DNA of 64,000 bases, from NCBI RefSeq assembly GCF_001831495.1, contig NZ_CP017689.1, forward strand, positions 3,658,001-3,722,000, written 5' to 3'. The notes below the pieces were generated by a model. The model did not search any database. It had not been told where the DNA came from and saw nothing but the letters and a program-made list of their open reading frames with translations. The position numbers and the translations under genes are program-made. The DNA is from Thalassotalea crassostreae. Its GTDB lineage: Bacteria > Pseudomonadota > Gammaproteobacteria > Enterobacterales > Alteromonadaceae. Of the stretch, positions 1 through 64,000 are shown piece after piece (position 1 is the first letter of the stretch; each line of letters begins with the position of its first letter).

Positions 1-699
1 GTAGTAGGTGCGATCTTCATTATCTAAATCAGCAACACCTTCGGCTAAATTTTCTTGTAGGGCATCACGTTCTTTTTTAGAGACAGTAACAATAGCGGAA
101 AAAATATCACCTAAGCCACCAGTCACTTGACCTTGAGTTAACAAGTAACCATCGTTACCAGCTTCTAAATTAATATAGCCGCCAAAGTCTTTTTGTGGTG
201 CTGTACTAATAAAGTTAATTGCACCACCAACAGCATTACGACCATATAGCGTGCCTTGAGGACCACGAAGTACCTCAATGCGATCAACATCACAGAAATT
301 ACAGTAGCTAAATACACCATTTTCAGTGTTATAAACACCATCAGTATAAATACCAACACCAGGATCTGAACCAAGAGAAGTTGTTGGACGACCTACACCA
401 CGAATAGATACTCGGTTCGAGGTGATAACTAAAGAAGGTGAGTATTGCACTAACCCTTGCGCATCATCGATACCTAAGTCTTCCATCGCATCAGAATTGA
501 AAGCACTAACGGCTTGACCTGTTTCCATTAGCGTTGTTGAACGTTTAGTTGACGTGACTTCAATAACCTCTATGCCAGCGTCTGCTTGTTCTACAGATTC
601 TTGTTGCGCATAAGCAGCGCTGCTGAATCCAGTAACGATCATAGCGCAGGCCAAAGGCGACAGTTTAAACCTTAATGCATTAGTTTTATTTTCTCTCAT
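1..699 (-). CDS. TonB-dependent receptor, N-terminal part (cut by window start)
   Basis: An uninterrupted reading frame of 233 codons runs off the window edge, so only the N-terminus is present. It begins with a signal peptide ending near SSAAYA-QQ. A TonB-dependent receptor plug follows, with the typical stretches SIRGVG, a YTDGVY segment and RIEVLRGPQGTLYGRNAVGG. The full protein should be an outer-membrane barrel that imports a scarce substrate with energy from TonB-ExbBD. An in-frame ATG at 711 is an alternative start. The GPH transporter, esterase and acyl-CoA genes downstream suggest a lipid-like, ester or glycosidic substrate. That is inference from neighbours only. Confidence 0.9.
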   Translation of the reverse strand, partial: MRENKTNALRFKLSPLACAMIVTGFSSAAYAQQESVEQADAGIEVIEVTSTKRSTTLMETGQAVSAFNSDAMEDLGIDDAQGLVQYSPSLVITSNRVSIRGVGRPTTSLGSDPGVGIYTDGVYNTENGVFSYCNFCDVDRIEVLRGPQGTLYGRNAVGGAINFISTAPQKDFGGYINLEAGNDGYLLTQGQVTGGLGDIFSAIVTVSKKERDALQENLAEGVADLDNEDRTYY

Positions 700-785
700 G
701 TTTATTCCCATATTTCCTGTTGTTCTATTTTTATTATTTTGTTTTAGTTTGACGTTATTTTTAGTTGTTTAAATTGGCTTTAAAT

Positions 786-2207
786 TTATTTAGCTCTTTG
801 TTCACTTAACACAGCACATATCTGTGTATGCTTGTCTTTGTTTAAATCATATTTAGTGGCAAAGAATACTGCGATTAAGTAAATTGCCATTGGCAATGGA
901 CCAGCAATTAGACCTAAATTAAAAAGATCATCAGCACTTACCATCGATGGAGCGACTTGCTTTGGAAAAGCGATAACGTCCAAGCCAATGCCAGCTATTA
1001 ATGCGCCGACACCATAAGCTGCTTTTTGTGCAAATGAATTTGCGGCAAAGAAAAGACCTTCTTGACGCTTACCTGTGTTGGTTTCATGCAAATCAGCAAC
1101 GTCTGCTAACATCGAGCCGATAACAATGCCACCGGCAATAAATAGGCTGTATCCAACAACATAAGTCGAAAACAATATTGGCATAATTAGTGCTGAACCA
1201 TTTTCTGGCATGATATTGAATAAACGCAGAATGATTGGGCTAAAACTAACTAATGTAGCAAGTAGTAAACACCATACTAAACTTGGCATTTTGTCGATTT
1301 TTTTCGATAATACAGGGGCAATTATCGTTGCCGGAATTAGACCGACGACAATCGTTAAGGTAAGCACTGAAATTTCCGCCGTTGATAATGCGAAGAAGTA
1401 ACTACCGGTATAGAGGAGAAATGTTGTACCAGCACCGCCAGCAATCATACTTAATACTTGGACAGTAAAAACAGCTCTGAAAGGCGCTAATTTTAATGCT
1501 TCGAAAAAAGCTTTAAAGCTTCGCTTAAAGTCTACTTTCTTCTCACTTTTAGCTGGTTTAGGTAAAAATGGAATGACATTTTTAGTACCAACTATACATA
1601 TAATCATGGCAACAAAAGCAATAACCGCGGCGAGTAAGCCAAGATCTGAATAACCAGCAGGATTGAGCATGCCATACGGATTTTGTTCCGATACCTTAAA
1701 GAAGGTATTAAGGGCAATAACGGAAAGCGCAATACCGCCGACATATCCTAAGAAGGTTCGATAACTAACAATTTTAGTTCGCTCTTGATAATCACTACTA
1801 AGCTCTGCTCCCAGCGCATTGTGAGGCACGTTAAATAATGTCAGCATCACTCGAACCACGATAGACCAGCCTAATAACCATAAAAACAAGCTATCTTGAT
1901 TTAATCCTTCTGGCGGCGAGAAAAGCATATACAGAGCTAATGGAAAAGGAATAACTGCGGCAATCATAAATGGATGTCTACGACCCCATTTTGATTGCCA
2001 ATTATCGGAAATATCACCCATTAACGGATCGGTGACAGCATCGACAATTAACGCAATTAACGCAGCAAATCCGGCCATGACAGCAGGCATGCCTAACACT
2101 TGGCTAAAGTAGAATACGACAAAGGACTGGAACGCAGTATCTTTGACGCCCTGTGACATCTGGCCGATGCCATAAGACACCTTTGTTAAAAACGTTAATT
2201 TAAGCAT
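786..2207 (-). CDS. GPH-family sugar/cation symporter-like MFS transporter
   Basis: This is an inner-membrane carrier of 473 residues with about 12 hydrophobic segments. Its N-terminus carries the signature of the glycoside-pentoside-hexuronide:cation symporter family (MelB fold): DAVTDPLMGDISD at about residues 56-68, followed by GRRHPF at 75-80. Asp residues in this segment are the usual cation/substrate contacts. A GAGAAG-like ribosome site (GAGAAG) lies 4 bases before the ATG. The gene lies downstream of nothing on its strand and is divergent from the carboxylesterase, with a conserved 22-bp element in the shared promoter region. The substrate cannot be read from sequence. GPH members near beta-oxidation genes may carry steroid- or glycoside-like compounds, so sugar transport should not be assumed. 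Confidence 0.85.
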   Translation of the reverse strand: MLKLTFLTKVSYGIGQMSQGVKDTAFQSFVVFYFSQVLGMPAVMAGFAALIALIVDAVTDPLMGDISDNWQSKWGRRHPFMIAAVIPFPLALYMLFSPPEGLNQDSLFLWLLGWSIVVRVMLTLFNVPHNALGAELSSDYQERTKIVSYRTFLGYVGGIALSVIALNTFFKVSEQNPYGMLNPAGYSDLGLLAAVIAFVAMIICIVGTKNVIPFLPKPAKSEKKVDFKRSFKAFFEALKLAPFRAVFTVQVLSMIAGGAGTTFLLYTGSYFFALSTAEISVLTLTIVVGLIPATIIAPVLSKKIDKMPSLVWCLLLATLVSFSPIILRLFNIMPENGSALIMPILFSTYVVGYSLFIAGGIVIGSMLADVADLHETNTGKRQEGLFFAANSFAQKAAYGVGALIAGIGLDVIAFPKQVAPSMVSADDLFNLGLIAGPLPMAIYLIAVFFATKYDLNKDKHTQICAVLSEQRAK

Positions 2208-2265
2208 TTAACTTCTCAATCAAGATAATTGGAGATGCAAATTATTGCTAATTTACATCAAAAAC

Positions 2266-2287
2266 CTAATTTGAACTTACAGTATGT
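2266..2287 (+). promoter_or_regulatory. Conserved 22-bp element, copy A (putative fused-TetR operator)
   Basis: The core TTTGAACTTACAGTATGT and its four preceding bases are identical to the copy at 14556-14577. The site lies between the divergent transporter and carboxylesterase genes. It contains the near-palindrome TTACA-gta-TGTAA. A related half, TACTTACAAG, follows exactly 20 bp downstream (C2276 to C2296). A third similar sequence (TTTACATACCTG, reverse strand) overlaps 2387-2400. The nearest plausible regulator is the double TetR protein at 14795. That assignment is inference. Confidence 0.6.
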
Positions 2288-2379
2288 AAATGCTACTTAC
2301 AAGAATTTTTTAACAAAAAAATGACATAATTAAAAGAGCTTTAACTCTAAAAATAATGAATTGAATCCAATTTTAACTA

Positions 2380-3957
2380 ATGGTAGGTTTACATACCTGT
2401 CATTCAAAACAGCAAAGTCCAATGCCTGAATATAGTTATCTAAAACTGCCCCACCACAACATTAAAGGATTAAAAAACAATACCTTAAAGTTTCTCGGCA
2501 TCAACTATGGATGCTCTGTAGAGCACACTAAACGTTGGCAACCTTCTAAGCTAAAACCATTTACACAAGAACACGCGACATCATTTGGCGCAATTGCGAT
2601 GCAAAGCCAAGAAAATAATTCATTGTTAATCGCCAAGGAAGATCAATTTCAACAAAGTGAAGATTGCCTTAGCCTAAATATTTATATTCCTAATGAATTG
2701 AACCATGAAAATGAAAAGCTACCGGTAATGGTTTGGATTCATGGCGGTGGCTTTCAAATTGGCAGTGGGTCGATGGCTTTATATAACGGCGAACACTTAG
2801 CTGAAAGTGCAAATGTAATTGTTGTTAGTATTAATTATCGACTTGGGGCTCTCGGCTTTCTCCGCCTTTGTGATATCAGCGATGGTGCAATACCGTCTAC
2901 TGGTAATGAAGGATTAACAGACCAAATTACGGCCTTAAAATGGGTACAACAAAACATCTCTCATTTTGGTGGGGATAAAAACAATGTAACCGTTTTTGGT
3001 GAATCTGCTGGCGCAATGAGTATTGCATGCTTATTAGCTTCACCATATACCAAAGGGTTAATTCATAAAGCTATTTTAGAAAGCGGTGCTGCTCATACCT
3101 ACTCTTCTATCGATAAAGCTAATGAGGTCGCCAAAGAATTTATCAACAGCGCAACTGAATTAGGTTTCGCTGTTACCGATCTGAGTAACGCTTCAATAGA
3201 CGACTTACTGCGTATACAACAACACTTCTTAGGTCGTGCTGAGATCTATCAAAAATTTGGAATTTTGCCTTTTACCCCGGTGATTGACGGTGATTTATTG
3301 CCGTTAGAACCCCATGTTGCAATCGAACAAGGTAGTGCAAAAAACATCAGTATATTATCAGGTTCGAATACCGATGAGTGGACGTTATTTGCTGCAATGC
3401 TAAATCAAAACACCCAATCTAATGATGCATTAAATAAGGCATTGTCCTATCTAATGGATAGTGATTTAGTAAAACCTTGTTTATCTCTTATCGATAAGCA
3501 ATTAGCCCAACGCCATCAGCATAAATCACCACAAACGAGGCTAAATGAGGCCTTTACTGAATATTGGTTTACTCAACCCTGTCATAGACTGTTAAATAAT
3601 CACGCTCTCGCGGGCGGAACAGCCTTTAGATATAAGCTGGGTCGTAAAACTGTGATTAAAAAGCTTGGTTGTACTCATGTCACCGATATTGGTTTTGTTT
3701 TCGGCAATGTTATTGAAAATTTCCATGGTAATTCGCCACGAGTAATTGAATTATCAAATCAAATGCAATCCTGCTGGGCCAATTTCGCTCATTATTCAAC
3801 GCCCGCGACCAATACAGTTGACTGGCCTAAATATCATCCAGACAGTGAATATCAGTTCTTATACTTTGATCATGAACACAATTGGACAGCACAAGCAGAT
3901 AAAGAATCGTTGGATTTTTGGCAACAAATAAGTGACCAACAATTGGCCTCATTTTAA
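2380..3957 (+). CDS. Type-B carboxylesterase
   Basis: This is an alpha/beta-hydrolase of the carboxylesterase type-B family, predicted to cleave carboxylic esters. The oxyanion-hole motif HGGGF is at 121-125. The nucleophile elbow is FGESAG with Ser209. A GCTHVTDIGFVFG segment supplies the likely catalytic His. No signal peptide is evident, so the enzyme is probably cytoplasmic. The ATG at 2380 has no ribosome site. An in-frame ATG at 2422 (protein starting MPEYSYL) is equally plausible and would leave the operator-like sequence at 2383-2400 outside the gene. The stop overlaps the next start by one base (TAATG), so esterase and MATE exporter are probably translated together. Length is normal for the family. 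The natural ester is unknown. Confidence 0.88.
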   Translation: MVGLHTCHSKQQSPMPEYSYLKLPHHNIKGLKNNTLKFLGINYGCSVEHTKRWQPSKLKPFTQEHATSFGAIAMQSQENNSLLIAKEDQFQQSEDCLSLNIYIPNELNHENEKLPVMVWIHGGGFQIGSGSMALYNGEHLAESANVIVVSINYRLGALGFLRLCDISDGAIPSTGNEGLTDQITALKWVQQNISHFGGDKNNVTVFGESAGAMSIACLLASPYTKGLIHKAILESGAAHTYSSIDKANEVAKEFINSATELGFAVTDLSNASIDDLLRIQQHFLGRAEIYQKFGILPFTPVIDGDLLPLEPHVAIEQGSAKNISILSGSNTDEWTLFAAMLNQNTQSNDALNKALSYLMDSDLVKPCLSLIDKQLAQRHQHKSPQTRLNEAFTEYWFTQPCHRLLNNHALAGGTAFRYKLGRKTVIKKLGCTHVTDIGFVFGNVIENFHGNSPRVIELSNQMQSCWANFAHYSTPATNTVDWPKYHPDSEYQFLYFDHEHNWTAQADKESLDFWQQISDQQLASF

Positions 3958-5291
3958 TGAATACGAAAACCACAGGCTCTAAACTGCCGCCATCAATTTG
4001 GAGTCTAGCCTGGCCTACAACGATAGCCAATTTGCTGCTTGCCTCGGTCGGCTTTATTCAAATTGTTATGTCGACCAAATATGGTAGCGATGCTACCGCT
4101 GCGATGACGGTCAGTCAGAGGATTTTCTTTTTACTTCAATCAGCTCTATTTGGTTTATCTGCAGGTGCCTCAGCGATTATTGCCCGACATTTCGGTGCCA
4201 ACGAGCAACACAAAGCAGGTCAAGCTTTTCAAAGTGCAATGTTAATCAGTTTTATTATTTCGCTGCTGTTGGCGACCTTATGTTTTATTTACGCTGAGCA
4301 CTTTACTCATTGGTTCGGTATGGATGAAAAAACCGAGCAAATGGCAATTTCATTTATTAAATGGATTTGTCTCTTTAGCCCAATTTACTCATTAAACATT
4401 ATTATTGCCGGTTCATTGCGCGCCAGTGGTGATGCTATGCACCCTTTACTGTTAGCGATAATGAGTAGTTTTGGTAATGCCTTCGGTTGCTATGCTTTTA
4501 GTACTGGTAGCTTTGGTGCACCAAACTTAGGTGTTGAAGGGTTAATTATTGGTGGTGTTTTAGGCTCAATCATATCGTTGCTCTTCTATATCTGTATGTG
4601 GCACAAAAATCGTTTAATCCTTCCATTTCCTGAGCAAAGTTCATATCGTAAAAAGACTCAAGTATTGCTGCGCATTGGCATGCCAAGTGCTGTAGAACAA
4701 ACCATCATTCAAATTGGTTTTTTAGTCTTTACCATCGCCGTCGCTAGCTACGGCGTTGAAGTGCTAGCCGCTTATGGACTTGGCTTGAATGTTCTAACAC
4801 TGTTATTGATCACTTCACTGGCATTTTCTATGTCAGGTGCTGTTGTTGTTGGTCAATATTTAGGTCGTAAAGAACCTGAGAAAGCTTATCAACAAGGTTG
4901 GGCAGCATGGCGAATTTGTGTGGCATTTATGACATTTTTTGGCTTGATATTTTTTATCTTTAATCATCAAATCGCAGCCATGTTGACCACTGAAGAGATA
5001 GTGCAGAGCCATACCGCCTTATTTCTTGTCATTATCGCATTTTCGATGCCATTAATAGCCACAGACTTTACCATTGGCGGTGCCATTCGGGGTGCTGGTG
5101 ATACTACCTATCCTCTTAAAGTATCTTTAATAACACTACTACTAGTACGAATAATTTTGCCTTTTGTGTTTATTTATCTACAGCTGTCATTTTTATCTTT
5201 ATTTATCTTAACCGCCGTTGATTTTCTTATTAAAGCGGTATTTATGGTGCGCTATTTTAGAAACCGTAAATGGCAAACAACGACTTTCTAA
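3957..5291 (+). CDS. MATE-family multidrug/metabolite exporter
   Basis: This is a 444-residue inner-membrane antiporter with about 12 transmembrane segments and the internal two-fold repeat of MATE/NorM proteins. Each half has a segment of the form GAxxxIARxFGA / GAVVVGQYLGRKEPEKA, followed by a G-x-IRGAGDT or GSLRASGDA motif. Family members export cationic drugs or metabolites using Na+ or H+ gradients. The start codon overlaps the carboxylesterase stop, so it is in the same operon. It might export a toxic cleavage product of the esterase substrate. That role is an inference from gene order only. Confidence 0.9.
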   Translation: MNTKTTGSKLPPSIWSLAWPTTIANLLLASVGFIQIVMSTKYGSDATAAMTVSQRIFFLLQSALFGLSAGASAIIARHFGANEQHKAGQAFQSAMLISFIISLLLATLCFIYAEHFTHWFGMDEKTEQMAISFIKWICLFSPIYSLNIIIAGSLRASGDAMHPLLLAIMSSFGNAFGCYAFSTGSFGAPNLGVEGLIIGGVLGSIISLLFYICMWHKNRLILPFPEQSSYRKKTQVLLRIGMPSAVEQTIIQIGFLVFTIAVASYGVEVLAAYGLGLNVLTLLLITSLAFSMSGAVVVGQYLGRKEPEKAYQQGWAAWRICVAFMTFFGLIFFIFNHQIAAMLTTEEIVQSHTALFLVIIAFSMPLIATDFTIGGAIRGAGDTTYPLKVSLITLLLVRIILPFVFIYLQLSFLSLFILTAVDFLIKAVFMVRYFRNRKWQTTTF

Positions 5292-5327
5292 TCTAAACAA
5301 AAGCATATTCTATTTTAAACAAAACCA

Positions 5328-5349
5328 TTAATTTGACCTTAGAGTATTT
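5328..5349 (+). promoter_or_regulatory. Conserved 22-bp element, copy B (before fadH operon)
   Basis: The sequence TAATTTGACCTTAGAGTATT matches copies A and C at 18 of 22 positions and lies 59-80 bases upstream of the fadH start. A TACTTAAAAATATT half follows 18 bp later, a similar arrangement to the tandem halves of copies A and C. It probably binds the same regulator, as the downstream operon belongs to the same catabolic island. Confidence 0.55.
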
Positions 5350-5374
5350 TTTTTTACTTAAAAATATTCTATAG

Positions 5375-7426
<2,052 letters not shown>

Positions 7427-7433
7427 TACCAAT

Positions 7434-7976
7434 ATGTTCGACATCACGATGATTGGTAGCAGTATATTTGAGTTTTGGGGACAACCCAAGTGGGGCCAAT
7501 TAAGGATTTCAAATTGTGCCGTTCGAAGCACTCAGTCTGAAGATTGGTTAAATTATGATTTAACCAATTTACCAGCGTCAAACCACATTCTTGTTTACTG
7601 TGGCAGTAACGACCTTATCTTTGATAAATCAGCAACGCAAATTATCGGTAACGTTTGCACACTGCTCGATAAGCTCGCCGAACATTTTCCAAATGCTCGA
7701 TTGGGATACTTTTCGATTATGTTGTGCCCACAAAAATCTCAAGCCAAGCAATTGCAAATCATTAACGATATTAACCAACAAATAGCGAACTATTGTCATT
7801 ATAAATATGACTATTTTGATTTTAATGACTTTATCGATAATGACGATAAATGGTTTGTAGAAGACGGCCTTCATTTAACCGAACAAGCTTATACGATGTT
7901 GAATGAAAAGCTAACACCAATCCTGACCCAGTGGGCCAAACAAAATTCAAAAGCAACTAAATTCAACGATAACTAA
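7434..7976 (+). CDS. SGNH/GDSL-type esterase
   Basis: This is a 180-residue hydrolase of the SGNH fold. Block I reads MIGSSIFEFWG with the nucleophile at about Ser9/Ser10. GSND at 57-60 supplies the oxyanion Asn. DGLHL at 144-148 supplies the catalytic Asp and His. No signal peptide is seen, so it acts in the cytoplasm. It starts 7 bases after the fadH stop, with no obvious ribosome site, and is probably translated as part of that operon. It may act as a thioesterase or deacetylase on an intermediate. The exact substrate cannot be read from the sequence. Confidence 0.82.
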   Translation: MFDITMIGSSIFEFWGQPKWGQLRISNCAVRSTQSEDWLNYDLTNLPASNHILVYCGSNDLIFDKSATQIIGNVCTLLDKLAEHFPNARLGYFSIMLCPQKSQAKQLQIINDINQQIANYCHYKYDYFDFNDFIDNDDKWFVEDGLHLTEQAYTMLNEKLTPILTQWAKQNSKATKFNDN

Positions 7977-7991
7977 CACGAGAGTAGACCA

Positions 7992-8804
7992 ATGAATCAC
8001 TTATTTTCTATCGATAACAAAGTAGCCATAGTTACAGGCGGCTCTCGTGGTATCGGAAAAATGATCAGTCAAGGTCTAGTAGAACAAGGTTGTAAGGTCT
8101 ACATTACGGCTCGTAATCAAACCGAACTTGAGGCTACAGCTAACGAACTTAACGAGTTGGCAGGTAAGCAATTATGTCTTCCAATTCATGCCGATTTGTC
8201 GACAATGCAAGGCATAATGACGTTTGTTGAAGCGATTAAAACGAAAGAGAAGAAAATTGATATCTTAATTAATAATGCCGGCGCTACTTGGGGTGCGCAA
8301 TACTCTGAATTTCCGGAAGTTGGTTGGGATAAAGTAATGAACCTTAATGCAAAGGCACCGTTTTTTGTGACTCAACAATTACTTGATGTCTTGGCTGAGT
8401 CAGCAACTGCAGAAGAGCCCGCTAGAGTAATCAACATAGCTTCAATAAATGCATTCAACAATCCAAGAATGACAAATTATTCTTATGCTGCGAGCAAAGC
8501 GGCAGTTGTACAATTAACCCGGCATTTAGCAGCGGATCTAGTTGATAAAAATATTAATATCAATGCAATTGCACCAGGATTTTTTCTTAGCAAAATGACT
8601 GAATATTCGATTGAAAATAAAGACCAACAAACATTCGTCAAAAATATGGTACCCAAAGGTCGATTAGGCAATAAAGATGACATCTGTGGTGCGGTTATTT
8701 ATTTGTCGTCAAAAGCATCAAATTGGATGACGGGACATACCTTAGTACTCGACGGCGGTGTTATTGCTGCTAGCGGATTTGGTGAATACGGTGACTTTAT
8801 TTAA
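7992..8804 (+). CDS. Short-chain dehydrogenase/reductase
   Basis: This is a classical SDR of 270 residues. The nucleotide-binding motif TGGSRGIG is at 15-22, the NNAG motif follows, and the catalytic Tyr165-x3-Lys169 pair lies in YAASKAA. Such enzymes oxidise or reduce a secondary alcohol/ketone with NAD(P)(H). It is the third gene of the fadH-SGNH-SDR operon, 15 bases after the SGNH gene. Its C-terminus GEYGDFI resembles gluconate-5-dehydrogenase and 3-oxoacyl-reductase relatives. In this context a hydroxyacyl-CoA or a ring alcohol is a likely substrate. The exact substrate is inferred only. Confidence 0.88.
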   Translation: MNHLFSIDNKVAIVTGGSRGIGKMISQGLVEQGCKVYITARNQTELEATANELNELAGKQLCLPIHADLSTMQGIMTFVEAIKTKEKKIDILINNAGATWGAQYSEFPEVGWDKVMNLNAKAPFFVTQQLLDVLAESATAEEPARVINIASINAFNNPRMTNYSYAASKAAVVQLTRHLAADLVDKNININAIAPGFFLSKMTEYSIENKDQQTFVKNMVPKGRLGNKDDICGAVIYLSSKASNWMTGHTLVLDGGVIAASGFGEYGDFI

Positions 8805-8900
8805 GTGACTTTTGTTTAAGTGACTTAAATAAAGTTTCGCAGCCCGCTTTAAAATGCCATACAGGCTGCAATAATTCTAATTTAAACCTGCTTTAGGTTA

Positions 8901-9896
8901 TTAATTGCTATTGGGGTAAATGCTTTTCCATTCATTTTTCATATCTACTACTGTCCAACCAAGCTCCTTGGCCATATCTAAACCTTTACTTAAATGGCCG
9001 ATTTTTGACTTTCGATCGTATGCCCACTCTCGTTTTTCATCGGTATGATGAATAATCATACCTAAACGAGCGCCTTGACCGGAAGTTGTATATTGCAGCA
9101 TCTGAATATCGCCATCTGAATTACCAAAAGCAGCAATTGGGCGTTTGCCAATATGATTGCTTATGCCAATAACTTTATTGTGTTTATTGTTATAAAAGCT
9201 CATTTCTGGGTAACGAACAATGACTCTCTTACCATCAACTTCTTCGTACTTAGTTACCATAATTGTGCCGACGATTTGCTCTGCGGGGATGCCGTAGACA
9301 AGATCTGACCAGGCCCTAATAAACTCAATGCCTCCACCAGATACAATGTAATTTTTAAAGTCATTTACTTTTAAGTAGTTAATCAACTCCAACATTGGTT
9401 GATATATCATCTCACTAAACTTTTTTTTGCTTACCGGATGTGTCGCACGACCCATCCACTCTTTCACAATTTCAGTGTATTGTTCATTAGTCATGCCAGC
9501 ATTCGCTGCCATGACAATATCCATTACAGCATCGTCACCAGCACTAAGAGCCCCTTTAATATCTCCCTTTAATATCAAAGAGAAAGGTTGCTTGGTTTTC
9601 CATTCAGGGTATTTTTCCGCAAGCACATGGATACGCTCTATGGCAAACATAAGCTGTGCGTATAAAGGTTGCTCTGCCCACAATGTACCGTCATTATCAA
9701 ACGTTGCAATGCGATCACCTTTAGCCACAAAATCCGGATTTTCAGGGTCGGTAACACGTTCAACAAAGTTAATGATTGTTTGTTTACTAACTCCGTCATT
9801 CCATGATGGCAATGGATCTTTCGCTACCGCAGACCAGTTAAAAGTAAACACTAAACTAAGCCATATAACAGCTCTAATATATTTATTTTTCTGCAT
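8901..9896 (-). CDS. Exported HAD-superfamily phosphatase
   Basis: This is a haloacid-dehalogenase-fold hydrolase with motif I FDNDGT (nucleophile D67, acid/base D69), motif II in YIVSGGG and motif IV GNSDGD. A signal peptide of about 25 residues (hydrophobic core IWLSLVFTFNW, cleavage after SAVA) sends it to the periplasm. The ATG at 9896 is chosen because GGAG precedes it and because an upstream extension to 9947 would bury the signal peptide. At 331 residues it is longer than simple HAD enzymes, with a cap of about 100 residues between motifs I and II. It probably removes phosphate from an imported substrate. It is convergent to the SDR gene and may be co-transcribed with the thiolase operon downstream. 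Confidence 0.83.
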   Translation of the reverse strand: MQKNKYIRAVIWLSLVFTFNWSAVAKDPLPSWNDGVSKQTIINFVERVTDPENPDFVAKGDRIATFDNDGTLWAEQPLYAQLMFAIERIHVLAEKYPEWKTKQPFSLILKGDIKGALSAGDDAVMDIVMAANAGMTNEQYTEIVKEWMGRATHPVSKKKFSEMIYQPMLELINYLKVNDFKNYIVSGGGIEFIRAWSDLVYGIPAEQIVGTIMVTKYEEVDGKRVIVRYPEMSFYNNKHNKVIGISNHIGKRPIAAFGNSDGDIQMLQYTTSGQGARLGMIIHHTDEKREWAYDRKSKIGHLSKGLDMAKELGWTVVDMKNEWKSIYPNSN

Positions 9897-10020
9897 ATTT
9901 GTCTCCGTAATCATTTTAAAGTAAACAAGCCCAGTCCCCTTTCTCATCGAGAAAAGAGCCTAGGCTTGGGGAGCTTTTTAATAATGAAATAAGTGGCACT
10001 TAATCCATTATTTACCGAAC

Positions 10021-11199
10021 TTAAAGAACTTCAAATAAACCTGCTGCCCCCATACCACCGCCGACACACATAGTGACAACAACGTATTTAACACCGCGAC
10101 GTTTACCTTCAATCAGTGCATGACCGACCATTCGTGCACCGCTCATACCGTAAGGATGACCAATAGAGATTGCACCACCATTAACATTAAGCTTTTCCAT
10201 CGGGATTTTTAAAATATCAGCACAATAAAGTACTTGTACAGCAAACGCTTCATTAAGCTCAAATAATCCAATATCATCAACTGTTAAACCATGTTGCTTA
10301 AGTAGTTTTGGCACCGCATAAATAGGACCAATGCCCATCTCATTTGGCTCACAACCTGCCACCGCAATTCCCATATATCGACCTAATGGTTGTAGGCCTT
10401 TTTGTTCAGCTAACTTCTCTTCCATTAGCACTGATGCTGAAGCGCCGTCAGATAGCTGGCTGGCATTACCGGCAGTAATACAACCACCTTCAATGACCGT
10501 TCTAAGTCCCGCTAGACTTTCTGCCGTAGTTGCTCGAATCCCCTCGTCACCGGACAAAGTTACTTCATGGTAAGAAACTTCTTTAGTTTCTTTATCCATA
10601 ACAGCTTTGGTCGTTGTCATCGGAACAATTTCAGCGTCATAATGACCTGCAGCGGCCGCTGCCGCTGTGCGATTTTGACTTAACAAGCCATATTCATCCT
10701 GACGTTCTTTACTAACACCATACTTACTTGCGACTAACTCAGCCGTTTGTAACATCGGCATATAGATATCTTGGTGCATACCGACTAGCTTTTTATCAAC
10801 CGCCATATGCATATTCATATGTTCATTTTGAACCAGTGAAATAGATTCTAATCCGGCGCCGATAGTAATATCCATACCATCACAAATAATTTGTTTCGCA
10901 GCCGTCGCTATCGACATTAAACCAGACGAACATTGACGATCGAGTGACATGCCACTAACCGTTACTGGCAATCCACCAGCTAACGCTGCTTGACGACCGA
11001 TGTTCATTGATGCTGTGCCTTGTTGCATTGCACAGCCCATGATCACATCTTCTACTTCTGCACCTTCAATCCCTGCTCGAGCTACCGCATGCTCTATCGC
11101 ATGCCCACCTAATGTTGGCGCCGATGTCATATTAAAAGCACCACGGTAAGCTTTACCAATTGGTGTACGAGCTGTTGATACGATTACTGCATTTCTCAT
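10021..11199 (-). CDS. Acetyl-CoA C-acyltransferase (thiolase)
   Basis: This is a 392-residue thiolase that cleaves 3-ketoacyl-CoA with CoA to acetyl-CoA (or propionyl-CoA) and a shortened acyl-CoA. The acyl-enzyme Cys90 lies in LDRQCSSG, His348 in GHPYGMSG, and the base Cys378 in CVGGGMG near the C-terminus. AAGGAAT precedes the ATG. It lies downstream of an acyl-CoA ligase, MaoC and SDR genes on the same strand, which together give a complete beta-oxidation round except for the dehydrogenase. The chain-length specificity cannot be read directly, and a monofunctional FadA-like or SCP2-like role are both possible. Confidence 0.92.
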
Positions 11200-11230
11200 T
11201 TTGATAGATTCCTTATTTATCTAAACTCAA

Positions 11231-12151
11231 TTATTTCGAGCTTAGATCTACACCAAGCGAAGCTGCTGCTTTGCCAACGTATTTATTTGTTTGCATCCAA
11301 CCCGCTTTCAATTCAACGGCATTGCTCTCCTCTTCAATGTCACTCCAATTAGCAAGGATATTTTCAGGTGTTTGTTGCTCAGGAGTTAAATAAATACCAT
11401 CGGTTTCTTTAATGACAGCACGGGCATAACCGCCAGCACCACAACCAAGAATCGAGCGGTTTGGTGAATCTTCTGCCACTAATGCCAGTAAACCTGTGGT
11501 AACTGATTCAACGGTCATCATTTCAAGTACACGTTTGTCTTCAATAAGATCTTCAGTCATTGCAGTACGAGCTGTTGGTGATAGGCAATTTACTTTAATG
11601 CCGTATTTTTCACCTTCAATGCAAAGCGTATTCATAAAGCCTACAACCGCCATTTTCGCTGCACCGTAATTTGCTTGACCAAAGTTACCGTAAAGGCCAG
11701 AAGATGATGTAGTCATGGCAATGCGACCATATTTTTGTGCTTTCATGATATCCCAAACAGCTTTGGTACAATTCACTGAGCCGATTAAATGCACATCTAC
11801 GACTAATTGGAAATCTTCAATTGGCATATTAGCAAATGATTTATCACGTAAAATACCAGCATTATTCACTAAAATATCAATGCGTCCCCATTTTTCCATG
11901 ACCTGCTCAACCATAGTTTGCACTTGCGCCATATCGGCAACATTTGCACCATTGGCGATAGCTTCACCGCCTGCCGCTTCAATTTCGGCAACCACAGAAA
12001 GCGCACCAGCAGACATTGAGCCATCTCTTGCAGCTAAGTCATTAACCACAACTTTTGCGCCACGCGCTGCTAAAGCTAATGCGTGAGAACGACCTAAACC
12101 TGCGCCTGAACCTGTAACTATGGCCACTTGACCGTCATATCTTACTGACAT
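11231..12151 (-). CDS. SDR-family 3-hydroxyacyl-CoA dehydrogenase (HSD17B4-like)
   Basis: This is a 306-residue SDR with TGSGAGLG at 13-20, NNAG near 97-100 and the catalytic Tyr162-x3-Lys166 pair in NYGAAK. The long form, with an LNDLA-type segment after the first strand (VVVNDLAARDG), resembles the dehydrogenase domain of peroxisomal multifunctional enzyme type 2 (HSD17B4). Such proteins oxidise 3-hydroxyacyl-CoA, including branched or steroid side-chain substrates. It sits between a MaoC hydratase and a thiolase, exactly the partners expected. A ribosome site (AGAGG) lies 5 bases before the ATG. About 50 C-terminal residues beyond the SDR core are present, as in that subfamily. Confidence 0.87.
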   Translation of the reverse strand: MSVRYDGQVAIVTGSGAGLGRSHALALAARGAKVVVNDLAARDGSMSAGALSVVAEIEAAGGEAIANGANVADMAQVQTMVEQVMEKWGRIDILVNNAGILRDKSFANMPIEDFQLVVDVHLIGSVNCTKAVWDIMKAQKYGRIAMTTSSSGLYGNFGQANYGAAKMAVVGFMNTLCIEGEKYGIKVNCLSPTARTAMTEDLIEDKRVLEMMTVESVTTGLLALVAEDSPNRSILGCGAGGYARAVIKETDGIYLTPEQQTPENILANWSDIEEESNAVELKAGWMQTNKYVGKAAASLGVDLSSK

Positions 12152-12239
12152 AAAAACCTCTTTTTAAATTGAATTTGTATTTGTATTTGTACATAACGAT
12201 TTGTACGAAACTATTATTGGAATGTTGTTGACGTTTAAT

Positions 12240-12704
12240 TTATTCACCAACAATTGTCATTGTTAACCATTGTGCAGTTAACGCTGGTTTTTGTTCACCG
12301 TCTATCTCCACGGTGACATCCCACGTATATAAAAACTGTCCTGGGCGCTTTTCAATCACATCGGCTAATATCATGCGTCCGCGAACTTGACTATCTACCT
12401 TAACTGGCTGTAAAAAACGTATTTTTTCAAAGCCATAATTAAGACCCATCACGGTATTTTCTAAATTTATTGCGGCATCGTAGGCAATCGCAGAGAAAAG
12501 TGACAACGAAAGAAAACCATGGGCAATTGTGCCGCCAAATGGTGAAGACTTTGCTTTATCAGGATCACAATGAATGTATTGCTGATCGTGAGTCGCTTCA
12601 CCAAATTGATTGATTTGTTGTTGGGTAATTGTGAACCAACGCGATACACCAGTTTCTGTACCCACATATTGTTGTAGGTCACGAGCGTTAATATTAATGG
12701 TCAT
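12240..12704 (-). CDS. MaoC-family (R)-enoyl-CoA hydratase
   Basis: This is a 154-residue single hot-dog protein of the MaoC/PhaJ family. The hydratase motif appears as the segment DPDKAKSSPFGGTIAHGF, where the Asp and His are the usual catalytic pair. It hydrates trans-2-enoyl-CoA to the 3-hydroxyacyl-CoA used by the SDR downstream. It starts 37 bases after the ligase gene and ends 88 bases before the SDR on the same strand, so all four genes probably form one operon. The length is normal for the bacterial single-domain subgroup. Confidence 0.88.
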   Translation of the reverse strand: MTININARDLQQYVGTETGVSRWFTITQQQINQFGEATHDQQYIHCDPDKAKSSPFGGTIAHGFLSLSLFSAIAYDAAINLENTVMGLNYGFEKIRFLQPVKVDSQVRGRMILADVIEKRPGQFLYTWDVTVEIDGEQKPALTAQWLTMTIVGE

Positions 12705-12741
12705 AAGTTTTGCCTAATGGTAAGTTTGTTTGCCAATAAAA

Positions 12742-14475
12742 TTAGCGGTCGTATAAAGCCTTTAGGGCTCGTTTGTTAATTTTTCCAGATCCCAATTTCG
12801 GTAACTTCTGTTGATGAAACCAAATAGCTTCTGGTACTTTAAATTGTGCTAAGTGCTGGGCAACAAATTCTTTAAGTTGCTCTGTATCTAAACTTGAAGA
12901 CTCTGAAACAGTCACTGCAGCACCAACAACTTCTCCAAGTCGTTGGTCAAAAATAGAAAAGGCTGACGCTTCGATAATTTGCGGGTGTTTATACAAGGCA
13001 GATTCGACTTCCAGACAAGAAATGTTCTCGCCACCGCGAATAATAATGTCTTTAGCTCTATCCACGATAAATATAAAACCATCTTCATCTAAGTAGCCAA
13101 GATCACCGGTACGAAAGTAGCCGTCGATAAACGCGGCTTTGGTTATTTCTGGCTCTTGCCAATATTCGACGATATTAGAAATTGATTTGATTGCGATTTC
13201 GCCAACTTCACCGACCGATAAATATTGATCATCTTCACTGACAATTTTTACATCAACCACTGGTGGCGTTGGTAAGCCTGCACTGCTAGGTTTCTTTACA
13301 TAATCTGCTGGTCCATTGACCGCACCTAGAGCATTGGTTTCAGTAAGGCCGTATCCACAACTCGGATTGCCATTATCAAAAGCGTTATAAATTTTGCGTA
13401 CATGCTCTGGTGGCCTTGCCGCGCCGCCAGCACAAACATCACTGAGTGAAGATAAGTCATAATTGTCTTTATCAGGATGCTCCATCAATTCCATTGACAT
13501 AGTAGGCACACCGTTAAAATAAGTAATGCGCTCTTGTTCGATCAATTTCAGTGCGAGTTCAGCATCCCAATAGGGCATCATCACGGTTTTTCTACCGGAT
13601 ATCATCGACAACAAAAATAGGGTATGACAACCAGTAACGTGAAACAATGGCACTGTCATTAACGCAGCCGCCTCAAACGCCGGTGCAGAGCTAGCTGAGG
13701 AAGTCGTCGCAGGACCATTTGCCACCGCGGCGGCAGTACCTAACATTAACCAGGTATTTATCGCAGTTAAAATGCTTTCATGAGTTGATACTGCTCCTTT
13801 AGGCACCCCCGTAGAACCTGAAGTGTAAAAGATAGTCGCAACGTCATCACTTGCGACACTTGAATCAATGAGTTCACATTCTAAAAATGGCACTAACATT
13901 GAATTAAAGTCGTAATTCTTAGGTTGGCTTTGAGATGGACGGGCAATAATGCAGGGGAAATTTTGCTGTTGTAACCAACTATCGAGCAGCGAAAAACGTT
14001 TATCATCAGTAATTAATAATACCGATTGACTATGCTCAATTACTTGAACGAACTCCGATTCTTGTAGCCAGGCATTTAGCGGTACTGCAACAGCACCTAA
14101 CATGGTAATACCCATAAAAGCGACGATCCACTCTGGGTAGTTACGCATTGCGATGGCGACTTTGTCACCTTTTTGTACTGAATATTCAGATTGCAAAACA
14201 TAAGCAAAAGCGTTCGCGCGTTTAAGCAATGAACTATAACTGTGCCTTTCCTCATTAAATACTAGGAACTCTTTATCACCGTGCGCCGTTGCAGCGGCTT
14301 GATACATAGCACCAAGATTTATTGGTAGATTCGAAAATGCGGTGTATTCAATATTGTTTCTAGTTTTGTTGGTAACTTCGAAGCTACCTCCTGCCGCGGT
14401 AATGACGTTTATTTCATCCACGACCTTATCGGCGGTCACCAATTCAATTGTTATGTCTTGATTTTGCAAGCCCAT
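12742..14475 (-). CDS. Acyl-CoA ligase (ANL superfamily)
   Basis: This AMP-forming acyl-CoA synthetase is the activating enzyme of the operon ligase-MaoC-SDR-thiolase. The P-loop motif YTSGSTGVPKG lies at about 217-227. The A5/A8 regions follow (GYGLTE; YFRTGDLGYLDEDGF; then DRAKDIIIRGGENI), and the catalytic Lys in GSGKINKR is near the C-terminus. An Ala/Ser-rich insert of about 25 residues (roughly 246-270) precedes the VPLFHVTGC helix and is longer than in typical FadD. The ATG at 14475 is preferred over a TTG at 14493, because AGGA lies 6 bases before the ATG while the TTG sits against its own purine stretch. The acid substrate is unknown. Confidence 0.88.
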   Translation of the reverse strand: MGLQNQDITIELVTADKVVDEINVITAAGGSFEVTNKTRNNIEYTAFSNLPINLGAMYQAAATAHGDKEFLVFNEERHSYSSLLKRANAFAYVLQSEYSVQKGDKVAIAMRNYPEWIVAFMGITMLGAVAVPLNAWLQESEFVQVIEHSQSVLLITDDKRFSLLDSWLQQQNFPCIIARPSQSQPKNYDFNSMLVPFLECELIDSSVASDDVATIFYTSGSTGVPKGAVSTHESILTAINTWLMLGTAAAVANGPATTSSASSAPAFEAAALMTVPLFHVTGCHTLFLLSMISGRKTVMMPYWDAELALKLIEQERITYFNGVPTMSMELMEHPDKDNYDLSSLSDVCAGGAARPPEHVRKIYNAFDNGNPSCGYGLTETNALGAVNGPADYVKKPSSAGLPTPPVVDVKIVSEDDQYLSVGEVGEIAIKSISNIVEYWQEPEITKAAFIDGYFRTGDLGYLDEDGFIFIVDRAKDIIIRGGENISCLEVESALYKHPQIIEASAFSIFDQRLGEVVGAAVTVSESSSLDTEQLKEFVAQHLAQFKVPEAIWFHQQKLPKLGSGKINKRALKALYDR

Positions 14476-14555
14476 ATTTCGTCCTGTCAGCAACTCCTTT
14501 AAAGCGATAAACTGAGTCTTCTATCAAAGCCTTAAAGCATGTTGGTATTAATTCA

Positions 14556-14577
14556 CTAATTTGAACTTACAGTATGT
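14556..14577 (+). promoter_or_regulatory. Conserved 22-bp element, copy C (before acyl-CoA ligase operon)
   Basis: It is identical over all 22 bases to copy A at 2266-2287, with core TTTGAACTTACAGTATGT. A second, related half TACCTTCAAGTATTTT lies 20 bp further on, as in copy A. Position is 81-102 bp upstream of the ligase start, in inverted orientation relative to that gene. Confidence 0.6.
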
Positions 14578-14747
14578 TTTAAATACCTTCAAGTATTTTC
14601 GAATATAATGTGACAATAAATCGGCTATTAAAAGGTCAAATTCCACTTATTCACTTTCAATGGAAGTCATAAAAACTGATATTTAATAGAGTCTTATTAT
14701 TCTAAAAATAGATTGGTTGAACAAATTTGTTGGATAACATAGAATGG

Positions 14748-14766
14748 AATTGACCTTTCGGTATAA
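14748..14766 (+). promoter_or_regulatory. Weaker copy D of the conserved element (before TetR gene)
   Basis: AATTGACCTTTCGGTAT matches copy B (TTTGACCTTAGAGTAT) with about four differences. It lies about 30-47 bp before the start of the double TetR gene and overlaps a TATAAT-like hexamer at about 14762-14768, as expected for an autoregulatory site. The assignment is weaker than for copies A-C. Confidence 0.35.
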
Positions 14767-14794
14767 TTTTTGAATAACCTAATGTATAAGCAAA

Positions 14795-16069
14795 ATGCCT
14801 GCAAATAAAAAAAATAAAATTAGTTCTCCATTTAGCAAAACCAATCAACACGATAATAAATATAAAACTATTTTATCTGCTGCATCTGAGCTATTTAATA
14901 TTTATGGTACCCGCGGAACAACGCTGACACAGATAGCTGACAAGCTCAAATTGACCAAAACCAGTCTTTATTATTACGTCAAGACTAAAGAAGAACTGGT
15001 TCACCAATGTTACTTAAACACCTGTATAGAAATGCAATCAATGGTGGAATCTGCTCTTGCGCTTGAAGGTAGTGCACTCGATAAATTAGAAAAGCTAATA
15101 CGTCTTAATTTTGATTGTTGGAATGATATTGTCGATGGTAATCGTGGTCATTTGGCAGGTTTAACGGAAATTGCATCACTGTCTGAAAATCATCAAAAAG
15201 AAATCTCCGAGTACTACCGTCACTTCGTTATCCAAGTCATTAACATTATCGAAGAAGGTCAGACTGATGGCAGTATGCAAAACGTTTCTCAGGTAAAAAC
15301 TTCGAATGCTATCTGGGGCACAATTTTTTGGCTACCAATATGGTTAAACGCAGTAAAACCAGAAGCTAGAGAAGAAGCATTTAATCAGCTAATTTCTGTT
15401 ATTCGATACGGTTTGAATAATCAGTCACAACAATTTGAATTTCAACCATTTGCGCATGAACAAATACAAACGGCTCCGGAAGGGTTTAATCGCCAACAAC
15501 AAAACCGGAAAAAACAAGAAGCATTTTTTCGAGTAGGCTCAATATTCTTTAACCAAAAGGGCTTCAAGGGAACATCTCTTGATGAGTTAGCGAGCTCTTT
15601 AGGTGTCACTAAAGGTGCATTTTATTATCACATTAAGAATAAAGATGATTTACTGGTTAAATGCTTTGAACGAACGCTGAATATTGAAAATAAAGTGTTA
15701 GAAGAATCTCTTAAAATATCGTCTACAGGTATTAATAAATTAGCTTTTGCAGCTCAAAAGTTATTTAATATTCAAGTAGGCGACCAAGGGCCATTAATTC
15801 GTTATGCCACAATGTGGTCTTTTGACCTAGAAAGACGTAAACAGATAGAGCAAGCCTTTAAAGAAACTCGAGTGATATTTGGTAAAGTAATTCAACTTGG
15901 AATAGACGATAAAAGCATTAAAAATGTCGACCGTATGGTTGCCGAGAATATTATCGCCGGTGCCATTGAAGCAATACCTGATATGGCCTCAGCAATGAGT
16001 AAAGATGAACTTAAAGATTCATCGAATGAATACTTCCACATATTTTTTAATGGCATAGCGACACAATAA
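14795..16069 (+). CDS. Fused double TetR-family transcriptional regulator
   Basis: This 424-residue protein contains two complete TetR units in tandem. The first helix-turn-helix spans about 42-61 (TTLTQIADKLKLTKTSLYYYV), the second about 260-279 (TSLDELASSLGVTKGAFYYHI). Each is followed by its own helical ligand domain of about 130-150 residues. Ordinary TetR proteins are near 200 residues and work as dimers, so this one is a covalent pseudo-dimer or a two-headed regulator. It lies divergently from the acyl-CoA ligase operon and probably senses an acyl-CoA intermediate. The tandem half-sites with about 20-bp spacing in the conserved elements fit a two-headed binder. Target assignment is inference. 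The start lacks a clear ribosome site. Confidence 0.88.
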   Translation: MPANKKNKISSPFSKTNQHDNKYKTILSAASELFNIYGTRGTTLTQIADKLKLTKTSLYYYVKTKEELVHQCYLNTCIEMQSMVESALALEGSALDKLEKLIRLNFDCWNDIVDGNRGHLAGLTEIASLSENHQKEISEYYRHFVIQVINIIEEGQTDGSMQNVSQVKTSNAIWGTIFWLPIWLNAVKPEAREEAFNQLISVIRYGLNNQSQQFEFQPFAHEQIQTAPEGFNRQQQNRKKQEAFFRVGSIFFNQKGFKGTSLDELASSLGVTKGAFYYHIKNKDDLLVKCFERTLNIENKVLEESLKISSTGINKLAFAAQKLFNIQVGDQGPLIRYATMWSFDLERRKQIEQAFKETRVIFGKVIQLGIDDKSIKNVDRMVAENIIAGAIEAIPDMASAMSKDELKDSSNEYFHIFFNGIATQ

Positions 16070-16114
16070 TTGTCAGTTTTAAACCGCTGACTTTATACTG
16101 CCAACGATGCTCGC

Positions 16115-17329
16115 TTAAGCTTTTGGCAACCTAATAGACAATATTGCCGCTAACACTATAAACGCCGACGAAACCCACAAACAAGCGCCTAAGCCATATA
16201 ACTGGAATATCCAACCAGAAAGCACAGTACCGATTAATCGTCCCATTGCATTGGCCATATAATAAAAACCAACATCTAACGATACGCCATCGCCGTCAGC
16301 ATAGCTGACAATCAAATAACTGTGTAGCGACGAGTTTATGGCGAAAATTGCCCCGAATATTAATAAGCCGGCGATGATTGCTATTTTGACCTGAAAATCA
16401 AAATGTAGTGCTAAGGCGATTAAAGCGGGAATAATGGCTAGATAGCTTGCCCATTTCAGTGCCGCCTCTCCGGTTGGCACTTTGCCTTGTTTTTTACCGG
16501 TAAAGCTAGGGGCAAATGACTGAACCATGCCATAGCCAATAACCCAGGTTGCCATAAATGCCCCGACCCACCAGCGATCCCAAGCAAATGTAGCAGCAAG
16601 GTAAACCGGCAGAGCAATCACAAACCATACATCGCGAGCACCAAATAAAAACATGCGAGCGGCGGATAAATAGTTTATCGCAGCGCTTTTAGAAAATATT
16701 TCGCTAAATTTAGGTTTACTTTTGGCCTTACCTAAATCTTGTTTTAAGGCAAATAAACTAAACAGCCAAACTACGAATAACATGCCCGCCATAGCAATAA
16801 TGGCACCTTGAAATTGCAGCCAAGTAAGTAAAACACCACCTAAGAAAAAGCCGACACCTTTTAACGCATTTTTAGAGCCGGTAAGAATTGCCACCCATTT
16901 GTATAGCGCACCTTCGGCATCTTTAGGTAGCAATAGCTTAATTGAGCTTTTTGCGCTCATTTTATTGAGATCTTTGGCGATCCCCGATAATGCTTGCGCG
17001 ACCATAACGTACCAAATCGCTAACATATCCGCCGGCACCGCTAGCATTGCCAACGCCAATATTTGCATGCCAAGGCCTATGTTCATGGTTTTATTCAAAC
17101 CTAGCCTTGCTCCTAGCCAACCGCCAATTAGGTTAGTAATAACACCAAATACTTCATAAAAAACAAACAGCATGGCGATGCTTAACGGGCTGTAACCAAG
17201 TTGATGGAAATACAGCACCACAAGCATTCTTAGCGCGCCATCGGTTAAGGTAAACGCCCAATAATTACCAGTGATAATCAAATACTGTTTTACCTGCTGC
17301 GGTAAGTCTTTTATAAAGGTCATATTCAT
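16115..17329 (-). CDS. arsJ: ArsJ organoarsenical efflux permease (MFS)
   Basis: This is a 404-residue 12-segment MFS permease encoded directly after a GAPDH gene in an ArsR-headed operon. That context, with a sequence resembling ArsJ (for example the N-terminal WAFTLTDGALRMLVVLYFHQLG), identifies it. Established knowledge of ArsJ: GAPDH makes 1-arseno-3-phosphoglycerate from arsenate, and ArsJ exports this unstable compound, which then releases arsenate outside. The start is MNMTF with a poor ribosome site, 54 bases after the GAPDH stop. It is convergent with the TetR gene. A general MFS role is the alternative, but the gene order makes ArsJ strongly favoured. Confidence 0.9.
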   Translation of the reverse strand: MNMTFIKDLPQQVKQYLIITGNYWAFTLTDGALRMLVVLYFHQLGYSPLSIAMLFVFYEVFGVITNLIGGWLGARLGLNKTMNIGLGMQILALAMLAVPADMLAIWYVMVAQALSGIAKDLNKMSAKSSIKLLLPKDAEGALYKWVAILTGSKNALKGVGFFLGGVLLTWLQFQGAIIAMAGMLFVVWLFSLFALKQDLGKAKSKPKFSEIFSKSAAINYLSAARMFLFGARDVWFVIALPVYLAATFAWDRWWVGAFMATWVIGYGMVQSFAPSFTGKKQGKVPTGEAALKWASYLAIIPALIALALHFDFQVKIAIIAGLLIFGAIFAINSSLHSYLIVSYADGDGVSLDVGFYYMANAMGRLIGTVLSGWIFQLYGLGACLWVSSAFIVLAAILSIRLPKA

Positions 17330-17382
17330 AAGGTCACATTGCTACTGCATATTTCTGCGCAAAATCGTTTAAGCCGATTCAT

Positions 17383-18393
17383 CTATACTAAATCGGCCAA
17401 GCCAACTTTACGTGCCAATTCGGCGGTACGATTTGCGTAACCCCATTCGTTGTCATACCAAGCATATAATTTAAGTTGCGTGCCATTAATCACCATCGTT
17501 GATAATGCATCTATGATGGTCGAGCGTGGATCGGTTTTATAATCAATTGATACTAGCGGTCGCTCTTCATAGCCTAGAATATCTTTTAACTCACCTGTCG
17601 CGGCTTGTTTAAATAAAGCATTAATTTCTTGCTCGCTAACACTTCGCTTTAATTCAAATACGCAATCTGTAATCGAAGCATTTGCCAAAGGCACTCGCAC
17701 AGCATGGCCGTTTAACTTGCCTTTTAGTTCTGGGAATATATGGGTAATTGCTGTTGCTGATCCGGTTGTGGTTGGGATCAAACTCATGCCACACGCTCGT
17801 GCGCGACGTAAGTCTTTATGTGGCGCATCTAATATTGTTTGGGTATTGGTAATATCATGAATCGTGGTCATTGAACCGTGCTCTATGCCAATATTTTCGT
17901 GAATGACTTTTACAATAGGCGCTAAGCAATTAGTGGTACAAGACGCTGCTGTAACAATAGGGTGGATGCTTTTATCATAAAGATGTTCATTGACACCCAT
18001 CACAACATTTAACACACCTTCTTCTTTCACTGGTGCCGTAACAACGACTCGCTTCACGCCTTGTTCTAAATAAGCCTCTAATAATGATTTCTTTTTCAGG
18101 ACGCCACTAGCTTCGATAACCACATCACAACCGGACCAGTCCGTATCACTAATAGCACGATTAGTACTACAGGTTATTGTTTTGCCATTGATCACAATCT
18201 CTTCGCCTTCGGCATCTACATCGTGGTGCCAAATTCCGTGAACTGAGTCAAACTTTAATAAATGCCCTAACGTTTTTGCATCACCTGCAGGGTCATTAAT
18301 ATGGACAATTTCTACGTCCTGCCAATCAAATGCCGCGCGCATTGATAATCGTCCCATACGACCAAAGCCGTTAATACCGATTTTAATAGTCAT
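17383..18393 (-). CDS. Arsenate-associated glyceraldehyde-3-phosphate dehydrogenase
   Basis: This is a 336-residue GAPDH with the NAD-binding start [10 protein letters not shown] at residues 6-15 and the catalytic Cys152 in SCTTNC. In the ArsJ pathway it acts on glyceraldehyde-3-phosphate and arsenate to form 1-arseno-3-phosphoglycerate, the substrate of ArsJ. It is second to last in arsR-phosphatase-gapdh-arsJ on the same strand, with AGG 8 bases before the ATG. A housekeeping Gap is the alternative, but the operon position fits the dedicated arsenate version. Length and motifs are normal. Confidence 0.92.
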
Positions 18394-18459
18394 CGTTTTT
18401 ACCTAATTCTATTTAATTTAATACGTGTTGAGTCTAATTTGCTGTCTTACGTCTAGCGG

Positions 18460-18957
18460 CTAGCGCTTAGCGTAATAGTGTTTAAAATAATTAAGTTGCT
18501 GCTCGTTGCGTAACGCCTTTGGCCGGATCGCTTGTACCATTTCTAAAATTTGCTCAAAAGAATAATCAAGTTCCGTTAGAATCAAGGCGATAACCAAACC
18601 TGTCCGTCCGGTGCCACCTTTACAATGAACCGCGATAGTGCCGCCGTTCGCTAATAATTGAACAATCTCATCTTTATAACTCTGCCAATTCTGTTCAAAA
18701 TCAGCAGTAGGACCTTGATCGTCGATAATAGGCAGCTGTCGCCAAATTATATTTAGTTTAGAACACTCATCTGCAATTTCCATTACCGATAGTTTTTGTA
18801 ATTCTTGATCGGGTAATAAGGTTAATATCATCGTCATATCTTGAGATTTCAAGGTTGCTAACGCGTCACTTATACTGGTGTCTTTGGTACCTGGGCATGG
18901 GGTAAAAATTATTCCTGCGCCGTTTTCTAGGCTCAGTTTATCAAATGGATGTGTCAT
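18460..18957 (-). CDS. Cysteine phosphatase (CDKN3/dual-specificity type) in arsenate operon
   Basis: This is a 165-residue protein tyrosine phosphatase-like enzyme with the signature HCKGGTGRTG at 111-120 (Cys112 nucleophile, Arg118 phosphate binding). It is of the CDKN3/dual-specificity type and not of the low-molecular-weight type used by ArsC. The ATG at 18957 is chosen because AGGAG lies 5 bases before it. The stop of arsR is 8 bases upstream, and the GAPDH gene follows 66 bases downstream. The substrate is unknown. It might hydrolyse an arseno- or phospho-intermediate, or act as an arsenate reductase. That is speculation from operon membership alone. Confidence 0.85.
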   Translation of the reverse strand: MTHPFDKLSLENGAGIIFTPCPGTKDTSISDALATLKSQDMTMILTLLPDQELQKLSVMEIADECSKLNIIWRQLPIIDDQGPTADFEQNWQSYKDEIVQLLANGGTIAVHCKGGTGRTGLVIALILTELDYSFEQILEMVQAIRPKALRNEQQLNYFKHYYAKR

Positions 18958-18965
18958 CATTTCTC

Positions 18966-19292
18966 CTAACAGCACATTGCTGGTCTATCAGTCATATTGG
19001 TTAATTTAAGCTCTACACTCTCTAAATTATTACTGAGCGTAGATTGGATAATTTGCGCCTGCCACTCGGCTAAATTGTCACTGAGTCGGTAATAGACCCA
19101 TTGCTTGGTTTTTCGATCACTTAACAACCCTGCTTTTTTAAGCAAAGCTAAATGGCGAGAGATCTTAGGTTGGCTATCACCAAGAGCTTGCACTAATTCA
19201 CAAACACATAACTCTTGTTCATGAACTATCATTAGTAATATTGCTAACCGAGTTTCATCGGCTAATGCTTTAAAAAACTGAACACTATTCAT
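18966..19292 (-). CDS. arsR: ArsR-family arsenic-responsive repressor
   Basis: This is a 108-residue winged-helix repressor of the ArsR/SmtB family that heads the arsenate operon. The metalloid-binding motif ELCVCEL (Cys29, Cys31) lies in the first recognition region and a Cys-Cys pair ends the protein. The helix-turn-helix is about residues 38-58 (SQPKISRHLALLKKAGLL). The start ATG at 19292 is preferred over upstream alternatives because GAAGAG lies 6 bases before it. A perfect inverted repeat lies 37 bases upstream and is its likely operator. Binding of As(III)/Sb(III) would release it. Confidence 0.92.
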   Translation of the reverse strand: MNSVQFFKALADETRLAILLMIVHEQELCVCELVQALGDSQPKISRHLALLKKAGLLSDRKTKQWVYYRLSDNLAEWQAQIIQSTLSNNLESVELKLTNMTDRPAMCC

Positions 19293-19329
19293 TTGCATCT
19301 CTTCACATGGCAAGTATATATGGATTTCA

Positions 19330-19353
19330 TTATATACGTTTTTTCGTATATAA
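19330..19353. promoter_or_regulatory. ArsR operator, perfect inverted repeat
   Basis: TTATATACG and CGTATATAA form two perfect 9-bp arms separated by TTTTTT. The site lies 38-61 bases before the arsR start. The size and AT-rich symmetry fit an ArsR-family operator overlapping the promoter, implying autorepression of arsR-phosphatase-gapdh-arsJ. Confidence 0.6.
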
Positions 19354-19541
19354 AAAGTAGTGAATGGTAAAAAATTGTTAGAGTTGCATTTTAGGAAAAA
19401 CTCTTAATTTGTTTTTTAGATTAATTGAATCAATTTAAATCAATTTATTAAATTTAAAAACTGTTCCATAATTAACCCATCGAAATTAGTTAGACATTAA
19501 ACGTTGCCTTGCAGCGTAACCATAATATTTAGGAGACAGAT

Positions 19542-20273
19542 ATGTTAGATAATAAAGAAGGTCAAAACGTACCTAGCGTTGTATTCCCAACCCGTCAAAA
19601 CAACGAATGGAAAAACGTTTCTACTGATGAATTATTTAAAGGTAAAACCGTTGTTTTATTCTCATTACCAGGCGCGTTCACACCGACGTGTTCATCTACG
19701 CATTTGCCTCGCTACAACGAGTTAGCAAAAACATTTAAAGAAAATGGCGTTGATGAAATTGTTTGTGTTTCAGTAAACGATACCTTTGTTATGAATGCTT
19801 GGGCGGCTGATCAAGAATCAGACAACGTTACCCTAATTCCTGATGGCAACGGCCAGTTCAGTGAAGGTATGGGCATGCTTGTAGACAAAAGCGACATCGG
19901 TTTTGGCAAACGTAGCTGGAGATATTCAATGCTAGTTAAAGACGGTGTTGTTGAGAAAATGTTTATTGAACCAAATGTTCCGGGCGACCCGTTTGAAGTT
20001 TCTGATGCAGACACAATGTTGGAGTACATCAATCCAACAGCGAAAAAACCACAATCAGTAAGTATCTTCACCAAACCTGGTTGTCCATTTTGTATAAAAG
20101 CAAAAGAGTTATTAACTGCAAATGGCTATGACTACGAAGAAATCGTTTTAGGTAGTGGTGCAAGTTTAACGTCACTTAAAGCAATTACTGGTCGTGAAAC
20201 TGTCCCGCAAGTATTTATTGATAACCAGCATATCGGTGGTAGTGACGATTTAGCCGCTTTTTTAGAAAGCTAA
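19542..20273 (+). CDS. Peroxiredoxin-glutaredoxin fusion (hybrid Prx5/Grx)
   Basis: This is a 243-residue fusion. Residues 1-165 are a Prx5-type peroxiredoxin with peroxidatic Cys50 in [14 protein letters not shown]. Residues 170-243 are a glutaredoxin with active site CPFC (Cys181, Cys184). The enzyme reduces hydrogen peroxide and alkyl peroxides with glutathione supplied through its own Grx domain. The known family is found in many gammaproteobacteria. TAGGAG lies ahead of the ATG. It stands alone as a transcription unit, downstream of a 188-bp region with no other gene, and ends before a palindrome that may terminate its transcript. Confidence 0.95.
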
Positions 20274-20304
20274 CTGATACCTGAAAAATAATGCTCGCGC
20301 ATTT

Positions 20305-20370
20305 AAACTGGGGTCAGAGTCAGATTAATTTTATTTTTATAAGGAATTAATCTGACTCTGACCCCGGTTT
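20305..20370. repeat. Perfect 21-bp palindrome, REP/RAYT-like, possible terminator
   Basis: Arms at 20310-20330 and 20345-20365 (GGGGTCAGAGTCAGATTAATT and its complement) are a perfect 21-bp inverted repeat. They extend to about 26 bp with one T-G pair (AAAC/GTTT), around a 14-base loop. The right arm is followed by a T run. The sequence resembles solo ends of REP-associated transposons, and a degenerate TGGACTCTGACACCAG lies at about 33404. It also could end transcription of the Prx-Grx gene in both directions. Confidence 0.75.
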
Positions 20371-20419
20371 TTTGGTATTATTTATCTTATCTTGGCAACA
20401 AAGTAAGAAGCAATAATCA

Positions 20420-20656
20420 ATGGATAACCAACCTTATAATCCTCTCCATGGTGTAACCTTAAAAACGATCGTAACAGACTTAGAAGCCTATTTTGGGTTT
20501 AAAGAATTAGGTGCGCTGATCAAAATTCGTTGCTTTACTGATAACCCTAGCATTAACTCGAGTTTGAAGTTTTTGCGCAAAACACCTTGGGCGCGAGAAA
20601 AAGTTGAGCAGCTTTATATTAAGAACAAACATCGCATAAATTCCGAATCAGAATAA
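20420..20656 (+). CDS. VF530-family DNA-binding-like protein (DUF2132)
   Basis: This is a 78-residue protein matching the VF530/DUF2132 family. The conserved stretch PLHGVTLKTIVTDLEAYFGF at the start and FLRKTPWAREKVEQLY near the end are characteristic. Members have a double-stranded-DNA-binding fold of unknown biological role. It has AAGAAG ahead of the ATG and no functional partners in view. The gene lies directly after the large palindrome. Confidence 0.85.
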   Translation: MDNQPYNPLHGVTLKTIVTDLEAYFGFKELGALIKIRCFTDNPSINSSLKFLRKTPWAREKVEQLYIKNKHRINSESE

Positions 20657-20764
20657 CTGCCAGCCAAAACTCAATAGCGAATAAATTTACTAGCCATATA
20701 CGTCAAAATAGATAATGCTAGGAGACGCTATCGTAATCTAATATTGCTTTTTAAGGATCATAAA

Positions 20765-21250
20765 ATGACAACACCTTCTCCTTTACGTGCTCTAATGTTT
20801 GTTTTCTCAGTGCTTATGATTAGCGCATGTGCACAAGTGATGCCTGATGTTAAAGAGCCAGATGTAGAAGTTGTTGGTATTGAAATGTTGCCACTTAAAG
20901 GCGTAAACCCAGCGTTTAAGATCACCCTAAATGTTACAAATCCAAATAGCTTTGATCTTGATATTAGTCAGTTGAATTATAAATTGCTGGTAAATTCTGA
21001 ACCGTTATTAGCTGGTAAGAATAAAAATTTACCATCTATAAGTGCTAATGATTCTCAAGAAGTTGTGCTTATTGGCAAAGCGGATTGGTTTAACAGCTAT
21101 AAAGTGATTAAAGAAATCATTCGCAAACCAACAAAAACAGTATCTTATAAACTAGACAGTCAAATTGAATTTAGTGATTACCTGCCAATGTTTAACTTTA
21201 AACGCGAAGGTAATTTTATTCCGCAAAAAGCCATTCAAAATTCTCTATAA
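20765..21250 (+). CDS. LEA2/WHy-domain lipoprotein
   Basis: This is a 161-residue protein starting at the ATG with AAGGA 7 bases upstream. An N-terminal lipoprotein signal ends in the lipobox LMISAC, so Cys of the mature protein is lipidated. The rest (about 30-150) is a LEA type-2/WHy domain, recognisable by PAFKITLNVTNPNSFDLDISQLNYKLLVN-like alternation and the following GKNKNLPSISANDSQ. Such proteins are linked to stress protection in the periplasm, but the mechanism is not known. It has no evident operon partner. Confidence 0.82.
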   Translation: MTTPSPLRALMFVFSVLMISACAQVMPDVKEPDVEVVGIEMLPLKGVNPAFKITLNVTNPNSFDLDISQLNYKLLVNSEPLLAGKNKNLPSISANDSQEVVLIGKADWFNSYKVIKEIIRKPTKTVSYKLDSQIEFSDYLPMFNFKREGNFIPQKAIQNSL

Positions 21251-21298
21251 CAATAGCGTATTTTCAAATACTTAAGTTTGCACTCAAAATTCACTCAG

Positions 21299-21356
21299 AG
21301 CGCATTAACTTGTAGTTATCGATTAACTTATAGTTAACAACTACATTTATTGCGCT
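21299..21356 (+). promoter_or_regulatory. Nested hairpins upstream of the DksA-like gene
   Basis: A nested inverted-repeat series covers this stretch: AGCGCA/TGCGCT outside, TGTAGTT/AACTACA in the middle, and TTAACT-TAT-AGTTAA at the centre. It lies 56-113 bases before the DksA-like start. No T run follows, so a simple terminator is unlikely. A leader structure or protein-binding site is possible. Confidence 0.35.
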
Positions 21357-21411
21357 AGATCAAAATCATATTTATTCAATTGTTTAATCTACAGTCATAA
21401 GGAGTATGACA

Positions 21412-21735
21412 ATGATTGTAGAAAAGCTAACCAATACCCTCAACGAAAAAAAAGCTGAACTCACCAAGCGCTTAGTCGCTATTGAGAAAGACTTTCAAAA
21501 AGGTCGCAGCCAAGACTTCGCAGAACAAAACACAGAATCAGAAAACGATGAGGTTTTAGTCGAGATCTGTGAACAGACTCGCTTAGAACTAAACAAGATT
21601 GAACAAGCATTAGCATTACTGCAAACAGAACAATACGGTATTTGCAGCACCTGCGGAGATAAAATTGGCGAACAGCGCCTAACTGCATTGCCTTATGCCA
21701 AAACCTGTATTAGCTGCGCTCAAACTGAACACTAA
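21412..21735 (+). CDS. DksA/TraR-type C4 zinc-finger protein
   Basis: This is a 107-residue relative of DksA/TraR. A coiled-coil-like N-terminal half with NEKKAELTKRLVAIEKDF is followed by a zinc-binding motif CSTCGDKIGEQRL...CISCA with four cysteines. Such proteins bind the RNA polymerase secondary channel and modulate transcription. It is shorter than true DksA (about 150 residues). AAGGAG lies 7 bases before the ATG chosen here at 21412. It is followed 39 bases later by ydcH, possibly co-transcribed. Confidence 0.85.
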   Translation: MIVEKLTNTLNEKKAELTKRLVAIEKDFQKGRSQDFAEQNTESENDEVLVEICEQTRLELNKIEQALALLQTEQYGICSTCGDKIGEQRLTALPYAKTCISCAQTEH

Positions 21736-21774
21736 ATACTAAATACTAAATAACAATATCAAAGGATTAAAATT

Positions 21775-22029
21775 ATGAACATTCAAAAACACGATTTGCA
21801 TCACGAATTTCCTGAGTATCACGATGAAATCCATGAACTAAAAATGAGCAACAATCATTTTGCTAAAGTATTTAAGGCTTATCATGAGCTTGATCATGAA
21901 GTTATTCGCATTGAAGAAGGTGTAGAAAATACATCGGATGATTACTTGGAATCATTAAAGAAACAACGTCTTAATCATAAAGATGAGCTATTTTTAATGA
22001 TTAAAAAATACCAAACCAAAAAGGCTTAA
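21775..22029 (+). CDS. YdcH-family (DUF465) protein
   Basis: This is an 84-residue helical protein of the YdcH/DUF465 family, with the characteristic HDEIHELKMSNNHFAKVFKAYHELDHEVIRIEEG segments broken here into HDEIHELKMSNNHF and YHELDHEVIRIE. AAAGGA precedes the ATG. Family function is unknown. It is close behind the DksA-like gene and ends ahead of a strong terminator hairpin, so the two genes probably form one short operon. Confidence 0.85.
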   Translation: MNIQKHDLHHEFPEYHDEIHELKMSNNHFAKVFKAYHELDHEVIRIEEGVENTSDDYLESLKKQRLNHKDELFLMIKKYQTKKA

Positions 22030-22085
22030 ATACACTATTTAAAGTCTTATAAACTTCATCATATAACGATGAATTTATGCCAAAG

Positions 22086-22117
22086 AAAGCGCCTGTTGTG
22101 GCGCTTTTATTTTTTCT
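22086..22117 (+). terminator. Rho-independent terminator after ydcH
   Basis: Stem AAAGCGCC / GGCGCTTT with loop TGTTGT is followed by TTATTTTTT. It is 57 bases after the ydcH stop and ends the DksA-like/ydcH operon. Confidence 0.8.
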
Positions 22118-22197
22118 GACGCCTAAAACCGTAAAAACAACTCCGACATGTTAAAATTTTGTGAAAAATCATCATGGTATTTGCTATGCTTAAGAAA

Positions 22198-22324
22198 TAG
22201 CATTTATCTAGGTTTGATGCGGGATTGATTAAACTATTTCGGCTGTTTCATTAAAACACTGAATTTTCGACACCGTGAGAGTTTGATAAATTTTGTAAAT
22301 CCTATCAAACGTGATTAAATGCTA
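22198..22324. repeat. 127-bp segment with imperfect terminal inverted repeats
   Basis: TAGCATTTA opens and TAAATGCTA closes the segment, and the similarity continues inwards (a left TAGCATTTA-TC..GGTTTGAT against a right ATCAAACGTGATTAAATGCTA) for about 24 bases. A further arm pair GTTTGATA/TATCAAAC lies at 22281-22288 and 22303-22310. No target duplication is seen at the flanks. It may be a small non-autonomous element or a folded leader. It sits in the 336-bp gap before the coiled-coil gene, otherwise empty. Confidence 0.4.
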
Positions 22325-22365
22325 GTAGTAATAATAACGATATATAAAAACAACAAGAGCTTATT

Positions 22366-24537
22366 ATGGCAGACAAGTCTGTATTAGATAACGACACGGA
22401 AGAGCAGTTGCAATTACTGGCTGGAGATATATTTATCCAACTAGAGGATAAGTTTAAGCAATTTGCCGCTAAGTTAGGTGAACAAGCCGAGGTAGAAAAA
22501 CAAAAAGCTCTTGTTGAACAAAAAAATGAATTGGATGAAAAATATAATCTAGTTCATGAAAAATTAAGCCAATCAAAACACAATTCAGTAAATCTCAAAT
22601 ACAGCGAAATAGAGCAGCTTAATCAAAAGCTATTGCGCTATGAAACTAAATACCTGCAACTAAAAGAAAAACACGAAACCATTGGTACCATTTTAAAAGT
22701 TAAGCTAAAAGAAGAGCAAAGCTTTAACGAAGAAATTCGTTTGGTTAAAGACAACCGAAACCTGTTACAGTCACAACTTGAACCTCTGAATCAAGAAAAC
22801 GCCGAACTAAAAAAAGAACTAAAGAAAGTAGAGCAAAAGCTAACTAAGCTCGAAACAACTCACAAACAGCTACAAGAAACCACGAGTCTTGAAATTGCAG
22901 AATTAAAAGCCAGCCTAAACGGTGACCAAGATCAGTTTGAACAGCTACAAACGGCGCACAAAGACCTCAATGATACCTTTACTGAGCTAGAGTCAAAATT
23001 TAACGATAGCGAACAAAGTGTCAGTAAGTTAAATAACGAGATCGCTGAAAAAAATATCGCTCACAAGTCGGAAACTGAGCGACTCATTGCTCAACACAAA
23101 GAGCGTTTATCGATCTATGAGCAAGCCTCTGGCTCAAGCTCACAGGCCCTTAAAAGCCTTGAAGGCAAGCTAACCAAGTCTCAAGAATTAGTTAACAAGA
23201 ACAAAGCAGAAATAGCCGAGCTCAACAAGAGTATCAAGCAATTAGAGAAAGATAACAAAGCGTTAACGGTGGAAAATAAAAACTCTGCTAAGCGCATAGA
23301 TCAAGAAACTGCCAAGGTTGACAAACAATATAAGTCAGAGATAGAAAAACTGAATAAAACCATCAACGCTAATACCTTAGCGCTGAAGTCTATTGAAACT
23401 GAAAAACAAAAATTACAAGATAGTGAAACTGCACACATTGCAGACATAGCGCAATTACAAGAACAATTAGAAGCCATTCAAGCAACATTGGCCGCTGCCG
23501 AAGTAAAGCTTAAGGATGCCGAAAAAACACAACAAAAAGCGCTCAAAGAACAACAAAAATCTACTGACGAAAAAATTACTGAGTTAACAGCACAAGCCAA
23601 TGAACGTGACATACTCAGCCAACAGTTAGAATCAGAAAAAGCAGCTTATGAAAAAGCAATTGAGCAGCTACAAACAGATTCCGAATCAAAGGTAGCGGCA
23701 TTAAACAAAGAGGTTAGTGCTTTAACCAAGAGCAAAGACAAGATACAGACTGAGCTTGATCATCATTTGCAAAACCTTAACGCCGAGCAACAACAAATTG
23801 CCGATATTGAGCAACAACATCAACAGCAACTTGAACAGGCGACAAAAGATTTGCAACAACAGCTGAATGATATTGAAAAACAGCTGGCGCAAAGCGAGAA
23901 AAAACAAAAGTCGACTTGGATTGAAAACGGCGCACTTAAAGATAAAGTCGAACGCAAAGAAGAACAATTATCAGAGTTAGAAAGCAATCATAAGAAGACT
24001 ACCGAACAGCTCATTAATATACGCCAACAGCATGACAGTGAATTGTCCGAACTGAATAAGTCCCACAAAGCGGAAATCAAACAGTTGGCAAGTGAAAGCG
24101 ACAGTAAAACCAACAGCCTTAATGAACAAATCAGCGCAATTAATTTAGATCTTAAAGAGCAGAAAGATAAATTAGATACTCACCAAAGTAATACCGACAA
24201 AATTATTGAAAAGCTTAACAATGACAAAGCTGAGTTAGGTAAAGAACTAGAGACACTGAAAAAACAAACAACGAATGAATCATCTGAAATTGCAAAACTA
24301 GAAGCGGCATTGGCAGCCGAGCAAGAAAAAGTTTCAAGCTACCTGCAAAAAAATGCGACATTGAAATCTCGTCAAGACTCTAGCGATGATCAGATTCGCA
24401 ATACCTTAAAAGAACTCCGCGATGAAAATTCAGAATTGAAACAACGTCTTAACGATGAAACCGCAGAACTTCAAGATAAGATTACTGAGTATCGATTGAA
24501 ATTTGAATACGCGCAGAAACAATTGGCGGGCAAGTAA
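22366..24537 (+). CDS. Large coiled-coil protein of unknown function
   Basis: This is a 723-residue protein made almost entirely of charged heptads rich in Glu, Lys, Gln and Leu from about residue 30 to the C-terminus. Leucine and isoleucine recur at a/d positions. No signal peptide, membrane segment or catalytic motif is visible, so a cytoplasmic filament or scaffold is suggested. AAGAG lies ahead of the ATG. The gene is monocistronic. It resembles SMC-arm or filament-type coiled coils in composition only, so any such name would be unsafe. A chromosome-organising, polarity or cytoskeletal role is possible, but nothing here demonstrates it. Confidence 0.85.
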   Translation: MADKSVLDNDTEEQLQLLAGDIFIQLEDKFKQFAAKLGEQAEVEKQKALVEQKNELDEKYNLVHEKLSQSKHNSVNLKYSEIEQLNQKLLRYETKYLQLKEKHETIGTILKVKLKEEQSFNEEIRLVKDNRNLLQSQLEPLNQENAELKKELKKVEQKLTKLETTHKQLQETTSLEIAELKASLNGDQDQFEQLQTAHKDLNDTFTELESKFNDSEQSVSKLNNEIAEKNIAHKSETERLIAQHKERLSIYEQASGSSSQALKSLEGKLTKSQELVNKNKAEIAELNKSIKQLEKDNKALTVENKNSAKRIDQETAKVDKQYKSEIEKLNKTINANTLALKSIETEKQKLQDSETAHIADIAQLQEQLEAIQATLAAAEVKLKDAEKTQQKALKEQQKSTDEKITELTAQANERDILSQQLESEKAAYEKAIEQLQTDSESKVAALNKEVSALTKSKDKIQTELDHHLQNLNAEQQQIADIEQQHQQQLEQATKDLQQQLNDIEKQLAQSEKKQKSTWIENGALKDKVERKEEQLSELESNHKKTTEQLINIRQQHDSELSELNKSHKAEIKQLASESDSKTNSLNEQISAINLDLKEQKDKLDTHQSNTDKIIEKLNNDKAELGKELETLKKQTTNESSEIAKLEAALAAEQEKVSSYLQKNATLKSRQDSSDDQIRNTLKELRDENSELKQRLNDETAELQDKITEYRLKFEYAQKQLAGK

Positions 24538-24817
24538 AAATTAGCAAACATCAAAAAACTCTAATTTATATACTACGTTCCAATATAGAGCTAAAACTGT
24601 AGAGTATCTTTTACACTTGCGGCAATATTATTCTCTTCTTATCAAGTCGTATTTGATCTTTGACATAATCCTGATACCTTTGCATTGTTACCTTATAATT
24701 TTTATACAAAATTTTATCTAAAAAAAATCAATTTAGCTTGAGTGATATTAAACATATCTAAACCTCAAAACATCAGTGCAATATTATTGATGTCATGATC
24801 CACAGAGGAGAGTTACC

Positions 24818-25999
24818 GTGAGCGCAGCGCAGTCAAACTGGGAAGACATTCTTTTACTCAACGACCAATTAACCGAAGATGAGCGTATGATCCGAGATAT
24901 GGCTCGTGATTTCTGTCAGGAACAATTACAACCTGGTATTTTAATGGCAAATCGCAATGAGCATTTTGATCCAAAAATCATGCGTCAATTTGGCGAGTTA
25001 GGCTTGTTAGGTGCGACAATCGATGGTTATGGTTGCTCGGGTGTTGGCTACGTTTCTTATGGTTTAGTCGCACGCGAAGTGGAACGCGTTGACTCAGGAT
25101 ACCGAAGTGCAATGAGCGTGCAATCATCGCTTGTTATGCATCCAATATATACTTGGGGTAGTGACGCTCAAAAGCAAAAGTACCTACCTAAATTAGCGAC
25201 TGGTGAATGGATTGGCTGTTTTGGTTTAACTGAACCTGACGCCGGCTCCGATCCAGCAGGTATGAAAACACGTGCTAAAAAAGTCGCTGGTGGTTATCAA
25301 TTAACTGGCAGCAAAATGTGGATCACCAACTCCCCAATTGCCGATGTTTTTGTGGTTTGGGCAAAGAGTGAAGCACACGACAATCAGATTTGTGGTTTTG
25401 TTTTAGAAAAAGGCATGAAGGGTCTATCTGCACCTAAAATCGAAGGTAAAATGTCATTAAAAGCATCGATAACTGGTGAGATTGTAATGGATAACGTGTT
25501 TGTGCCAGAAGGGAACATGTTCCCAGACGTTCGCGGCTTAAAAGGCCCATTTAGCTGCTTAAACATGGCTCGTTACGGCATTTCATGGGGCGCAATGGGC
25601 GCTGCGGAAGACTGTTGGCACCGTGCTCGTCAATATGGTTTAGATCGTACTCAGTTTGGCAAACCATTGGCGCAAACACAGTTATTTCAAAAGAAATATG
25701 CAGATATGCAAACGGAAATTACTTTAGGTCTGCAAGCATCACTTCGAGTGGGCCGTTTAATTGACGAAAAACGATTCGAACCTTCAATGATATCGCTAGT
25801 CAAACGAAATAACTGCGGCAAAGCATTAGATATCGCTCGCACCGCTCGAGATATGCATGGTGGTAACGGTATTGCCGATGAGTTTCATGTAATTCGTCAC
25901 ATGATTAACCTAGAAACGGTTAATACATATGAAGGCACCCATGACATTCATGCGCTAATCTTAGGTCGAGCTCAAACCGGCTTACAAGCCTTTTATTAG
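24818..25999 (+). CDS. gcdH: Glutaryl-CoA dehydrogenase
   Basis: This is a 393-residue FAD flavoprotein of the acyl-CoA dehydrogenase superfamily that oxidises and decarboxylates glutaryl-CoA to crotonyl-CoA in lysine and tryptophan catabolism. Typical motifs are [21 protein letters not shown], and the C-terminal [14 protein letters not shown] with likely catalytic Glu372. The length and the sequence resemble GcdH rather than short-chain acyl-CoA dehydrogenases. The GTG start has AGGAG seven bases upstream. It is followed by a small lipoprotein gene and a RidA gene on the same strand. Confidence 0.93.
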
Positions 26000-26035
26000 G
26001 CGCCAATTATTTACAGCAGAGACGGAGTTTGTGTA

Positions 26036-26311
26036 ATGAAATACATACTAGTTTTAATCATGTTTTCACTAACAGGTTGCCTTTCTATACAGGAAAAGAA
26101 AGAAATCAACGTTGCGCCGCAATTGCCAACCGCGCTTGATGAAGAAAACTATCGACGCAATAGTGATAATGGTGACAATATGGTTGTTGTCATGGGCGAT
26201 TGTCGTCACCTAGAAAACAATGAATATTGTGAAAAAGAAAAGCGCAGAGAAGCCGACAATAAAAAGCAGCTCGATGAGTCACTTAAAAAACACACCAGCA
26301 AAGAGCAATAA
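26036..26311 (+). CDS. Small lipoprotein of unknown function
   Basis: This is a 91-residue protein with a lipoprotein signal ending in the lipobox LTGC after a short hydrophobic stretch. The mature part is hydrophilic and charged (rich in Glu, Lys, Asn), with no recognisable domain and one [10 protein letters not shown] segment with two cysteines. It starts 36 bases after gcdH and ends 5 bases before the RidA gene, so co-transcription is likely. The function is unknown. Confidence 0.7.
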
Positions 26312-26316
26312 TTTTT

Positions 26317-26667
26317 ATGATTGAACGATTTGAAACTAAACAGCGCATGAGTCGCATTGTAAAACACAATGGTACCATCTATTTGTGTGGTCAGGTTTGT
26401 GCAGATGCTGAAAAAGGTATAACCGAACAAACACAAACAATGCTTGAAAAAGTCGACGATTTATTAGTAAAAGCTGGTAGCAATCGCAAGAATATTTTGT
26501 CCGCGACAATATACATAAAAACCATGAAAGACTTTAAAGCAATGAACGAAGTTTGGGATGCATGGATACCGGATGGATTTGCACCAGCAAGGGCATGCGT
26601 TGAAGCAAGCATGGCACGCGAAGAATTATTAGTAGAAATCTCAATCGTTGCCGCGGAAATATATTAG
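26317..26667 (+). CDS. RidA-family protein
   Basis: This is a 116-residue member of the YjgF/RidA family, with the usual central [10 protein letters not shown] and the C-terminal segment PARACVEA followed by LVEISIVAA. RidA proper deaminates reactive enamine/imine intermediates from PLP enzymes. This one is of the subgroup lacking some of the typical residues, so the exact substrate is unclear. The start is 5 bases after the lipoprotein stop, so it is probably in the gcdH operon. Confidence 0.88.
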
Positions 26668-26737
26668 TTTAAATATTAGATATATACTTTTTAGATAGTC
26701 TACTGCTAACAAGAGACTATGGCGTCAATAACTAATT

Positions 26738-27688
26738 TCATACTTTTGGCGCCTCCCACATAACACCATCTCTAAGCATTGAATTTAAGATCACAATCAT
26801 CTTCCTAATGCAGGCAATAATAGCGACTTTTTTAGGTTTTCCTGCCTCTAATAATCGCTGATATGTTGCTTTAAAAACTGGATTTGATTGCATTGCAGAC
26901 ATCATTGCCATGTATAAAACTGTTCGCACTTGAGGGCGGCCTCCTTGTATTTTTCGATGTCCCTTATACCGACCACTTTCTCGGTTCATAGGCGCAACAC
27001 CAATTAATGCGCTAGCTTGCTTACTGTTGATATAGCCTAATTCAGGCAAATTACTGATGATTGATGCCGCTGCAATTTTGCCAATGCCTGTCATGCTTTG
27101 AAGTATCATATTTTTCGCTTGATATTCTGGGCAACTTTCAATGAGTTTAACGATTTTTTCTTCAATTTTTATTATCTGATTTTTGAATAAAGTAAGCACT
27201 GGTTTGATTGTCATAGCCAATTCTTTGGGCATAATTTGTAGTCGATTCTTTTCCATGGTTTGCATATTTAATAATTGGTTACGGCGGGTGACTAAATCGC
27301 TCATAGCTTGCATGGTGTCTGGTTTAAGTTTGGACAATGATGGTTTAATTGCTTCGCTATAGTGGGCAATTAATTGTGCATCAAGTTTATCTGTTTTAGC
27401 GCGCTGACCAATGGCACCTGCAAACCTTTTTATATGGATAGGGTTTGCGATAGTGAATGGTAAACCTGCGTTAGCACAGGCGATGATAAATGGCATTTCA
27501 AGCCGTCCAGTTGCTTCAATAACAATACGTTCAGGTTTGTGCTTTTTGATGATTTTAACGGCTTCCTTAATGCCTTTTTTATCGTTTGCTACGGTGAAAT
27601 AAATGTCCAATGGACGAATATAAATGTCGAGCTGATATTTTCCTGTATCAACACCAACGTTAATGTTTTGATTTGTATGTGCTTTCAT
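26738..27688 (-). CDS. IS110-family transposase (DEDD type)
   Basis: This is a 316-residue recombinase. The N-terminal RuvC-like DEDD domain has Asp14 (VGVDTGK), Glu58 (IEATG), Asp100 and Asp103 (KTDKLDAQ). The C-terminal Transposase_20 domain contains TGIGKIAAASI, then ALIGVAPMNRESGRYKGHR, where the serine in the ESG motif is the probable nucleophile. The protein has normal length for the shorter IS110 group, with no frameshift. Established knowledge: such recombinases work with a structured bridge RNA from the element's non-coding end. It is probably functional, but the element may be a single copy. Confidence 0.95.
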   Translation of the reverse strand: MKAHTNQNINVGVDTGKYQLDIYIRPLDIYFTVANDKKGIKEAVKIIKKHKPERIVIEATGRLEMPFIIACANAGLPFTIANPIHIKRFAGAIGQRAKTDKLDAQLIAHYSEAIKPSLSKLKPDTMQAMSDLVTRRNQLLNMQTMEKNRLQIMPKELAMTIKPVLTLFKNQIIKIEEKIVKLIESCPEYQAKNMILQSMTGIGKIAAASIISNLPELGYINSKQASALIGVAPMNRESGRYKGHRKIQGGRPQVRTVLYMAMMSAMQSNPVFKATYQRLLEAGKPKKVAIIACIRKMIVILNSMLRDGVMWEAPKV

Positions 27689-27689
27689 A

Positions 27690-27865
27690 ATAAGCTAACC
27701 CTTACTTGCATAATGCGGGTTCGAGACCCAGTAGACTATTCGAGTGTAATGCTTGGAGTTCTTCGTCGCGTTCGTTCTTGTTATCGGTCTCTCAACAGAG
27801 GAGCCTTCGTTCAATCGAACTACGACAAAGAAGGGCTTTAGTTGCAGCTAAAGCCTGGGTCTCAC
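27690..27865 (-). ncRNA. Candidate IS110 bridge-type RNA region
   Basis: This 170-180 base leader of the transposase gene has several hairpin-forming segments: GGCTTTAG/CTAAAGCC at 27834-27855 with a 6-base loop, GTTC-AATC-GAAC near 27810, CTCT/GAGAG near 27790-27800, and a GAGACCCAG/CTGGGTCTC pair at 27725-27733 and about 27855. It contains no supported coding frame. The read-out on the transposase strand would contain ATAGTCTACTG, the same word as at 26695. Bridge RNA is an inference from the family; fold and transcription are not tested. Confidence 0.4.
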
Positions 27866-28036
27866 TTTACCGAAAATTAAAAATAATTAATAAAAGATAT
27901 GGGTTTATTATCCATACAAGTGTTTATTGTTTTCAGCAGAAACTGTATTTCATTATTATAGAGCCGCACAGGCATTAACAATCAATGAATATTCCCCATC
28001 TTAACTAATTATTTTTATCATTACGTCCAATTTGAT

Positions 28037-28209
28037 AACGTAATCATAAATTGTTTTGTTTAGCTCGCTAAAATGAAAGTGATAATTTGCCAATGTGATT
28101 ACCAAATCCGCCAACTCCAGGCAAAACATAGCTTAACGAGGTTTATTCTAAAAACAACTACTAGAATTCGATCCTGTTTTTTATTTAAAAACATTGACAA
28201 CGTAATCAT
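28037..28209 (+). promoter_or_regulatory. Repeated AACGTAATCAT motif before secreted-protein gene
   Basis: AACGTAATCAT occurs twice, at 28037-28047 and 28199-28209. Related TGATTAC/GTGAT words occur at about 28092-28102 and 28256-28266. The 27871-28334 gap has no other recognisable gene. The repeats could be sites of an unidentified regulator of the 28335 gene. They are the only noticeable structure in this stretch. Confidence 0.35.
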
Positions 28210-28334
28210 CCACACTTAAATTTAATTTTCAACAAGTACTTTTAACTTGTTAATGTGATGATTAATGACTAACTATCGCTCCTAAATAAAAGCTAAATGG
28301 ACTTTCTCTACAAAAATAACGATAAGAGAAACAA

Positions 28335-30125
28335 ATGAAAAAATACAATAAGCTTAAAACGTTTTGCTCTGCGCTTACGCTGGCAATAAGCTCTACAGCT
28401 TTAGCCGAAACTGTTACCCAAGCAAACACCGAAATAAAAGAAAGCCACTATTTACTTAGTAACAACCTCTTTGATGATGGCAGTGATATGTCCTATGAAC
28501 CAAGTCAAGTAGAAGCGAAAGGTGCTGCTTTTTCAATTGACTATCTTGATCCCGGTGGCAGTGGTATGGATGCTTACGTGCAAGGCACGGTGGGTGGTTT
28601 CAAAACTGGTGGTAACTGGAATCCAAGTGATTACTATTTAACAGGTATGCCCGAATTAATTACTAATCTAGATGACTCATTCCGTATACAGTGGAAAACT
28701 TTTCAAATAGATGCTCTCGATGCTGACGATAAATGGTGGGCGACCATTAATGTAATTTTTGATAACGGTCCGGCACTAATTGAGCCTGTTTCTGATAATC
28801 GTGATTTTGATATTGTGATTCAACTGGAGAGGTATGAGCAAGATGCATTAACAGATAAAGTTAAGGCAGAGAATACTTTTTACTATTGGTTTGCCCGAAA
28901 TCCTGATGGCAGCATAAAACCTTTTACTTTAAATATTGACGGCATTAATTATGAGTGGGCTGTACGATACAAATTTTTCAACTATGACCCTGAAGGTTCT
29001 AAAGCAAGCCAAGCACATAAAAACGACAAAGTTCATATCAAATATATCCCAATCGACAATAATAACGTAGCACCGTACTTAGACCACCCATTAAAAGCAT
29101 TCATTGATGCGAGCGCTGAATACATTGATTACATCGATATACCTGCCGAAGAAAGGGCTCTAGCAGATGAAAAAATCGCAGCGTCAGATTTATGGGTCAA
29201 ATCACTTTCTGCAGGTTATGAGGTCTATACTGGTGAATTTACTATCGGTAATGAATACTTCAAAGTTGTTAAAGATACTCTAGCGCCGAGCATTGTTACT
29301 GGAGTTAATGCTAATTTAGTAGATAATATTATAGAATTATCGTGGGACGCTCATAACGATGATGCTTTTCAAGAATACAATGTTTATCGCTCTGTAAATG
29401 GTGAGGTATTTAGTCAACATGCACAAGCTGTGTATAGTAATAACTATACAGATAGCGAGATTACAATAGGCGATAAATACGATTATTATATTACTGCAAA
29501 AGATCGTTCTTGGAATGAGTCTGCAAGCTCAACTGTAGTAACAATAAGCACTGATGCACCAAATAACGCTCCAGTTTGGAATAAAAATAGCTTTAGCTAT
29601 AGCGGTATTGTGAGCGGCGAACTTTTCGTACAACATCAAGAATGGCGCATTACCGATACAGAAAATGATCCGCTAACATTTGCTTTAGTTTCAGGACCAA
29701 GTTGGTTAACTGTTGAAGCCAATGGTAAAGTTTCAGGCACGCCGACACTTAATGATGTTGGTGATAATGTGTTTGTTCTAAGTGTAACCGATGGAATAAA
29801 TGCCCCTGTAGAGGCTACCATGACAGTAACCGTAGCTGCAGCTAATACTGCCCCGACCTTTTACAGCGACCCTTTTACAGCATCTAGTATAAAGAAAAAT
29901 CGATCTTATAATGACTCTATTGCTACATCGGCTACCGATGTTGACGACGATCCCCTAACTTACAGTAAAGTTTCAGGTCCAGATTGGTTAAATGTAAGTG
30001 AAACGGGAGCATTGAGCGGTACACCAACTCGTTCTAACAGAGGTTTAAATAGCTTCACAGTTAGCGTAAGTGATGGTATCAATCCTGCAGTAACTGCAAC
30101 TCTCGAAATTACAGTAAGCAATTAA
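28335..30125 (+). CDS. Secreted multidomain protein: GH12-like N-terminal region, FnIII and two Ig-like domains
   Basis: This is a 596-residue exported protein with a signal peptide ending near STALAE. The N-terminal part (about 40-310) has Trp/Tyr-rich strands such as WNPSDYYLTGMPELI and LWVKSLSAGYEVYTGEF, resembling GH12 endoglucanases, but I could not locate both catalytic glutamates safely. A fibronectin type III domain spans about 320-400. Two copies of a putative Ig-like (He_PIG/cadherin-like) domain follow, each with an SGPSWL or SGPDWL segment and LSGTPT/VSGTPT motif. No C-terminal sorting tail is seen. A polysaccharide-binding or degrading role is suggested by domain layout, with low certainty. 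Confidence 0.7.
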   Translation: MKKYNKLKTFCSALTLAISSTALAETVTQANTEIKESHYLLSNNLFDDGSDMSYEPSQVEAKGAAFSIDYLDPGGSGMDAYVQGTVGGFKTGGNWNPSDYYLTGMPELITNLDDSFRIQWKTFQIDALDADDKWWATINVIFDNGPALIEPVSDNRDFDIVIQLERYEQDALTDKVKAENTFYYWFARNPDGSIKPFTLNIDGINYEWAVRYKFFNYDPEGSKASQAHKNDKVHIKYIPIDNNNVAPYLDHPLKAFIDASAEYIDYIDIPAEERALADEKIAASDLWVKSLSAGYEVYTGEFTIGNEYFKVVKDTLAPSIVTGVNANLVDNIIELSWDAHNDDAFQEYNVYRSVNGEVFSQHAQAVYSNNYTDSEITIGDKYDYYITAKDRSWNESASSTVVTISTDAPNNAPVWNKNSFSYSGIVSGELFVQHQEWRITDTENDPLTFALVSGPSWLTVEANGKVSGTPTLNDVGDNVFVLSVTDGINAPVEATMTVTVAAANTAPTFYSDPFTASSIKKNRSYNDSIATSATDVDDDPLTYSKVSGPDWLNVSETGALSGTPTRSNRGLNSFTVSVSDGINPAVTATLEITVSN

Positions 30126-30142
30126 TTTTACATATTAACTTT

Positions 30143-30183
30143 ATACCCCTACTTTATTGCATATTTTGTAAAGGTAGGGGTAT
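30143..30183 (+). terminator. Terminator after the secreted-protein gene
   Basis: ATACCCCTAC at 30143-30152 and GTAGGGGTAT at 30174-30183 form a perfect 10-bp stem that continues as TTTA/TAAA with a bulge. A T-rich run follows. It is 18 bases after the stop codon. Confidence 0.7.
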
Positions 30184-30264
30184 TTTATATAGTCAAACAA
30201 TTATATGTTGGCATCTATACGTTAAGCTATTTTTGACAATAACTTGGGCTTTACAAAAATTCAC

Positions 30265-30795
30265 TTACTCAAGCGGTATTACTTTGCCAATGTACGGTAA
30301 ATGACGATATTTTTGCGCGTAATCAATGCCCACACCAACAACAAATTCATCGGGAATTTCGAAACCAATCCATTTGCAATCAACGTTTACTTCACGACGC
30401 GATGGCTTGTCTAATAACGTACAAATTTCAATTGAATTAGGTCCGCGCAGCTTTAAAATTTCTACTACTTTGTTTAAGGTATTGCCAGTATCAATAATAT
30501 CTTCTACTAAAAGAACATCCTTGCCTTCAATACAATCATCTAAGTCTTTTTTAATTTTAACATCACGAGAGCTTTCCATAGCATTGCCATAACTTGATGC
30601 AGTCATAAAATCGACCGTGTGATTGACTGCAATAGCGCGCGCTAAATCAGCCATAAACACAAATGAACCACGCAACAAACCAACCATTACTAGGTTATTA
30701 CTATCTTTATAATGCTCACTAATTTCTTTCCCTAGGGCTTGCACTCTCTCAGCAACATCTTGCTCCGAAATCATTACATCGACTCTATGTTTCAT
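30265..30795 (-). CDS. hpt: Hypoxanthine phosphoribosyltransferase
   Basis: This is a 176-residue purine salvage enzyme that joins hypoxanthine (and guanine) to PRPP. The PRPP-binding motif [11 protein letters not shown] is at about 98-108, the flexible loop with [10 protein letters not shown] is near 68-77, and ends with the [15 protein letters not shown] signature. Length and motifs match bacterial Hpt. It is a single gene, with a 326-bp gap upstream and no other regulatory pattern recognised. Confidence 0.95.
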
Positions 30796-31121
30796 TTAAT
30801 ATTTCTCTTGATCATCTTTAAATTAAAATTGCTTATAAAACTATAGACCTATCCCGTTAGTCTCGCGATTGATTCTTACAATTACTTATTTTATCTTTTG
30901 TTCTTTTCTATCACTTTCAATAATTTAGATACAGATAATCTAGCAAAAAAGCGTCAGATTTTTTTACAGTTCAGAATAACTTTACTGCCTCCAGACCATA
31001 ACTCATTGAATATACTTCATTTTTTATGATGGAATAATTCTTGCTTGGCCAATATATAGAAGGAATTACGTAAATATATAAAAAACAAGAAGTTTAAAGA
31101 ATAAAATATTAAGGTAATTAA
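30796..31121. other. Intergenic gap, no recognised feature
   Basis: This 326-bp AT-rich stretch between hpt and the PEP-CTERM gene has no supported coding frame, tRNA or strong hairpin. It presumably contains both divergent promoters. Nothing distinctive is seen. Confidence 0.5.
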
Positions 31122-31775
31122 ATGAATTTAACGTATTTAAAAGCAACGATTGCTGCATTGATTTTATCGATAAGTAATGTTGCTAATGCCGGGTTAATCT
31201 TTAGTTTTGAAGAAGTTGATAACAATGTCACCATGACCTCTTCAGGCTCTATAGACACTAGTGGCTTAGTAGAAGGAAACACTTCTCCCTGGGGATATAC
31301 TGGTATCGAAAGTGGTACTTATGACTTTCTTGGTAGTACTAATTATGGCGAAATAGACATTTCTTTTGGTTTTAGTGCGGGTACTGACTATTCAGCTTGG
31401 CAAGGAGCAGCGAGTCCTTGGACAGAAACCTTTTGGTCATATAACTTTATGGACTTTGATGTGGTAAGTGGAACCAAACCATTTGCTACATTTATATGGG
31501 CAGCGCCTTCAGTGGCTTTACCCGGCTTAGGTATTCGTGAAGATGATCTAGAAGGTGATATTTGGTCAGCCGATCACAACTGGATTGCCAAAGGTTATAA
31601 CTTTGAAGTATTAGGCTTAAATTCAGGCTCATACACAGTGACCGATGCAGTGTCTGGCGAATTTATCACCATTCAAATTGGTGCCTTAAACCAAGCAAGC
31701 GTTCCAGAACCTTCAACTTTAGTTATTTTTGCACTAGGTATCTTAGGCTTAGCTTCAAGAAAATTTAGCAGATAA
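31122..31775 (+). CDS. PEP-CTERM sorting-domain protein
   Basis: This is a 217-residue secreted protein with a signal peptide ending near VANA-G. A Gly/Ser-rich beta-type middle part has no recognised domain. The C-terminus is a PEP-CTERM anchor: VPEPSTL, a hydrophobic segment LVIFALGILGLA and a basic end SRKFSR. Exosortase recognises such tails and transfers the protein to the surface, usually alongside exopolysaccharide. No exosortase gene lies in this window. Its role is unknown. A terminator follows 23 bases after the stop. Confidence 0.85.
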   Translation: MNLTYLKATIAALILSISNVANAGLIFSFEEVDNNVTMTSSGSIDTSGLVEGNTSPWGYTGIESGTYDFLGSTNYGEIDISFGFSAGTDYSAWQGAASPWTETFWSYNFMDFDVVSGTKPFATFIWAAPSVALPGLGIREDDLEGDIWSADHNWIAKGYNFEVLGLNSGSYTVTDAVSGEFITIQIGALNQASVPEPSTLVIFALGILGLASRKFSR

Positions 31776-31798
31776 TATAGCTTGTTATATAAACATAT

Positions 31799-31826
31799 AA
31801 AGCACCACTTGTTGGTGCTTTTTTAA
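31799..31826 (+). terminator. Terminator after the PEP-CTERM gene
   Basis: AAAGCACCA and TGGTGCTTT form a perfect 9-bp stem around CTTGT, followed by a T run. Confidence 0.8.
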
Positions 31827-31921
31827 TGGCTAAAACTAACAAGCAAAGCAAAACCTTGATGTATTTAAACAATTAAATTGTTATCCTGTAACCTGTTCCA
31901 ATACTAAAAATAAAAAGCACT

Positions 31922-33319
31922 ATGGATTACACCACTACCGTTCTTGTTACCCTTATCGTTTATAAAATTGTTTTAATTGGCATAGGTTTTTATGCCAATA
32001 AAAAAACAAGCTCTACAGAAGACTACTTTATTGGTGGCCGTGGTTTAGGGCCTTGGGTTGCTGCCATTAGCTCTGCTGCTTCTGCATCATCTGCCTGGAC
32101 ATTACTTGGCGTATCAGGCGCTGCTTATGCTATGGGTTTATCGGCAATATGGTTGGTTCCTGCTGTACTCGGTGGTTATATAATTAACTGGGTTTGGATT
32201 GCGCCTCGAATTCAACAAAAAGCCAAAACTGAAAACGCGGTAACTCTTACCGATGTATTAGCAAATAACAGTGGTTCATTTAAAAAACCAATTATTTGGT
32301 TCTGTTCATTTTGTATCGTATTTTGCTTTACCTTCTATGTGGCAGCGCAATTTCAGGCGGCGGGCACAACCTTTGCTTCTACCTTCAATGTTTCGATGAC
32401 CAGCAGTATTGTGATGGGTACCACGATTATCTTAATTTATACCTTGTTAGGCGGTTTTTGGGCGGTGAGTATTACCGATACATTACAAGGTTTACTGATG
32501 GCTCTGGCGTCACTGGTATTGCCAGTAGCAGGGCTTATTGCTGTTGGTGGTTTTGCTAATCTGTTTGAGCAAATGCAGCAAGTATTTGATGTTACACAAA
32601 TGCAAATTACTGGCCCGCATTCTGGCCTTGTCGCTATCGCTTTTGTAGTGGGATTGATGGGTATAGGTATAGCTCAGCCGGGACAGCCGCATGTAGTGAA
32701 TCGAATGATGGCGCTGCGAGACGAGAAGTCGGTAAGACAAGCAAAAATCATTGCCATCGGTTGGGCCGCCATCGTGATTGTTGGCATGATGATAGTCGGC
32801 TGGTGTGCCAAAGTTTTATTAACTGAATTGGTCGATAAAGAACAGGCTTTACTGGCCGTTACCAATCAACTGTTCCCACCGGTTGTTGCTGGTGTGATCA
32901 TTGCCGCTATTTTGTCGGCGATTATGTCTACCGCCGATAGCCAATTATTGGTTTCTGCATCGGCGATGTCTTATGATTTACTCGACAAAAAAGACGACAA
33001 AAAAAGTTTAAACTATTCGCGCCTGACCGTAGTGGCGATTTGTATTATTTCAATGTTATTGGCACTCTATGCACCGGAAGATATTTTCTCTCGGGTATTA
33101 TTTGCTTGGAATGCATTAGGGGCAGCATTTGGCCCGCTGTTAATTGTTAAATTAGTGAGTAAATCAGTTAATGGGAAACATGCCTTTGCGGCTATCGTTG
33201 TTGGTTTTAGCTTGTCAGTGATTTTAAGTTTATTCCCGTCACCACCGGGGGATTATTTGGAACGGTTAGTGCCGTTTGCGTTATCATTTTCAATCGCTTG
33301 GTTAGGTCGAAGTAAATAA
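31922..33319 (+). CDS. Sodium/solute symporter (SSS family, proline-type)
   Basis: This is a 465-residue membrane protein of about 12-13 segments, of the sodium:solute symporter family. It opens with TEDYFIGGRGLGPWVAAISSAASASSAWTLLGVSG broken across segments 1-3, as in PutP, where the SAxASSAW residues take part in Na+ binding. A second signature, IMSTADSQLL, lies near 334-343. Na+-coupled uptake of proline or a related amino acid or carboxylate is likely. No ribosome site is visible before the ATG at 31922. The gene ends with a strong terminator. Exact substrate is inferred. Confidence 0.85.
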   Translation: MDYTTTVLVTLIVYKIVLIGIGFYANKKTSSTEDYFIGGRGLGPWVAAISSAASASSAWTLLGVSGAAYAMGLSAIWLVPAVLGGYIINWVWIAPRIQQKAKTENAVTLTDVLANNSGSFKKPIIWFCSFCIVFCFTFYVAAQFQAAGTTFASTFNVSMTSSIVMGTTIILIYTLLGGFWAVSITDTLQGLLMALASLVLPVAGLIAVGGFANLFEQMQQVFDVTQMQITGPHSGLVAIAFVVGLMGIGIAQPGQPHVVNRMMALRDEKSVRQAKIIAIGWAAIVIVGMMIVGWCAKVLLTELVDKEQALLAVTNQLFPPVVAGVIIAAILSAIMSTADSQLLVSASAMSYDLLDKKDDKKSLNYSRLTVVAICIISMLLALYAPEDIFSRVLFAWNALGAAFGPLLIVKLVSKSVNGKHAFAAIVVGFSLSVILSLFPSPPGDYLERLVPFALSFSIAWLGRSK

Positions 33320-33342
33320 AGTTATTGCCGGATTAAATGTGC

Positions 33343-33379
33343 AAAAGCCAACGAACTCACTGCAATTCGTTGGCTTTTT
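33343..33379. terminator. Bidirectional terminator hairpin
   Basis: AAAAGCCAACGAA (33343-33355) and TTCGTTGGCTTTT (33366-33378) form a perfect 13-bp stem. A T run follows on the plus strand. It separates the symporter and the convergent reductase gene. Confidence 0.85.
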
Positions 33380-33424
33380 ATTGAAAAAATAATATTTAGT
33401 GGACTCTGACACCAGTATTTTAAG

Positions 33425-34459
33425 CTAAGGGACGAGTATTACCTTACCGTCACTCTTATGATCAGCATAGTGTTCTAACGCTTCAGGAAAATCTGAAAAA
33501 TTAAATTCTCCATAAATATCGGTTTGAAATATACCCTCACTAAATAGTTTTTGCACTTTACGGCTTAATCCTAGTACTTGCCAAGGTTTTGCATTGCCAA
33601 TGTAGGTTGCTAGCCAGAAGCCTTCTATTTTATGCTGTTTAAAAATTACATCGGCCACTGAAAATTGCCCACCAATGGGATCATGGGTTTCAGTGAGTCG
33701 ACCATAAACAATGGCGGTAGATTTAGGCGGCATACACGACATTGTTGTCGGTGTATCAATGTCGGCAACTGCATCTAAAAGAACGGTCGCTTTCAATTCG
33801 CTACTAGCGCTTTTAAGCTGCGCTTTAAAGTCTTCAGCTGTGGTCAATAAAACTTTATCTGCTCCAAGCTTGGTTAATACTTCAACATTAGCTTCTGATC
33901 GTACCGTAGCAATCGTCTTAATGCCTTTTATTTTGGCATAACGAATCGCACCTTTACCTACTTGGCTTGCCGCGGCATTAATAACAACGGCTTTTGCACC
34001 AAGCTCTATTGCACGTTCAATTAAACATACCGAAGTACATGGGTTAACAATTATCGTAGAGGCTTGAACATCGCTGATATCATCGCGAACCGGCAAGCAA
34101 AAATTTGCTTTGGTAACCGCATATTCAGCCCATACACCGTCTTTTCCTGGTTGTGCTGACAGTGCTACGCGCTTTCCCTTTAGCCACTTTCCATATAAGC
34201 CTGCATTAGCATCTATCACCAGACCACAACCTTCAAAGCCAACAAAACTGCCATTGACTGGCGGTAAGCCATATTTGCCCATCAAATAAACCAAATCGGA
34301 TGGATTAACTGGGGCTGCCAACATTTTAACCAATACTTGACCCGATTTTAACGCTGGCAACTCTTTATCGATAAGTTCAATACGATCGGATAGTGGGGCG
34401 TTTAAATCATCGATGAGATTTAGAGCAAAACCTTTGTGTGTAACCGGAGTAGTAGTCAT
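33425..34459 (-). CDS. MDR-superfamily NAD(P)H reductase (enoyl/quinone reductase-like)
   Basis: This is a 344-residue medium-chain dehydrogenase/reductase. The GroES-like N-terminal half has APVNPSDLVYLMGKYGLP near 50-67 and the Rossmann half a VVINAAASQVGKGAIRYAKIKG segment near 158-179. The zinc-ligand set is not evident, so it is probably a zinc-free quinone oxidoreductase or trans-2-enoyl-CoA (MECR-like) reductase that uses NADPH. It precedes a radical SAM gene on the same strand but with a 41-bp gap. The substrate is not readable. Confidence 0.8.
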   Translation of the reverse strand: MTTTPVTHKGFALNLIDDLNAPLSDRIELIDKELPALKSGQVLVKMLAAPVNPSDLVYLMGKYGLPPVNGSFVGFEGCGLVIDANAGLYGKWLKGKRVALSAQPGKDGVWAEYAVTKANFCLPVRDDISDVQASTIIVNPCTSVCLIERAIELGAKAVVINAAASQVGKGAIRYAKIKGIKTIATVRSEANVEVLTKLGADKVLLTTAEDFKAQLKSASSELKATVLLDAVADIDTPTTMSCMPPKSTAIVYGRLTETHDPIGGQFSVADVIFKQHKIEGFWLATYIGNAKPWQVLGLSRKVQKLFSEGIFQTDIYGEFNFSDFPEALEHYADHKSDGKVILVP

Positions 34460-34502
34460 AATTTCTCGTCAATGTGTATTAGTTTAATTCGGGTTGTGTT
34501 AG

Positions 34503-35393
34503 CTATAGTCCACGTTGCCATTCTTTTCTAAGATGAACAGCATCGGGATGATTAAGCGCCATATCAATTTGATTTACCAAGCGCTCTTTATCTTTACCTA
34601 AAACTCCCTTTAATACTAGGTAATTCGAGGCATGGTCGCTGCGAAATATGGTCTTGTTAAGTTCCAGCGCCTTTAATAACAGCGCCATTTCAGCAAACAA
34701 TTCATTTTGACTTAACTGCCTGAACTTACCATTAAAGTTTTCGGCAAAGCGTTGCTCTCCCAATGGAAAAGAAACCACTAATGTTGACAGGTAGTCGGGC
34801 TGCGCTGCGTTCATAAGCTTAGCTGAATTAATCGCATGTTGCTTTGAATACTCTGGACCGCCTAAACCATTTAGAATCATCACTGACGATTTCATTCCGG
34901 CCTGTTTGATTTTGTTTAGTGCTTGCAATGAGCTGTCAAAAGTTTCACCTTTTTCGATTAGCTCAAGCACTTCATCGTCACCACTTTCACAACCAACATA
35001 CATTAAACTTAGACCTAAACCTTTCAATTGAGAAAGTTGTTCTACGGTTTTATTATTTAAGTTTCTTGGCAAGCAATAACTAGAGATTCTGCCAACATCG
35101 GGAAAATACTGCCTGATCAATAAAAGAATATCTTTCAGCCGATTGAACGGTAACATCATCGCATCACCGTCAGCGAGGAATACTCGATGAACAGGTAAGC
35201 TTGATTGTTTAATTTGAATTAACTCTTGCTCTATTTGCTCAAGTTTTTTCGGTCTAAATTTTTTGTTGTCATTGGTATACATATCGCAAAATGTGCAGCG
35301 ATTCCAAGAACAGCCATTGGTGACTTGCAAAATCAAACTTTTCCATTCCGATGGCGGTCGAAATACCGGTTCAATATATTCTAATGGGTACAT
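34503..35393 (-). CDS. Radical SAM protein
   Basis: This is a 296-residue radical S-adenosylmethionine enzyme. The 4Fe-4S signature C-x3-C-x2-C is seen as CSWNRCTFC at about 29-37. A glycine-rich SAM-contact region (CESGDDEVL) follows. It resembles the short Elp3/HemN-like class without an extra C-terminal cluster. Reaction and substrate are unknown. It lies upstream of the MDR gene on the same strand, with a start preceded by GAGAAAT. Confidence 0.82.
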   Translation of the reverse strand: MYPLEYIEPVFRPPSEWKSLILQVTNGCSWNRCTFCDMYTNDNKKFRPKKLEQIEQELIQIKQSSLPVHRVFLADGDAMMLPFNRLKDILLLIRQYFPDVGRISSYCLPRNLNNKTVEQLSQLKGLGLSLMYVGCESGDDEVLELIEKGETFDSSLQALNKIKQAGMKSSVMILNGLGGPEYSKQHAINSAKLMNAAQPDYLSTLVVSFPLGEQRFAENFNGKFRQLSQNELFAEMALLLKALELNKTIFRSDHASNYLVLKGVLGKDKERLVNQIDMALNHPDAVHLRKEWQRGL

Positions 35394-35444
35394 TTATTTC
35401 TCGTGTAATTTCTATTCTTATCTCTATTGCTGACCAAGCTTCAT

Positions 35445-35636
35445 TTATTCTTCTTGAAAAATATCTTCTATTGTTAGTTCGAACAAACGCGCTACTTTAA
35501 AAGCCAAAGGCAAACTTGGATCATATTTACCTTTTTCAATGGCATTGATGGTTTGCCTAGAAACATCCAGAGCCAACGCTAAATCTGCCTGCGTCAAATC
35601 GCATTCAGCTCTTAAAACTTTCAGTCGATTCTTCAT
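35445..35636 (-). CDS. Small XRE-family helix-turn-helix regulator
   Basis: This is a 63-residue single-domain DNA-binding protein with the helix-turn-helix in LTQADLALALDVSRQTINAIEKGKYDPSL (about 14-42) split by turns. It overlaps the upstream membrane-protein gene by an ATGA junction, indicating translational coupling. AAGGAAG precedes the ATG. Small XRE proteins of this kind, paired with a membrane protein, repress their own operon and may sense a membrane-linked signal. The palindromes at 36069-36150 are its probable operators. Confidence 0.85.
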   Translation of the reverse strand: MKNRLKVLRAECDLTQADLALALDVSRQTINAIEKGKYDPSLPLAFKVARLFELTIEDIFQEE

Positions 35637-36049
35637 AGATACTTCCTTTTACCCATTATGATTCCGACCATATAGGCAACGGCCATCACCATAATCAGGT
35701 GTGAGATTTCCGGTTCATAAGTAATTAAGCGAATATCCTCTAACATCTCGTACGAAGTACCGGCAATTAAACCAACCCCCAAAGATAACGCCATGGCATT
35801 AAGTTGAATTTTTTGCATCAATTCATCAAGGCTGAGGATTTGTCTGCGCGTCACCAATACCATTTTAATGCCTGCCGCTATGTGCAAGATTAAAGCAATT
35901 ACAGAAATTGAAGTTTCGAAGTCCCAAATAAATTTCGGACCAAACGCAACGAGCGCTGTTGAAATTAACCAAACGACAGTCCAAATGGCAACCTGTACGG
36001 TATTCTTTATGTTTTCTTGCTGCCAATCATTATTTTCTTGTGTAATCAT
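35633..36049 (-). CDS. Four-helix membrane protein paired with XRE regulator
   Basis: This is a 138-residue inner-membrane protein with four hydrophobic segments, near residues 18-40, 48-68, 85-108 and 117-135, and short charged loops. No catalytic motif is recognised. AGGAG lies 9 bases before the ATG. It is the first gene of a two-gene operon with the XRE regulator and overlaps it by the sequence ATGA. The function is unknown, and a stress or membrane-signal role for such pairs is only a guess. Confidence 0.75.
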   Translation of the reverse strand: MITQENNDWQQENIKNTVQVAIWTVVWLISTALVAFGPKFIWDFETSISVIALILHIAAGIKMVLVTRRQILSLDELMQKIQLNAMALSLGVGLIAGTSYEMLEDIRLITYEPEISHLIMVMAVAYMVGIIMGKRKYL

Positions 36050-36068
36050 TAGTATATACTCCTATACA

Positions 36069-36150
36069 AAAAGTAAAACAAGCTTTACTTTTAATAAAAG
36101 GATAATACAGCAAGAAAACACAATGTCAAATAAACTTTACTTTTAGTAAA
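36069..36150. promoter_or_regulatory. Palindromic operator cluster of the XRE/membrane pair
   Basis: TTTACTTTTAATAAA (36084-36098) and TTTACTTTTAGTAAA (36136-36150), the second a perfect palindrome around TTT, are nearly the same site. An inverted AAGTAAAA/TTTACTT pair lies at 36070-36090. These sit 35-100 bases before the membrane-protein start and suit cooperative binding by the XRE dimer. Confidence 0.55.
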
Positions 36151-36163
36151 TCATACATAACAA

Positions 36164-36189
36164 AAAACCCACGAACATCAGTGGGCTTT
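36164..36189 (-). terminator. Terminator after the CitE-like lyase gene
   Basis: CCCAC/GTGGG with AAA/TTT extensions forms the stem. Read on the minus strand it is followed by a T run, ending the gene at 36229-37218. Confidence 0.7.
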
Positions 36190-36228
36190 ATATCGTCTAA
36201 TTACGGTAGTCTGACTAAGCTAGTTTAA

Positions 36229-37218
36229 TTAAAAGAACGCAGATTTAGCTTGTTCACTAATGTCGATTCCCGTTACATGGGCACGTTGTAATAACTGCCA
36301 AAAATAACGATAAGTTGCGCGGTCATGCAATTCACCTTTGTGCTGAATTGGTCCCCAACTATTTGCTTGCGCTGCGAGTAAGATATCTTGCGCGTCTTCT
36401 ACCTCTTCATAATTCGGCTTCATCGCATCAACAATGGCAGTAATTTGAGTCGGATAAATACTCCACATACGCAAGAAACCAAATTCATTTCTTGCTCGTT
36501 TTGCATCATCGCGTGCTTGCTCAACATTTTTCAAATCAAGGGTTACGTTGTGAGCAGGTACAACACCATTGGCAAGCGCCGCAGCAACTAATTCAGTTTT
36601 TGCACGAGCTAATAATGGGTGGTCAAATTGACCTGGACTGCGCATACATGCCGCAGGAATTGCGCCATTGTGACCTGAAACGAAATCCATCATGCCAAAA
36701 TCAAGTAATTGCACCCATGGTGTTGCGGCAATGTCCCAAATTTCATGTAGTGCACCGTGAGTTTCAATTAACACATGAATTGGAATCTCTCGGTTGATAT
36801 TATTTGCCTTACAACTTTGTTGAATATACTCAACCATGTCTTTTATTTGCTGAGCCTTAGTTGGTTTTGGCAAGGTAATATAAGCGAGTTTTTCACCACA
36901 GGAAGGAATTAGAATATCAACATCTTTTTGCCAGTGGTCATGGGTATAATCGTGAATACGTACACCCATCATATTTAATTCGTTGTCAGCACTACCAATA
37001 ATGCGAGCGACCATTTCAGCATGTTCTTTTTCAGAACCTGCGGCGGCACCATCTTCACAATCACAGGTAATATCAAAAATCGGACCTAAATCTCTTTGCA
37101 TCTGCATTGCTTTGAGAATTAGCTTTTCAGAGCCCGCGAAATGTTCACAGCTAGGAATAATTGGAAATGGCTTTTCCGCATCAAATAGAGCGTCATTTGG
37201 ATGAACATTTGCAGTCAT
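36229..37218 (-). CDS. HpcH/CitE-family CoA-ester lyase (malyl/methylmalyl-CoA lyase-like)
   Basis: This is a 329-residue TIM-barrel lyase of the citrate-lyase-beta/HpcH family. The metal-binding region has CDCEDGAA (about 53-60) and Asp/Glu further along, and IHVLIETHGALHEI (about 144-158) carries the conserved Glu. Family members cleave malyl-CoA, beta-methylmalyl-CoA or citramalyl-CoA to a 2-oxoacid and acyl-CoA. It is divergent to a second lyase gene, across a 387-bp gap, and its neighbours include mesaconyl-CoA hydratase. GGAG is 8 bases before the ATG. beta-Methylmalyl-CoA cleavage is the best guess. Confidence 0.85.
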   Translation of the reverse strand: MTANVHPNDALFDAEKPFPIIPSCEHFAGSEKLILKAMQMQRDLGPIFDITCDCEDGAAAGSEKEHAEMVARIIGSADNELNMMGVRIHDYTHDHWQKDVDILIPSCGEKLAYITLPKPTKAQQIKDMVEYIQQSCKANNINREIPIHVLIETHGALHEIWDIAATPWVQLLDFGMMDFVSGHNGAIPAACMRSPGQFDHPLLARAKTELVAAALANGVVPAHNVTLDLKNVEQARDDAKRARNEFGFLRMWSIYPTQITAIVDAMKPNYEEVEDAQDILLAAQANSWGPIQHKGELHDRATYRYFWQLLQRAHVTGIDISEQAKSAFF

Positions 37219-37605
37219 GGTTTTCTCCGATAGTTTGATTAAAAGTGTAATTTTATTTCAATTTCTATTACTTAAATAAGTACCCTTGAACAATAACTAA
37301 GTCAACTTCTAAAGCCAAAATTACAACTAAAGTGCTAGTTACAAGCTCATTAATATTGTTTATACCTATAGAGTATACGCTTGCCCCACATAAGAAAGCC
37401 ATATGAGTAACTAAGGCGACAAGGCCGTTGTTAATAATTTGTTATACCTAGGTTAACGACATTTAAAATAAATTTCAAACAATAGTTTGAACTATTTACT
37501 CTAATTGTGTAAGTTTAATTGAAAGCTTTCACTAAAAACAACAAACCCAACACTGGACGTATGTAACAACAACCATAATCACAATTAGAATTGAAGGAGT
37601 TATCG
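37219..37605. other. Divergent promoter gap between lyase genes
   Basis: This 387-bp stretch has no supported coding frame. A short hairpin ACAA-GGCCG-TTGT lies near 37414. A TTTGAACTATTTAC word near 37486 shares the first bases of the fatty-acid-island operator, but not the rest. It must hold promoters for the two divergent units. Confidence 0.5.
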
Positions 37606-38727
37606 ATGAACTATCATAGTGAGTTCTTAGAACAGGTAAACGAACAAGATGTACTTGGAGGCTTTTGGCCAGGCATTCAATTGTATTACCCTCCTGTCAA
37701 ATATTCGCCTAAAGATGGTGCATACGAAACTCTTGAGCAAGCAACAGACAGAATGCGCAAACATGCACATCAGTGCCAAGCACATACCTTGTTATTCGAT
37801 TTAGAAGATGGCTGTAGTAAAAAAGCGATGAGTCGTGAATTACTGCTTAATGAGTTACCAAAATTTCCCGACCGTGACTTTCAAATTGCTTTACGCATTA
37901 ATCCGTTTCGCACCGATGAGTATGAAAAAGATTTAGAAATGATCATGAAAGTGGCCGAGCATATCGATGTTATCGTTTTAGCAAAAGCCGGGGAGTTATA
38001 CGGCGCAGCGGAGATTAGGGACTTATCAGCCTGGTTAATTGGCGTAAATCCAGACATTGAAATTCAGCCAATCATTGAACACCCTCGCAGTTTAAAAATT
38101 GCCTCAGAATTAATGGCCTTTCCGGCAGTAAAGCATGTCGTATTTGGTATCCATGATTTTTCAAAAGCCATGGCTATTCATTTAACTCCCGAGGGTTGGA
38201 TAGATGAGTTATTGACCTATCTACGTACTTTATTGCTAGAAGCAAGAATCGCCGGTAAAGGGGTTATCGGCGGTGTTGAAGTATTAATCAACGATAACCC
38301 AATGCCAGAAAAGTTTATTGAACCAGACGATGTGCGCCGCTGGTTGGACCTTCATGGTGACCACGAATCACATGTTGTCCATGGCCACGCAATTGTTGAA
38401 ACACAAATGGGCTTAACAGGAAAACAGTTGATACACCCATACCATATCCATCTGTGTAAGGTGGCATTTACGCCATCGCCTAATCAAATTCAACGTAATG
38501 TAAAAATTCTAAAAGCCGCAATCGATGCTGACGCTCTGCTTGGTGGTGCGATTAAATTTGAAGGCGAAATGCTTGATCCACCGATGTTTGGTAAAGCCCT
38601 ACAAACACTACTTCGCGCTTATGCACTGAAGTCTTTGTCAGAGCAAGACAAGCAATTTGCCATGGATGTTTTAAAAATGCTTCCTATTACTGTAATTCGT
38701 GAAAACTGGCCTTATGGACGTATCTAA
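37606..38727 (+). CDS. HpcH/HpaI aldolase-family CoA lyase, long form
   Basis: This is a 373-residue TIM-barrel protein related to CitE/HpcH. It has FDLEDGCSKKAM near 64-75 and HPRSLKIASELMAFPAVKH-like barrel strands. The start is the ATG with GAAGGAG six bases ahead, not an upstream TTG. The stop overlaps the ligase start by one base (TAATG). It probably cleaves or condenses a CoA ester of a branched hydroxyacid. It is longer than standard CitE (about 300) by about 70 residues at the C-terminus. Second of three lyases in this region. Confidence 0.85.
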   Translation: MNYHSEFLEQVNEQDVLGGFWPGIQLYYPPVKYSPKDGAYETLEQATDRMRKHAHQCQAHTLLFDLEDGCSKKAMSRELLLNELPKFPDRDFQIALRINPFRTDEYEKDLEMIMKVAEHIDVIVLAKAGELYGAAEIRDLSAWLIGVNPDIEIQPIIEHPRSLKIASELMAFPAVKHVVFGIHDFSKAMAIHLTPEGWIDELLTYLRTLLLEARIAGKGVIGGVEVLINDNPMPEKFIEPDDVRRWLDLHGDHESHVVHGHAIVETQMGLTGKQLIHPYHIHLCKVAFTPSPNQIQRNVKILKAAIDADALLGGAIKFEGEMLDPPMFGKALQTLLRAYALKSLSEQDKQFAMDVLKMLPITVIRENWPYGRI

Positions 38728-40382
38728 TGATTAAATTTGAAGATTTACTAAACCAAACTGAATCAGGATGGGCATGGACTATTCCTGAAAAATTTAACAT
38801 CGCTTATGCCTGTGTAACTCAGCATGTCGAACAAGGTAACGGCAATAACATTGCCATGGTTATCGAAGACGATAGTAAAGGCAGTAGTGAGCTAAGTTAT
38901 CAAAAACTCGACCAATTAAGTGGTCGTCTAGTGTCAATATTTAACGATCTTGGCTTGCAAGGCGGCGATCGTGTATTGATTCGTTTACCTAACGCCACTG
39001 AATATCCGGTAAGCTTTTTTGGTTGTTTGAAACAAGGCGCGATTGCAGTGCCAACATCCACTTTATTATCAGCTCCAGAAGTTGCATATTTGGCTAAGGA
39101 TTCAGGCGCCAAAATATTGATCACGGCAAAATCAATGTGGTCAGAACTAAGCAATATTATCGAAAAAGATACTCAGCTAACGACGATTTTGTTAGCCGGA
39201 AATGAGTCAATGCCAGAGAACTTACCGAGTGGCAATATTAAGGTTCTCGATTTGCAGCAATTATTAGATAACGCCAGCGACAATAATTTTATTGCCGACA
39301 ACTCAGTCAACGATCCAGCATATTTAGTCTATACATCAGGTACAACTGGTTACCCTAAAGGCGTGCTGCATGCGCATCGTTCTTTGATTGGGCGTTTACC
39401 TGCAAGTCGCTTTTGGTTTGATTTTAAGCCCAACGATCGGATTATGCATTCGGGCAAGTTTAACTGGACTTATGTTTTAGGTTCGGCACTAATGGACCCA
39501 TTATTTCATGGCCATACAGTGATTGTTCATGAGGGTCAAAATGATGCCAGTACTTGGCCTAAGCTAATCAAAAAACATGACTGTACGATTTTTATCGGCG
39601 TACCAACAATCTACCGTCAAATCATTCAAAAAACTGAATTTTCAGCCCAAGACGTACCGTCACTTCGACACTGTATGAGTGCCGGGGAGCACTTATCAGA
39701 CGAGATGCTTTTAGCATGGCGCCAACGTTTTTCAATGGATGTTTATGAAGCGATTGGGATGTCAGAATTTTCTTACTATATCTCGCAAAACAAACAGCAA
39801 CCTATTCGTCCTGGTGCGGCCGGCTTTATTCAACCTGGTCATGAAGTACATTTACTGGACGAAGAAAACAACCCGGTTAACGATGGCACTGAAGGTATGA
39901 TTGCTATCAAAGACACTGACCCTGGATTATTTTTAGAATATTGGCAGCTGCCAGAAGAAACCGCTAAAGCTCGTCACAACGGCTATTTCTTTACCGGCGA
40001 TTACGCCAAAACCGACAGCGATGGTTATATTTGGTTTGTTGGCCGTAAAGACGACATTATCAATACCTTTGGCTACCGTGTATCACCCCATGAAATTGAG
40101 CGGGTGTTAAAAACCCATCCCGACGTCGCCGATTGCGTTGCCTTAGGTGAGGAGCTTGGTAAGGACAAAGTTTTAGTGAGCGCATGCATAATCCTAACGG
40201 AAAATTCGACCATGACCGAGCAGCAAATGCTTGAATTTGGTAATAAACATTTAGCTAAGTACAAGGCACCTAAAATCGTGCACTTTTACCATCAATTTCC
40301 ACGCACTAAAAATGGCAAAGTATTACGAAAAGAAATGCTGAAACAACTCAATGAAAAGCAATTAGAGACTTCAGGAGCATAA
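38727..40382 (+). CDS. Acyl-CoA ligase (benzoate/hydroxyacid-CoA ligase-like ANL enzyme)
   Basis: This is a 551-residue AMP-forming CoA ligase. The motif YTSGTTGYPKG is at about 201-211, followed by an FTGDYAKTDSDGYIWFVGRKDDIINTFGYRVSP region split over A8, and a KNGKVLRKEM catalytic-Lys end. It resembles benzoate-CoA and 4-hydroxybutyrate-CoA ligases more than long-chain FadD. Its start overlaps the upstream lyase stop. Inside this operon it probably activates a C5 dicarboxylate such as mesaconate or citramalate. The substrate is inferred from neighbours. Confidence 0.87.
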   Translation: MIKFEDLLNQTESGWAWTIPEKFNIAYACVTQHVEQGNGNNIAMVIEDDSKGSSELSYQKLDQLSGRLVSIFNDLGLQGGDRVLIRLPNATEYPVSFFGCLKQGAIAVPTSTLLSAPEVAYLAKDSGAKILITAKSMWSELSNIIEKDTQLTTILLAGNESMPENLPSGNIKVLDLQQLLDNASDNNFIADNSVNDPAYLVYTSGTTGYPKGVLHAHRSLIGRLPASRFWFDFKPNDRIMHSGKFNWTYVLGSALMDPLFHGHTVIVHEGQNDASTWPKLIKKHDCTIFIGVPTIYRQIIQKTEFSAQDVPSLRHCMSAGEHLSDEMLLAWRQRFSMDVYEAIGMSEFSYYISQNKQQPIRPGAAGFIQPGHEVHLLDEENNPVNDGTEGMIAIKDTDPGLFLEYWQLPEETAKARHNGYFFTGDYAKTDSDGYIWFVGRKDDIINTFGYRVSPHEIERVLKTHPDVADCVALGEELGKDKVLVSACIILTENSTMTEQQMLEFGNKHLAKYKAPKIVHFYHQFPRTKNGKVLRKEMLKQLNEKQLETSGA

Positions 40383-41293
40383 TGATGAACTGCAATACAG
40401 ACAACAACTATCGACCAAGACGCAGTGCATTGTATGTACCTGCACATAAAACCCGTTACATTGACAAATCACGAAACTTGTTTGCCGACTGCATTATTTT
40501 CGACTTGCAAGAATCAGTGCCGCCAGCTCGTAAAAAGCATGCTCGCGAGCTGTTAGTTGAACAACTACAAAACAGCGATTTTGGTTATTCAGAACGTATC
40601 GTAAGAGTGAATAAATTGAACTCGCCGTGGGGTGAAGAAGATTTACAGGCTATCGCCCAATTAGACATCGACGCGGTATTGTTTCCAAACATTGAGAGTG
40701 CCGAGCAAGTGCAACAAGCCATTGCTATGCTCGATAAATTTGGCGGCAGCGACAAAACCATCATGGTCAATATCGAATCGCCATTAGGGGTATTGCGAAG
40801 TGAAGAAATCGCTGCCTGCTCTGACCGCTTAACGACAATAATTATGGGCACAACCGATTTAGCGAATAGCTTAAGGATTAATAACACCTTAGATAGACAA
40901 GGACTTTTGACCTACCTATCTATGTGCATTTTAACCGCCCGAGCCTATCATAAAAACATTATCGACGGCCCTCACTTTGACCTAAAAGATGTACAAGCTT
41001 GTGAATACAGCTGTCGACAAGCGCGTGATTTAGGATTTGACGGTAAAGCCGTTATCCACCCAATTCAATTGACCTATACTAATGATGCATTAACACCTAA
41101 AGGTGAGGACGTTCGCAGAGCGAAAGCAATCATCAAAGCAATGGAGCAAGCTAAAAACGAGGGACAAAGTGTTGCTGTTATCGACGATAGGCTAATAGAG
41201 CCTTGCCTTGAACAATGGGCAATACGAGTGATATGTTTGTATGACAAAGTAAATGAATTTGGTCAAAGTGAACTTATTGGTATAGAAAAATAA
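40382..41293 (+). CDS. CitE-family CoA-ester lyase
   Basis: This is a 303-residue citrate-lyase-beta-like enzyme. It has the family start RRSALYVPAHKTR, FDLQESVPPARKKHAR near 40-55 and VNIESPLGVLRSEEI near 136-150. Two adjacent ATGs (40382 and 40385) are possible, with AGGAG better placed for the second. It is separated from mesaconyl-CoA hydratase by 13 bases. Known members cleave (S)-citramalyl-CoA or malyl-CoA. It could complete degradation of the product made by the ligase and hydratase. Confidence 0.9.
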   Translation: MMNCNTDNNYRPRRSALYVPAHKTRYIDKSRNLFADCIIFDLQESVPPARKKHARELLVEQLQNSDFGYSERIVRVNKLNSPWGEEDLQAIAQLDIDAVLFPNIESAEQVQQAIAMLDKFGGSDKTIMVNIESPLGVLRSEEIAACSDRLTTIIMGTTDLANSLRINNTLDRQGLLTYLSMCILTARAYHKNIIDGPHFDLKDVQACEYSCRQARDLGFDGKAVIHPIQLTYTNDALTPKGEDVRRAKAIIKAMEQAKNEGQSVAVIDDRLIEPCLEQWAIRVICLYDKVNEFGQSELIGIEK

Positions 41294-41306
41294 TAGGCGA
41301 CTACAT

Positions 41307-42374
41307 ATGACATTACTTGCAACTCCAGCAGGAAAGTTTTTCGATGACTTTATCATCGGTGAAACCTTGCAACATGGTGTACCAAGAACCATCACTGAAG
41401 CAGACAGTATTTTATATATTGCACTCACTGGCTCAAGGTTTTCATTACATTGTGCGCAAACTGTTGCCAGCGCCGCTGGCTTTAACAAAATGCCAATTGA
41501 TAATTTTTTATTATTTCACATCGCCTTTGGCAAAACCGTCAACGATGTATCGCTCAATGCCGTTGCTAATTTAGGCTACGCCGAAGTTGTATTTACCCGT
41601 CCAGTATTTGCTCAAGACACCATTGCGGTGACAAGTGAAGTAATCGGATTAAAGGAAAATTCAAACGGTAAAACCGGTGTCGTTTATGTCAAGTCAACGG
41701 CGACAAATCAGCGTAATCAACCGGTATTAAGTTTTAAGCGTTGGGTGATGGTGCACAAAGCGAAAGGCGCTGCGGTGACCGGCATCAATCAATTGCCTGA
41801 ACTTGCCGCCGCTGTTGCTATTGAACAACAGCACAAACCAGAACAACTTGATATTCAAGGCTGGCAACCTTGGTTTAGTGATAATCAACGCACGGCCAGA
41901 GATTTTAACGTCGGCGACACCATGTTTCATCGTGATGGCATAACCATTAATGATTCCGATCATTCAATGGCTACACGCATGTATCAAAACAATGCTCGTG
42001 TTCACTTTGATCAGCATATGATGAACGATTCCAAACACGGTAAGCGATTAGTTTATGGTGGCCATATTATTTCACTGTGTCGTGCATTGAGTTACAACGG
42101 CTTTGGCAATGCCTTATGGCTTACTGCGATTCATGGCGGTAGTCATTGTAATCCAAGTTTTGTCGGCGATACCATATATGCACAGTCCACTATCACTGAC
42201 ATCGATTTGACCTTGCAAGACCAAGGTTTGGCAAAAGTAAGGATAAACCTGCTCGGCATAAAAAATAATCAACCAAGCAATATGGATTCGCTTTATACGG
42301 AAACAGCAGGACGTAAAAGCTATCACAGTGATGTTGTGCTAGATATAGACTATTCAGTGCTAATGCCTTTATAG
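41307..42374 (+). CDS. mch: Mesaconyl-CoA hydratase (MaoC, two hot-dog domains)
   Basis: This is a 355-residue tandem MaoC-domain protein. The conserved stretches PRTITEADSILYIALTGSRF (residues about 27-46), FGKTVNDVSLNAVANLGYAE and EVIGLKENSNGKTGVVYV are very characteristic of mesaconyl-CoA hydratase. It interconverts mesaconyl-CoA and beta-methylmalyl-CoA (erythro-3-methylmalyl-CoA). That identifies the cluster as acting on C5 branched dicarboxyl-CoA esters. It ends the operon lyase-ligase-CitE-mch and is convergent to the MFS gene. Confidence 0.88.
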   Translation: MTLLATPAGKFFDDFIIGETLQHGVPRTITEADSILYIALTGSRFSLHCAQTVASAAGFNKMPIDNFLLFHIAFGKTVNDVSLNAVANLGYAEVVFTRPVFAQDTIAVTSEVIGLKENSNGKTGVVYVKSTATNQRNQPVLSFKRWVMVHKAKGAAVTGINQLPELAAAVAIEQQHKPEQLDIQGWQPWFSDNQRTARDFNVGDTMFHRDGITINDSDHSMATRMYQNNARVHFDQHMMNDSKHGKRLVYGGHIISLCRALSYNGFGNALWLTAIHGGSHCNPSFVGDTIYAQSTITDIDLTLQDQGLAKVRINLLGIKNNQPSNMDSLYTETAGRKSYHSDVVLDIDYSVLMPL

Positions 42375-42412
42375 CGGCTAATATAAGCCCGCTATATTAT
42401 CAAAAACGCCTA

Positions 42413-43600
42413 TTATTTAGCGGTATCGAGCAAACGTGCAGGATAAAAAGCGGCAATGGCACAGATAACTAAACCAATTGCCGCCATGTCAATTAACAGG
42501 CCATAATTGTCGTTACCCAGAAATAGCGCTGCAACCATAGGACCCGAAGCCAGCCCCATTTTTGATGCAAAACCGCCCAGTGCAGCCATTTGCCCAGCTT
42601 TATCTAGTTCAGAGCATATGCCAAATAGATACGGCAGTATGAACGCCCAAGTGATACCAATAATAATATTGGCAATAAGATAGACATTGGCGCTTTCGCT
42701 AAAATGCAATAACCAAGTGCTAATCGCCGTTAAAACAATCGCGGCAATAATCGGTACTGTTCGACCATATTTTGTACCGATAACTATGACTAAAAACGCG
42801 CCAAACAATGCAATCCAGCTGGCAAGACCTAGAGATGTACTAATAAAGTCAATCATTAACCCTTCCGCTTTAGCCAAGCCAATAACATAAGCAAATAAGC
42901 CCATATTCGCACCTTGGAACATAAATATCGCGAACAATGTGAGCATTAACGGTAGGCGTTTAATTTTAGCCGTATTAGTGCTTTTATGCTCATCATTTTT
43001 AATTGGATAATCGCCTAAAAATGGTAGCATCATTAAAGTCACCACGGTAAAGACCATTAACGAAATAAACATTGCCGCAGTTCCATACTCAGGCACTAAA
43101 CCTGGCAAAAACATAATACCTAAACCACCTAAACTCCATTGTATTAGCAATAAATAGCCAAAGGTTTTGTCTGCTTCCGAGGTACGAGAAATAATCCCAA
43201 AGCCAATGCCCACCAATAAGCCGCCAGTAATTCCATGTAACGCTCGTATGGCAATCATCATCGTTGGCGAATTAATATAGATACAAACAAAGTCTATTGC
43301 TAATATCGCCACTAAAAGTGCATAACTCCAGCGTTGCCAGTTAATTTTTTTGATAATAAATACTGCTAGAAGTGCACCAAATGCTGCGCCATATAAATTT
43401 GCCGAACCAACAAAGCCCGCCTGTTGATCGGTAAAGCCCGCGCCGTCTTTCAAACCATCAATAATGGCAGGCATTATATTGACGTAAAAGATCCCGGCCG
43501 TGGTTAAAAAGGCAAGAAATATTCGTGCCATTACACCATTAGCACTCGCTTTATTTATATTTAAAAAGCTATTTTCTTTAATCACTACATTGTCATTCAT
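42413..43600 (-). CDS. MFS transporter
   Basis: This is a 396-residue 12-segment major facilitator protein. N-terminal residues are hydrophilic, with the first segment near 23-44. The ATG at 43600 is preferred to a TTG at 43609. The stop of the TPR-sulfotransferase gene lies 10 bases upstream, so these genes and the TonB receptor behind them are likely co-transcribed. The substrate is unknown. In context it may move the compound imported by the receptor into the cytoplasm. Confidence 0.85.
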   Translation of the reverse strand: MNDNVVIKENSFLNINKASANGVMARIFLAFLTTAGIFYVNIMPAIIDGLKDGAGFTDQQAGFVGSANLYGAAFGALLAVFIIKKINWQRWSYALLVAILAIDFVCIYINSPTMMIAIRALHGITGGLLVGIGFGIISRTSEADKTFGYLLLIQWSLGGLGIMFLPGLVPEYGTAAMFISLMVFTVVTLMMLPFLGDYPIKNDEHKSTNTAKIKRLPLMLTLFAIFMFQGANMGLFAYVIGLAKAEGLMIDFISTSLGLASWIALFGAFLVIVIGTKYGRTVPIIAAIVLTAISTWLLHFSESANVYLIANIIIGITWAFILPYLFGICSELDKAGQMAALGGFASKMGLASGPMVAALFLGNDNYGLLIDMAAIGLVICAIAAFYPARLLDTAK

Positions 43601-43609
43601 ATTGGCCAA

Positions 43610-45256
43610 CTATTTATTTTCGTTTATGTCTATTCCTAAAGCTAGCAATTCACTTCTCAATGGTTTTAATTGCTGCTCATAATGCCGCCACCTTTGCACC
43701 GACCCTTTATATATTTCTTCTCTAACTTGCACTGAACTTGCTGTTTTCACTGCACCTTGATTGCGAGCCAATTGCCGATAATGTGAGTGCCAAATAATGT
43801 CACAATGCTCAAATAGCCGTGCGCATGTATTTTCTGGGTCTGCAACTAGATCTTCATAATCAACATTGAATATATTAATCACTTCACAAGCCTGCCAATG
43901 CTCCATCAACATTTTATAATTGCCGTAATATTGGGCTAACTCTTTTTGCTCATAGGAAAATGGATACACCTGTTCAAATAAGGTTTTGTACATTGCATAA
44001 CAGCTGTCCATTGGATTCCGTTTAACATGAATGAACTTGGCATTGGGTAATGCTTTTTTAATTAGTCCCAAATACAGGTAATTGAGCGGTAACTTGTCGG
44101 TAAAATATCCACTAGATATAGAGTTTTGCATGTTTAACTGTTGCCTTACGGCATTGATGTAATCCTCACCAAGCTTTTGAAAATTAACATTTTTAGACGC
44201 TTCAACTAATTGTTGAGGATTCAGTGGTTTGTTACCTTGCTGTGTTCTCACTTGCTTCATCAACAATCGAGAGAAATCATTCATTTCACCACCTGAATAA
44301 ACACTATCATCTGCACATAATAACTGCTCGACAAGCGTTGAACCGGTCCGAGGAAGGCCGACAATAAATATTGGTGTTAACTCAGGTGTCAAACTGTCTA
44401 TTTGTTGCTGATTCCAATCCTTGCTAAACGTATTGATAATGGTTTTAATAATTTGTGCATCACTGCTACTTTGATATTGAATTTCACTTCGTCGCAAGTT
44501 TGCGCCCGCAGTTAATGCGGAAAACGATTGCTCATAATTGCCAATGCTTTCGTAACATTTTGCTAGGGCAAAGTTTATTTGCACTCTCTGCTTATTTGAC
44601 GATGCTTTAGCTAATAGCGAAACTAAAGTTTCAATATGATTTTGATCCGCCGTTTGTTTTTCGGTATCAACGAGCAAGACATGAGAATCAATGTCTAACG
44701 GATTTAGAGTTATCGCTTTTTTGAGGCATTCTATTGCTTGAGATATATTGCCCATTTGACGATAGACTGCAGCCAAACTGTAATAATGGTCATAGTTATT
44801 TGGTTCTAATTCACAAGCCAATAGATAGTGTTTTACCGCCTGCGTATTTTGATTTAATCGTGCATACAGTAATGCCAATTGATTTTGTTCAATGGCGCTA
44901 AATGAAGAGTTATTTACGTTATCTCTTGGCGAAGGATGACTCAGGCTATCAAGTAATAGTCGTGCTTGTTCGTATTCAGCTGTGTTTAACAGTGTGTGCG
45001 CCAGCGCAAGCTTCCAACCAGTATTTCTCGGCTGAAGCTTACAGGCATTTTTCAAAGACTGTATCGCTGCTGCCATGTTATTAATACGCAACGCAACTTG
45101 CGCGGTAAAATACCATCCGCTAGCAAAATTAGGAGTGTTTTTAGTTAAGTTTTGGCTAATTGAAATTGCTTGCTTAACGTCGCCTGTATCTAAGGAGCGC
45201 CAGCCTGAATCAATAAGCTTTTTTAATTCAAGTTGTGAAGATGATTGCACTGTCAT
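43610..45256 (-). CDS. TPR-containing sulfotransferase-fold protein
   Basis: This is a 548-residue protein. The first 230 residues contain about five tetratricopeptide helical pairs. The C-terminal half is a sulfotransferase domain with the PAPS 5'-phosphate loop FIVGLPRTGSTLVEQLL (about 282-298) and the 3'-phosphate region FIHVKRNPMDSCYAMYK. It would transfer sulfate from PAPS to a hydroxyl or amine, or it is an inactive relative. In Alteromonadales such genes commonly sit next to TonB receptors. Its start is ATG 45256. Its partner receptor lies 111 bases upstream. Confidence 0.85.
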   Translation of the reverse strand: MTVQSSSQLELKKLIDSGWRSLDTGDVKQAISISQNLTKNTPNFASGWYFTAQVALRINNMAAAIQSLKNACKLQPRNTGWKLALAHTLLNTAEYEQARLLLDSLSHPSPRDNVNNSSFSAIEQNQLALLYARLNQNTQAVKHYLLACELEPNNYDHYYSLAAVYRQMGNISQAIECLKKAITLNPLDIDSHVLLVDTEKQTADQNHIETLVSLLAKASSNKQRVQINFALAKCYESIGNYEQSFSALTAGANLRRSEIQYQSSSDAQIIKTIINTFSKDWNQQQIDSLTPELTPIFIVGLPRTGSTLVEQLLCADDSVYSGGEMNDFSRLLMKQVRTQQGNKPLNPQQLVEASKNVNFQKLGEDYINAVRQQLNMQNSISSGYFTDKLPLNYLYLGLIKKALPNAKFIHVKRNPMDSCYAMYKTLFEQVYPFSYEQKELAQYYGNYKMLMEHWQACEVINIFNVDYEDLVADPENTCARLFEHCDIIWHSHYRQLARNQGAVKTASSVQVREEIYKGSVQRWRHYEQQLKPLRSELLALGIDINENK

Positions 45257-45323
45257 ATTTTTTTCTACCAATATATCAATAATTAAACAGATTCATCAAC
45301 TTATAGATTACTAAAAAGTAAAC

Positions 45324-45345
45324 ACTGAGCCCTGCGGGGCTCAGT
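45324..45345 (-). terminator. GC-rich hairpin between receptor and sulfotransferase genes
   Basis: ACTGAGCCC and GGGCTCAGT form a 9-bp stem around TGCG. On the minus strand a weak T-rich stretch follows. It may attenuate transcription past the receptor gene. Confidence 0.5.
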
Positions 45346-45366
45346 ATCCACTGCTTAGGGAGTAGC

Positions 45367-47871
45367 TTAAAATTGGTATGACAAGGTTGCGCCAATTGTA
45401 CGAGGTCGGGCAATATAATCACGTTGGTTATTACCATAGTAATTTTCAAATACACCGGTATCGGTACTTAAGTATGAGTCAGGATAACTTGCTGTTACGC
45501 CCTCTTCATTGCTTATGTTCTTCATGTATAAACTCGTCGCCCAATTATCCATAACAAAAGTGACTGAAGCATTAAATATAGTAAAGCCGTCAAATTCATC
45601 GTATATAGAACTAGATTCAACCACTGAGTTAACTGAATCTGATTGATAGTAGCCAGAAATTCTGCTGACCATTTCAACCTCATCAGTAAGGTTGGTCATA
45701 TGTTTTAAACTCATAGAGAAGGTATGCTCGGCAACGCCTGGTAAACGCGCACCTGATTCAGCGATTACGTTTTCATATTGCGGAGCTATTAGATCATCAC
45801 TTAATTCTGATTCAACAAATGCATAACCAATATTAAGATTTAGACTGCTCGATAACTGAGCATTCATTTCAAGTTCAACACCGCTACTTTCAGCACTTTC
45901 GCCATTTTGAGCCATAAAGAATGCCCACCAAGCTGTCGATGTATTTAACTGTGGTTGATCCCAATCAACCATAAAAATATCTGCTGAGTAAGTAATATTA
46001 TCGGTGTAGCCTTTTATACCTATTTCGTAATTCTCTACGGTATCTTTTTCATAAAGAGATACTGTTTCAGGTCGATATTCTGCAAACGGGCCACTATCTG
46101 GAATTGCATTTGAGCCGCCACGACGGAAACCTTCTGAATACGTTGCATACAACATTGTTTGGTCGCTAATGTCATAAGAAATGTTTAGCTTCATCAAAAT
46201 ATCGTCTTCGCTTTGTGTCGGATATTCAACAAACGGGATGTCTTCAGGCTGCAAAAATGCGAAGAAGGTAGAAGTTTCATTGGTTAACTCATTGTCGAAC
46301 CAACGAACCCCGGCAGTGACTCTAAACTGCTTGCTAAATTTGTAAGTTAGCTCGCCGTATAGTGCCATATCTTCAAACGTTTCTTTACGAATATAACTAA
46401 AATCCATGTCGTTAATTGCATCAACGCCAGCCCACCACGAACCATCGGAAGCACAGCTAGCACCTACGTCTATACACGCAAACCCATATTCTTCTAATCC
46501 ACGAAGATGACTAAAGTTAGTTGTTGTGCGCTCTTGATCCATGTAATACGCACCTACTATCCAATCGATACTGTCACTTTCATCAGTATTGGATACTAAT
46601 CTAAACTCTTGAATAATTGCTTCGTCTTCAAAGCCCGCTTCTACGTGTGCTAAAGGGCGCGGATTACCCGTATAAAGAATATCAAACCAGTTAGTAAAAC
46701 CCGCACCACCGGTTCTATCTGTTACCCATAAACTGGTATTATCGCGCCAGCCGGAACCGTCATGATCATATACCGACGAACTCGAGGTAAGTGTCGCAAA
46801 GCCAAGATCCGCTTCTATCTCTAAACTGGTTAAAGAAACGTCACGTTCTGATGGCTCTAATGCAGTCAGTCCATTTTCATATTCGCCGTATTCATTGCCG
46901 TAATAATCTGCACCGTTTGTTACCGCTCTACGACCACCAACTTCATCACTTTGAATATGATGGGTAATTAATAAATTAATATCGTCGGTTAATTCTGTGG
47001 CAAATGCTACTTTAAAATAGGTCATTTCTACTGAATCAATATCATCTTTAGACTCGTAACAAGCGCCGTTAAAGGTAACTTGTTGAGATGTTAAGCTGCC
47101 ATCTGAAACGCTTTTACAGTTACCAGCATCATCTTTTACTAATGGAATGCCATTATCATCCAATTGATATAAATTAGGGGCATCGATAATACCGTCTTGA
47201 TCGACATGAGACATAACAAATCTTAATGCAGATGTTTCACCAACAGGCATATTATACATGGCATCAAAACCGAGGTTTTGGCCATCGGAACCATCTGTTT
47301 GGCTCAAGTCCAATTTAAAACTACCTTCAGTTAAATCAGCGTCTGGCTTGTTCATAATGTAACGCACCGTACCACCTAATGAACCAGAACCATATAAAGT
47401 ACCTTGCGGACCCCTTAAGATTTCTACTCGCTCAATATCTTTTAATAGGAAATTCGCAAAAATTGGTGTACTGTCGACATAGGTAGACACTGTCGGAACG
47501 GTAGATTCACCAACATCGTCAGGTGTACCACTTTCAACATTCAAGCCTCGAATAATCATAGAGTTAGTCGTACCACCATTACGTTGACCTCGGTCTACAA
47601 CAGTAATACCCGCAACATTACGGAGTAACTCGGCATTATCCACAATCGCTAAACCTTCAATTTCTTCGCCTTGAACCGAAGAAATGTTAAACGGTAGTTC
47701 CTCTTGTGATACTGAACGATGAGTTGCCGTTACTTGAATTCGCTCTATTTTCTTGTCTTCAGTTGCACTTGCTTGCGCTTCTTCAGCGTAAGCTGCCGAT
47801 GGCACCGACAATAAAATAGCAGTACTTACCGCTGTCGCTATTGTTGATCTGTTGAATGTAACTTTTTTCAT
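45367..47871 (-). CDS. TonB-dependent receptor
   Basis: This is an 834-residue outer-membrane receptor. The start at 47871 has GGAG five bases ahead, and a longer reading is rejected because it would precede the signal peptide (cut near AAYA-EE). The TonB box region ERIQVTATHR leads into the plug, with RGLNVESG and VEILRGPQGTLYGSGSLGG. The beta-barrel ends in an aromatic residue (SYQF). Four cysteines in loops may be paired. An AACTGGTACTA box lies 68 bases upstream of the ATG. It probably imports a small amide or amino compound used by the nearby amidase and GABA genes. Confidence 0.92.
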   Translation of the reverse strand: MKKVTFNRSTIATAVSTAILLSVPSAAYAEEAQASATEDKKIERIQVTATHRSVSQEELPFNISSVQGEEIEGLAIVDNAELLRNVAGITVVDRGQRNGGTTNSMIIRGLNVESGTPDDVGESTVPTVSTYVDSTPIFANFLLKDIERVEILRGPQGTLYGSGSLGGTVRYIMNKPDADLTEGSFKLDLSQTDGSDGQNLGFDAMYNMPVGETSALRFVMSHVDQDGIIDAPNLYQLDDNGIPLVKDDAGNCKSVSDGSLTSQQVTFNGACYESKDDIDSVEMTYFKVAFATELTDDINLLITHHIQSDEVGGRRAVTNGADYYGNEYGEYENGLTALEPSERDVSLTSLEIEADLGFATLTSSSSVYDHDGSGWRDNTSLWVTDRTGGAGFTNWFDILYTGNPRPLAHVEAGFEDEAIIQEFRLVSNTDESDSIDWIVGAYYMDQERTTTNFSHLRGLEEYGFACIDVGASCASDGSWWAGVDAINDMDFSYIRKETFEDMALYGELTYKFSKQFRVTAGVRWFDNELTNETSTFFAFLQPEDIPFVEYPTQSEDDILMKLNISYDISDQTMLYATYSEGFRRGGSNAIPDSGPFAEYRPETVSLYEKDTVENYEIGIKGYTDNITYSADIFMVDWDQPQLNTSTAWWAFFMAQNGESAESSGVELEMNAQLSSSLNLNIGYAFVESELSDDLIAPQYENVIAESGARLPGVAEHTFSMSLKHMTNLTDEVEMVSRISGYYQSDSVNSVVESSSIYDEFDGFTIFNASVTFVMDNWATSLYMKNISNEEGVTASYPDSYLSTDTGVFENYYGNNQRDYIARPRTIGATLSYQF

Positions 47872-47938
47872 GGTGGCTCCAATAGTTGTTGTTTTTTTAG
47901 CCTGTTTTGAGCGTAAACCAGTCATTCACAAATTCTTA

Positions 47939-47949
47939 GTACCAGTTGG
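47939..47949 (-). promoter_or_regulatory. AACTGGTACTA box upstream of TonB receptor
   Basis: The word AACTGGTAC reads on the minus strand in sense with the receptor, 68 bp upstream of its ATG. It is shared with the amidase and serine-hydrolase promoters, where a MocR-type regulator gene lies close by. Confidence 0.5.
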
Positions 47950-47992
47950 TAAGAAGTCATAGGTCCAGTTCAAGACAGATAGTTTATTCTTT

Positions 47993-48847
47993 TTATTTTT
48001 CTTTTATGCCCGGCACTTCTAATTTACTAAGTGAGCTTAAGCTTTTGTTTTTGCATTCTTTATTTTTGTAAACCGTATATTCGACTTCATTGTCACGAAA
48101 ACTTTTTAAAACTTGGCCTAGTCCATGTAAGCCACGCTCTCGATTTCTTCTTACCTGCTCAAAGTCAATTTCAATGGGAATTAATTCTGCTGCGCAGCCC
48201 GCTTGGTAAATAATCTGGCCATCCGGGCCAATAGCATTCGATTGACCATTACCAATCCCACCTGACGCATTTATCGTCATTACGTAACATTGATTATTTA
48301 CCGCTGTCGCTTGTGCTAATATCAACTCCATCGGCCTATCAATTGTGCCCGTTAATGTTGGGTAAATGAGCACTTCTGCACCTTCGCATGCAAGTGTTCT
48401 CGCAACCTCAGGAAACCAAAGGTCGTAACAAATGGCAACACCAATACGCCCGCCCGGCACATCAAATACGACAAATTCATTTCCAGCATTAATATCTGAT
48501 TCATAAGGTAAAAATGGATAAATTTTGCGGTGACGAGCAACGACCTGACCTTGATTATTAATTACCGACGCAGTGTTAAATATGCCAGTTGGTGTTTGCT
48601 CATAATGGCTACCAGGGATCAACCAGACATTATTGTCTCGAGCCAATTGGCAATAAAAATTTTCTGCATCACCAGGTAATGATTGGGCGTATTTTTTGTC
48701 GCTTCCAAAACTGGCAAGTTCACTTAATACAATCATATCGATCCAAGGAAAACGCTTTTTAGTTCTAACTATTTCACTAGCTATTTCGGATAAATTATCA
48801 CCATTAGACAAATTCATTTGTAGGCCGGCAATAGCAAAATGGCTCAT
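47993..48847 (-). CDS. Nitrilase-superfamily amidase (C-N hydrolase)
   Basis: This is a 284-residue carbon-nitrogen hydrolase with the catalytic triad Glu43 (SELASFG), Lys108 (RHRKIYPFLPYE) and Cys140 (AICYDLWFPEVAR). The family releases ammonia from small amides or N-carbamoyl amines. Without further evidence it could be an omega-amidase, an N-carbamoylputrescine-type amidohydrolase, or 4-guanidinobutanamide hydrolase, all of which feed GABA. It stands directly downstream of mocR and upstream of the TonB receptor, and its promoter holds two boxes. It is cytoplasmic. Confidence 0.9.
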   Translation of the reverse strand: MSHFAIAGLQMNLSNGDNLSEIASEIVRTKKRFPWIDMIVLSELASFGSDKKYAQSLPGDAENFYCQLARDNNVWLIPGSHYEQTPTGIFNTASVINNQGQVVARHRKIYPFLPYESDINAGNEFVVFDVPGGRIGVAICYDLWFPEVARTLACEGAEVLIYPTLTGTIDRPMELILAQATAVNNQCYVMTINASGGIGNGQSNAIGPDGQIIYQAGCAAELIPIEIDFEQVRRNRERGLHGLGQVLKSFRDNEVEYTVYKNKECKNKSLSSLSKLEVPGIKEK

Positions 48848-48920
48848 CTATAATGTCCTTAGATTGGGTTTATAAGTATTATTGTTTAAATAATCTACAG
48901 GGGCAGGGCAAACTGTGTTA

Positions 48921-48954
48921 GTACCAGTTTGATTAAAACAATGGTACCAGTTTT
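48921..48954 (-). promoter_or_regulatory. Tandem AACTGGTAC boxes before the amidase (putative MocR site)
   Basis: AACTGGTAC occurs at 48921-48929 (followed by TA) and at 48944-48952 (AACTGGTACCA), in direct orientation with 23-bp spacing. They precede the amidase start by 74 and 97 bases. GabR-like MocR proteins of Bacillus subtilis are known to bind direct repeats. The mocR gene ends 7 bases upstream, so it is the obvious candidate. Confidence 0.6.
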
Positions 48955-48960
48955 GTAAGG

Positions 48961-50781
48961 TTATTCAGGGGTAGATTGTTGATAGGTTAAGGTGCGTACA
49001 AAGCAATAATTTTGATCAAACCACTTCATTTCATTACCATCCATAATAACGTAGAAGCCACGCATTTCACCGTATCCCCACAAGTTCCATTTGCGGTAAT
49101 ACATACCATTTTCTATCCACCAACGGCCCGTATCGACTTCATTATCATTGCCAAATGTTTGGCCAATCATACGGCCATTTTCTTTTAGTTCTATGGTGCA
49201 AGGAACGCCATAAACCATCTGACACTCCAATAACGCACCAGGTAATATTTGCTCTAGTTGTTGCTGTTCTAATAATTTACCCGTGGCATTAGACAGCTTT
49301 TCTTCGTGTTCATCAGTTAGCTGATGAATAAGTTGCGCTAGTTTTCTAACACCTTCGCGAATTTTTTCATTCGGAATGCTAGTTACTCCCATACGAAAAC
49401 AATTACTTGGTGAAGAACCCAATGCAAAATAGCGCTTTACCGGTTCGATCAATATACCGTGTTCTACCGCTTTCTTTCGCAAGTATTCACCATCAAGTTG
49501 TTTCGGTCCGGTAATCCAATACGCCGTCCCTCCTTGAATTGGTCCGGTATCAATACAATTTGGTAAGTATATGTTCAGTGCCTCTCGCAGTGTCAGCCAA
49601 CGTTCAAAAAAGGTTTTATGTAAGTGCATCATAAAGGCATCGTAATGGCCCATTGCTAAAAAATGCGCCACGGTTCTTTGATTACTAATAGGAGGGTTTC
49701 GCAGTACTAATTTTCGCAGTTTTTTAAGCTCAGTAATCACGCTTGCGTCAGCGACAATAAAACCAATTTGTACTCCTGAAGCAAGTACTTTAGATAAACA
49801 AGAAACATAGATGACGCGGTTATCGGTATCTAAACTTCGTAGTGCCGGATGTGGATGCCCCAAAAAATTACTTTCAAATTCAAAATCATCTTCGATTATT
49901 AAACAATCTTGCTCTTTAGCTTTGTTTAACAACTGATCGCGGCGCTCAAGCGACATGGTAATACTGGTCGGAGTTTGATGGCTAGGAGTGGTATAAATAA
50001 TGTCACAGTCATTCAATCGGTCATCAACAATGAGGCCCTTGTCATCAATAGGTTGATGTAATAGTTTTGCTTTTTTTTGTTCTAGCAACGCTCGCATTTC
50101 TGGATAGCCTGGCTCCTCAACCGCCACTTCAACAGTTTCATCGACAAATAATTGAGTGATTAAATGCAATGCTTGTTGCGTTCCTACGGTAATTAAGATT
50201 TCGTCTCTACTCGCTTGAATACCTCTTCTTGGAAGTATTTTAGTGCGAATTTCGTCGAGCAACATGGGGTCATCTTCACCACTTTTTAACTGTCCCCATA
50301 AATAAAGTTCACGAGTACTGTTGGCCTTAATTACAGCCTCTCGCCACTCTTTAACTGGGTATAGTGATGAATTAAATTTGCCATCAATGAAGGGAAACGA
50401 GTAATTTTGCCAATCCGCAGGACATGAGGCCGCATTGGTCGCTGCTATTGCTCCTTTAAAGCGGCGTTGATTATCACTTTGTTTAGGGTTGTATTTAATA
50501 TCACTATCGACAAACTCTACTTTACCGCGGTTAATTTCTTCACTCACGAAAATACCGCTACGTTCACGAGATTCGATATATCCTTCCGCCAACAAGGCTT
50601 GATATACCAGCACCACGGTATTTCTAGAAATGTTTAATTGCTGAGCAAGTTTTCGTGATGATGGCAGTTTACTGCCCGCGGCAAAAGAGCCTACAAGAAT
50701 ACCTTCTACAAGCTTTTGTCTTAGCTGAGACTGCAGGCTTTCAGATAACTTTGCATCGAGATAGATTAAACGATTAAGCAT
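48961..50781 (-). CDS. MocR/GabR-type regulator with unusual C-terminal domain
   Basis: This is a 606-residue GntR-aminotransferase regulator. Residues 1-80 are the winged helix (SSRKLAQQLNISRNTVVLVYQAL). Residues 120-490 resemble a class I aminotransferase, with PLP Lys331 in SCLSKVLASG. Typical MocR proteins stop near 470-500. Here about 115 extra residues (492-606) follow, rich in Trp, Tyr and Gly (for example GRWWIENGMYYRKWNLWGYGEMRG split), which I do not recognise. PLP or a PLP-GABA adduct probably controls it. Its position between gabT and the amidase indicates control of amide/GABA use. No ribosome site is visible, but an inverted repeat abuts the start. Confidence 0.88.
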   Translation of the reverse strand: MLNRLIYLDAKLSESLQSQLRQKLVEGILVGSFAAGSKLPSSRKLAQQLNISRNTVVLVYQALLAEGYIESRERSGIFVSEEINRGKVEFVDSDIKYNPKQSDNQRRFKGAIAATNAASCPADWQNYSFPFIDGKFNSSLYPVKEWREAVIKANSTRELYLWGQLKSGEDDPMLLDEIRTKILPRRGIQASRDEILITVGTQQALHLITQLFVDETVEVAVEEPGYPEMRALLEQKKAKLLHQPIDDKGLIVDDRLNDCDIIYTTPSHQTPTSITMSLERRDQLLNKAKEQDCLIIEDDFEFESNFLGHPHPALRSLDTDNRVIYVSCLSKVLASGVQIGFIVADASVITELKKLRKLVLRNPPISNQRTVAHFLAMGHYDAFMMHLHKTFFERWLTLREALNIYLPNCIDTGPIQGGTAYWITGPKQLDGEYLRKKAVEHGILIEPVKRYFALGSSPSNCFRMGVTSIPNEKIREGVRKLAQLIHQLTDEHEEKLSNATGKLLEQQQLEQILPGALLECQMVYGVPCTIELKENGRMIGQTFGNDNEVDTGRWWIENGMYYRKWNLWGYGEMRGFYVIMDGNEMKWFDQNYCFVRTLTYQQSTPE

Positions 50782-50819
50782 AGGTTAATGTTATTTATGT
50801 TATTAATAACACTAACCTA
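50781..50819. promoter_or_regulatory. 15-bp inverted repeat touching the mocR start codon
   Basis: TAGGTTAATGTTATT (50781-50795) and AATAACACTAACCTA (50805-50819) pair with one mismatch around a 9-base spacer. It lies between the gabT stop and the mocR ATG, which it touches. It may be an autorepression operator, or a hairpin that affects mocR translation. Confidence 0.45.
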
Positions 50820-50832
50820 GCGTACTTTTAAT

Positions 50833-52131
50833 TCAGCTTGCAAGCTTATTGAACAAACGAACAAAATCATTTAATCCTTCATTCAATATTTCATCTGATA
50901 TTGTTAGCGCCGGTAAGAATCGGATCACATTGCCATAAAAACCACAGGCTAGCAATATCAATCCATGTTCCGCAGCATTAGCAATAATGGCTTGCGTTAA
51001 TTGCACATTAGGTTGCTCTTTATCGCCATCATGCACCAATTCAAGCGCAATCATTGAGCCTTGATTACGCACATCAAGAATTAAATTAGGATGTTGACTC
51101 TGCAATTGACGAAGTCGCTGGTTAAATGTGTCTCCTATAACGTTTGATCTATTGATTAGGTCTTCATCTTCAATAATCTCAAGCACTGCAAGTGCCGCTG
51201 CACAAGCAACAGGTGAACCACCATAAGTACCACCTAACCCTCCTGGCAAAGGTGCATCCATAATATCGCTTTTACCCACTACTGCAGCGATTGGAAATCC
51301 ACCAGCAATACCTTTTGCCATAGTAATTAAGTCTGGCTCAACTTCTGCATGTTCACAGCTAAACATTTTGCCCGTGCGCCCAAAACCGGTTTGGATTTCA
51401 TCGGCAATGAGCACAATTCCAAGTTCATCACATTTCGATCTCAGCGCTTTTAAAAACTCTTTAGGTGCATGATAAAATCCACCTTCACCTTGCACTGGTT
51501 CAACAATAATGGCTGCTACGTCGCTCGGTGCGATATCTACCTTAAACAGGTTATCTAGCGCTTTCAGAGACTGTTCAACGGTTACATCATGACATTCAAT
51601 CGGAAATGGCGCGTGAAAAATATCACCCGCGAATGGGCCAAACAAATGTTTATAAGGCGTTATTTTACCAGTTAATGCCATGGTCAAATTAGTACGCCCA
51701 TGAAAGCCGCCATTAAAAGCAATTACACCTCTTCGACCGGTATAGGCTCTCGCAATTTTAATGCAATTTTCTACCGCTTCAGCACCAGTAGTCACAAATA
51801 CCGCTTTCTTGTCACTCTCTCCGGGCGCTAACGTAGTAAGTTTCTCGGCTAATTCTACGGCAACTTCGTAAGGATTAACCATGACACAGGTATGGCTAAA
51901 ATTATCGACTTGCGCTTTTACTGCAGCGACTACTTTTGGATGACTATGTCCAGTATTGCAGACCGCTATACCAGTTCCAAAATCAATATAGCGTTTTCCT
52001 TCAACATCCCAAACTTCTGAGTTTTTAGCTTTTTCAACGTATACTGGATATGCGTTACCTTGCCCGCGAGCAATCGCTTTTACTTTACGTTGTTGTAAAT
52101 CTGCATTGGTTTTTACATTCACTGGGTTCAT
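50833..52131 (-). CDS. gabT: 4-aminobutyrate aminotransferase
   Basis: This is a 432-residue PLP class III aminotransferase that converts GABA and 2-oxoglutarate to succinate semialdehyde and glutamate. [24 protein letters not shown] and the PLP-Lys region [17 protein letters not shown] are typical, with the [11 protein letters not shown] motif. The ATG at 52131 overlaps the gabD stop as ATGA, and GGGAGG lies 8 bases ahead. It is the second gene after gabD. Closely related enzymes may also take 5-aminovalerate or putrescine. Confidence 0.9.
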
Positions 52132-53585
52132 TTGTCTAACCCTCCCATACATAAATATTTGATTTCTAAATAGTCATCAAGGCCATACTTAGAACCTTCT
52201 CGACCGTTACCCGATTGTTTCATACCACCAAAAGGTGCTGCTGCATTTGAAATGATGCCTTCATTAATACCTACCATGCCATATTCCAAACCTTCAGCGA
52301 CTCGCCAAATTCGGCCAATATCTCGGGCATAAAAATAGGCAGCTAGGCCATACTCTGTATCATTCGCCAAGCCAATCACTTCATCTTCATTATCAAAGGC
52401 AATAATCGGTGATACAGGACCAAATATTTCGTTTGCGGCAATAGCCATATCATTGCTGACATTGGTCATAATTGTCGGTTGGTAAAAGCAATCACCGGCG
52501 CTATGACTATCTCCACCTAATGCGACTACCGCCCCTTGACTAATCGACTCTTGCACGAGATTTTGTACATCTCTTACCGCTTGCGTTGAAATCATTGGAC
52601 CAATAACCACATTTTCATCAAAACCATCGCCAACTTGCAGCTGCTTCACCGCCGAAACAAATTTTTCAGTAAATTCGTCTTTAATATCTTGCTGCACGAA
52701 AATCCGATTAGTGCACACACACGTTTGCCCAGCATTTCGATATTTCGAGGCAATCGCACCTGCGACCGCCGCATCGACATCAGCATCATCAAACACAATA
52801 AATGGTGCATTCCCGCCAAGCTCCATCGACACTTTTTTGACCGTTGTCGCACACTGGGCTATCAATGATTTACCCACGCCAGTCGAGCCAGTAAAAGTAA
52901 ATTTATCAACATCAGGGTGACTAGTTAAAATCTGCCCCATTGCTCGCGCGTTATCGCCAACAACAACATTAAAAACGCCGGCAGGAACACCTGCTCGCTG
53001 TGCTAATTCAGCGAGTGCTAATGCCGATAAAGGCGTTTGAGTTGCCGGTCTAACAATAAAAGTACAACCGGCAGCAAGAGCCGCTGCCGCTTTCCTTGCG
53101 ATCATTGCATTAGGGAAATTCCACGGTGTAATTGCTGCAACAACACCCACAGGCTGCTTTATTACGACAATTCGTTTATCCCCAGATGGGGCAGGAATTG
53201 TATCGCCATATACTCGTTTCGCCTCTTCAGCAAACCACTCAATAAAAGCCGCACCATAACCAATTTCACCACTTGCTTCTGCTAACGGTTTACCTTGTTC
53301 AGCTGTGAGTATTTTGGCCAAATCTTGCTGATGTTCCATTATCAAATTGAACCACCGACGCATGATGCTTGCTCGTTCATTAGCGGTCGTTTTTTTCCAG
53401 CTAGTAAATGCTTTTCTCGCGGCAACAACTGCCTGCTCGGTTTCAATACCATTACTGTTAGCTATTGTATGTAAAAGCTCTCCATTGGCCGGATTTCTCA
53501 CTGCTAAATGTTGATTATTTGTTTGCCATTGGCCATCTATATAAGACCCCGGTCTTAGTAAGCTACTGTCGTTTAATACAAGCAT
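52128..53585 (-). CDS. gabD: Succinate-semialdehyde dehydrogenase
   Basis: This is a 485-residue aldehyde dehydrogenase of the GabD type, oxidising succinate semialdehyde to succinate with NAD(P)+. It shows [15 protein letters not shown] and the Cys motif [18 protein letters not shown] sits 6 bases before the ATG at 53585. The stop overlaps the gabT start. Together gabD and gabT feed GABA carbon into the TCA cycle. It is divergent from the LysR gene at 53690, 104 bases away, which is the probable regulator. Confidence 0.92.
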
Positions 53586-53689
53586 AAACTTCTCCAATTG
53601 AATATTTTGTTATTGAAATACAAATTTTAATCGGGTTAAATATAAAACATTCAACCATAAGTTTGATTTTTTCAAACAAAGAGGCGATT

Positions 53690-54610
53690 GTGAATAAACC
53701 AAGAACTGTAAGCGAATACGACTTAAAACTATTGCGGATATTTAAAGAAGTTGTAGAACATGGCGGGTTCGCAGCTGCAGAAGAAACTCTAGGAATAACT
53801 CGTTCGACCATCAGTATACATATGGCTAGTTTAGAAACACGGTTACGGCAAACTTTATGTATTCGAGGGCGAAAAGGTTTTTCCTTAACTCGCGAAGGGC
53901 AAGCTATTTACCGGGCAAGCCTTAAATTATTTGATTCATTTAACGATTTCTCGCATTTGGTTCACGCTCTAGATCAAGATATAACCGGCGATATTGTTAT
54001 TCTTTGCTCAGATCAACTCGATAGACATACACAGCAAATGCTTTCTGATTTAATTGAGTTGGTTTATCAACAGGCTCCCGATATTAATTTAATTGTTGAT
54101 GGTGATTCAGTGGCAAACATTGAACAAAAATTATTAGAGGACAAAGCACACCTGGCGATATTTCCAGGTTATCAAAAAGTGGAAGAATTGAGTTACCAGC
54201 GCTTTCATCAAGAAGCAATTTACCTATGCTGCAGTCATCAACATCCTCTATTTAGTGTTGATGCTAGGTTATTAAGCCAAGAGGATATTATTAAATGGCC
54301 AGCAATTCATCCAGGTATAGAAATTAGCCATCAGGGTAGTTCGTTATTAAAACAGTTGAAAATCTCAGCGCATTCATACCAATTTGATACACGATTGGCG
54401 ATGATAAAATCAGGAAAATACATCGGCTTCTTGCCAAAAAGCTATATTAAAAGAGAACTCGAAGATGAAACTTTGAAGCTATTAAAAGATGATATCTTCA
54501 AATATCAATTTGAACTATCAGCGGTGGTAAAGTCCCAACCTCTAGAGCGCAAGAAAGTCGCTATGGTGCAACACTCTTTTCAACAAGTCATTGACCAGTT
54601 AACTTCCTAA
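53690..54610 (+). CDS. LysR-family regulator of the gab genes (probable)
   Basis: This is a 306-residue LysR-type regulator. Helix-turn-helix residues near 20-45 read FAAAEETLGITRSTISIHMASLETRL. The effector domain follows to the C-terminus. The start is GTG at 53690, with GAGG five bases upstream. It is divergent from gabD by 104 bases, the usual LysR-target arrangement, so it probably activates gabD-gabT. The inducer may be GABA or a related amino acid. That is inference. Confidence 0.88.
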   Translation: MNKPRTVSEYDLKLLRIFKEVVEHGGFAAAEETLGITRSTISIHMASLETRLRQTLCIRGRKGFSLTREGQAIYRASLKLFDSFNDFSHLVHALDQDITGDIVILCSDQLDRHTQQMLSDLIELVYQQAPDINLIVDGDSVANIEQKLLEDKAHLAIFPGYQKVEELSYQRFHQEAIYLCCSHQHPLFSVDARLLSQEDIIKWPAIHPGIEISHQGSSLLKQLKISAHSYQFDTRLAMIKSGKYIGFLPKSYIKRELEDETLKLLKDDIFKYQFELSAVVKSQPLERKKVAMVQHSFQQVIDQLTS

Positions 54611-54631
54611 TTGGCACCTGTTGAAGACTGA

Positions 54632-54642
54632 AACTGGTACTA
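54632..54642 (+). promoter_or_regulatory. AACTGGTACTA box before the serine hydrolase
   Basis: The word reads in sense with the hydrolase gene, 69 bp before its ATG. A TATAAT at 54667-54672 lies downstream, so the box is near -43, an activator position. Confidence 0.5.
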
Positions 54643-54708
54643 CTTAAATTCGGTTTGTTCGAGCATTATAATGTTTTAATAGAATAATAATGGGGAGTTT
54701 TTTCATTT

Positions 54709-56439
54709 ATGAAGACAGGTTTTCAACGGACTTGGATAATTTTGATAACTTTGATAATTTTCTCCATTACTCTGATTTCCATCATCTACGCCTATACTTC
54801 GACCACACAGTTTCGCTCAGAGGCCACTTTTAAGTACCTAACCTCAAGCGCAGATCAAACCTTTTCTGCGAGCAGCTTTGCAGCAACGAATAAATCCCCT
54901 ACCATTAACCAGTTTGAAGGCAGGTTGATAATCTCAGGAGCACCGACATTGGTAGGCAACTATGGTGATATGGATGATCTACTTACTGGTTTTGAACAAT
55001 GGCCGACGTTTAATGTTGACTTTGTTCAAAGCGATAATAGATTAATTCCTGTAGATAGACACCATGGCTTTATCGGTAATGGACCTTGGTCTATCACAGC
55101 AGGCGTTGGTGCAGTTTGGGATGAGGCAAGTGACAAGGGATACACCAGAGCAGCATTCCCTTATACCATTAAAGAAAACAACGCCAATTGTGAGCACAAT
55201 GGCCTGGCAACGTTTTTGTTCAAGAATGATGGAACAATATCAAATGTGCATGTACAAAACATTGCCGAGACTTGTGTGTTTTATGGTTTTGAGTTTTACG
55301 GTACATTAGCAAGCCAGTATATACCGGCAAGTATTACTAACAAATCACAAATCATCGACCGTAGAAATAGAGAACAAGCATTCTGGCTACCTACAAAGCC
55401 ATTAACAGAGCTAGCCATTGATTACCCTGGCGTTAACCTTGCTAACTATGGTTATGCAATTAAAAAAGAAACCATTAACGGTTATAGCATCGCTGTCAAC
55501 GGCATCAGCTATATCAGTGGTTGCAATACTCGATACGGGCCCCATCCTTATTGTACAGATAAAACTATTGGCACTTATTCTTTTGCCAAATCTATGCATG
55601 CATTCATCGCTGTGGCTGCTCTAGAAAAACAGTATCCTGGTTTTAAAAACACCTTAATTAAAGACTTAGTGGCAGAATGTAATGTCGATAGCCGGTGGCA
55701 GAATGTCACAGTAGAAAATGCTTTAGACATGGCCACAGGCAATTACACATCGTTAGAAAATCAAAGCGATGAAAGCAGCGATGCGATTGTATTTGGTTAC
55801 TTTATTCCAACAACTAGAGCAAAACGTGCAACATTTGCATGCACCGCCTGGCCAAAGCAAACAGAGCCTAACCGCTACCATGTATATCACACTACAGATA
55901 CTGAATTAGTAGGCTATGCCGTTAATCAATTTCTAAAAACCAAACAGTCTAAGAATTCGCAAGGGTTCAACGATATTGTCATACCGATTTACGAAAAAAT
56001 AGGATTAAGTGAATACATAAAAGGCTCACAACGTACCTCAGATAGTCAAGAAGCATGGGCTGGTTATGGGTTATCGATGACCGTAAACGACGTCGTTTTA
56101 TTTAGTCAGTACTTGCGAGATTTTGCTTTAGATGATGATTTACTTGATCCTACAATGGTCCGAGAGGTATTAACTAAGCAGACGCGGGGACTAAAAGTTT
56201 TGAACTCTGATCATCACTATGATAATGGTTTTTGGCGTTTCCATGCTGATAAAAAAACAAAACTTGCTGCTTGTGGTAGCCCTACACATTTACCTGTAAT
56301 GTCAGGCTTTGGTGGCCATACAAATATCATATTACCTGACGTTATTATTACCCAGTTAACAGATGGTGGTCGCTATGAGGTTAGCCGAACGATTGATGAT
56401 GTATATGATAATATCAGTCAAAAATGTCCTGCCTTTTAA
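54709..56439 (+). CDS. Membrane-anchored serine hydrolase (beta-lactamase/6-aminohexanoate-dimer hydrolase type)
   Basis: This is a 576-residue protein anchored by an N-terminal hydrophobic segment (about 9-27). The C-terminal half has the class C beta-lactamase-like fold: SxxK as Ser291-FA-Lys294 in TYSFAKSMH, a YHTTDTELVGY segment, and a GFGGHTN-like end motif. Such enzymes hydrolyse amide or ester bonds, including 6-aminohexanoate dimers (NylB). About 150 residues before the hydrolase domain are not recognised. The shared box links it to the amidase and receptor, so a GABA-releasing or omega-amino-acid amide hydrolase is plausible. Confidence 0.78.
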   Translation: MKTGFQRTWIILITLIIFSITLISIIYAYTSTTQFRSEATFKYLTSSADQTFSASSFAATNKSPTINQFEGRLIISGAPTLVGNYGDMDDLLTGFEQWPTFNVDFVQSDNRLIPVDRHHGFIGNGPWSITAGVGAVWDEASDKGYTRAAFPYTIKENNANCEHNGLATFLFKNDGTISNVHVQNIAETCVFYGFEFYGTLASQYIPASITNKSQIIDRRNREQAFWLPTKPLTELAIDYPGVNLANYGYAIKKETINGYSIAVNGISYISGCNTRYGPHPYCTDKTIGTYSFAKSMHAFIAVAALEKQYPGFKNTLIKDLVAECNVDSRWQNVTVENALDMATGNYTSLENQSDESSDAIVFGYFIPTTRAKRATFACTAWPKQTEPNRYHVYHTTDTELVGYAVNQFLKTKQSKNSQGFNDIVIPIYEKIGLSEYIKGSQRTSDSQEAWAGYGLSMTVNDVVLFSQYLRDFALDDDLLDPTMVREVLTKQTRGLKVLNSDHHYDNGFWRFHADKKTKLAACGSPTHLPVMSGFGGHTNIILPDVIITQLTDGGRYEVSRTIDDVYDNISQKCPAF

Positions 56440-56528
56440 TCTAATTAGATGGAATTATATTTAGTTAATGCTATTCCTTTTTTCTTAAGTATAATCAGCA
56501 TAATTATTTCATATAGGTAGTCGTAATA

Positions 56529-57302
56529 ATGAATTATCATCACATCAAATTAACTGCAATATTCACCCTACTATTTAGTATTGCCATGCCGAGCAATGCA
56601 ACAGTAGTACTTTTTAAAACGTCAATGGGTGACTTTGAAGTAAACCTTCTCGATGAGCACACCCCTAAAACCGTAGAGAATTTCCTAGAGTATGTGCATG
56701 CACAAGACTTTGATAACTCCATCATTCATCGCAGTGTGCCGGGTTTTATAATCCAAGGTGGCGGTTATTTTTATAATACTGAAGAACAAATGGTTGATAG
56801 TGTCAATAGCAATCCAGCGGTAATCAATGAACCAGTATTCTCCAATGTTACTGGCACTATTGCTATGGCCAAAGTTAGTGGTGATGAAAATAGTGCGACT
56901 AACCAATGGTTCTTCAATGTGGATAACAATAGTAGCTATTTGGACAATGAAAATGGTGGGTTTACTGTATTTGGTGTTGTTCAAGGCGATGGCTTAGAGA
57001 TTTTAAAAACTATTGAAGAACTAGATCATTATTCAATCCAAAACTTACCTGGTTTTACTGATACTCCGCTAAGATCTGTACCTGACAATTCACCATTAAC
57101 CGATGAACACTTTGTGATGATCGAATCTATTATTGTCGTTAACGAAAATGTTGATACCCAGCCAGAGTTACCACCATTATCAACTAAAAGCACCCCATCA
57201 GAGCCTGAAGAAGAAAATGATAGCGACTCAAGTGGCGGGTCTTCAACTAATCTATTATTACTAGCAGGGTTAGCATTCGCGCGATTTTTTCGCAGAAGTT
57301 AA
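56529..57302 (+). CDS. Exported cyclophilin-type peptidylprolyl isomerase with GlyGly-CTERM tail
   Basis: This is a 257-residue periplasmic or surface PPIase. The signal peptide ends near SNA-T. The cyclophilin domain carries FDNSIIHRSVPGFIIQGG and VFGVVQGDGLEIL. A Pro/Glu/Ser linker then leads to a GlyGly-CTERM sorting tail: SSGGSS, a hydrophobic LLLLAGLAFA and RRS. Rhombosortase-dependent cleavage of such tails is known from type II secretion systems. A cyclophilin with this tail is unusual. No rhombosortase lies in the window. Confidence 0.85.
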   Translation: MNYHHIKLTAIFTLLFSIAMPSNATVVLFKTSMGDFEVNLLDEHTPKTVENFLEYVHAQDFDNSIIHRSVPGFIIQGGGYFYNTEEQMVDSVNSNPAVINEPVFSNVTGTIAMAKVSGDENSATNQWFFNVDNNSSYLDNENGGFTVFGVVQGDGLEILKTIEELDHYSIQNLPGFTDTPLRSVPDNSPLTDEHFVMIESIIVVNENVDTQPELPPLSTKSTPSEPEEENDSDSSGGSSTNLLLLAGLAFARFFRRS

Positions 57303-57314
57303 TAAAATTTCACT

Positions 57315-57734
57315 TTGGCAAAATTAAGAGTATATATTTTTAAGGCTCCAATTCGCATAATTCGAATTAAGCGACGCAAAACTATGTATCGCTTTAAGCG
57401 AAAAATGTTGGTACTTAAGTATGCCCTTGGTCAAGAAAAAGACGAGACCAAAGAAATGCTGGCGATTTACGGCAGATATACCAGACGCAAAGCCTCTAGC
57501 GAAGAAATGAAAATCGCCAATGATCAGTTTCTAGATTTGCTTAAAGGATTAGGCATGGGCGTATTTGCAGTATTGCCATTTGCGCCCATTACCATTCCGG
57601 TAATGATCAAGCTAAGTCGTTTAGTTGGTGTCGAGATATTACCGAGTTCTTTTCACGAAGATAATGCAGAAAAACTGAAAAAGCAGTCGAAGAAAAAAGC
57701 ACAATTGCCCGCACCAAACAAATCAAAAGACTAA
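57315..57734 (+). CDS. LETM1-domain-like protein
   Basis: This is a 139-residue basic protein. The middle shows the LETM1-type segment FLDLLKGLGMGVFAVLPFAPITIPVMIKLSRLVGVEILPSSF (about 76-117), which is a short membrane-spanning or amphipathic region in such proteins. The start is uncertain: TTG at 57315 has no ribosome site, and an ATG at 57384 would shorten it by 23 residues. The function of bacterial relatives is unknown. It follows the cyclophilin gene by 12 bases and precedes a strong terminator. Confidence 0.65.
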   Translation: MAKLRVYIFKAPIRIIRIKRRKTMYRFKRKMLVLKYALGQEKDETKEMLAIYGRYTRRKASSEEMKIANDQFLDLLKGLGMGVFAVLPFAPITIPVMIKLSRLVGVEILPSSFHEDNAEKLKKQSKKKAQLPAPNKSKD

Positions 57735-57754
57735 TCAACAAGAGCAAGTTCAGA

Positions 57755-57795
57755 AAAAAGAAGCCATCAGATATTAAGTCTGATGGCTTCTTTTT
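57755..57795. terminator. Strong bidirectional terminator
   Basis: AAAAAGAAGCCATCAGA (57755-57771) and TCTGATGGCTTCTTTTT (57779-57795) form a perfect 17-bp stem with a 7-base loop. It separates the LETM1-like gene and the convergent peptidase gene. Confidence 0.85.
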
Positions 57796-57843
57796 AATCA
57801 TCAACACTCTCGCTTGTACTATCACTAGTACAGAGTTGAATCT

Positions 57844-59904
57844 TTATCGTCCAGGTACCGCTTTAGGTTGCTGCTGATATTTTTCAAACCAAGCAATAAT
57901 ATTACCGACCTTTTGAATTAAATTACTTGGCTTGTTAGCAATACCATGGCCAGATTTTTTTATCTTCACTAGCGCTGTATCTACATCCATCAATTTCAAT
58001 GCTTGATAATACTGCTCAGTTTCACTCATTGGCGTGCGATAGTCATTTTCACCAGTAAGCAACATGGTTGGCGTTTTCACATTACCGACCAATGATAATG
58101 GTGAATGCTTCCATAAGTGTTCAGGGAACTCCCATGGCATACCAGGTACCCAATATTGGGCGAAGTAGATATAGGCATCAGAAGTTAGCGCTAAACTCAT
58201 CCAGTTAATCACTGGTTTAGCGACTACGGCAGCTTTAAATCGATCGGTTTTACCGATTATCCACGCGGTTAATGTGCCGCCACCAGAACCACCGGTGACA
58301 AACAATTGATTTTCGTCGATATAACCTTCTTCAATAATACCATCAACAACGTCCATCAAATCATTATAATCCTCAGAAGGGTATTTTTTATCAATCAGGT
58401 TGGCGAACTCAGCGCCATAAGATGTACTACCTCTAGGGTTAGCCCAGATAACTACGTAACCTTTGGCAGCCATCAATTGCACTTCGGCAGAAAAATTTGG
58501 ACCGTAAGCCGCGTGTGGACCACCGTGAATTTCCAAAATTAGTGGATACTTTTTCTCAGGGTCAAAACCAGCCGGTAATGCCACCCAAGCTTCAATTGCT
58601 CGTTTATCAACGGAAGAAATAACGGTTAAATCTCTTACTTTTGCCATACTCTTGTGAGCCATTAAATCTTCGTTTAAACGAGTTAGCATAGTTGACTCAG
58701 CTTTGGTATTAATCACCGCTAAGTCTGCCGGACGATTTGGATTAGCAACGGTATACACAATTCTACCGTCACCAACTTGAGTATACTCACCAGAGGTATA
58801 AGGTCTGCCTAGTGACTGTCCACCTAACAACACTTTCATTTTTGTGAGTTCACCATTTAGACCGACAAAACCTAATTGCTTTTGACCATGATCATCAAAA
58901 GTAAAGTACAGGCCTTGGCTATCATCACGCCATTGAATATCTTCTATATTACGGTCGAGCTTTTTAACATAGGATTTTACCGTTTTGTCACTGAGTTTCA
59001 TCACTTTTAAAAACGCATTTTGTGACGCTTTCTTATTATCTTCAATGGTTACAAACGCAAGGTACTTGCCATCCGGACTGATTATTGGTGAAAACTCAGG
59101 ATCTTCACTTTCAATAACCACAGAAATTTCTTTGCTGATGACATCAATGGCGTAGAGGTCAGCCTGAAAAGGAGTCAATTGCCAGTTATCATTGCGGTTA
59201 GCACTTATATAAATAGATTTTTGATCGCGGCTCCAACTGATAGAACCGCCGTGGTGAAAGTTGCCACTAGAAATTTTTCGAGGAGTACCGCCAAGGGCTG
59301 GCACCAGATAAATATGGGAAAAACCACTCGGATTGTAACCACCACTATCACTGCGATAATAAGCATCATCAATATAGGTTGCGGTACCTGCCCAATTTGC
59401 ACCTTTTGGTTGCGCTGGCATTTCAGTGAAAAGTGACTTAGACGGCGCAGGAGTAAACATACTAAAAGCGATGGTTTTTCCATCCGGAGACCAAGCAATA
59501 CTGCTCGGCGAATATTGCAAATTAGTCACTCGTGCGGTCTGTCCGGTATCGAGCCATCTTACGTACAACTGACTTGAACCATCAAACGCACTAACATAAG
59601 CTAAGCGAGTACCATCAGGTGAAATTCGAGGGCTATGATAACTACTTTTGCCAGAAAGTAGTGGGCGATGATTCTTACCGTTTAAATCGACTTGCCAGAT
59701 ACTCGAGCGCATTGAGTCACTCATAATATCCATACTACGACGAACGTAAATGACTGATTTCTTGTCTTTCGATACTTGTGCAGAAGCTGCATATTCTAAT
59801 TGAAAAACATCTGCATAATCGAACTGCTCGGCGCTAACACTCGCGGACGTACTAACTGCAAGTAAAAACGACAAAGCAACAAACAAGCTGTTACCTTTCA
59901 CCAT
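57844..59904 (-). CDS. Exported S9-family peptidase (prolyl oligopeptidase type)
   Basis: This is a 686-residue periplasmic serine peptidase. The signal peptide ends near ASVSA-E. Residues 30-400 are a WD40-like beta-propeller (PD40 repeats such as SPDGTRLAYVS, SPDGKTIAFS and SPDGKYLAFV). The C-terminal alpha/beta hydrolase has the nucleophile motif GGSGGG, Asp in GENDYRTP and His in KKSGHG. It cleaves small peptides, preferentially after Pro or Ala in family members. It is transcribed alone, with a terminator downstream. Confidence 0.92.
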   Translation of the reverse strand: MVKGNSLFVALSFLLAVSTSASVSAEQFDYADVFQLEYAASAQVSKDKKSVIYVRRSMDIMSDSMRSSIWQVDLNGKNHRPLLSGKSSYHSPRISPDGTRLAYVSAFDGSSQLYVRWLDTGQTARVTNLQYSPSSIAWSPDGKTIAFSMFTPAPSKSLFTEMPAQPKGANWAGTATYIDDAYYRSDSGGYNPSGFSHIYLVPALGGTPRKISSGNFHHGGSISWSRDQKSIYISANRNDNWQLTPFQADLYAIDVISKEISVVIESEDPEFSPIISPDGKYLAFVTIEDNKKASQNAFLKVMKLSDKTVKSYVKKLDRNIEDIQWRDDSQGLYFTFDDHGQKQLGFVGLNGELTKMKVLLGGQSLGRPYTSGEYTQVGDGRIVYTVANPNRPADLAVINTKAESTMLTRLNEDLMAHKSMAKVRDLTVISSVDKRAIEAWVALPAGFDPEKKYPLILEIHGGPHAAYGPNFSAEVQLMAAKGYVVIWANPRGSTSYGAEFANLIDKKYPSEDYNDLMDVVDGIIEEGYIDENQLFVTGGSGGGTLTAWIIGKTDRFKAAVVAKPVINWMSLALTSDAYIYFAQYWVPGMPWEFPEHLWKHSPLSLVGNVKTPTMLLTGENDYRTPMSETEQYYQALKLMDVDTALVKIKKSGHGIANKPSNLIQKVGNIIAWFEKYQQQPKAVPGR

Positions 59905-60115
59905 AAAATTCCCCTAAACCCTTATAATTCTTTGTTTTATTTATATTTAATAATGAATACTTAACTTAGTTCATAAACCCATATTTGTACATCTATCAGA
60001 GTAAGTTTTACTATTTAAATAAGGCTCCTTTGGACAGTGACATTTGCGCTCAGTTAAAATATGCTAGTGAAAGCGAGCTAGTTAAACTCTTAACAATTAC
60101 TTTATAATAATAATT

Positions 60116-60313
60116 ATGAAACTAATCATGCGTAGCGAATTTGATAATTTGCGACTCAATAAAAACCACCAATATGATGTGGATAGCAATGGTGACAAGC
60201 AGGTTGTAAAAATCTACTGCGGCGATACACTGATCGCAAAAAAAGTGACCCACAAAAAATCCATACGATATTTTGGAATTAAAGAATTTAAAGATTATCT
60301 AACTGAAGAATAA
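60116..60313 (+). CDS. Small protein of unknown function
   Basis: This is a 65-residue charged protein with no signal peptide or recognised motif; two cysteines are absent except one in YCGD. The ATG at 60116 has only an AT-rich upstream; a second ATG at 60128 is possible. It stops immediately before the convergent DsbA-like stop. Codon use is like the neighbours, so it may be real, but it could be spurious. Confidence 0.4.
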   Translation: MKLIMRSEFDNLRLNKNHQYDVDSNGDKQVVKIYCGDTLIAKKVTHKKSIRYFGIKEFKDYLTEE

Positions 60314-60934
60314 TTATTGGCTTGGTAACCTTTTTATAACGTCGTCATAACTAACTTTCCAATTAAGATAATCAATCACTATAGGGTATTTATTGCCATT
60401 AATCGCAAGTACTAGCGATGGAAAACCATTGATCGGCATTGCTCGCGCCAATCGTATTTCATCACGTAATTGATTATTCAAAGACTCACTAGCCATTTTT
60501 TTAACAAAATCAGCTTCATTTAATCCTAACCCTTTGGCAATTTTAGTCAGAGTTGACAAGTCCGACGGATTCTTAGCTTTCAAATAATAAGCTTGTTGTA
60601 TCGCCAGATACATTTCCTGTTCTAAATTATGGTTACGTGCAATCAGAGTCGCCCGACAAGCAGGATAGGTTGAACGACGCGGCTGACAATCACGCCAAAA
60701 ATCGAAATTAAATTCAGTACCAAGTTGAGCTGATATTCGCCGCCAAGTATGCTGTAAAAAGGCTTTCATATCGTCCGCCATTGGCTCATCACTATCCGGT
60801 GCTAGACCACCAACAAGATATTGGATATCGACTAATGGGCTGAGCTTTTGCTGCAATTTATGCCAAGTTGGATTATATCCCCAACACCAACTGCACATGG
60901 GATCATAAACATAGTAAAGAATTGGCTTATTCAT
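60314..60934 (-). CDS. DsbA-family thioredoxin-fold oxidoreductase
   Basis: This is a 206-residue DsbA-like protein without a signal peptide, thus probably cytoplasmic (FrnE/HCCA-isomerase subgroup). The motif CSWCWG at 14-19 is a CxxC active site, with a cis-Pro region INGFPSLVL near 175-183. It has a helical insertion between the strands, as in that group. It may reduce or isomerise disulfides or glutathione adducts. The substrate is unknown. The gene is convergent with the small protein gene and shares no gap with it. Confidence 0.87.
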   Translation of the reverse strand: MNKPILYYVYDPMCSWCWGYNPTWHKLQQKLSPLVDIQYLVGGLAPDSDEPMADDMKAFLQHTWRRISAQLGTEFNFDFWRDCQPRRSTYPACRATLIARNHNLEQEMYLAIQQAYYLKAKNPSDLSTLTKIAKGLGLNEADFVKKMASESLNNQLRDEIRLARAMPINGFPSLVLAINGNKYPIVIDYLNWKVSYDDVIKRLPSQ

Positions 60935-61094
60935 TATTTTCTTTTATTGCTTTAGTTTTTGGTTTTTAGTTCAAGAATGTAATCACTAACATAGTGGCAA
61001 ATTGAGTTAAAAAAAGCACATTTTTTGATTATTTGCTGATATGATATTGTCTTTAAAAAAGATACCTACTAATAAAAATAAGGACATTGCTTTA

Positions 61095-62387
61095 ATGAAA
61101 AAGCTCATTTCCCTCGTGGTGATCGTCGCCATCGTTTTAATTTCGCCATACTTTATTGGCCAAAAAGCTGAAGAAAAAGTTCGCAACATGTATGCGCAGC
61201 TTGATCAACATCCACAACTTAAAATTTCATTGAAGGAATACAACCGCGGGTGGTTTACAGCCAGTGCTCAAGCTGAATTAGCGATTGAATTACCGCAAGA
61301 TGATAACCTACCGTTTGAAATGATGACAATTACCATAGATCATCAATTACAACATGGACCGGTACTTGTTAATAATGGAATCGGCTTAGGTTTAGCTGAT
61401 ATTACTTATGACATGAGCTTACCAAGTGAAATCGCCGCTGCGATGCCAACAGAACTTGATGAATTGACTTATGCAATGGAAAACTTTGGACGAATTGCAT
61501 TTGACGGTAGTTTATCGTCACTAAGCAAAATTCACGGTGTCACTATGCCATTTGACACTGTTGATATTGAAATATTACCAGGCGAATTTACCAGTAACAT
61601 TAGTATGGATGGTCAAATTACCGCTAACGGTCAATGGCAGGGTATGAAAATTAAAGAAGACGATACGACTGTAGTAACTATTGGAGAACTCACTTTAGAT
61701 AGTACACAACAAATTATTCGTGGCGATATCTTTAGTCCGATGGCGATATCTACAGGTGATTTTACCATTGAACTTGCCAACATTCTGGTTCATTCACCAA
61801 ATACTGATGATGAATTCGGCCTGGATAAAATGACTTTTACCGGTAACATTACAGAAGATGACAACAAGCTTAATGCTGTCGCTAGCTTAGTAGCTGATAA
61901 ATTAACGGTTATCGACCAAGAATATAATGAAATTACTTATAATTTCTCAATGAAAAACCTTGATATCGATAGCTATCAACAACTTATGGAGCTTTTTGCG
62001 AAACTGCAAACGATGAATGAGCAAGAACAAGCAATCGCAATGATGCAACTTCAACAGTTGTTGCCACAATTAGTTTCGAATGGCTTTAGTTTCAGCATCG
62101 ATAAACTTGGTTTTAAAGCTGATGAAGGCGAGATAGACTCGAATATGATCATCACTTTTGATGCTGATTTGTTTGATCCAAATAACCCAATGACTATGAT
62201 GATGGCAATAGATGCTAAAGCGAATGGCTCTGCACCTCTGGCATTTTTCGAAAGCATTGGCAAAACCGCCGATATCGATGCCATGATTCAGCAAAATGTA
62301 TTGGTTAAAGAAGACGACAAAATTACCTTTAGTTTTTCATTTAGCAACGGTCAAGCTTTATTAAATGGCGCGCCAATGCCAATGTAA
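61095..62387 (+). CDS. YdgA-family (DUF945) protein
   Basis: This is a 430-residue protein with an N-terminal hydrophobic anchor (LISLVVIVAIVLISPYFIG) and a large beta-rich periplasmic domain, matching the YdgA/DUF945 family. The start is ATG at 61095, since the upstream in-frame residues are polar and AAGGA precedes this start. Function is unknown; AsmA-like or envelope-maintenance roles have been suggested for relatives. It stands alone and ends at a terminator. Confidence 0.82.
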   Translation: MKKLISLVVIVAIVLISPYFIGQKAEEKVRNMYAQLDQHPQLKISLKEYNRGWFTASAQAELAIELPQDDNLPFEMMTITIDHQLQHGPVLVNNGIGLGLADITYDMSLPSEIAAAMPTELDELTYAMENFGRIAFDGSLSSLSKIHGVTMPFDTVDIEILPGEFTSNISMDGQITANGQWQGMKIKEDDTTVVTIGELTLDSTQQIIRGDIFSPMAISTGDFTIELANILVHSPNTDDEFGLDKMTFTGNITEDDNKLNAVASLVADKLTVIDQEYNEITYNFSMKNLDIDSYQQLMELFAKLQTMNEQEQAIAMMQLQQLLPQLVSNGFSFSIDKLGFKADEGEIDSNMIITFDADLFDPNNPMTMMMAIDAKANGSAPLAFFESIGKTADIDAMIQQNVLVKEDDKITFSFSFSNGQALLNGAPMPM

Positions 62388-62424
62388 ATATATTAAACTG
62401 CATAGAAATATGCATTTAAATAAG

Positions 62425-62460
62425 AAAAAGCCGTATCAACAGTGTTGATACGGCTTTTTT
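62425..62460 (+). terminator. Terminator after the YdgA-family gene
   Basis: AAAAAGCCGTATCAAC (62425-62440) and GTTGATACGGCTTTTT (62444-62459) form a perfect 16-bp stem with a 3-base loop, followed by T residues. Confidence 0.85.
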
Positions 62461-62571
62461 AATTGTGGCTTTTATTATTTTTGTATTGTTATTATTACTG
62501 TTTTAGCTTCTTCCCCTGGACCCGTGCAAAGTGATTACTCTGCATTTGTCTATAGAGTTTAACCTCTTCTC

Positions 62572-63579
62572 TTAACCTTTAACGACTGTTTGGTTAATTT
62601 GGCCGAAGATTGACTGGCCATCTTTGTCAAACATTTCCATTTCAATGTTATCGCCAAAGCTCATAAATGGCGTGGTTGGCTTACCGTTTTCAATAGTCTC
62701 AATCATACGAATTTCTGCAATACAGCTATAACCAACACCACCTTCAGAAACAGGCTTACCAGGGCCATCATTTAACTTGTTAGATACCGTACCACTACCA
62801 ATTACCGTACCAGCACATAAAGGACGAGTACGCGCTGCGTGAGCTACTAATTGACCAAAGTTAAAGGTCATATCAATACCAGCTTCCGGCTTACCGAACA
62901 ACTCGTTATTGTATTTTGAATTAAGTGGTAAATGTAACTTGCCATCAACCCAAGCATCGCCTAGTTGATCTGGTGTTACACATACTGGGCTAAATGCACT
63001 TGAAGGCTTAGATTGAAAAAAGCCAAAACCTTTCGCTAACTCACCTGGAATCAAACCACGTAATGATACGTCATTTACGATCATCACAAGATTAATATAG
63101 TTAAGTGCGTCTTCCGCCGAAACGCCCATAGGAACATCGCCAGTGATCACTGCAACTTCCGCTTCAAAGTCAATACCAAACCCTTCGTCTTGTGGCATTA
63201 CAATGTTGTCACGAGGTGCAAGAAAGCTATCACTGCCACCTTGATACATTAATGGATCAGTCCAAAACGTTGCTGGCATTTCAGCGTTACGTGCACGACG
63301 AACTAATTCAACGTGGTTTACATAAGCACTGCCGTCAGCCCATTGGTAAGCACGTGGAAGTGGCGAGTCAGCTTGAGTTTGATCAAAGTCTGCTGTTTCT
63401 ACTTCGCCATTCTCTAATTGTACGCTTAACGCTTGCAGTTTAGGCTCAACATTAGCCCAATCATCTAATGCATCTTGCATCGTTGTAGCAATGTGACCAG
63501 CACATGCCATTTTAGTAAGACTGTTGTTTACAACTACTAAGGCGCCATCGCGACCTGATTTAATACTTGCTAATTTCAT
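62572..63579 (-). CDS. Fumarylacetoacetate hydrolase-family protein
   Basis: This is a 335-residue FAH-family hydrolase. The metal-site region has FEAEVAVITGDVP (about 139-151), and VNDVSLRGLIPGELAKGFGFFQSKPSSAFSPV around 169-200. In the tyrosine pathway this type cleaves fumarylacetoacetate to fumarate and acetoacetate. Its start overlaps the stop of the upstream VOC gene by one base, and bacterial homogentisate clusters often pair these. maiA and hmgA are not in view. The likely function is inferred from family and neighbour. Confidence 0.85.
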   Translation of the reverse strand: MKLASIKSGRDGALVVVNNSLTKMACAGHIATTMQDALDDWANVEPKLQALSVQLENGEVETADFDQTQADSPLPRAYQWADGSAYVNHVELVRRARNAEMPATFWTDPLMYQGGSDSFLAPRDNIVMPQDEGFGIDFEAEVAVITGDVPMGVSAEDALNYINLVMIVNDVSLRGLIPGELAKGFGFFQSKPSSAFSPVCVTPDQLGDAWVDGKLHLPLNSKYNNELFGKPEAGIDMTFNFGQLVAHAARTRPLCAGTVIGSGTVSNKLNDGPGKPVSEGGVGYSCIAEIRMIETIENGKPTTPFMSFGDNIEMEMFDKDGQSIFGQINQTVVKG

Positions 63580-64000
63580 TATTTATCACCTGAAAATTTT
63601 TTCTTTAATTCGGCTTCACTATGTAACCATGCTGCATGTTGAGGAGCTTTTTTAGTTTCCGCCCACTCATCTAGCATTTCAACAGATACGCGTTTTAATT
63701 CTTCCATCATACCTGGTTTAGCAACTTGCGCAGCTAATTCAATACGATGTCCATTTGGATCAAAGAAATAAATCGATTTAAAAATGGTGTGATTTACCGG
63801 ACCTAAGACATCTAAGCCCGCTGCTTCTAATTTCGTTTTCGATTCAAGTAGCTCATCCATCGACTCTACTTCAAAAGCAATATGCTGTACCCACTCTGGC
63901 GTATTGTTGTCACGGTCCATTTTAGGCGAGTTCGGCAATTCAAAAAACGCCAAAACATTGCCCATACCTGCATCTAGAAATACATGCATATATGGATCTG
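63579..64000 (-). CDS. VOC-family (glyoxalase-like) protein, partial at window end
   Basis: This frame runs off the window end, so the N-terminus is missing. The visible 140 residues contain a VOC beta-alpha fold: WVQHIAFEV, SIYFFDPNGHRIELAA, with His and Glu as likely metal ligands. It overlaps the FAH-type gene by one base. Family members include dioxygenases and isomerases of aromatic breakdown. The exact product needs the missing part. Confidence 0.85.
   Translation of the reverse strand, partial: DPYMHVFLDAGMGNVLAFFELPNSPKMDRDNNTPEWVQHIAFEVESMDELLESKTKLEAAGLDVLGPVNHTIFKSIYFFDPNGHRIELAAQVAKPGMMEELKRVSVEMLDEWAETKKAPQHAAWLHSEAELKKKFSGDK

Follow-up and report, generated by a model that had tools for sequence, protein, structure and literature searches.

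A conserved non-palindromic element is a candidate operator of a fused double-TetR regulator in an acyl-CoA catabolism island of Thalassotalea crassostreae

Double-TetR repressors are described as infrequent, and the structure of Mce3R from Mycobacterium tuberculosis (PDB entry 9b7y), with two TetR units in one chain and an asymmetric operator, is described as the first of one (PMC11667970). Mce3R also has stronger and weaker sites before a target, its own gene in the regulon and lipid-related targets, and DNA looping by Mce3R is a question that this source leaves open (PMC11667970). For related pathways, PsrA, FadP, LiuQ and FadR are named in a survey of regulons in Proteobacteria; of these, PsrA, FadP and LiuQ are TetR family proteins that control the breakdown of fatty acids or branched-chain amino acids in this phylum (PMC5343134). 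This survey looked for palindromic motifs, and most of its motifs are palindromic (PMC5343134). Among solved structures, Bacillus FadR is the best sequence match of the protein described here, and AibR and KstR2 are structural matches; all three fold like each half of it, with one TetR unit per chain rather than two. PsrA, FadP and LiuQ are single, unfused TetR proteins, and KstR2 binds acyl-CoAs. AibR and FadR also bind acyl-CoAs, according to the titles of their structure entries. Double-TetR repressors are already known; for the present fused family, with its conserved operator and regulon, we found no account in the open-licence literature.

The window, a 64,000-nt stretch of the T. crassostreae genome, contains an island with a TonB receptor gene, the gene of a fused double-TetR protein, two SDRs and two transporters (MFS_2 and MATE). 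The element with consensus AATTTGAACTTACAGTATGTTT is a non-palindromic site; the best similarity of the putative operator to its own reverse complement is 5.6 of 24.2. Most likely it serves as operator for the neighbouring double-TetR protein, a single-chain pseudo-dimer that would repress acyl-CoA catabolism. The regulator is assigned on comparative evidence, and the pseudo-dimer on a predicted model. The features are as follows; genes other than that of the regulator are assigned by Pfam.

1-2207, minus strand: genes of an MFS_2 transporter and a TonB-dependent receptor, truncated at the window edge; putative targets of A
2266-2289, plus strand: putative operator A, 22 bp identical to C; precedes the leftward MFS_2 transporter and TonB receptor genes
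2367-2390, plus strand: putative weak operator E; precedes the carboxylesterase and MATE genes and overlaps the first listed ATG (2380)
2380-5291, plus strand: carboxylesterase and MATE transporter; putative targets of E
5328-5351, plus strand: putative operator B, 18 of 22 bp shared with A; precedes the rightward fadH-type reductase, GDSL hydrolase and SDR genes
5370-5375, plus strand: TATAGT, putative -10 of the fadH operon, kept in all five islands with fadH
5408-7426, plus strand: FadH/OYE-type flavin reductase (Oxidored_FMN, Pyr_redox_2); putative target of B
7434-8804, plus strand: GDSL hydrolase and SDR, downstream of fadH
8901-9947, minus strand: HAD-type hydrolase, downstream of the thiolase on the same strand
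10021-11199, minus strand: thiolase
11231-12151, minus strand: SDR (adh_short), by its inferred role a probable 3-hydroxyacyl-CoA dehydrogenase
12240-12704, minus strand: MaoC-like hydratase
12742-14493, minus strand: acyl-CoA ligase (AMP-binding); putative target of C
14556-14579, plus strand: putative operator C, 22 bp identical to A; precedes the leftward acyl-CoA ligase, MaoC, SDR and thiolase genes
14745-14768, plus strand: putative weak operator D; precedes the fused TetR gene and extends into TATAAT (14762-14767)
14795-16069, plus strand: fused double-TetR regulator, 424 aa; two TetR_N stretches, predicted model matching Mce3R along the chain

The original prediction had placed identical 22-base copies at 2266-2287 (A) and 14556-14577 (C) and an 18-of-22 match to A at 5328-5349 (B), and these coordinates are exact. 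When the window was dinucleotide-shuffled 20 times, the longest direct repeats measured 15-18 bp, so the 22-bp repeat is beyond chance. With up to three mismatches, AATTTGAMCTTASAGTAT has 18 matches in the 3.86-Mb genome, with no mismatch at A, B and C and three mismatches at the other 15; none with one or two mismatches exists anywhere in this genome, and the reversed sequence gives 16 matches under the same conditions. Close copies (core within two mismatches) are A, B and C only, all inside the island. D, correctly placed at 14748-14766 and proposed as a weaker copy, is indeed weak in this genome alone, yet it has a counterpart before the fused TetR gene in all eight islands compared. The four target promoters named at the outset are borne out, and their number is corrected to five since E (2367-2390) had been missed. 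E covers the first listed ATG of the esterase (2380), suggesting that the true start may lie further downstream; homology of the esterase starts at about residue 34-39 in most islands.

The islands compared are that of the window and seven further ones from Alteromonadaceae (G134, G662, G697, G453, G643, G501 and G692). By tblastn, gene order is kept in G134, G662, G697 and G453, although three of these lack one or two genes; the island is shorter in G643 and G501 and partial in G692. The element occupies matching positions and never changes orientation. A has a counterpart in 7 of the 7 islands that include its region, B in 5 of the 5 with fadH, C and D each in 8 of 8 (the G453 copy of D just under the threshold) and E in 6 of the 7 with the transporter and esterase region, two of these six below the threshold. 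At the score threshold of 14, three of the 34 island copies fall below. The sequence GAACTTACAGTATG is retained in all 15 A and C rows and GTATAATT in seven of the eight D copies. An extra copy, F, is present in three islands; it precedes an aldehyde dehydrogenase gene in G134 (Pfam) and a gene that resembles a lipoprotein by eye in G662 and G697. The family matrix was built from 37 sites of the eight islands, namely 35 matches with a score of at least 14, minus one inside a predicted gene (G134 20915), plus three weaker ones at conserved places (G662 5607, G453 7324 and G453 18447).

The fused TetR gene is found in 9 of 395 Alteromonadaceae genomes, one copy being cut by a contig end (G538, counted for co-occurrence and absent from the alignment), and, within the genus, in 2 of 15 listed genomes, which amounts to a patchy distribution. 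The window's own genome included, it occurs in 2 of 394 genomes of the order and, at E 1e-50, in 1 of 321 genomes of the class; two genera searched for further orthologues gave none that was new (2 of 22 and 2 of 13, all already known). With at most one mismatch, TTTGAACTTACAGTATG occurs in 14 of the 395 family genomes. These include all nine with the fused TetR gene, eight of them with an exact match, and 5 of the 386 without it, with one single-mismatch match each; the reversed sequence gives one match each in about 16 genomes by our count. A looser pattern has 18 matches in eight genomes with the gene, 17 of them within about 16 kb of the gene, against two for its reversed control. Many unrelated copies would have spoken against the proposed regulon; few are seen, as close copies are confined to the island and all degenerate matches but one lie near the gene. 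Gene and element are inherited together in one island, and for this reason co-occurrence in the family alone cannot prove that the protein binds.

The protein has two TetR DNA-binding domains in one chain, seen as two TetR_N stretches, and its predicted model is an asymmetric TetR-like pseudo-dimer. Mce3R is the best match among solved structures along the full chain, and the structural alignment shows little similarity in sequence (16%). By phmmer there is no clear homology with Mce3R over the full chain; the match (E 2e-4, 23.7 bits) is limited to residues 231-291 and covers the first helix-turn-helix region of the second half. The two proteins also differ in operator and genes, the present one being from Gammaproteobacteria, and its operator, unlike that of Mce3R, appears to contain a putative promoter -10. 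By analogy the fused TetR may work like Mce3R, and we do not claim orthology. The protein falls below the curated NCBIfam cut-offs for Bacillus-type FadR (84.3 bits versus 200) and for PsrA (Vibrio PsrA model, 34.1 bits versus 300). As with Mce3R, a site precedes the regulator's own gene (site D). A T/S difference at residue 272 was considered as a means of assigning each half of the site to one of the two recognition helices; this was rejected, because in loci of the S type AGTATT precedes the TetR gene and GTATG is used at other places.

Scanning genome contigs gave 305 relatives encoded there. The best 80 were taken, and five of these (L066-L069 and L095) were set aside as Alteromonadaceae. 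The fused TetRs of the remaining 75 loci, from other families, are 36-43% identical to that of the window. All counts for other families (among them Halieaceae and Porticoccaceae) cover loci and genomes that carry a fused TetR gene and, as related sequences are not independent, they are not probabilities. In these 75 loci (1.25 Mb, from the best 80 of 305) the family matrix finds 55 sites that score at least 17, in 46 loci. The reversed matrix finds none there and 20 column-permuted matrices find 0.05 on average; these controls replaced the rest-of-locus windows, which held sites before other genes. Enrichment upstream of acyl-CoA genes, which the original prediction had named as support, is what is seen. 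The TetR gene is not the gene that follows at 43 sites: 27 of these are upstream of an acyl-CoA dehydrogenase, 10 of an alkyl sulfatase, three of a luciferase-like protein, one of a TesB thioesterase and one of an SDR; one matches none of the queries. Pfam confirms representative target genes in these families. In 14 whole genomes of other families, TTTGAMCTTNNRGTATGTT with at most one mismatch has 26 matches, at least one per genome, and its reverse has none. Acyl-CoA dehydrogenase-like genes follow 21 of the 26 (20 with at least 59% identity to a confirmed one, and one with 27%). Two others precede a TonB receptor gene (34-35%), one an alkyl sulfatase gene, one is flanked by the MaoC and fused TetR genes in Exilibacterium, and one matched no query. 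Several dehydrogenase sites do not share a contig with the linked site (G760 C12, G757 C16), pointing to control in trans. Before the distant TetR genes themselves the site is weaker, reaching a score of at least 10 in 51 of 73 loci (the 75 minus two without upstream sequence).

The proposed regulon under the double-TetR protein is therefore supported by comparative evidence, namely conservation of the site, co-occurrence in the family and dehydrogenase targets elsewhere. As for mechanism, we infer that one polypeptide folds as a TetR dimer with unlike halves and hence with two unlike recognition helices, which would allow a non-palindromic site to be read. At A and C the bound operator would cover the spacer and the -10 of a promoter (TTGnnn-N17-TAAGTT), while at D it would overlap the -10 of the gene for the regulator itself, giving autorepression. 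Binding would block RNA polymerase and silence the genes for uptake, ester hydrolysis and beta-oxidation together with the regulator, until an acyl-CoA from the pathway releases the repressor. Gene content and structural neighbours indicate that the ligand is probably an acyl-CoA. The esterases in the island, and the alkyl sulfatases, alcohol or aldehyde dehydrogenases and thioesterases elsewhere, suggest that the pathway substrates are esterified or sulfated alcohols, oxidized to acyl-CoAs.

The original prediction also described a second half of the site, 20 bp downstream in A and C and 18 bp in B. In A and C this element is real, at 20 bp, and is kept as CAAG(T/A)A; it is absent from B, D and E, and the downstream region of B is a different, AT-rich stretch before the conserved TATAGT. 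The label of second half is better replaced, for A and C, by that of a -35 box whose -10 lies inside the operator:

2274-2302, minus strand: putative promoter in A; -35 TTGTAA (2302-2297), 17 bp, -10 TAAGTT (2279-2274)
14564-14592, minus strand: putative promoter in C; -35 TTGAAG (14592-14587), 17 bp, -10 TAAGTT (14569-14564)

Such a promoter would account for bases that A and C share and that B, D and E lack. The layout TTGnnn-N17-TAAGTT is present on the minus strand in all 15 A and C rows, and a related one, TAGACA-N17-TAAAGT, lies before the TetR gene of Halieaceae in 30 of the 37 rows that fit the search pattern. TAAGTT is a weak -10, with three of six consensus bases, and a simple promoter scan at A and C listed none of the embedded promoters.

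The most probable alternative, though rather unlikely, is that the second element of A and C, which is separated by 21 bp from the first AGTAT, is a second half-site; two fused proteins would then be neighbours on the DNA at a distance of about two helical turns. It would explain why, in C and in many acyl-CoA dehydrogenase sites, AGTAT or AAGTAT recurs at 20-21 bp. A different conserved block stands before the TetR gene in Porticoccaceae, and most of its copies contain AGTAT twice, 20 bp apart, which fits this arrangement. Conservation also extends beyond the TTG box to the bases immediately upstream, for which a -35 box alone gives no reason. On the other hand, the element tracks the embedded -10: among 102 distinct sites, counted without those near locus ends and without duplicate contexts, 49 have both boxes, 49 have neither, three have only the -10 and one has only the -35. 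This both-or-neither pattern favours a promoter overlapped by the operator, and wherever A, C or F has the element the gene is on the side that such a promoter would need. These observations favour the reading of the second element as the -35 box of an embedded promoter.

The distances between C and D are 189, 137, 180, 190, 192, 210, 127 and 180 bp in the eight islands (range 127 to 210). At 10.5 bp per turn they are near whole turns (seven distinct spacings, R 0.85, p 0.0026), in a small sample and with a test chosen after the numbers had been seen; the spacing of A and E shows no helical phase (p 0.34). A tentative extension, less likely than not, is that a family of single-chain TetR pseudo-dimers in marine Gammaproteobacteria controls an acyl-CoA regulon by means of an asymmetric operator that doubles as a -10, and that strong C and weak D are joined by a helically phased loop.

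Activation by the fused TetR from these sites, in place of repression, appears improbable. B is upstream of the conserved TATAGT, a position that an activator could hold, but A, C and D cover a putative -10, and in several Halieaceae loci the site is about 20 bp from the start codon, both of which suit a repressor. Slightly less probable still is that another transcription factor binds the element. Shared inheritance of the island, which confounds co-occurrence in the family, would leave room for such a factor; yet in other families the gene content around the fused TetR differs and the site persists, near the gene and away from it, and an asymmetric site suits a fused TetR with two unlike halves. 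A functionless recent duplication or chance repeat, suggested by the identity of A and C over 22 bp inside one island, is hardly credible, as their flanks differ and the core is retained in genomes whose fused TetRs are only 36-43% identical.

If the fused TetR is the repressor that reads this element, it would represent a second double-TetR family, one whose conserved operator precedes dozens of predicted targets. An asymmetric site of this kind would tend to escape searches for palindromic motifs. Harmless marine bacteria could then be used to ask how such a protein recognizes its asymmetric site and whether it loops DNA, and a regulator of acyl-CoA catabolism would be named in Porticoccaceae/SAR92 and Halieaceae.

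The distance between copies C and D of the putative operator (window positions 14556 and 14745, D lying before the fused TetR gene) and between their counterparts varies in length, yet it stays near whole helical turns. In contrast, the spacing of copies A and E (2266 and 2367) shows no such nearness. Elsewhere in the window, a 21-bp inverted repeat, AATTAATCTGACTCTGACCCC with its reverse complement, occupies 20310-20365, downstream of the ORF at 19542-20273.

Further conserved sequence is present in other families. In Halieaceae loci (for example L105, L107, L112 and L136), a conserved GGGCATGTA block is frequent about 21 bp beyond those sites that lack the embedded promoter, the putative TTGnnn-N17-TAAGTT element whose -10 falls inside the site. 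The Porticoccaceae fused TetR genes (loci L070-L093 and L104) are preceded by a common block containing GTATGTTATTCTTCT, which is followed in most copies by a second AGTAT 20 bp on; this block differs from the sites preceding Porticoccaceae acyl-CoA dehydrogenases. One fused TetR with its site, L127, is on a contig labelled as an Acidobacteria MAG, possibly misbinned.

Two neighbours of the fused TetR gene are as follows.

L107, 13608-15383: the isocitrate dehydrogenase kinase/phosphatase AceK, with the fused TetR gene on one side of it and the site-carrying dehydrogenase on the other

G697 island (an Alteromonadaceae genome), 21413-23446: an additional FadH-like gene with 60% identity, on the downstream side of the regulator gene

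The position of AceK in L107 may represent a link to the glyoxylate switch.
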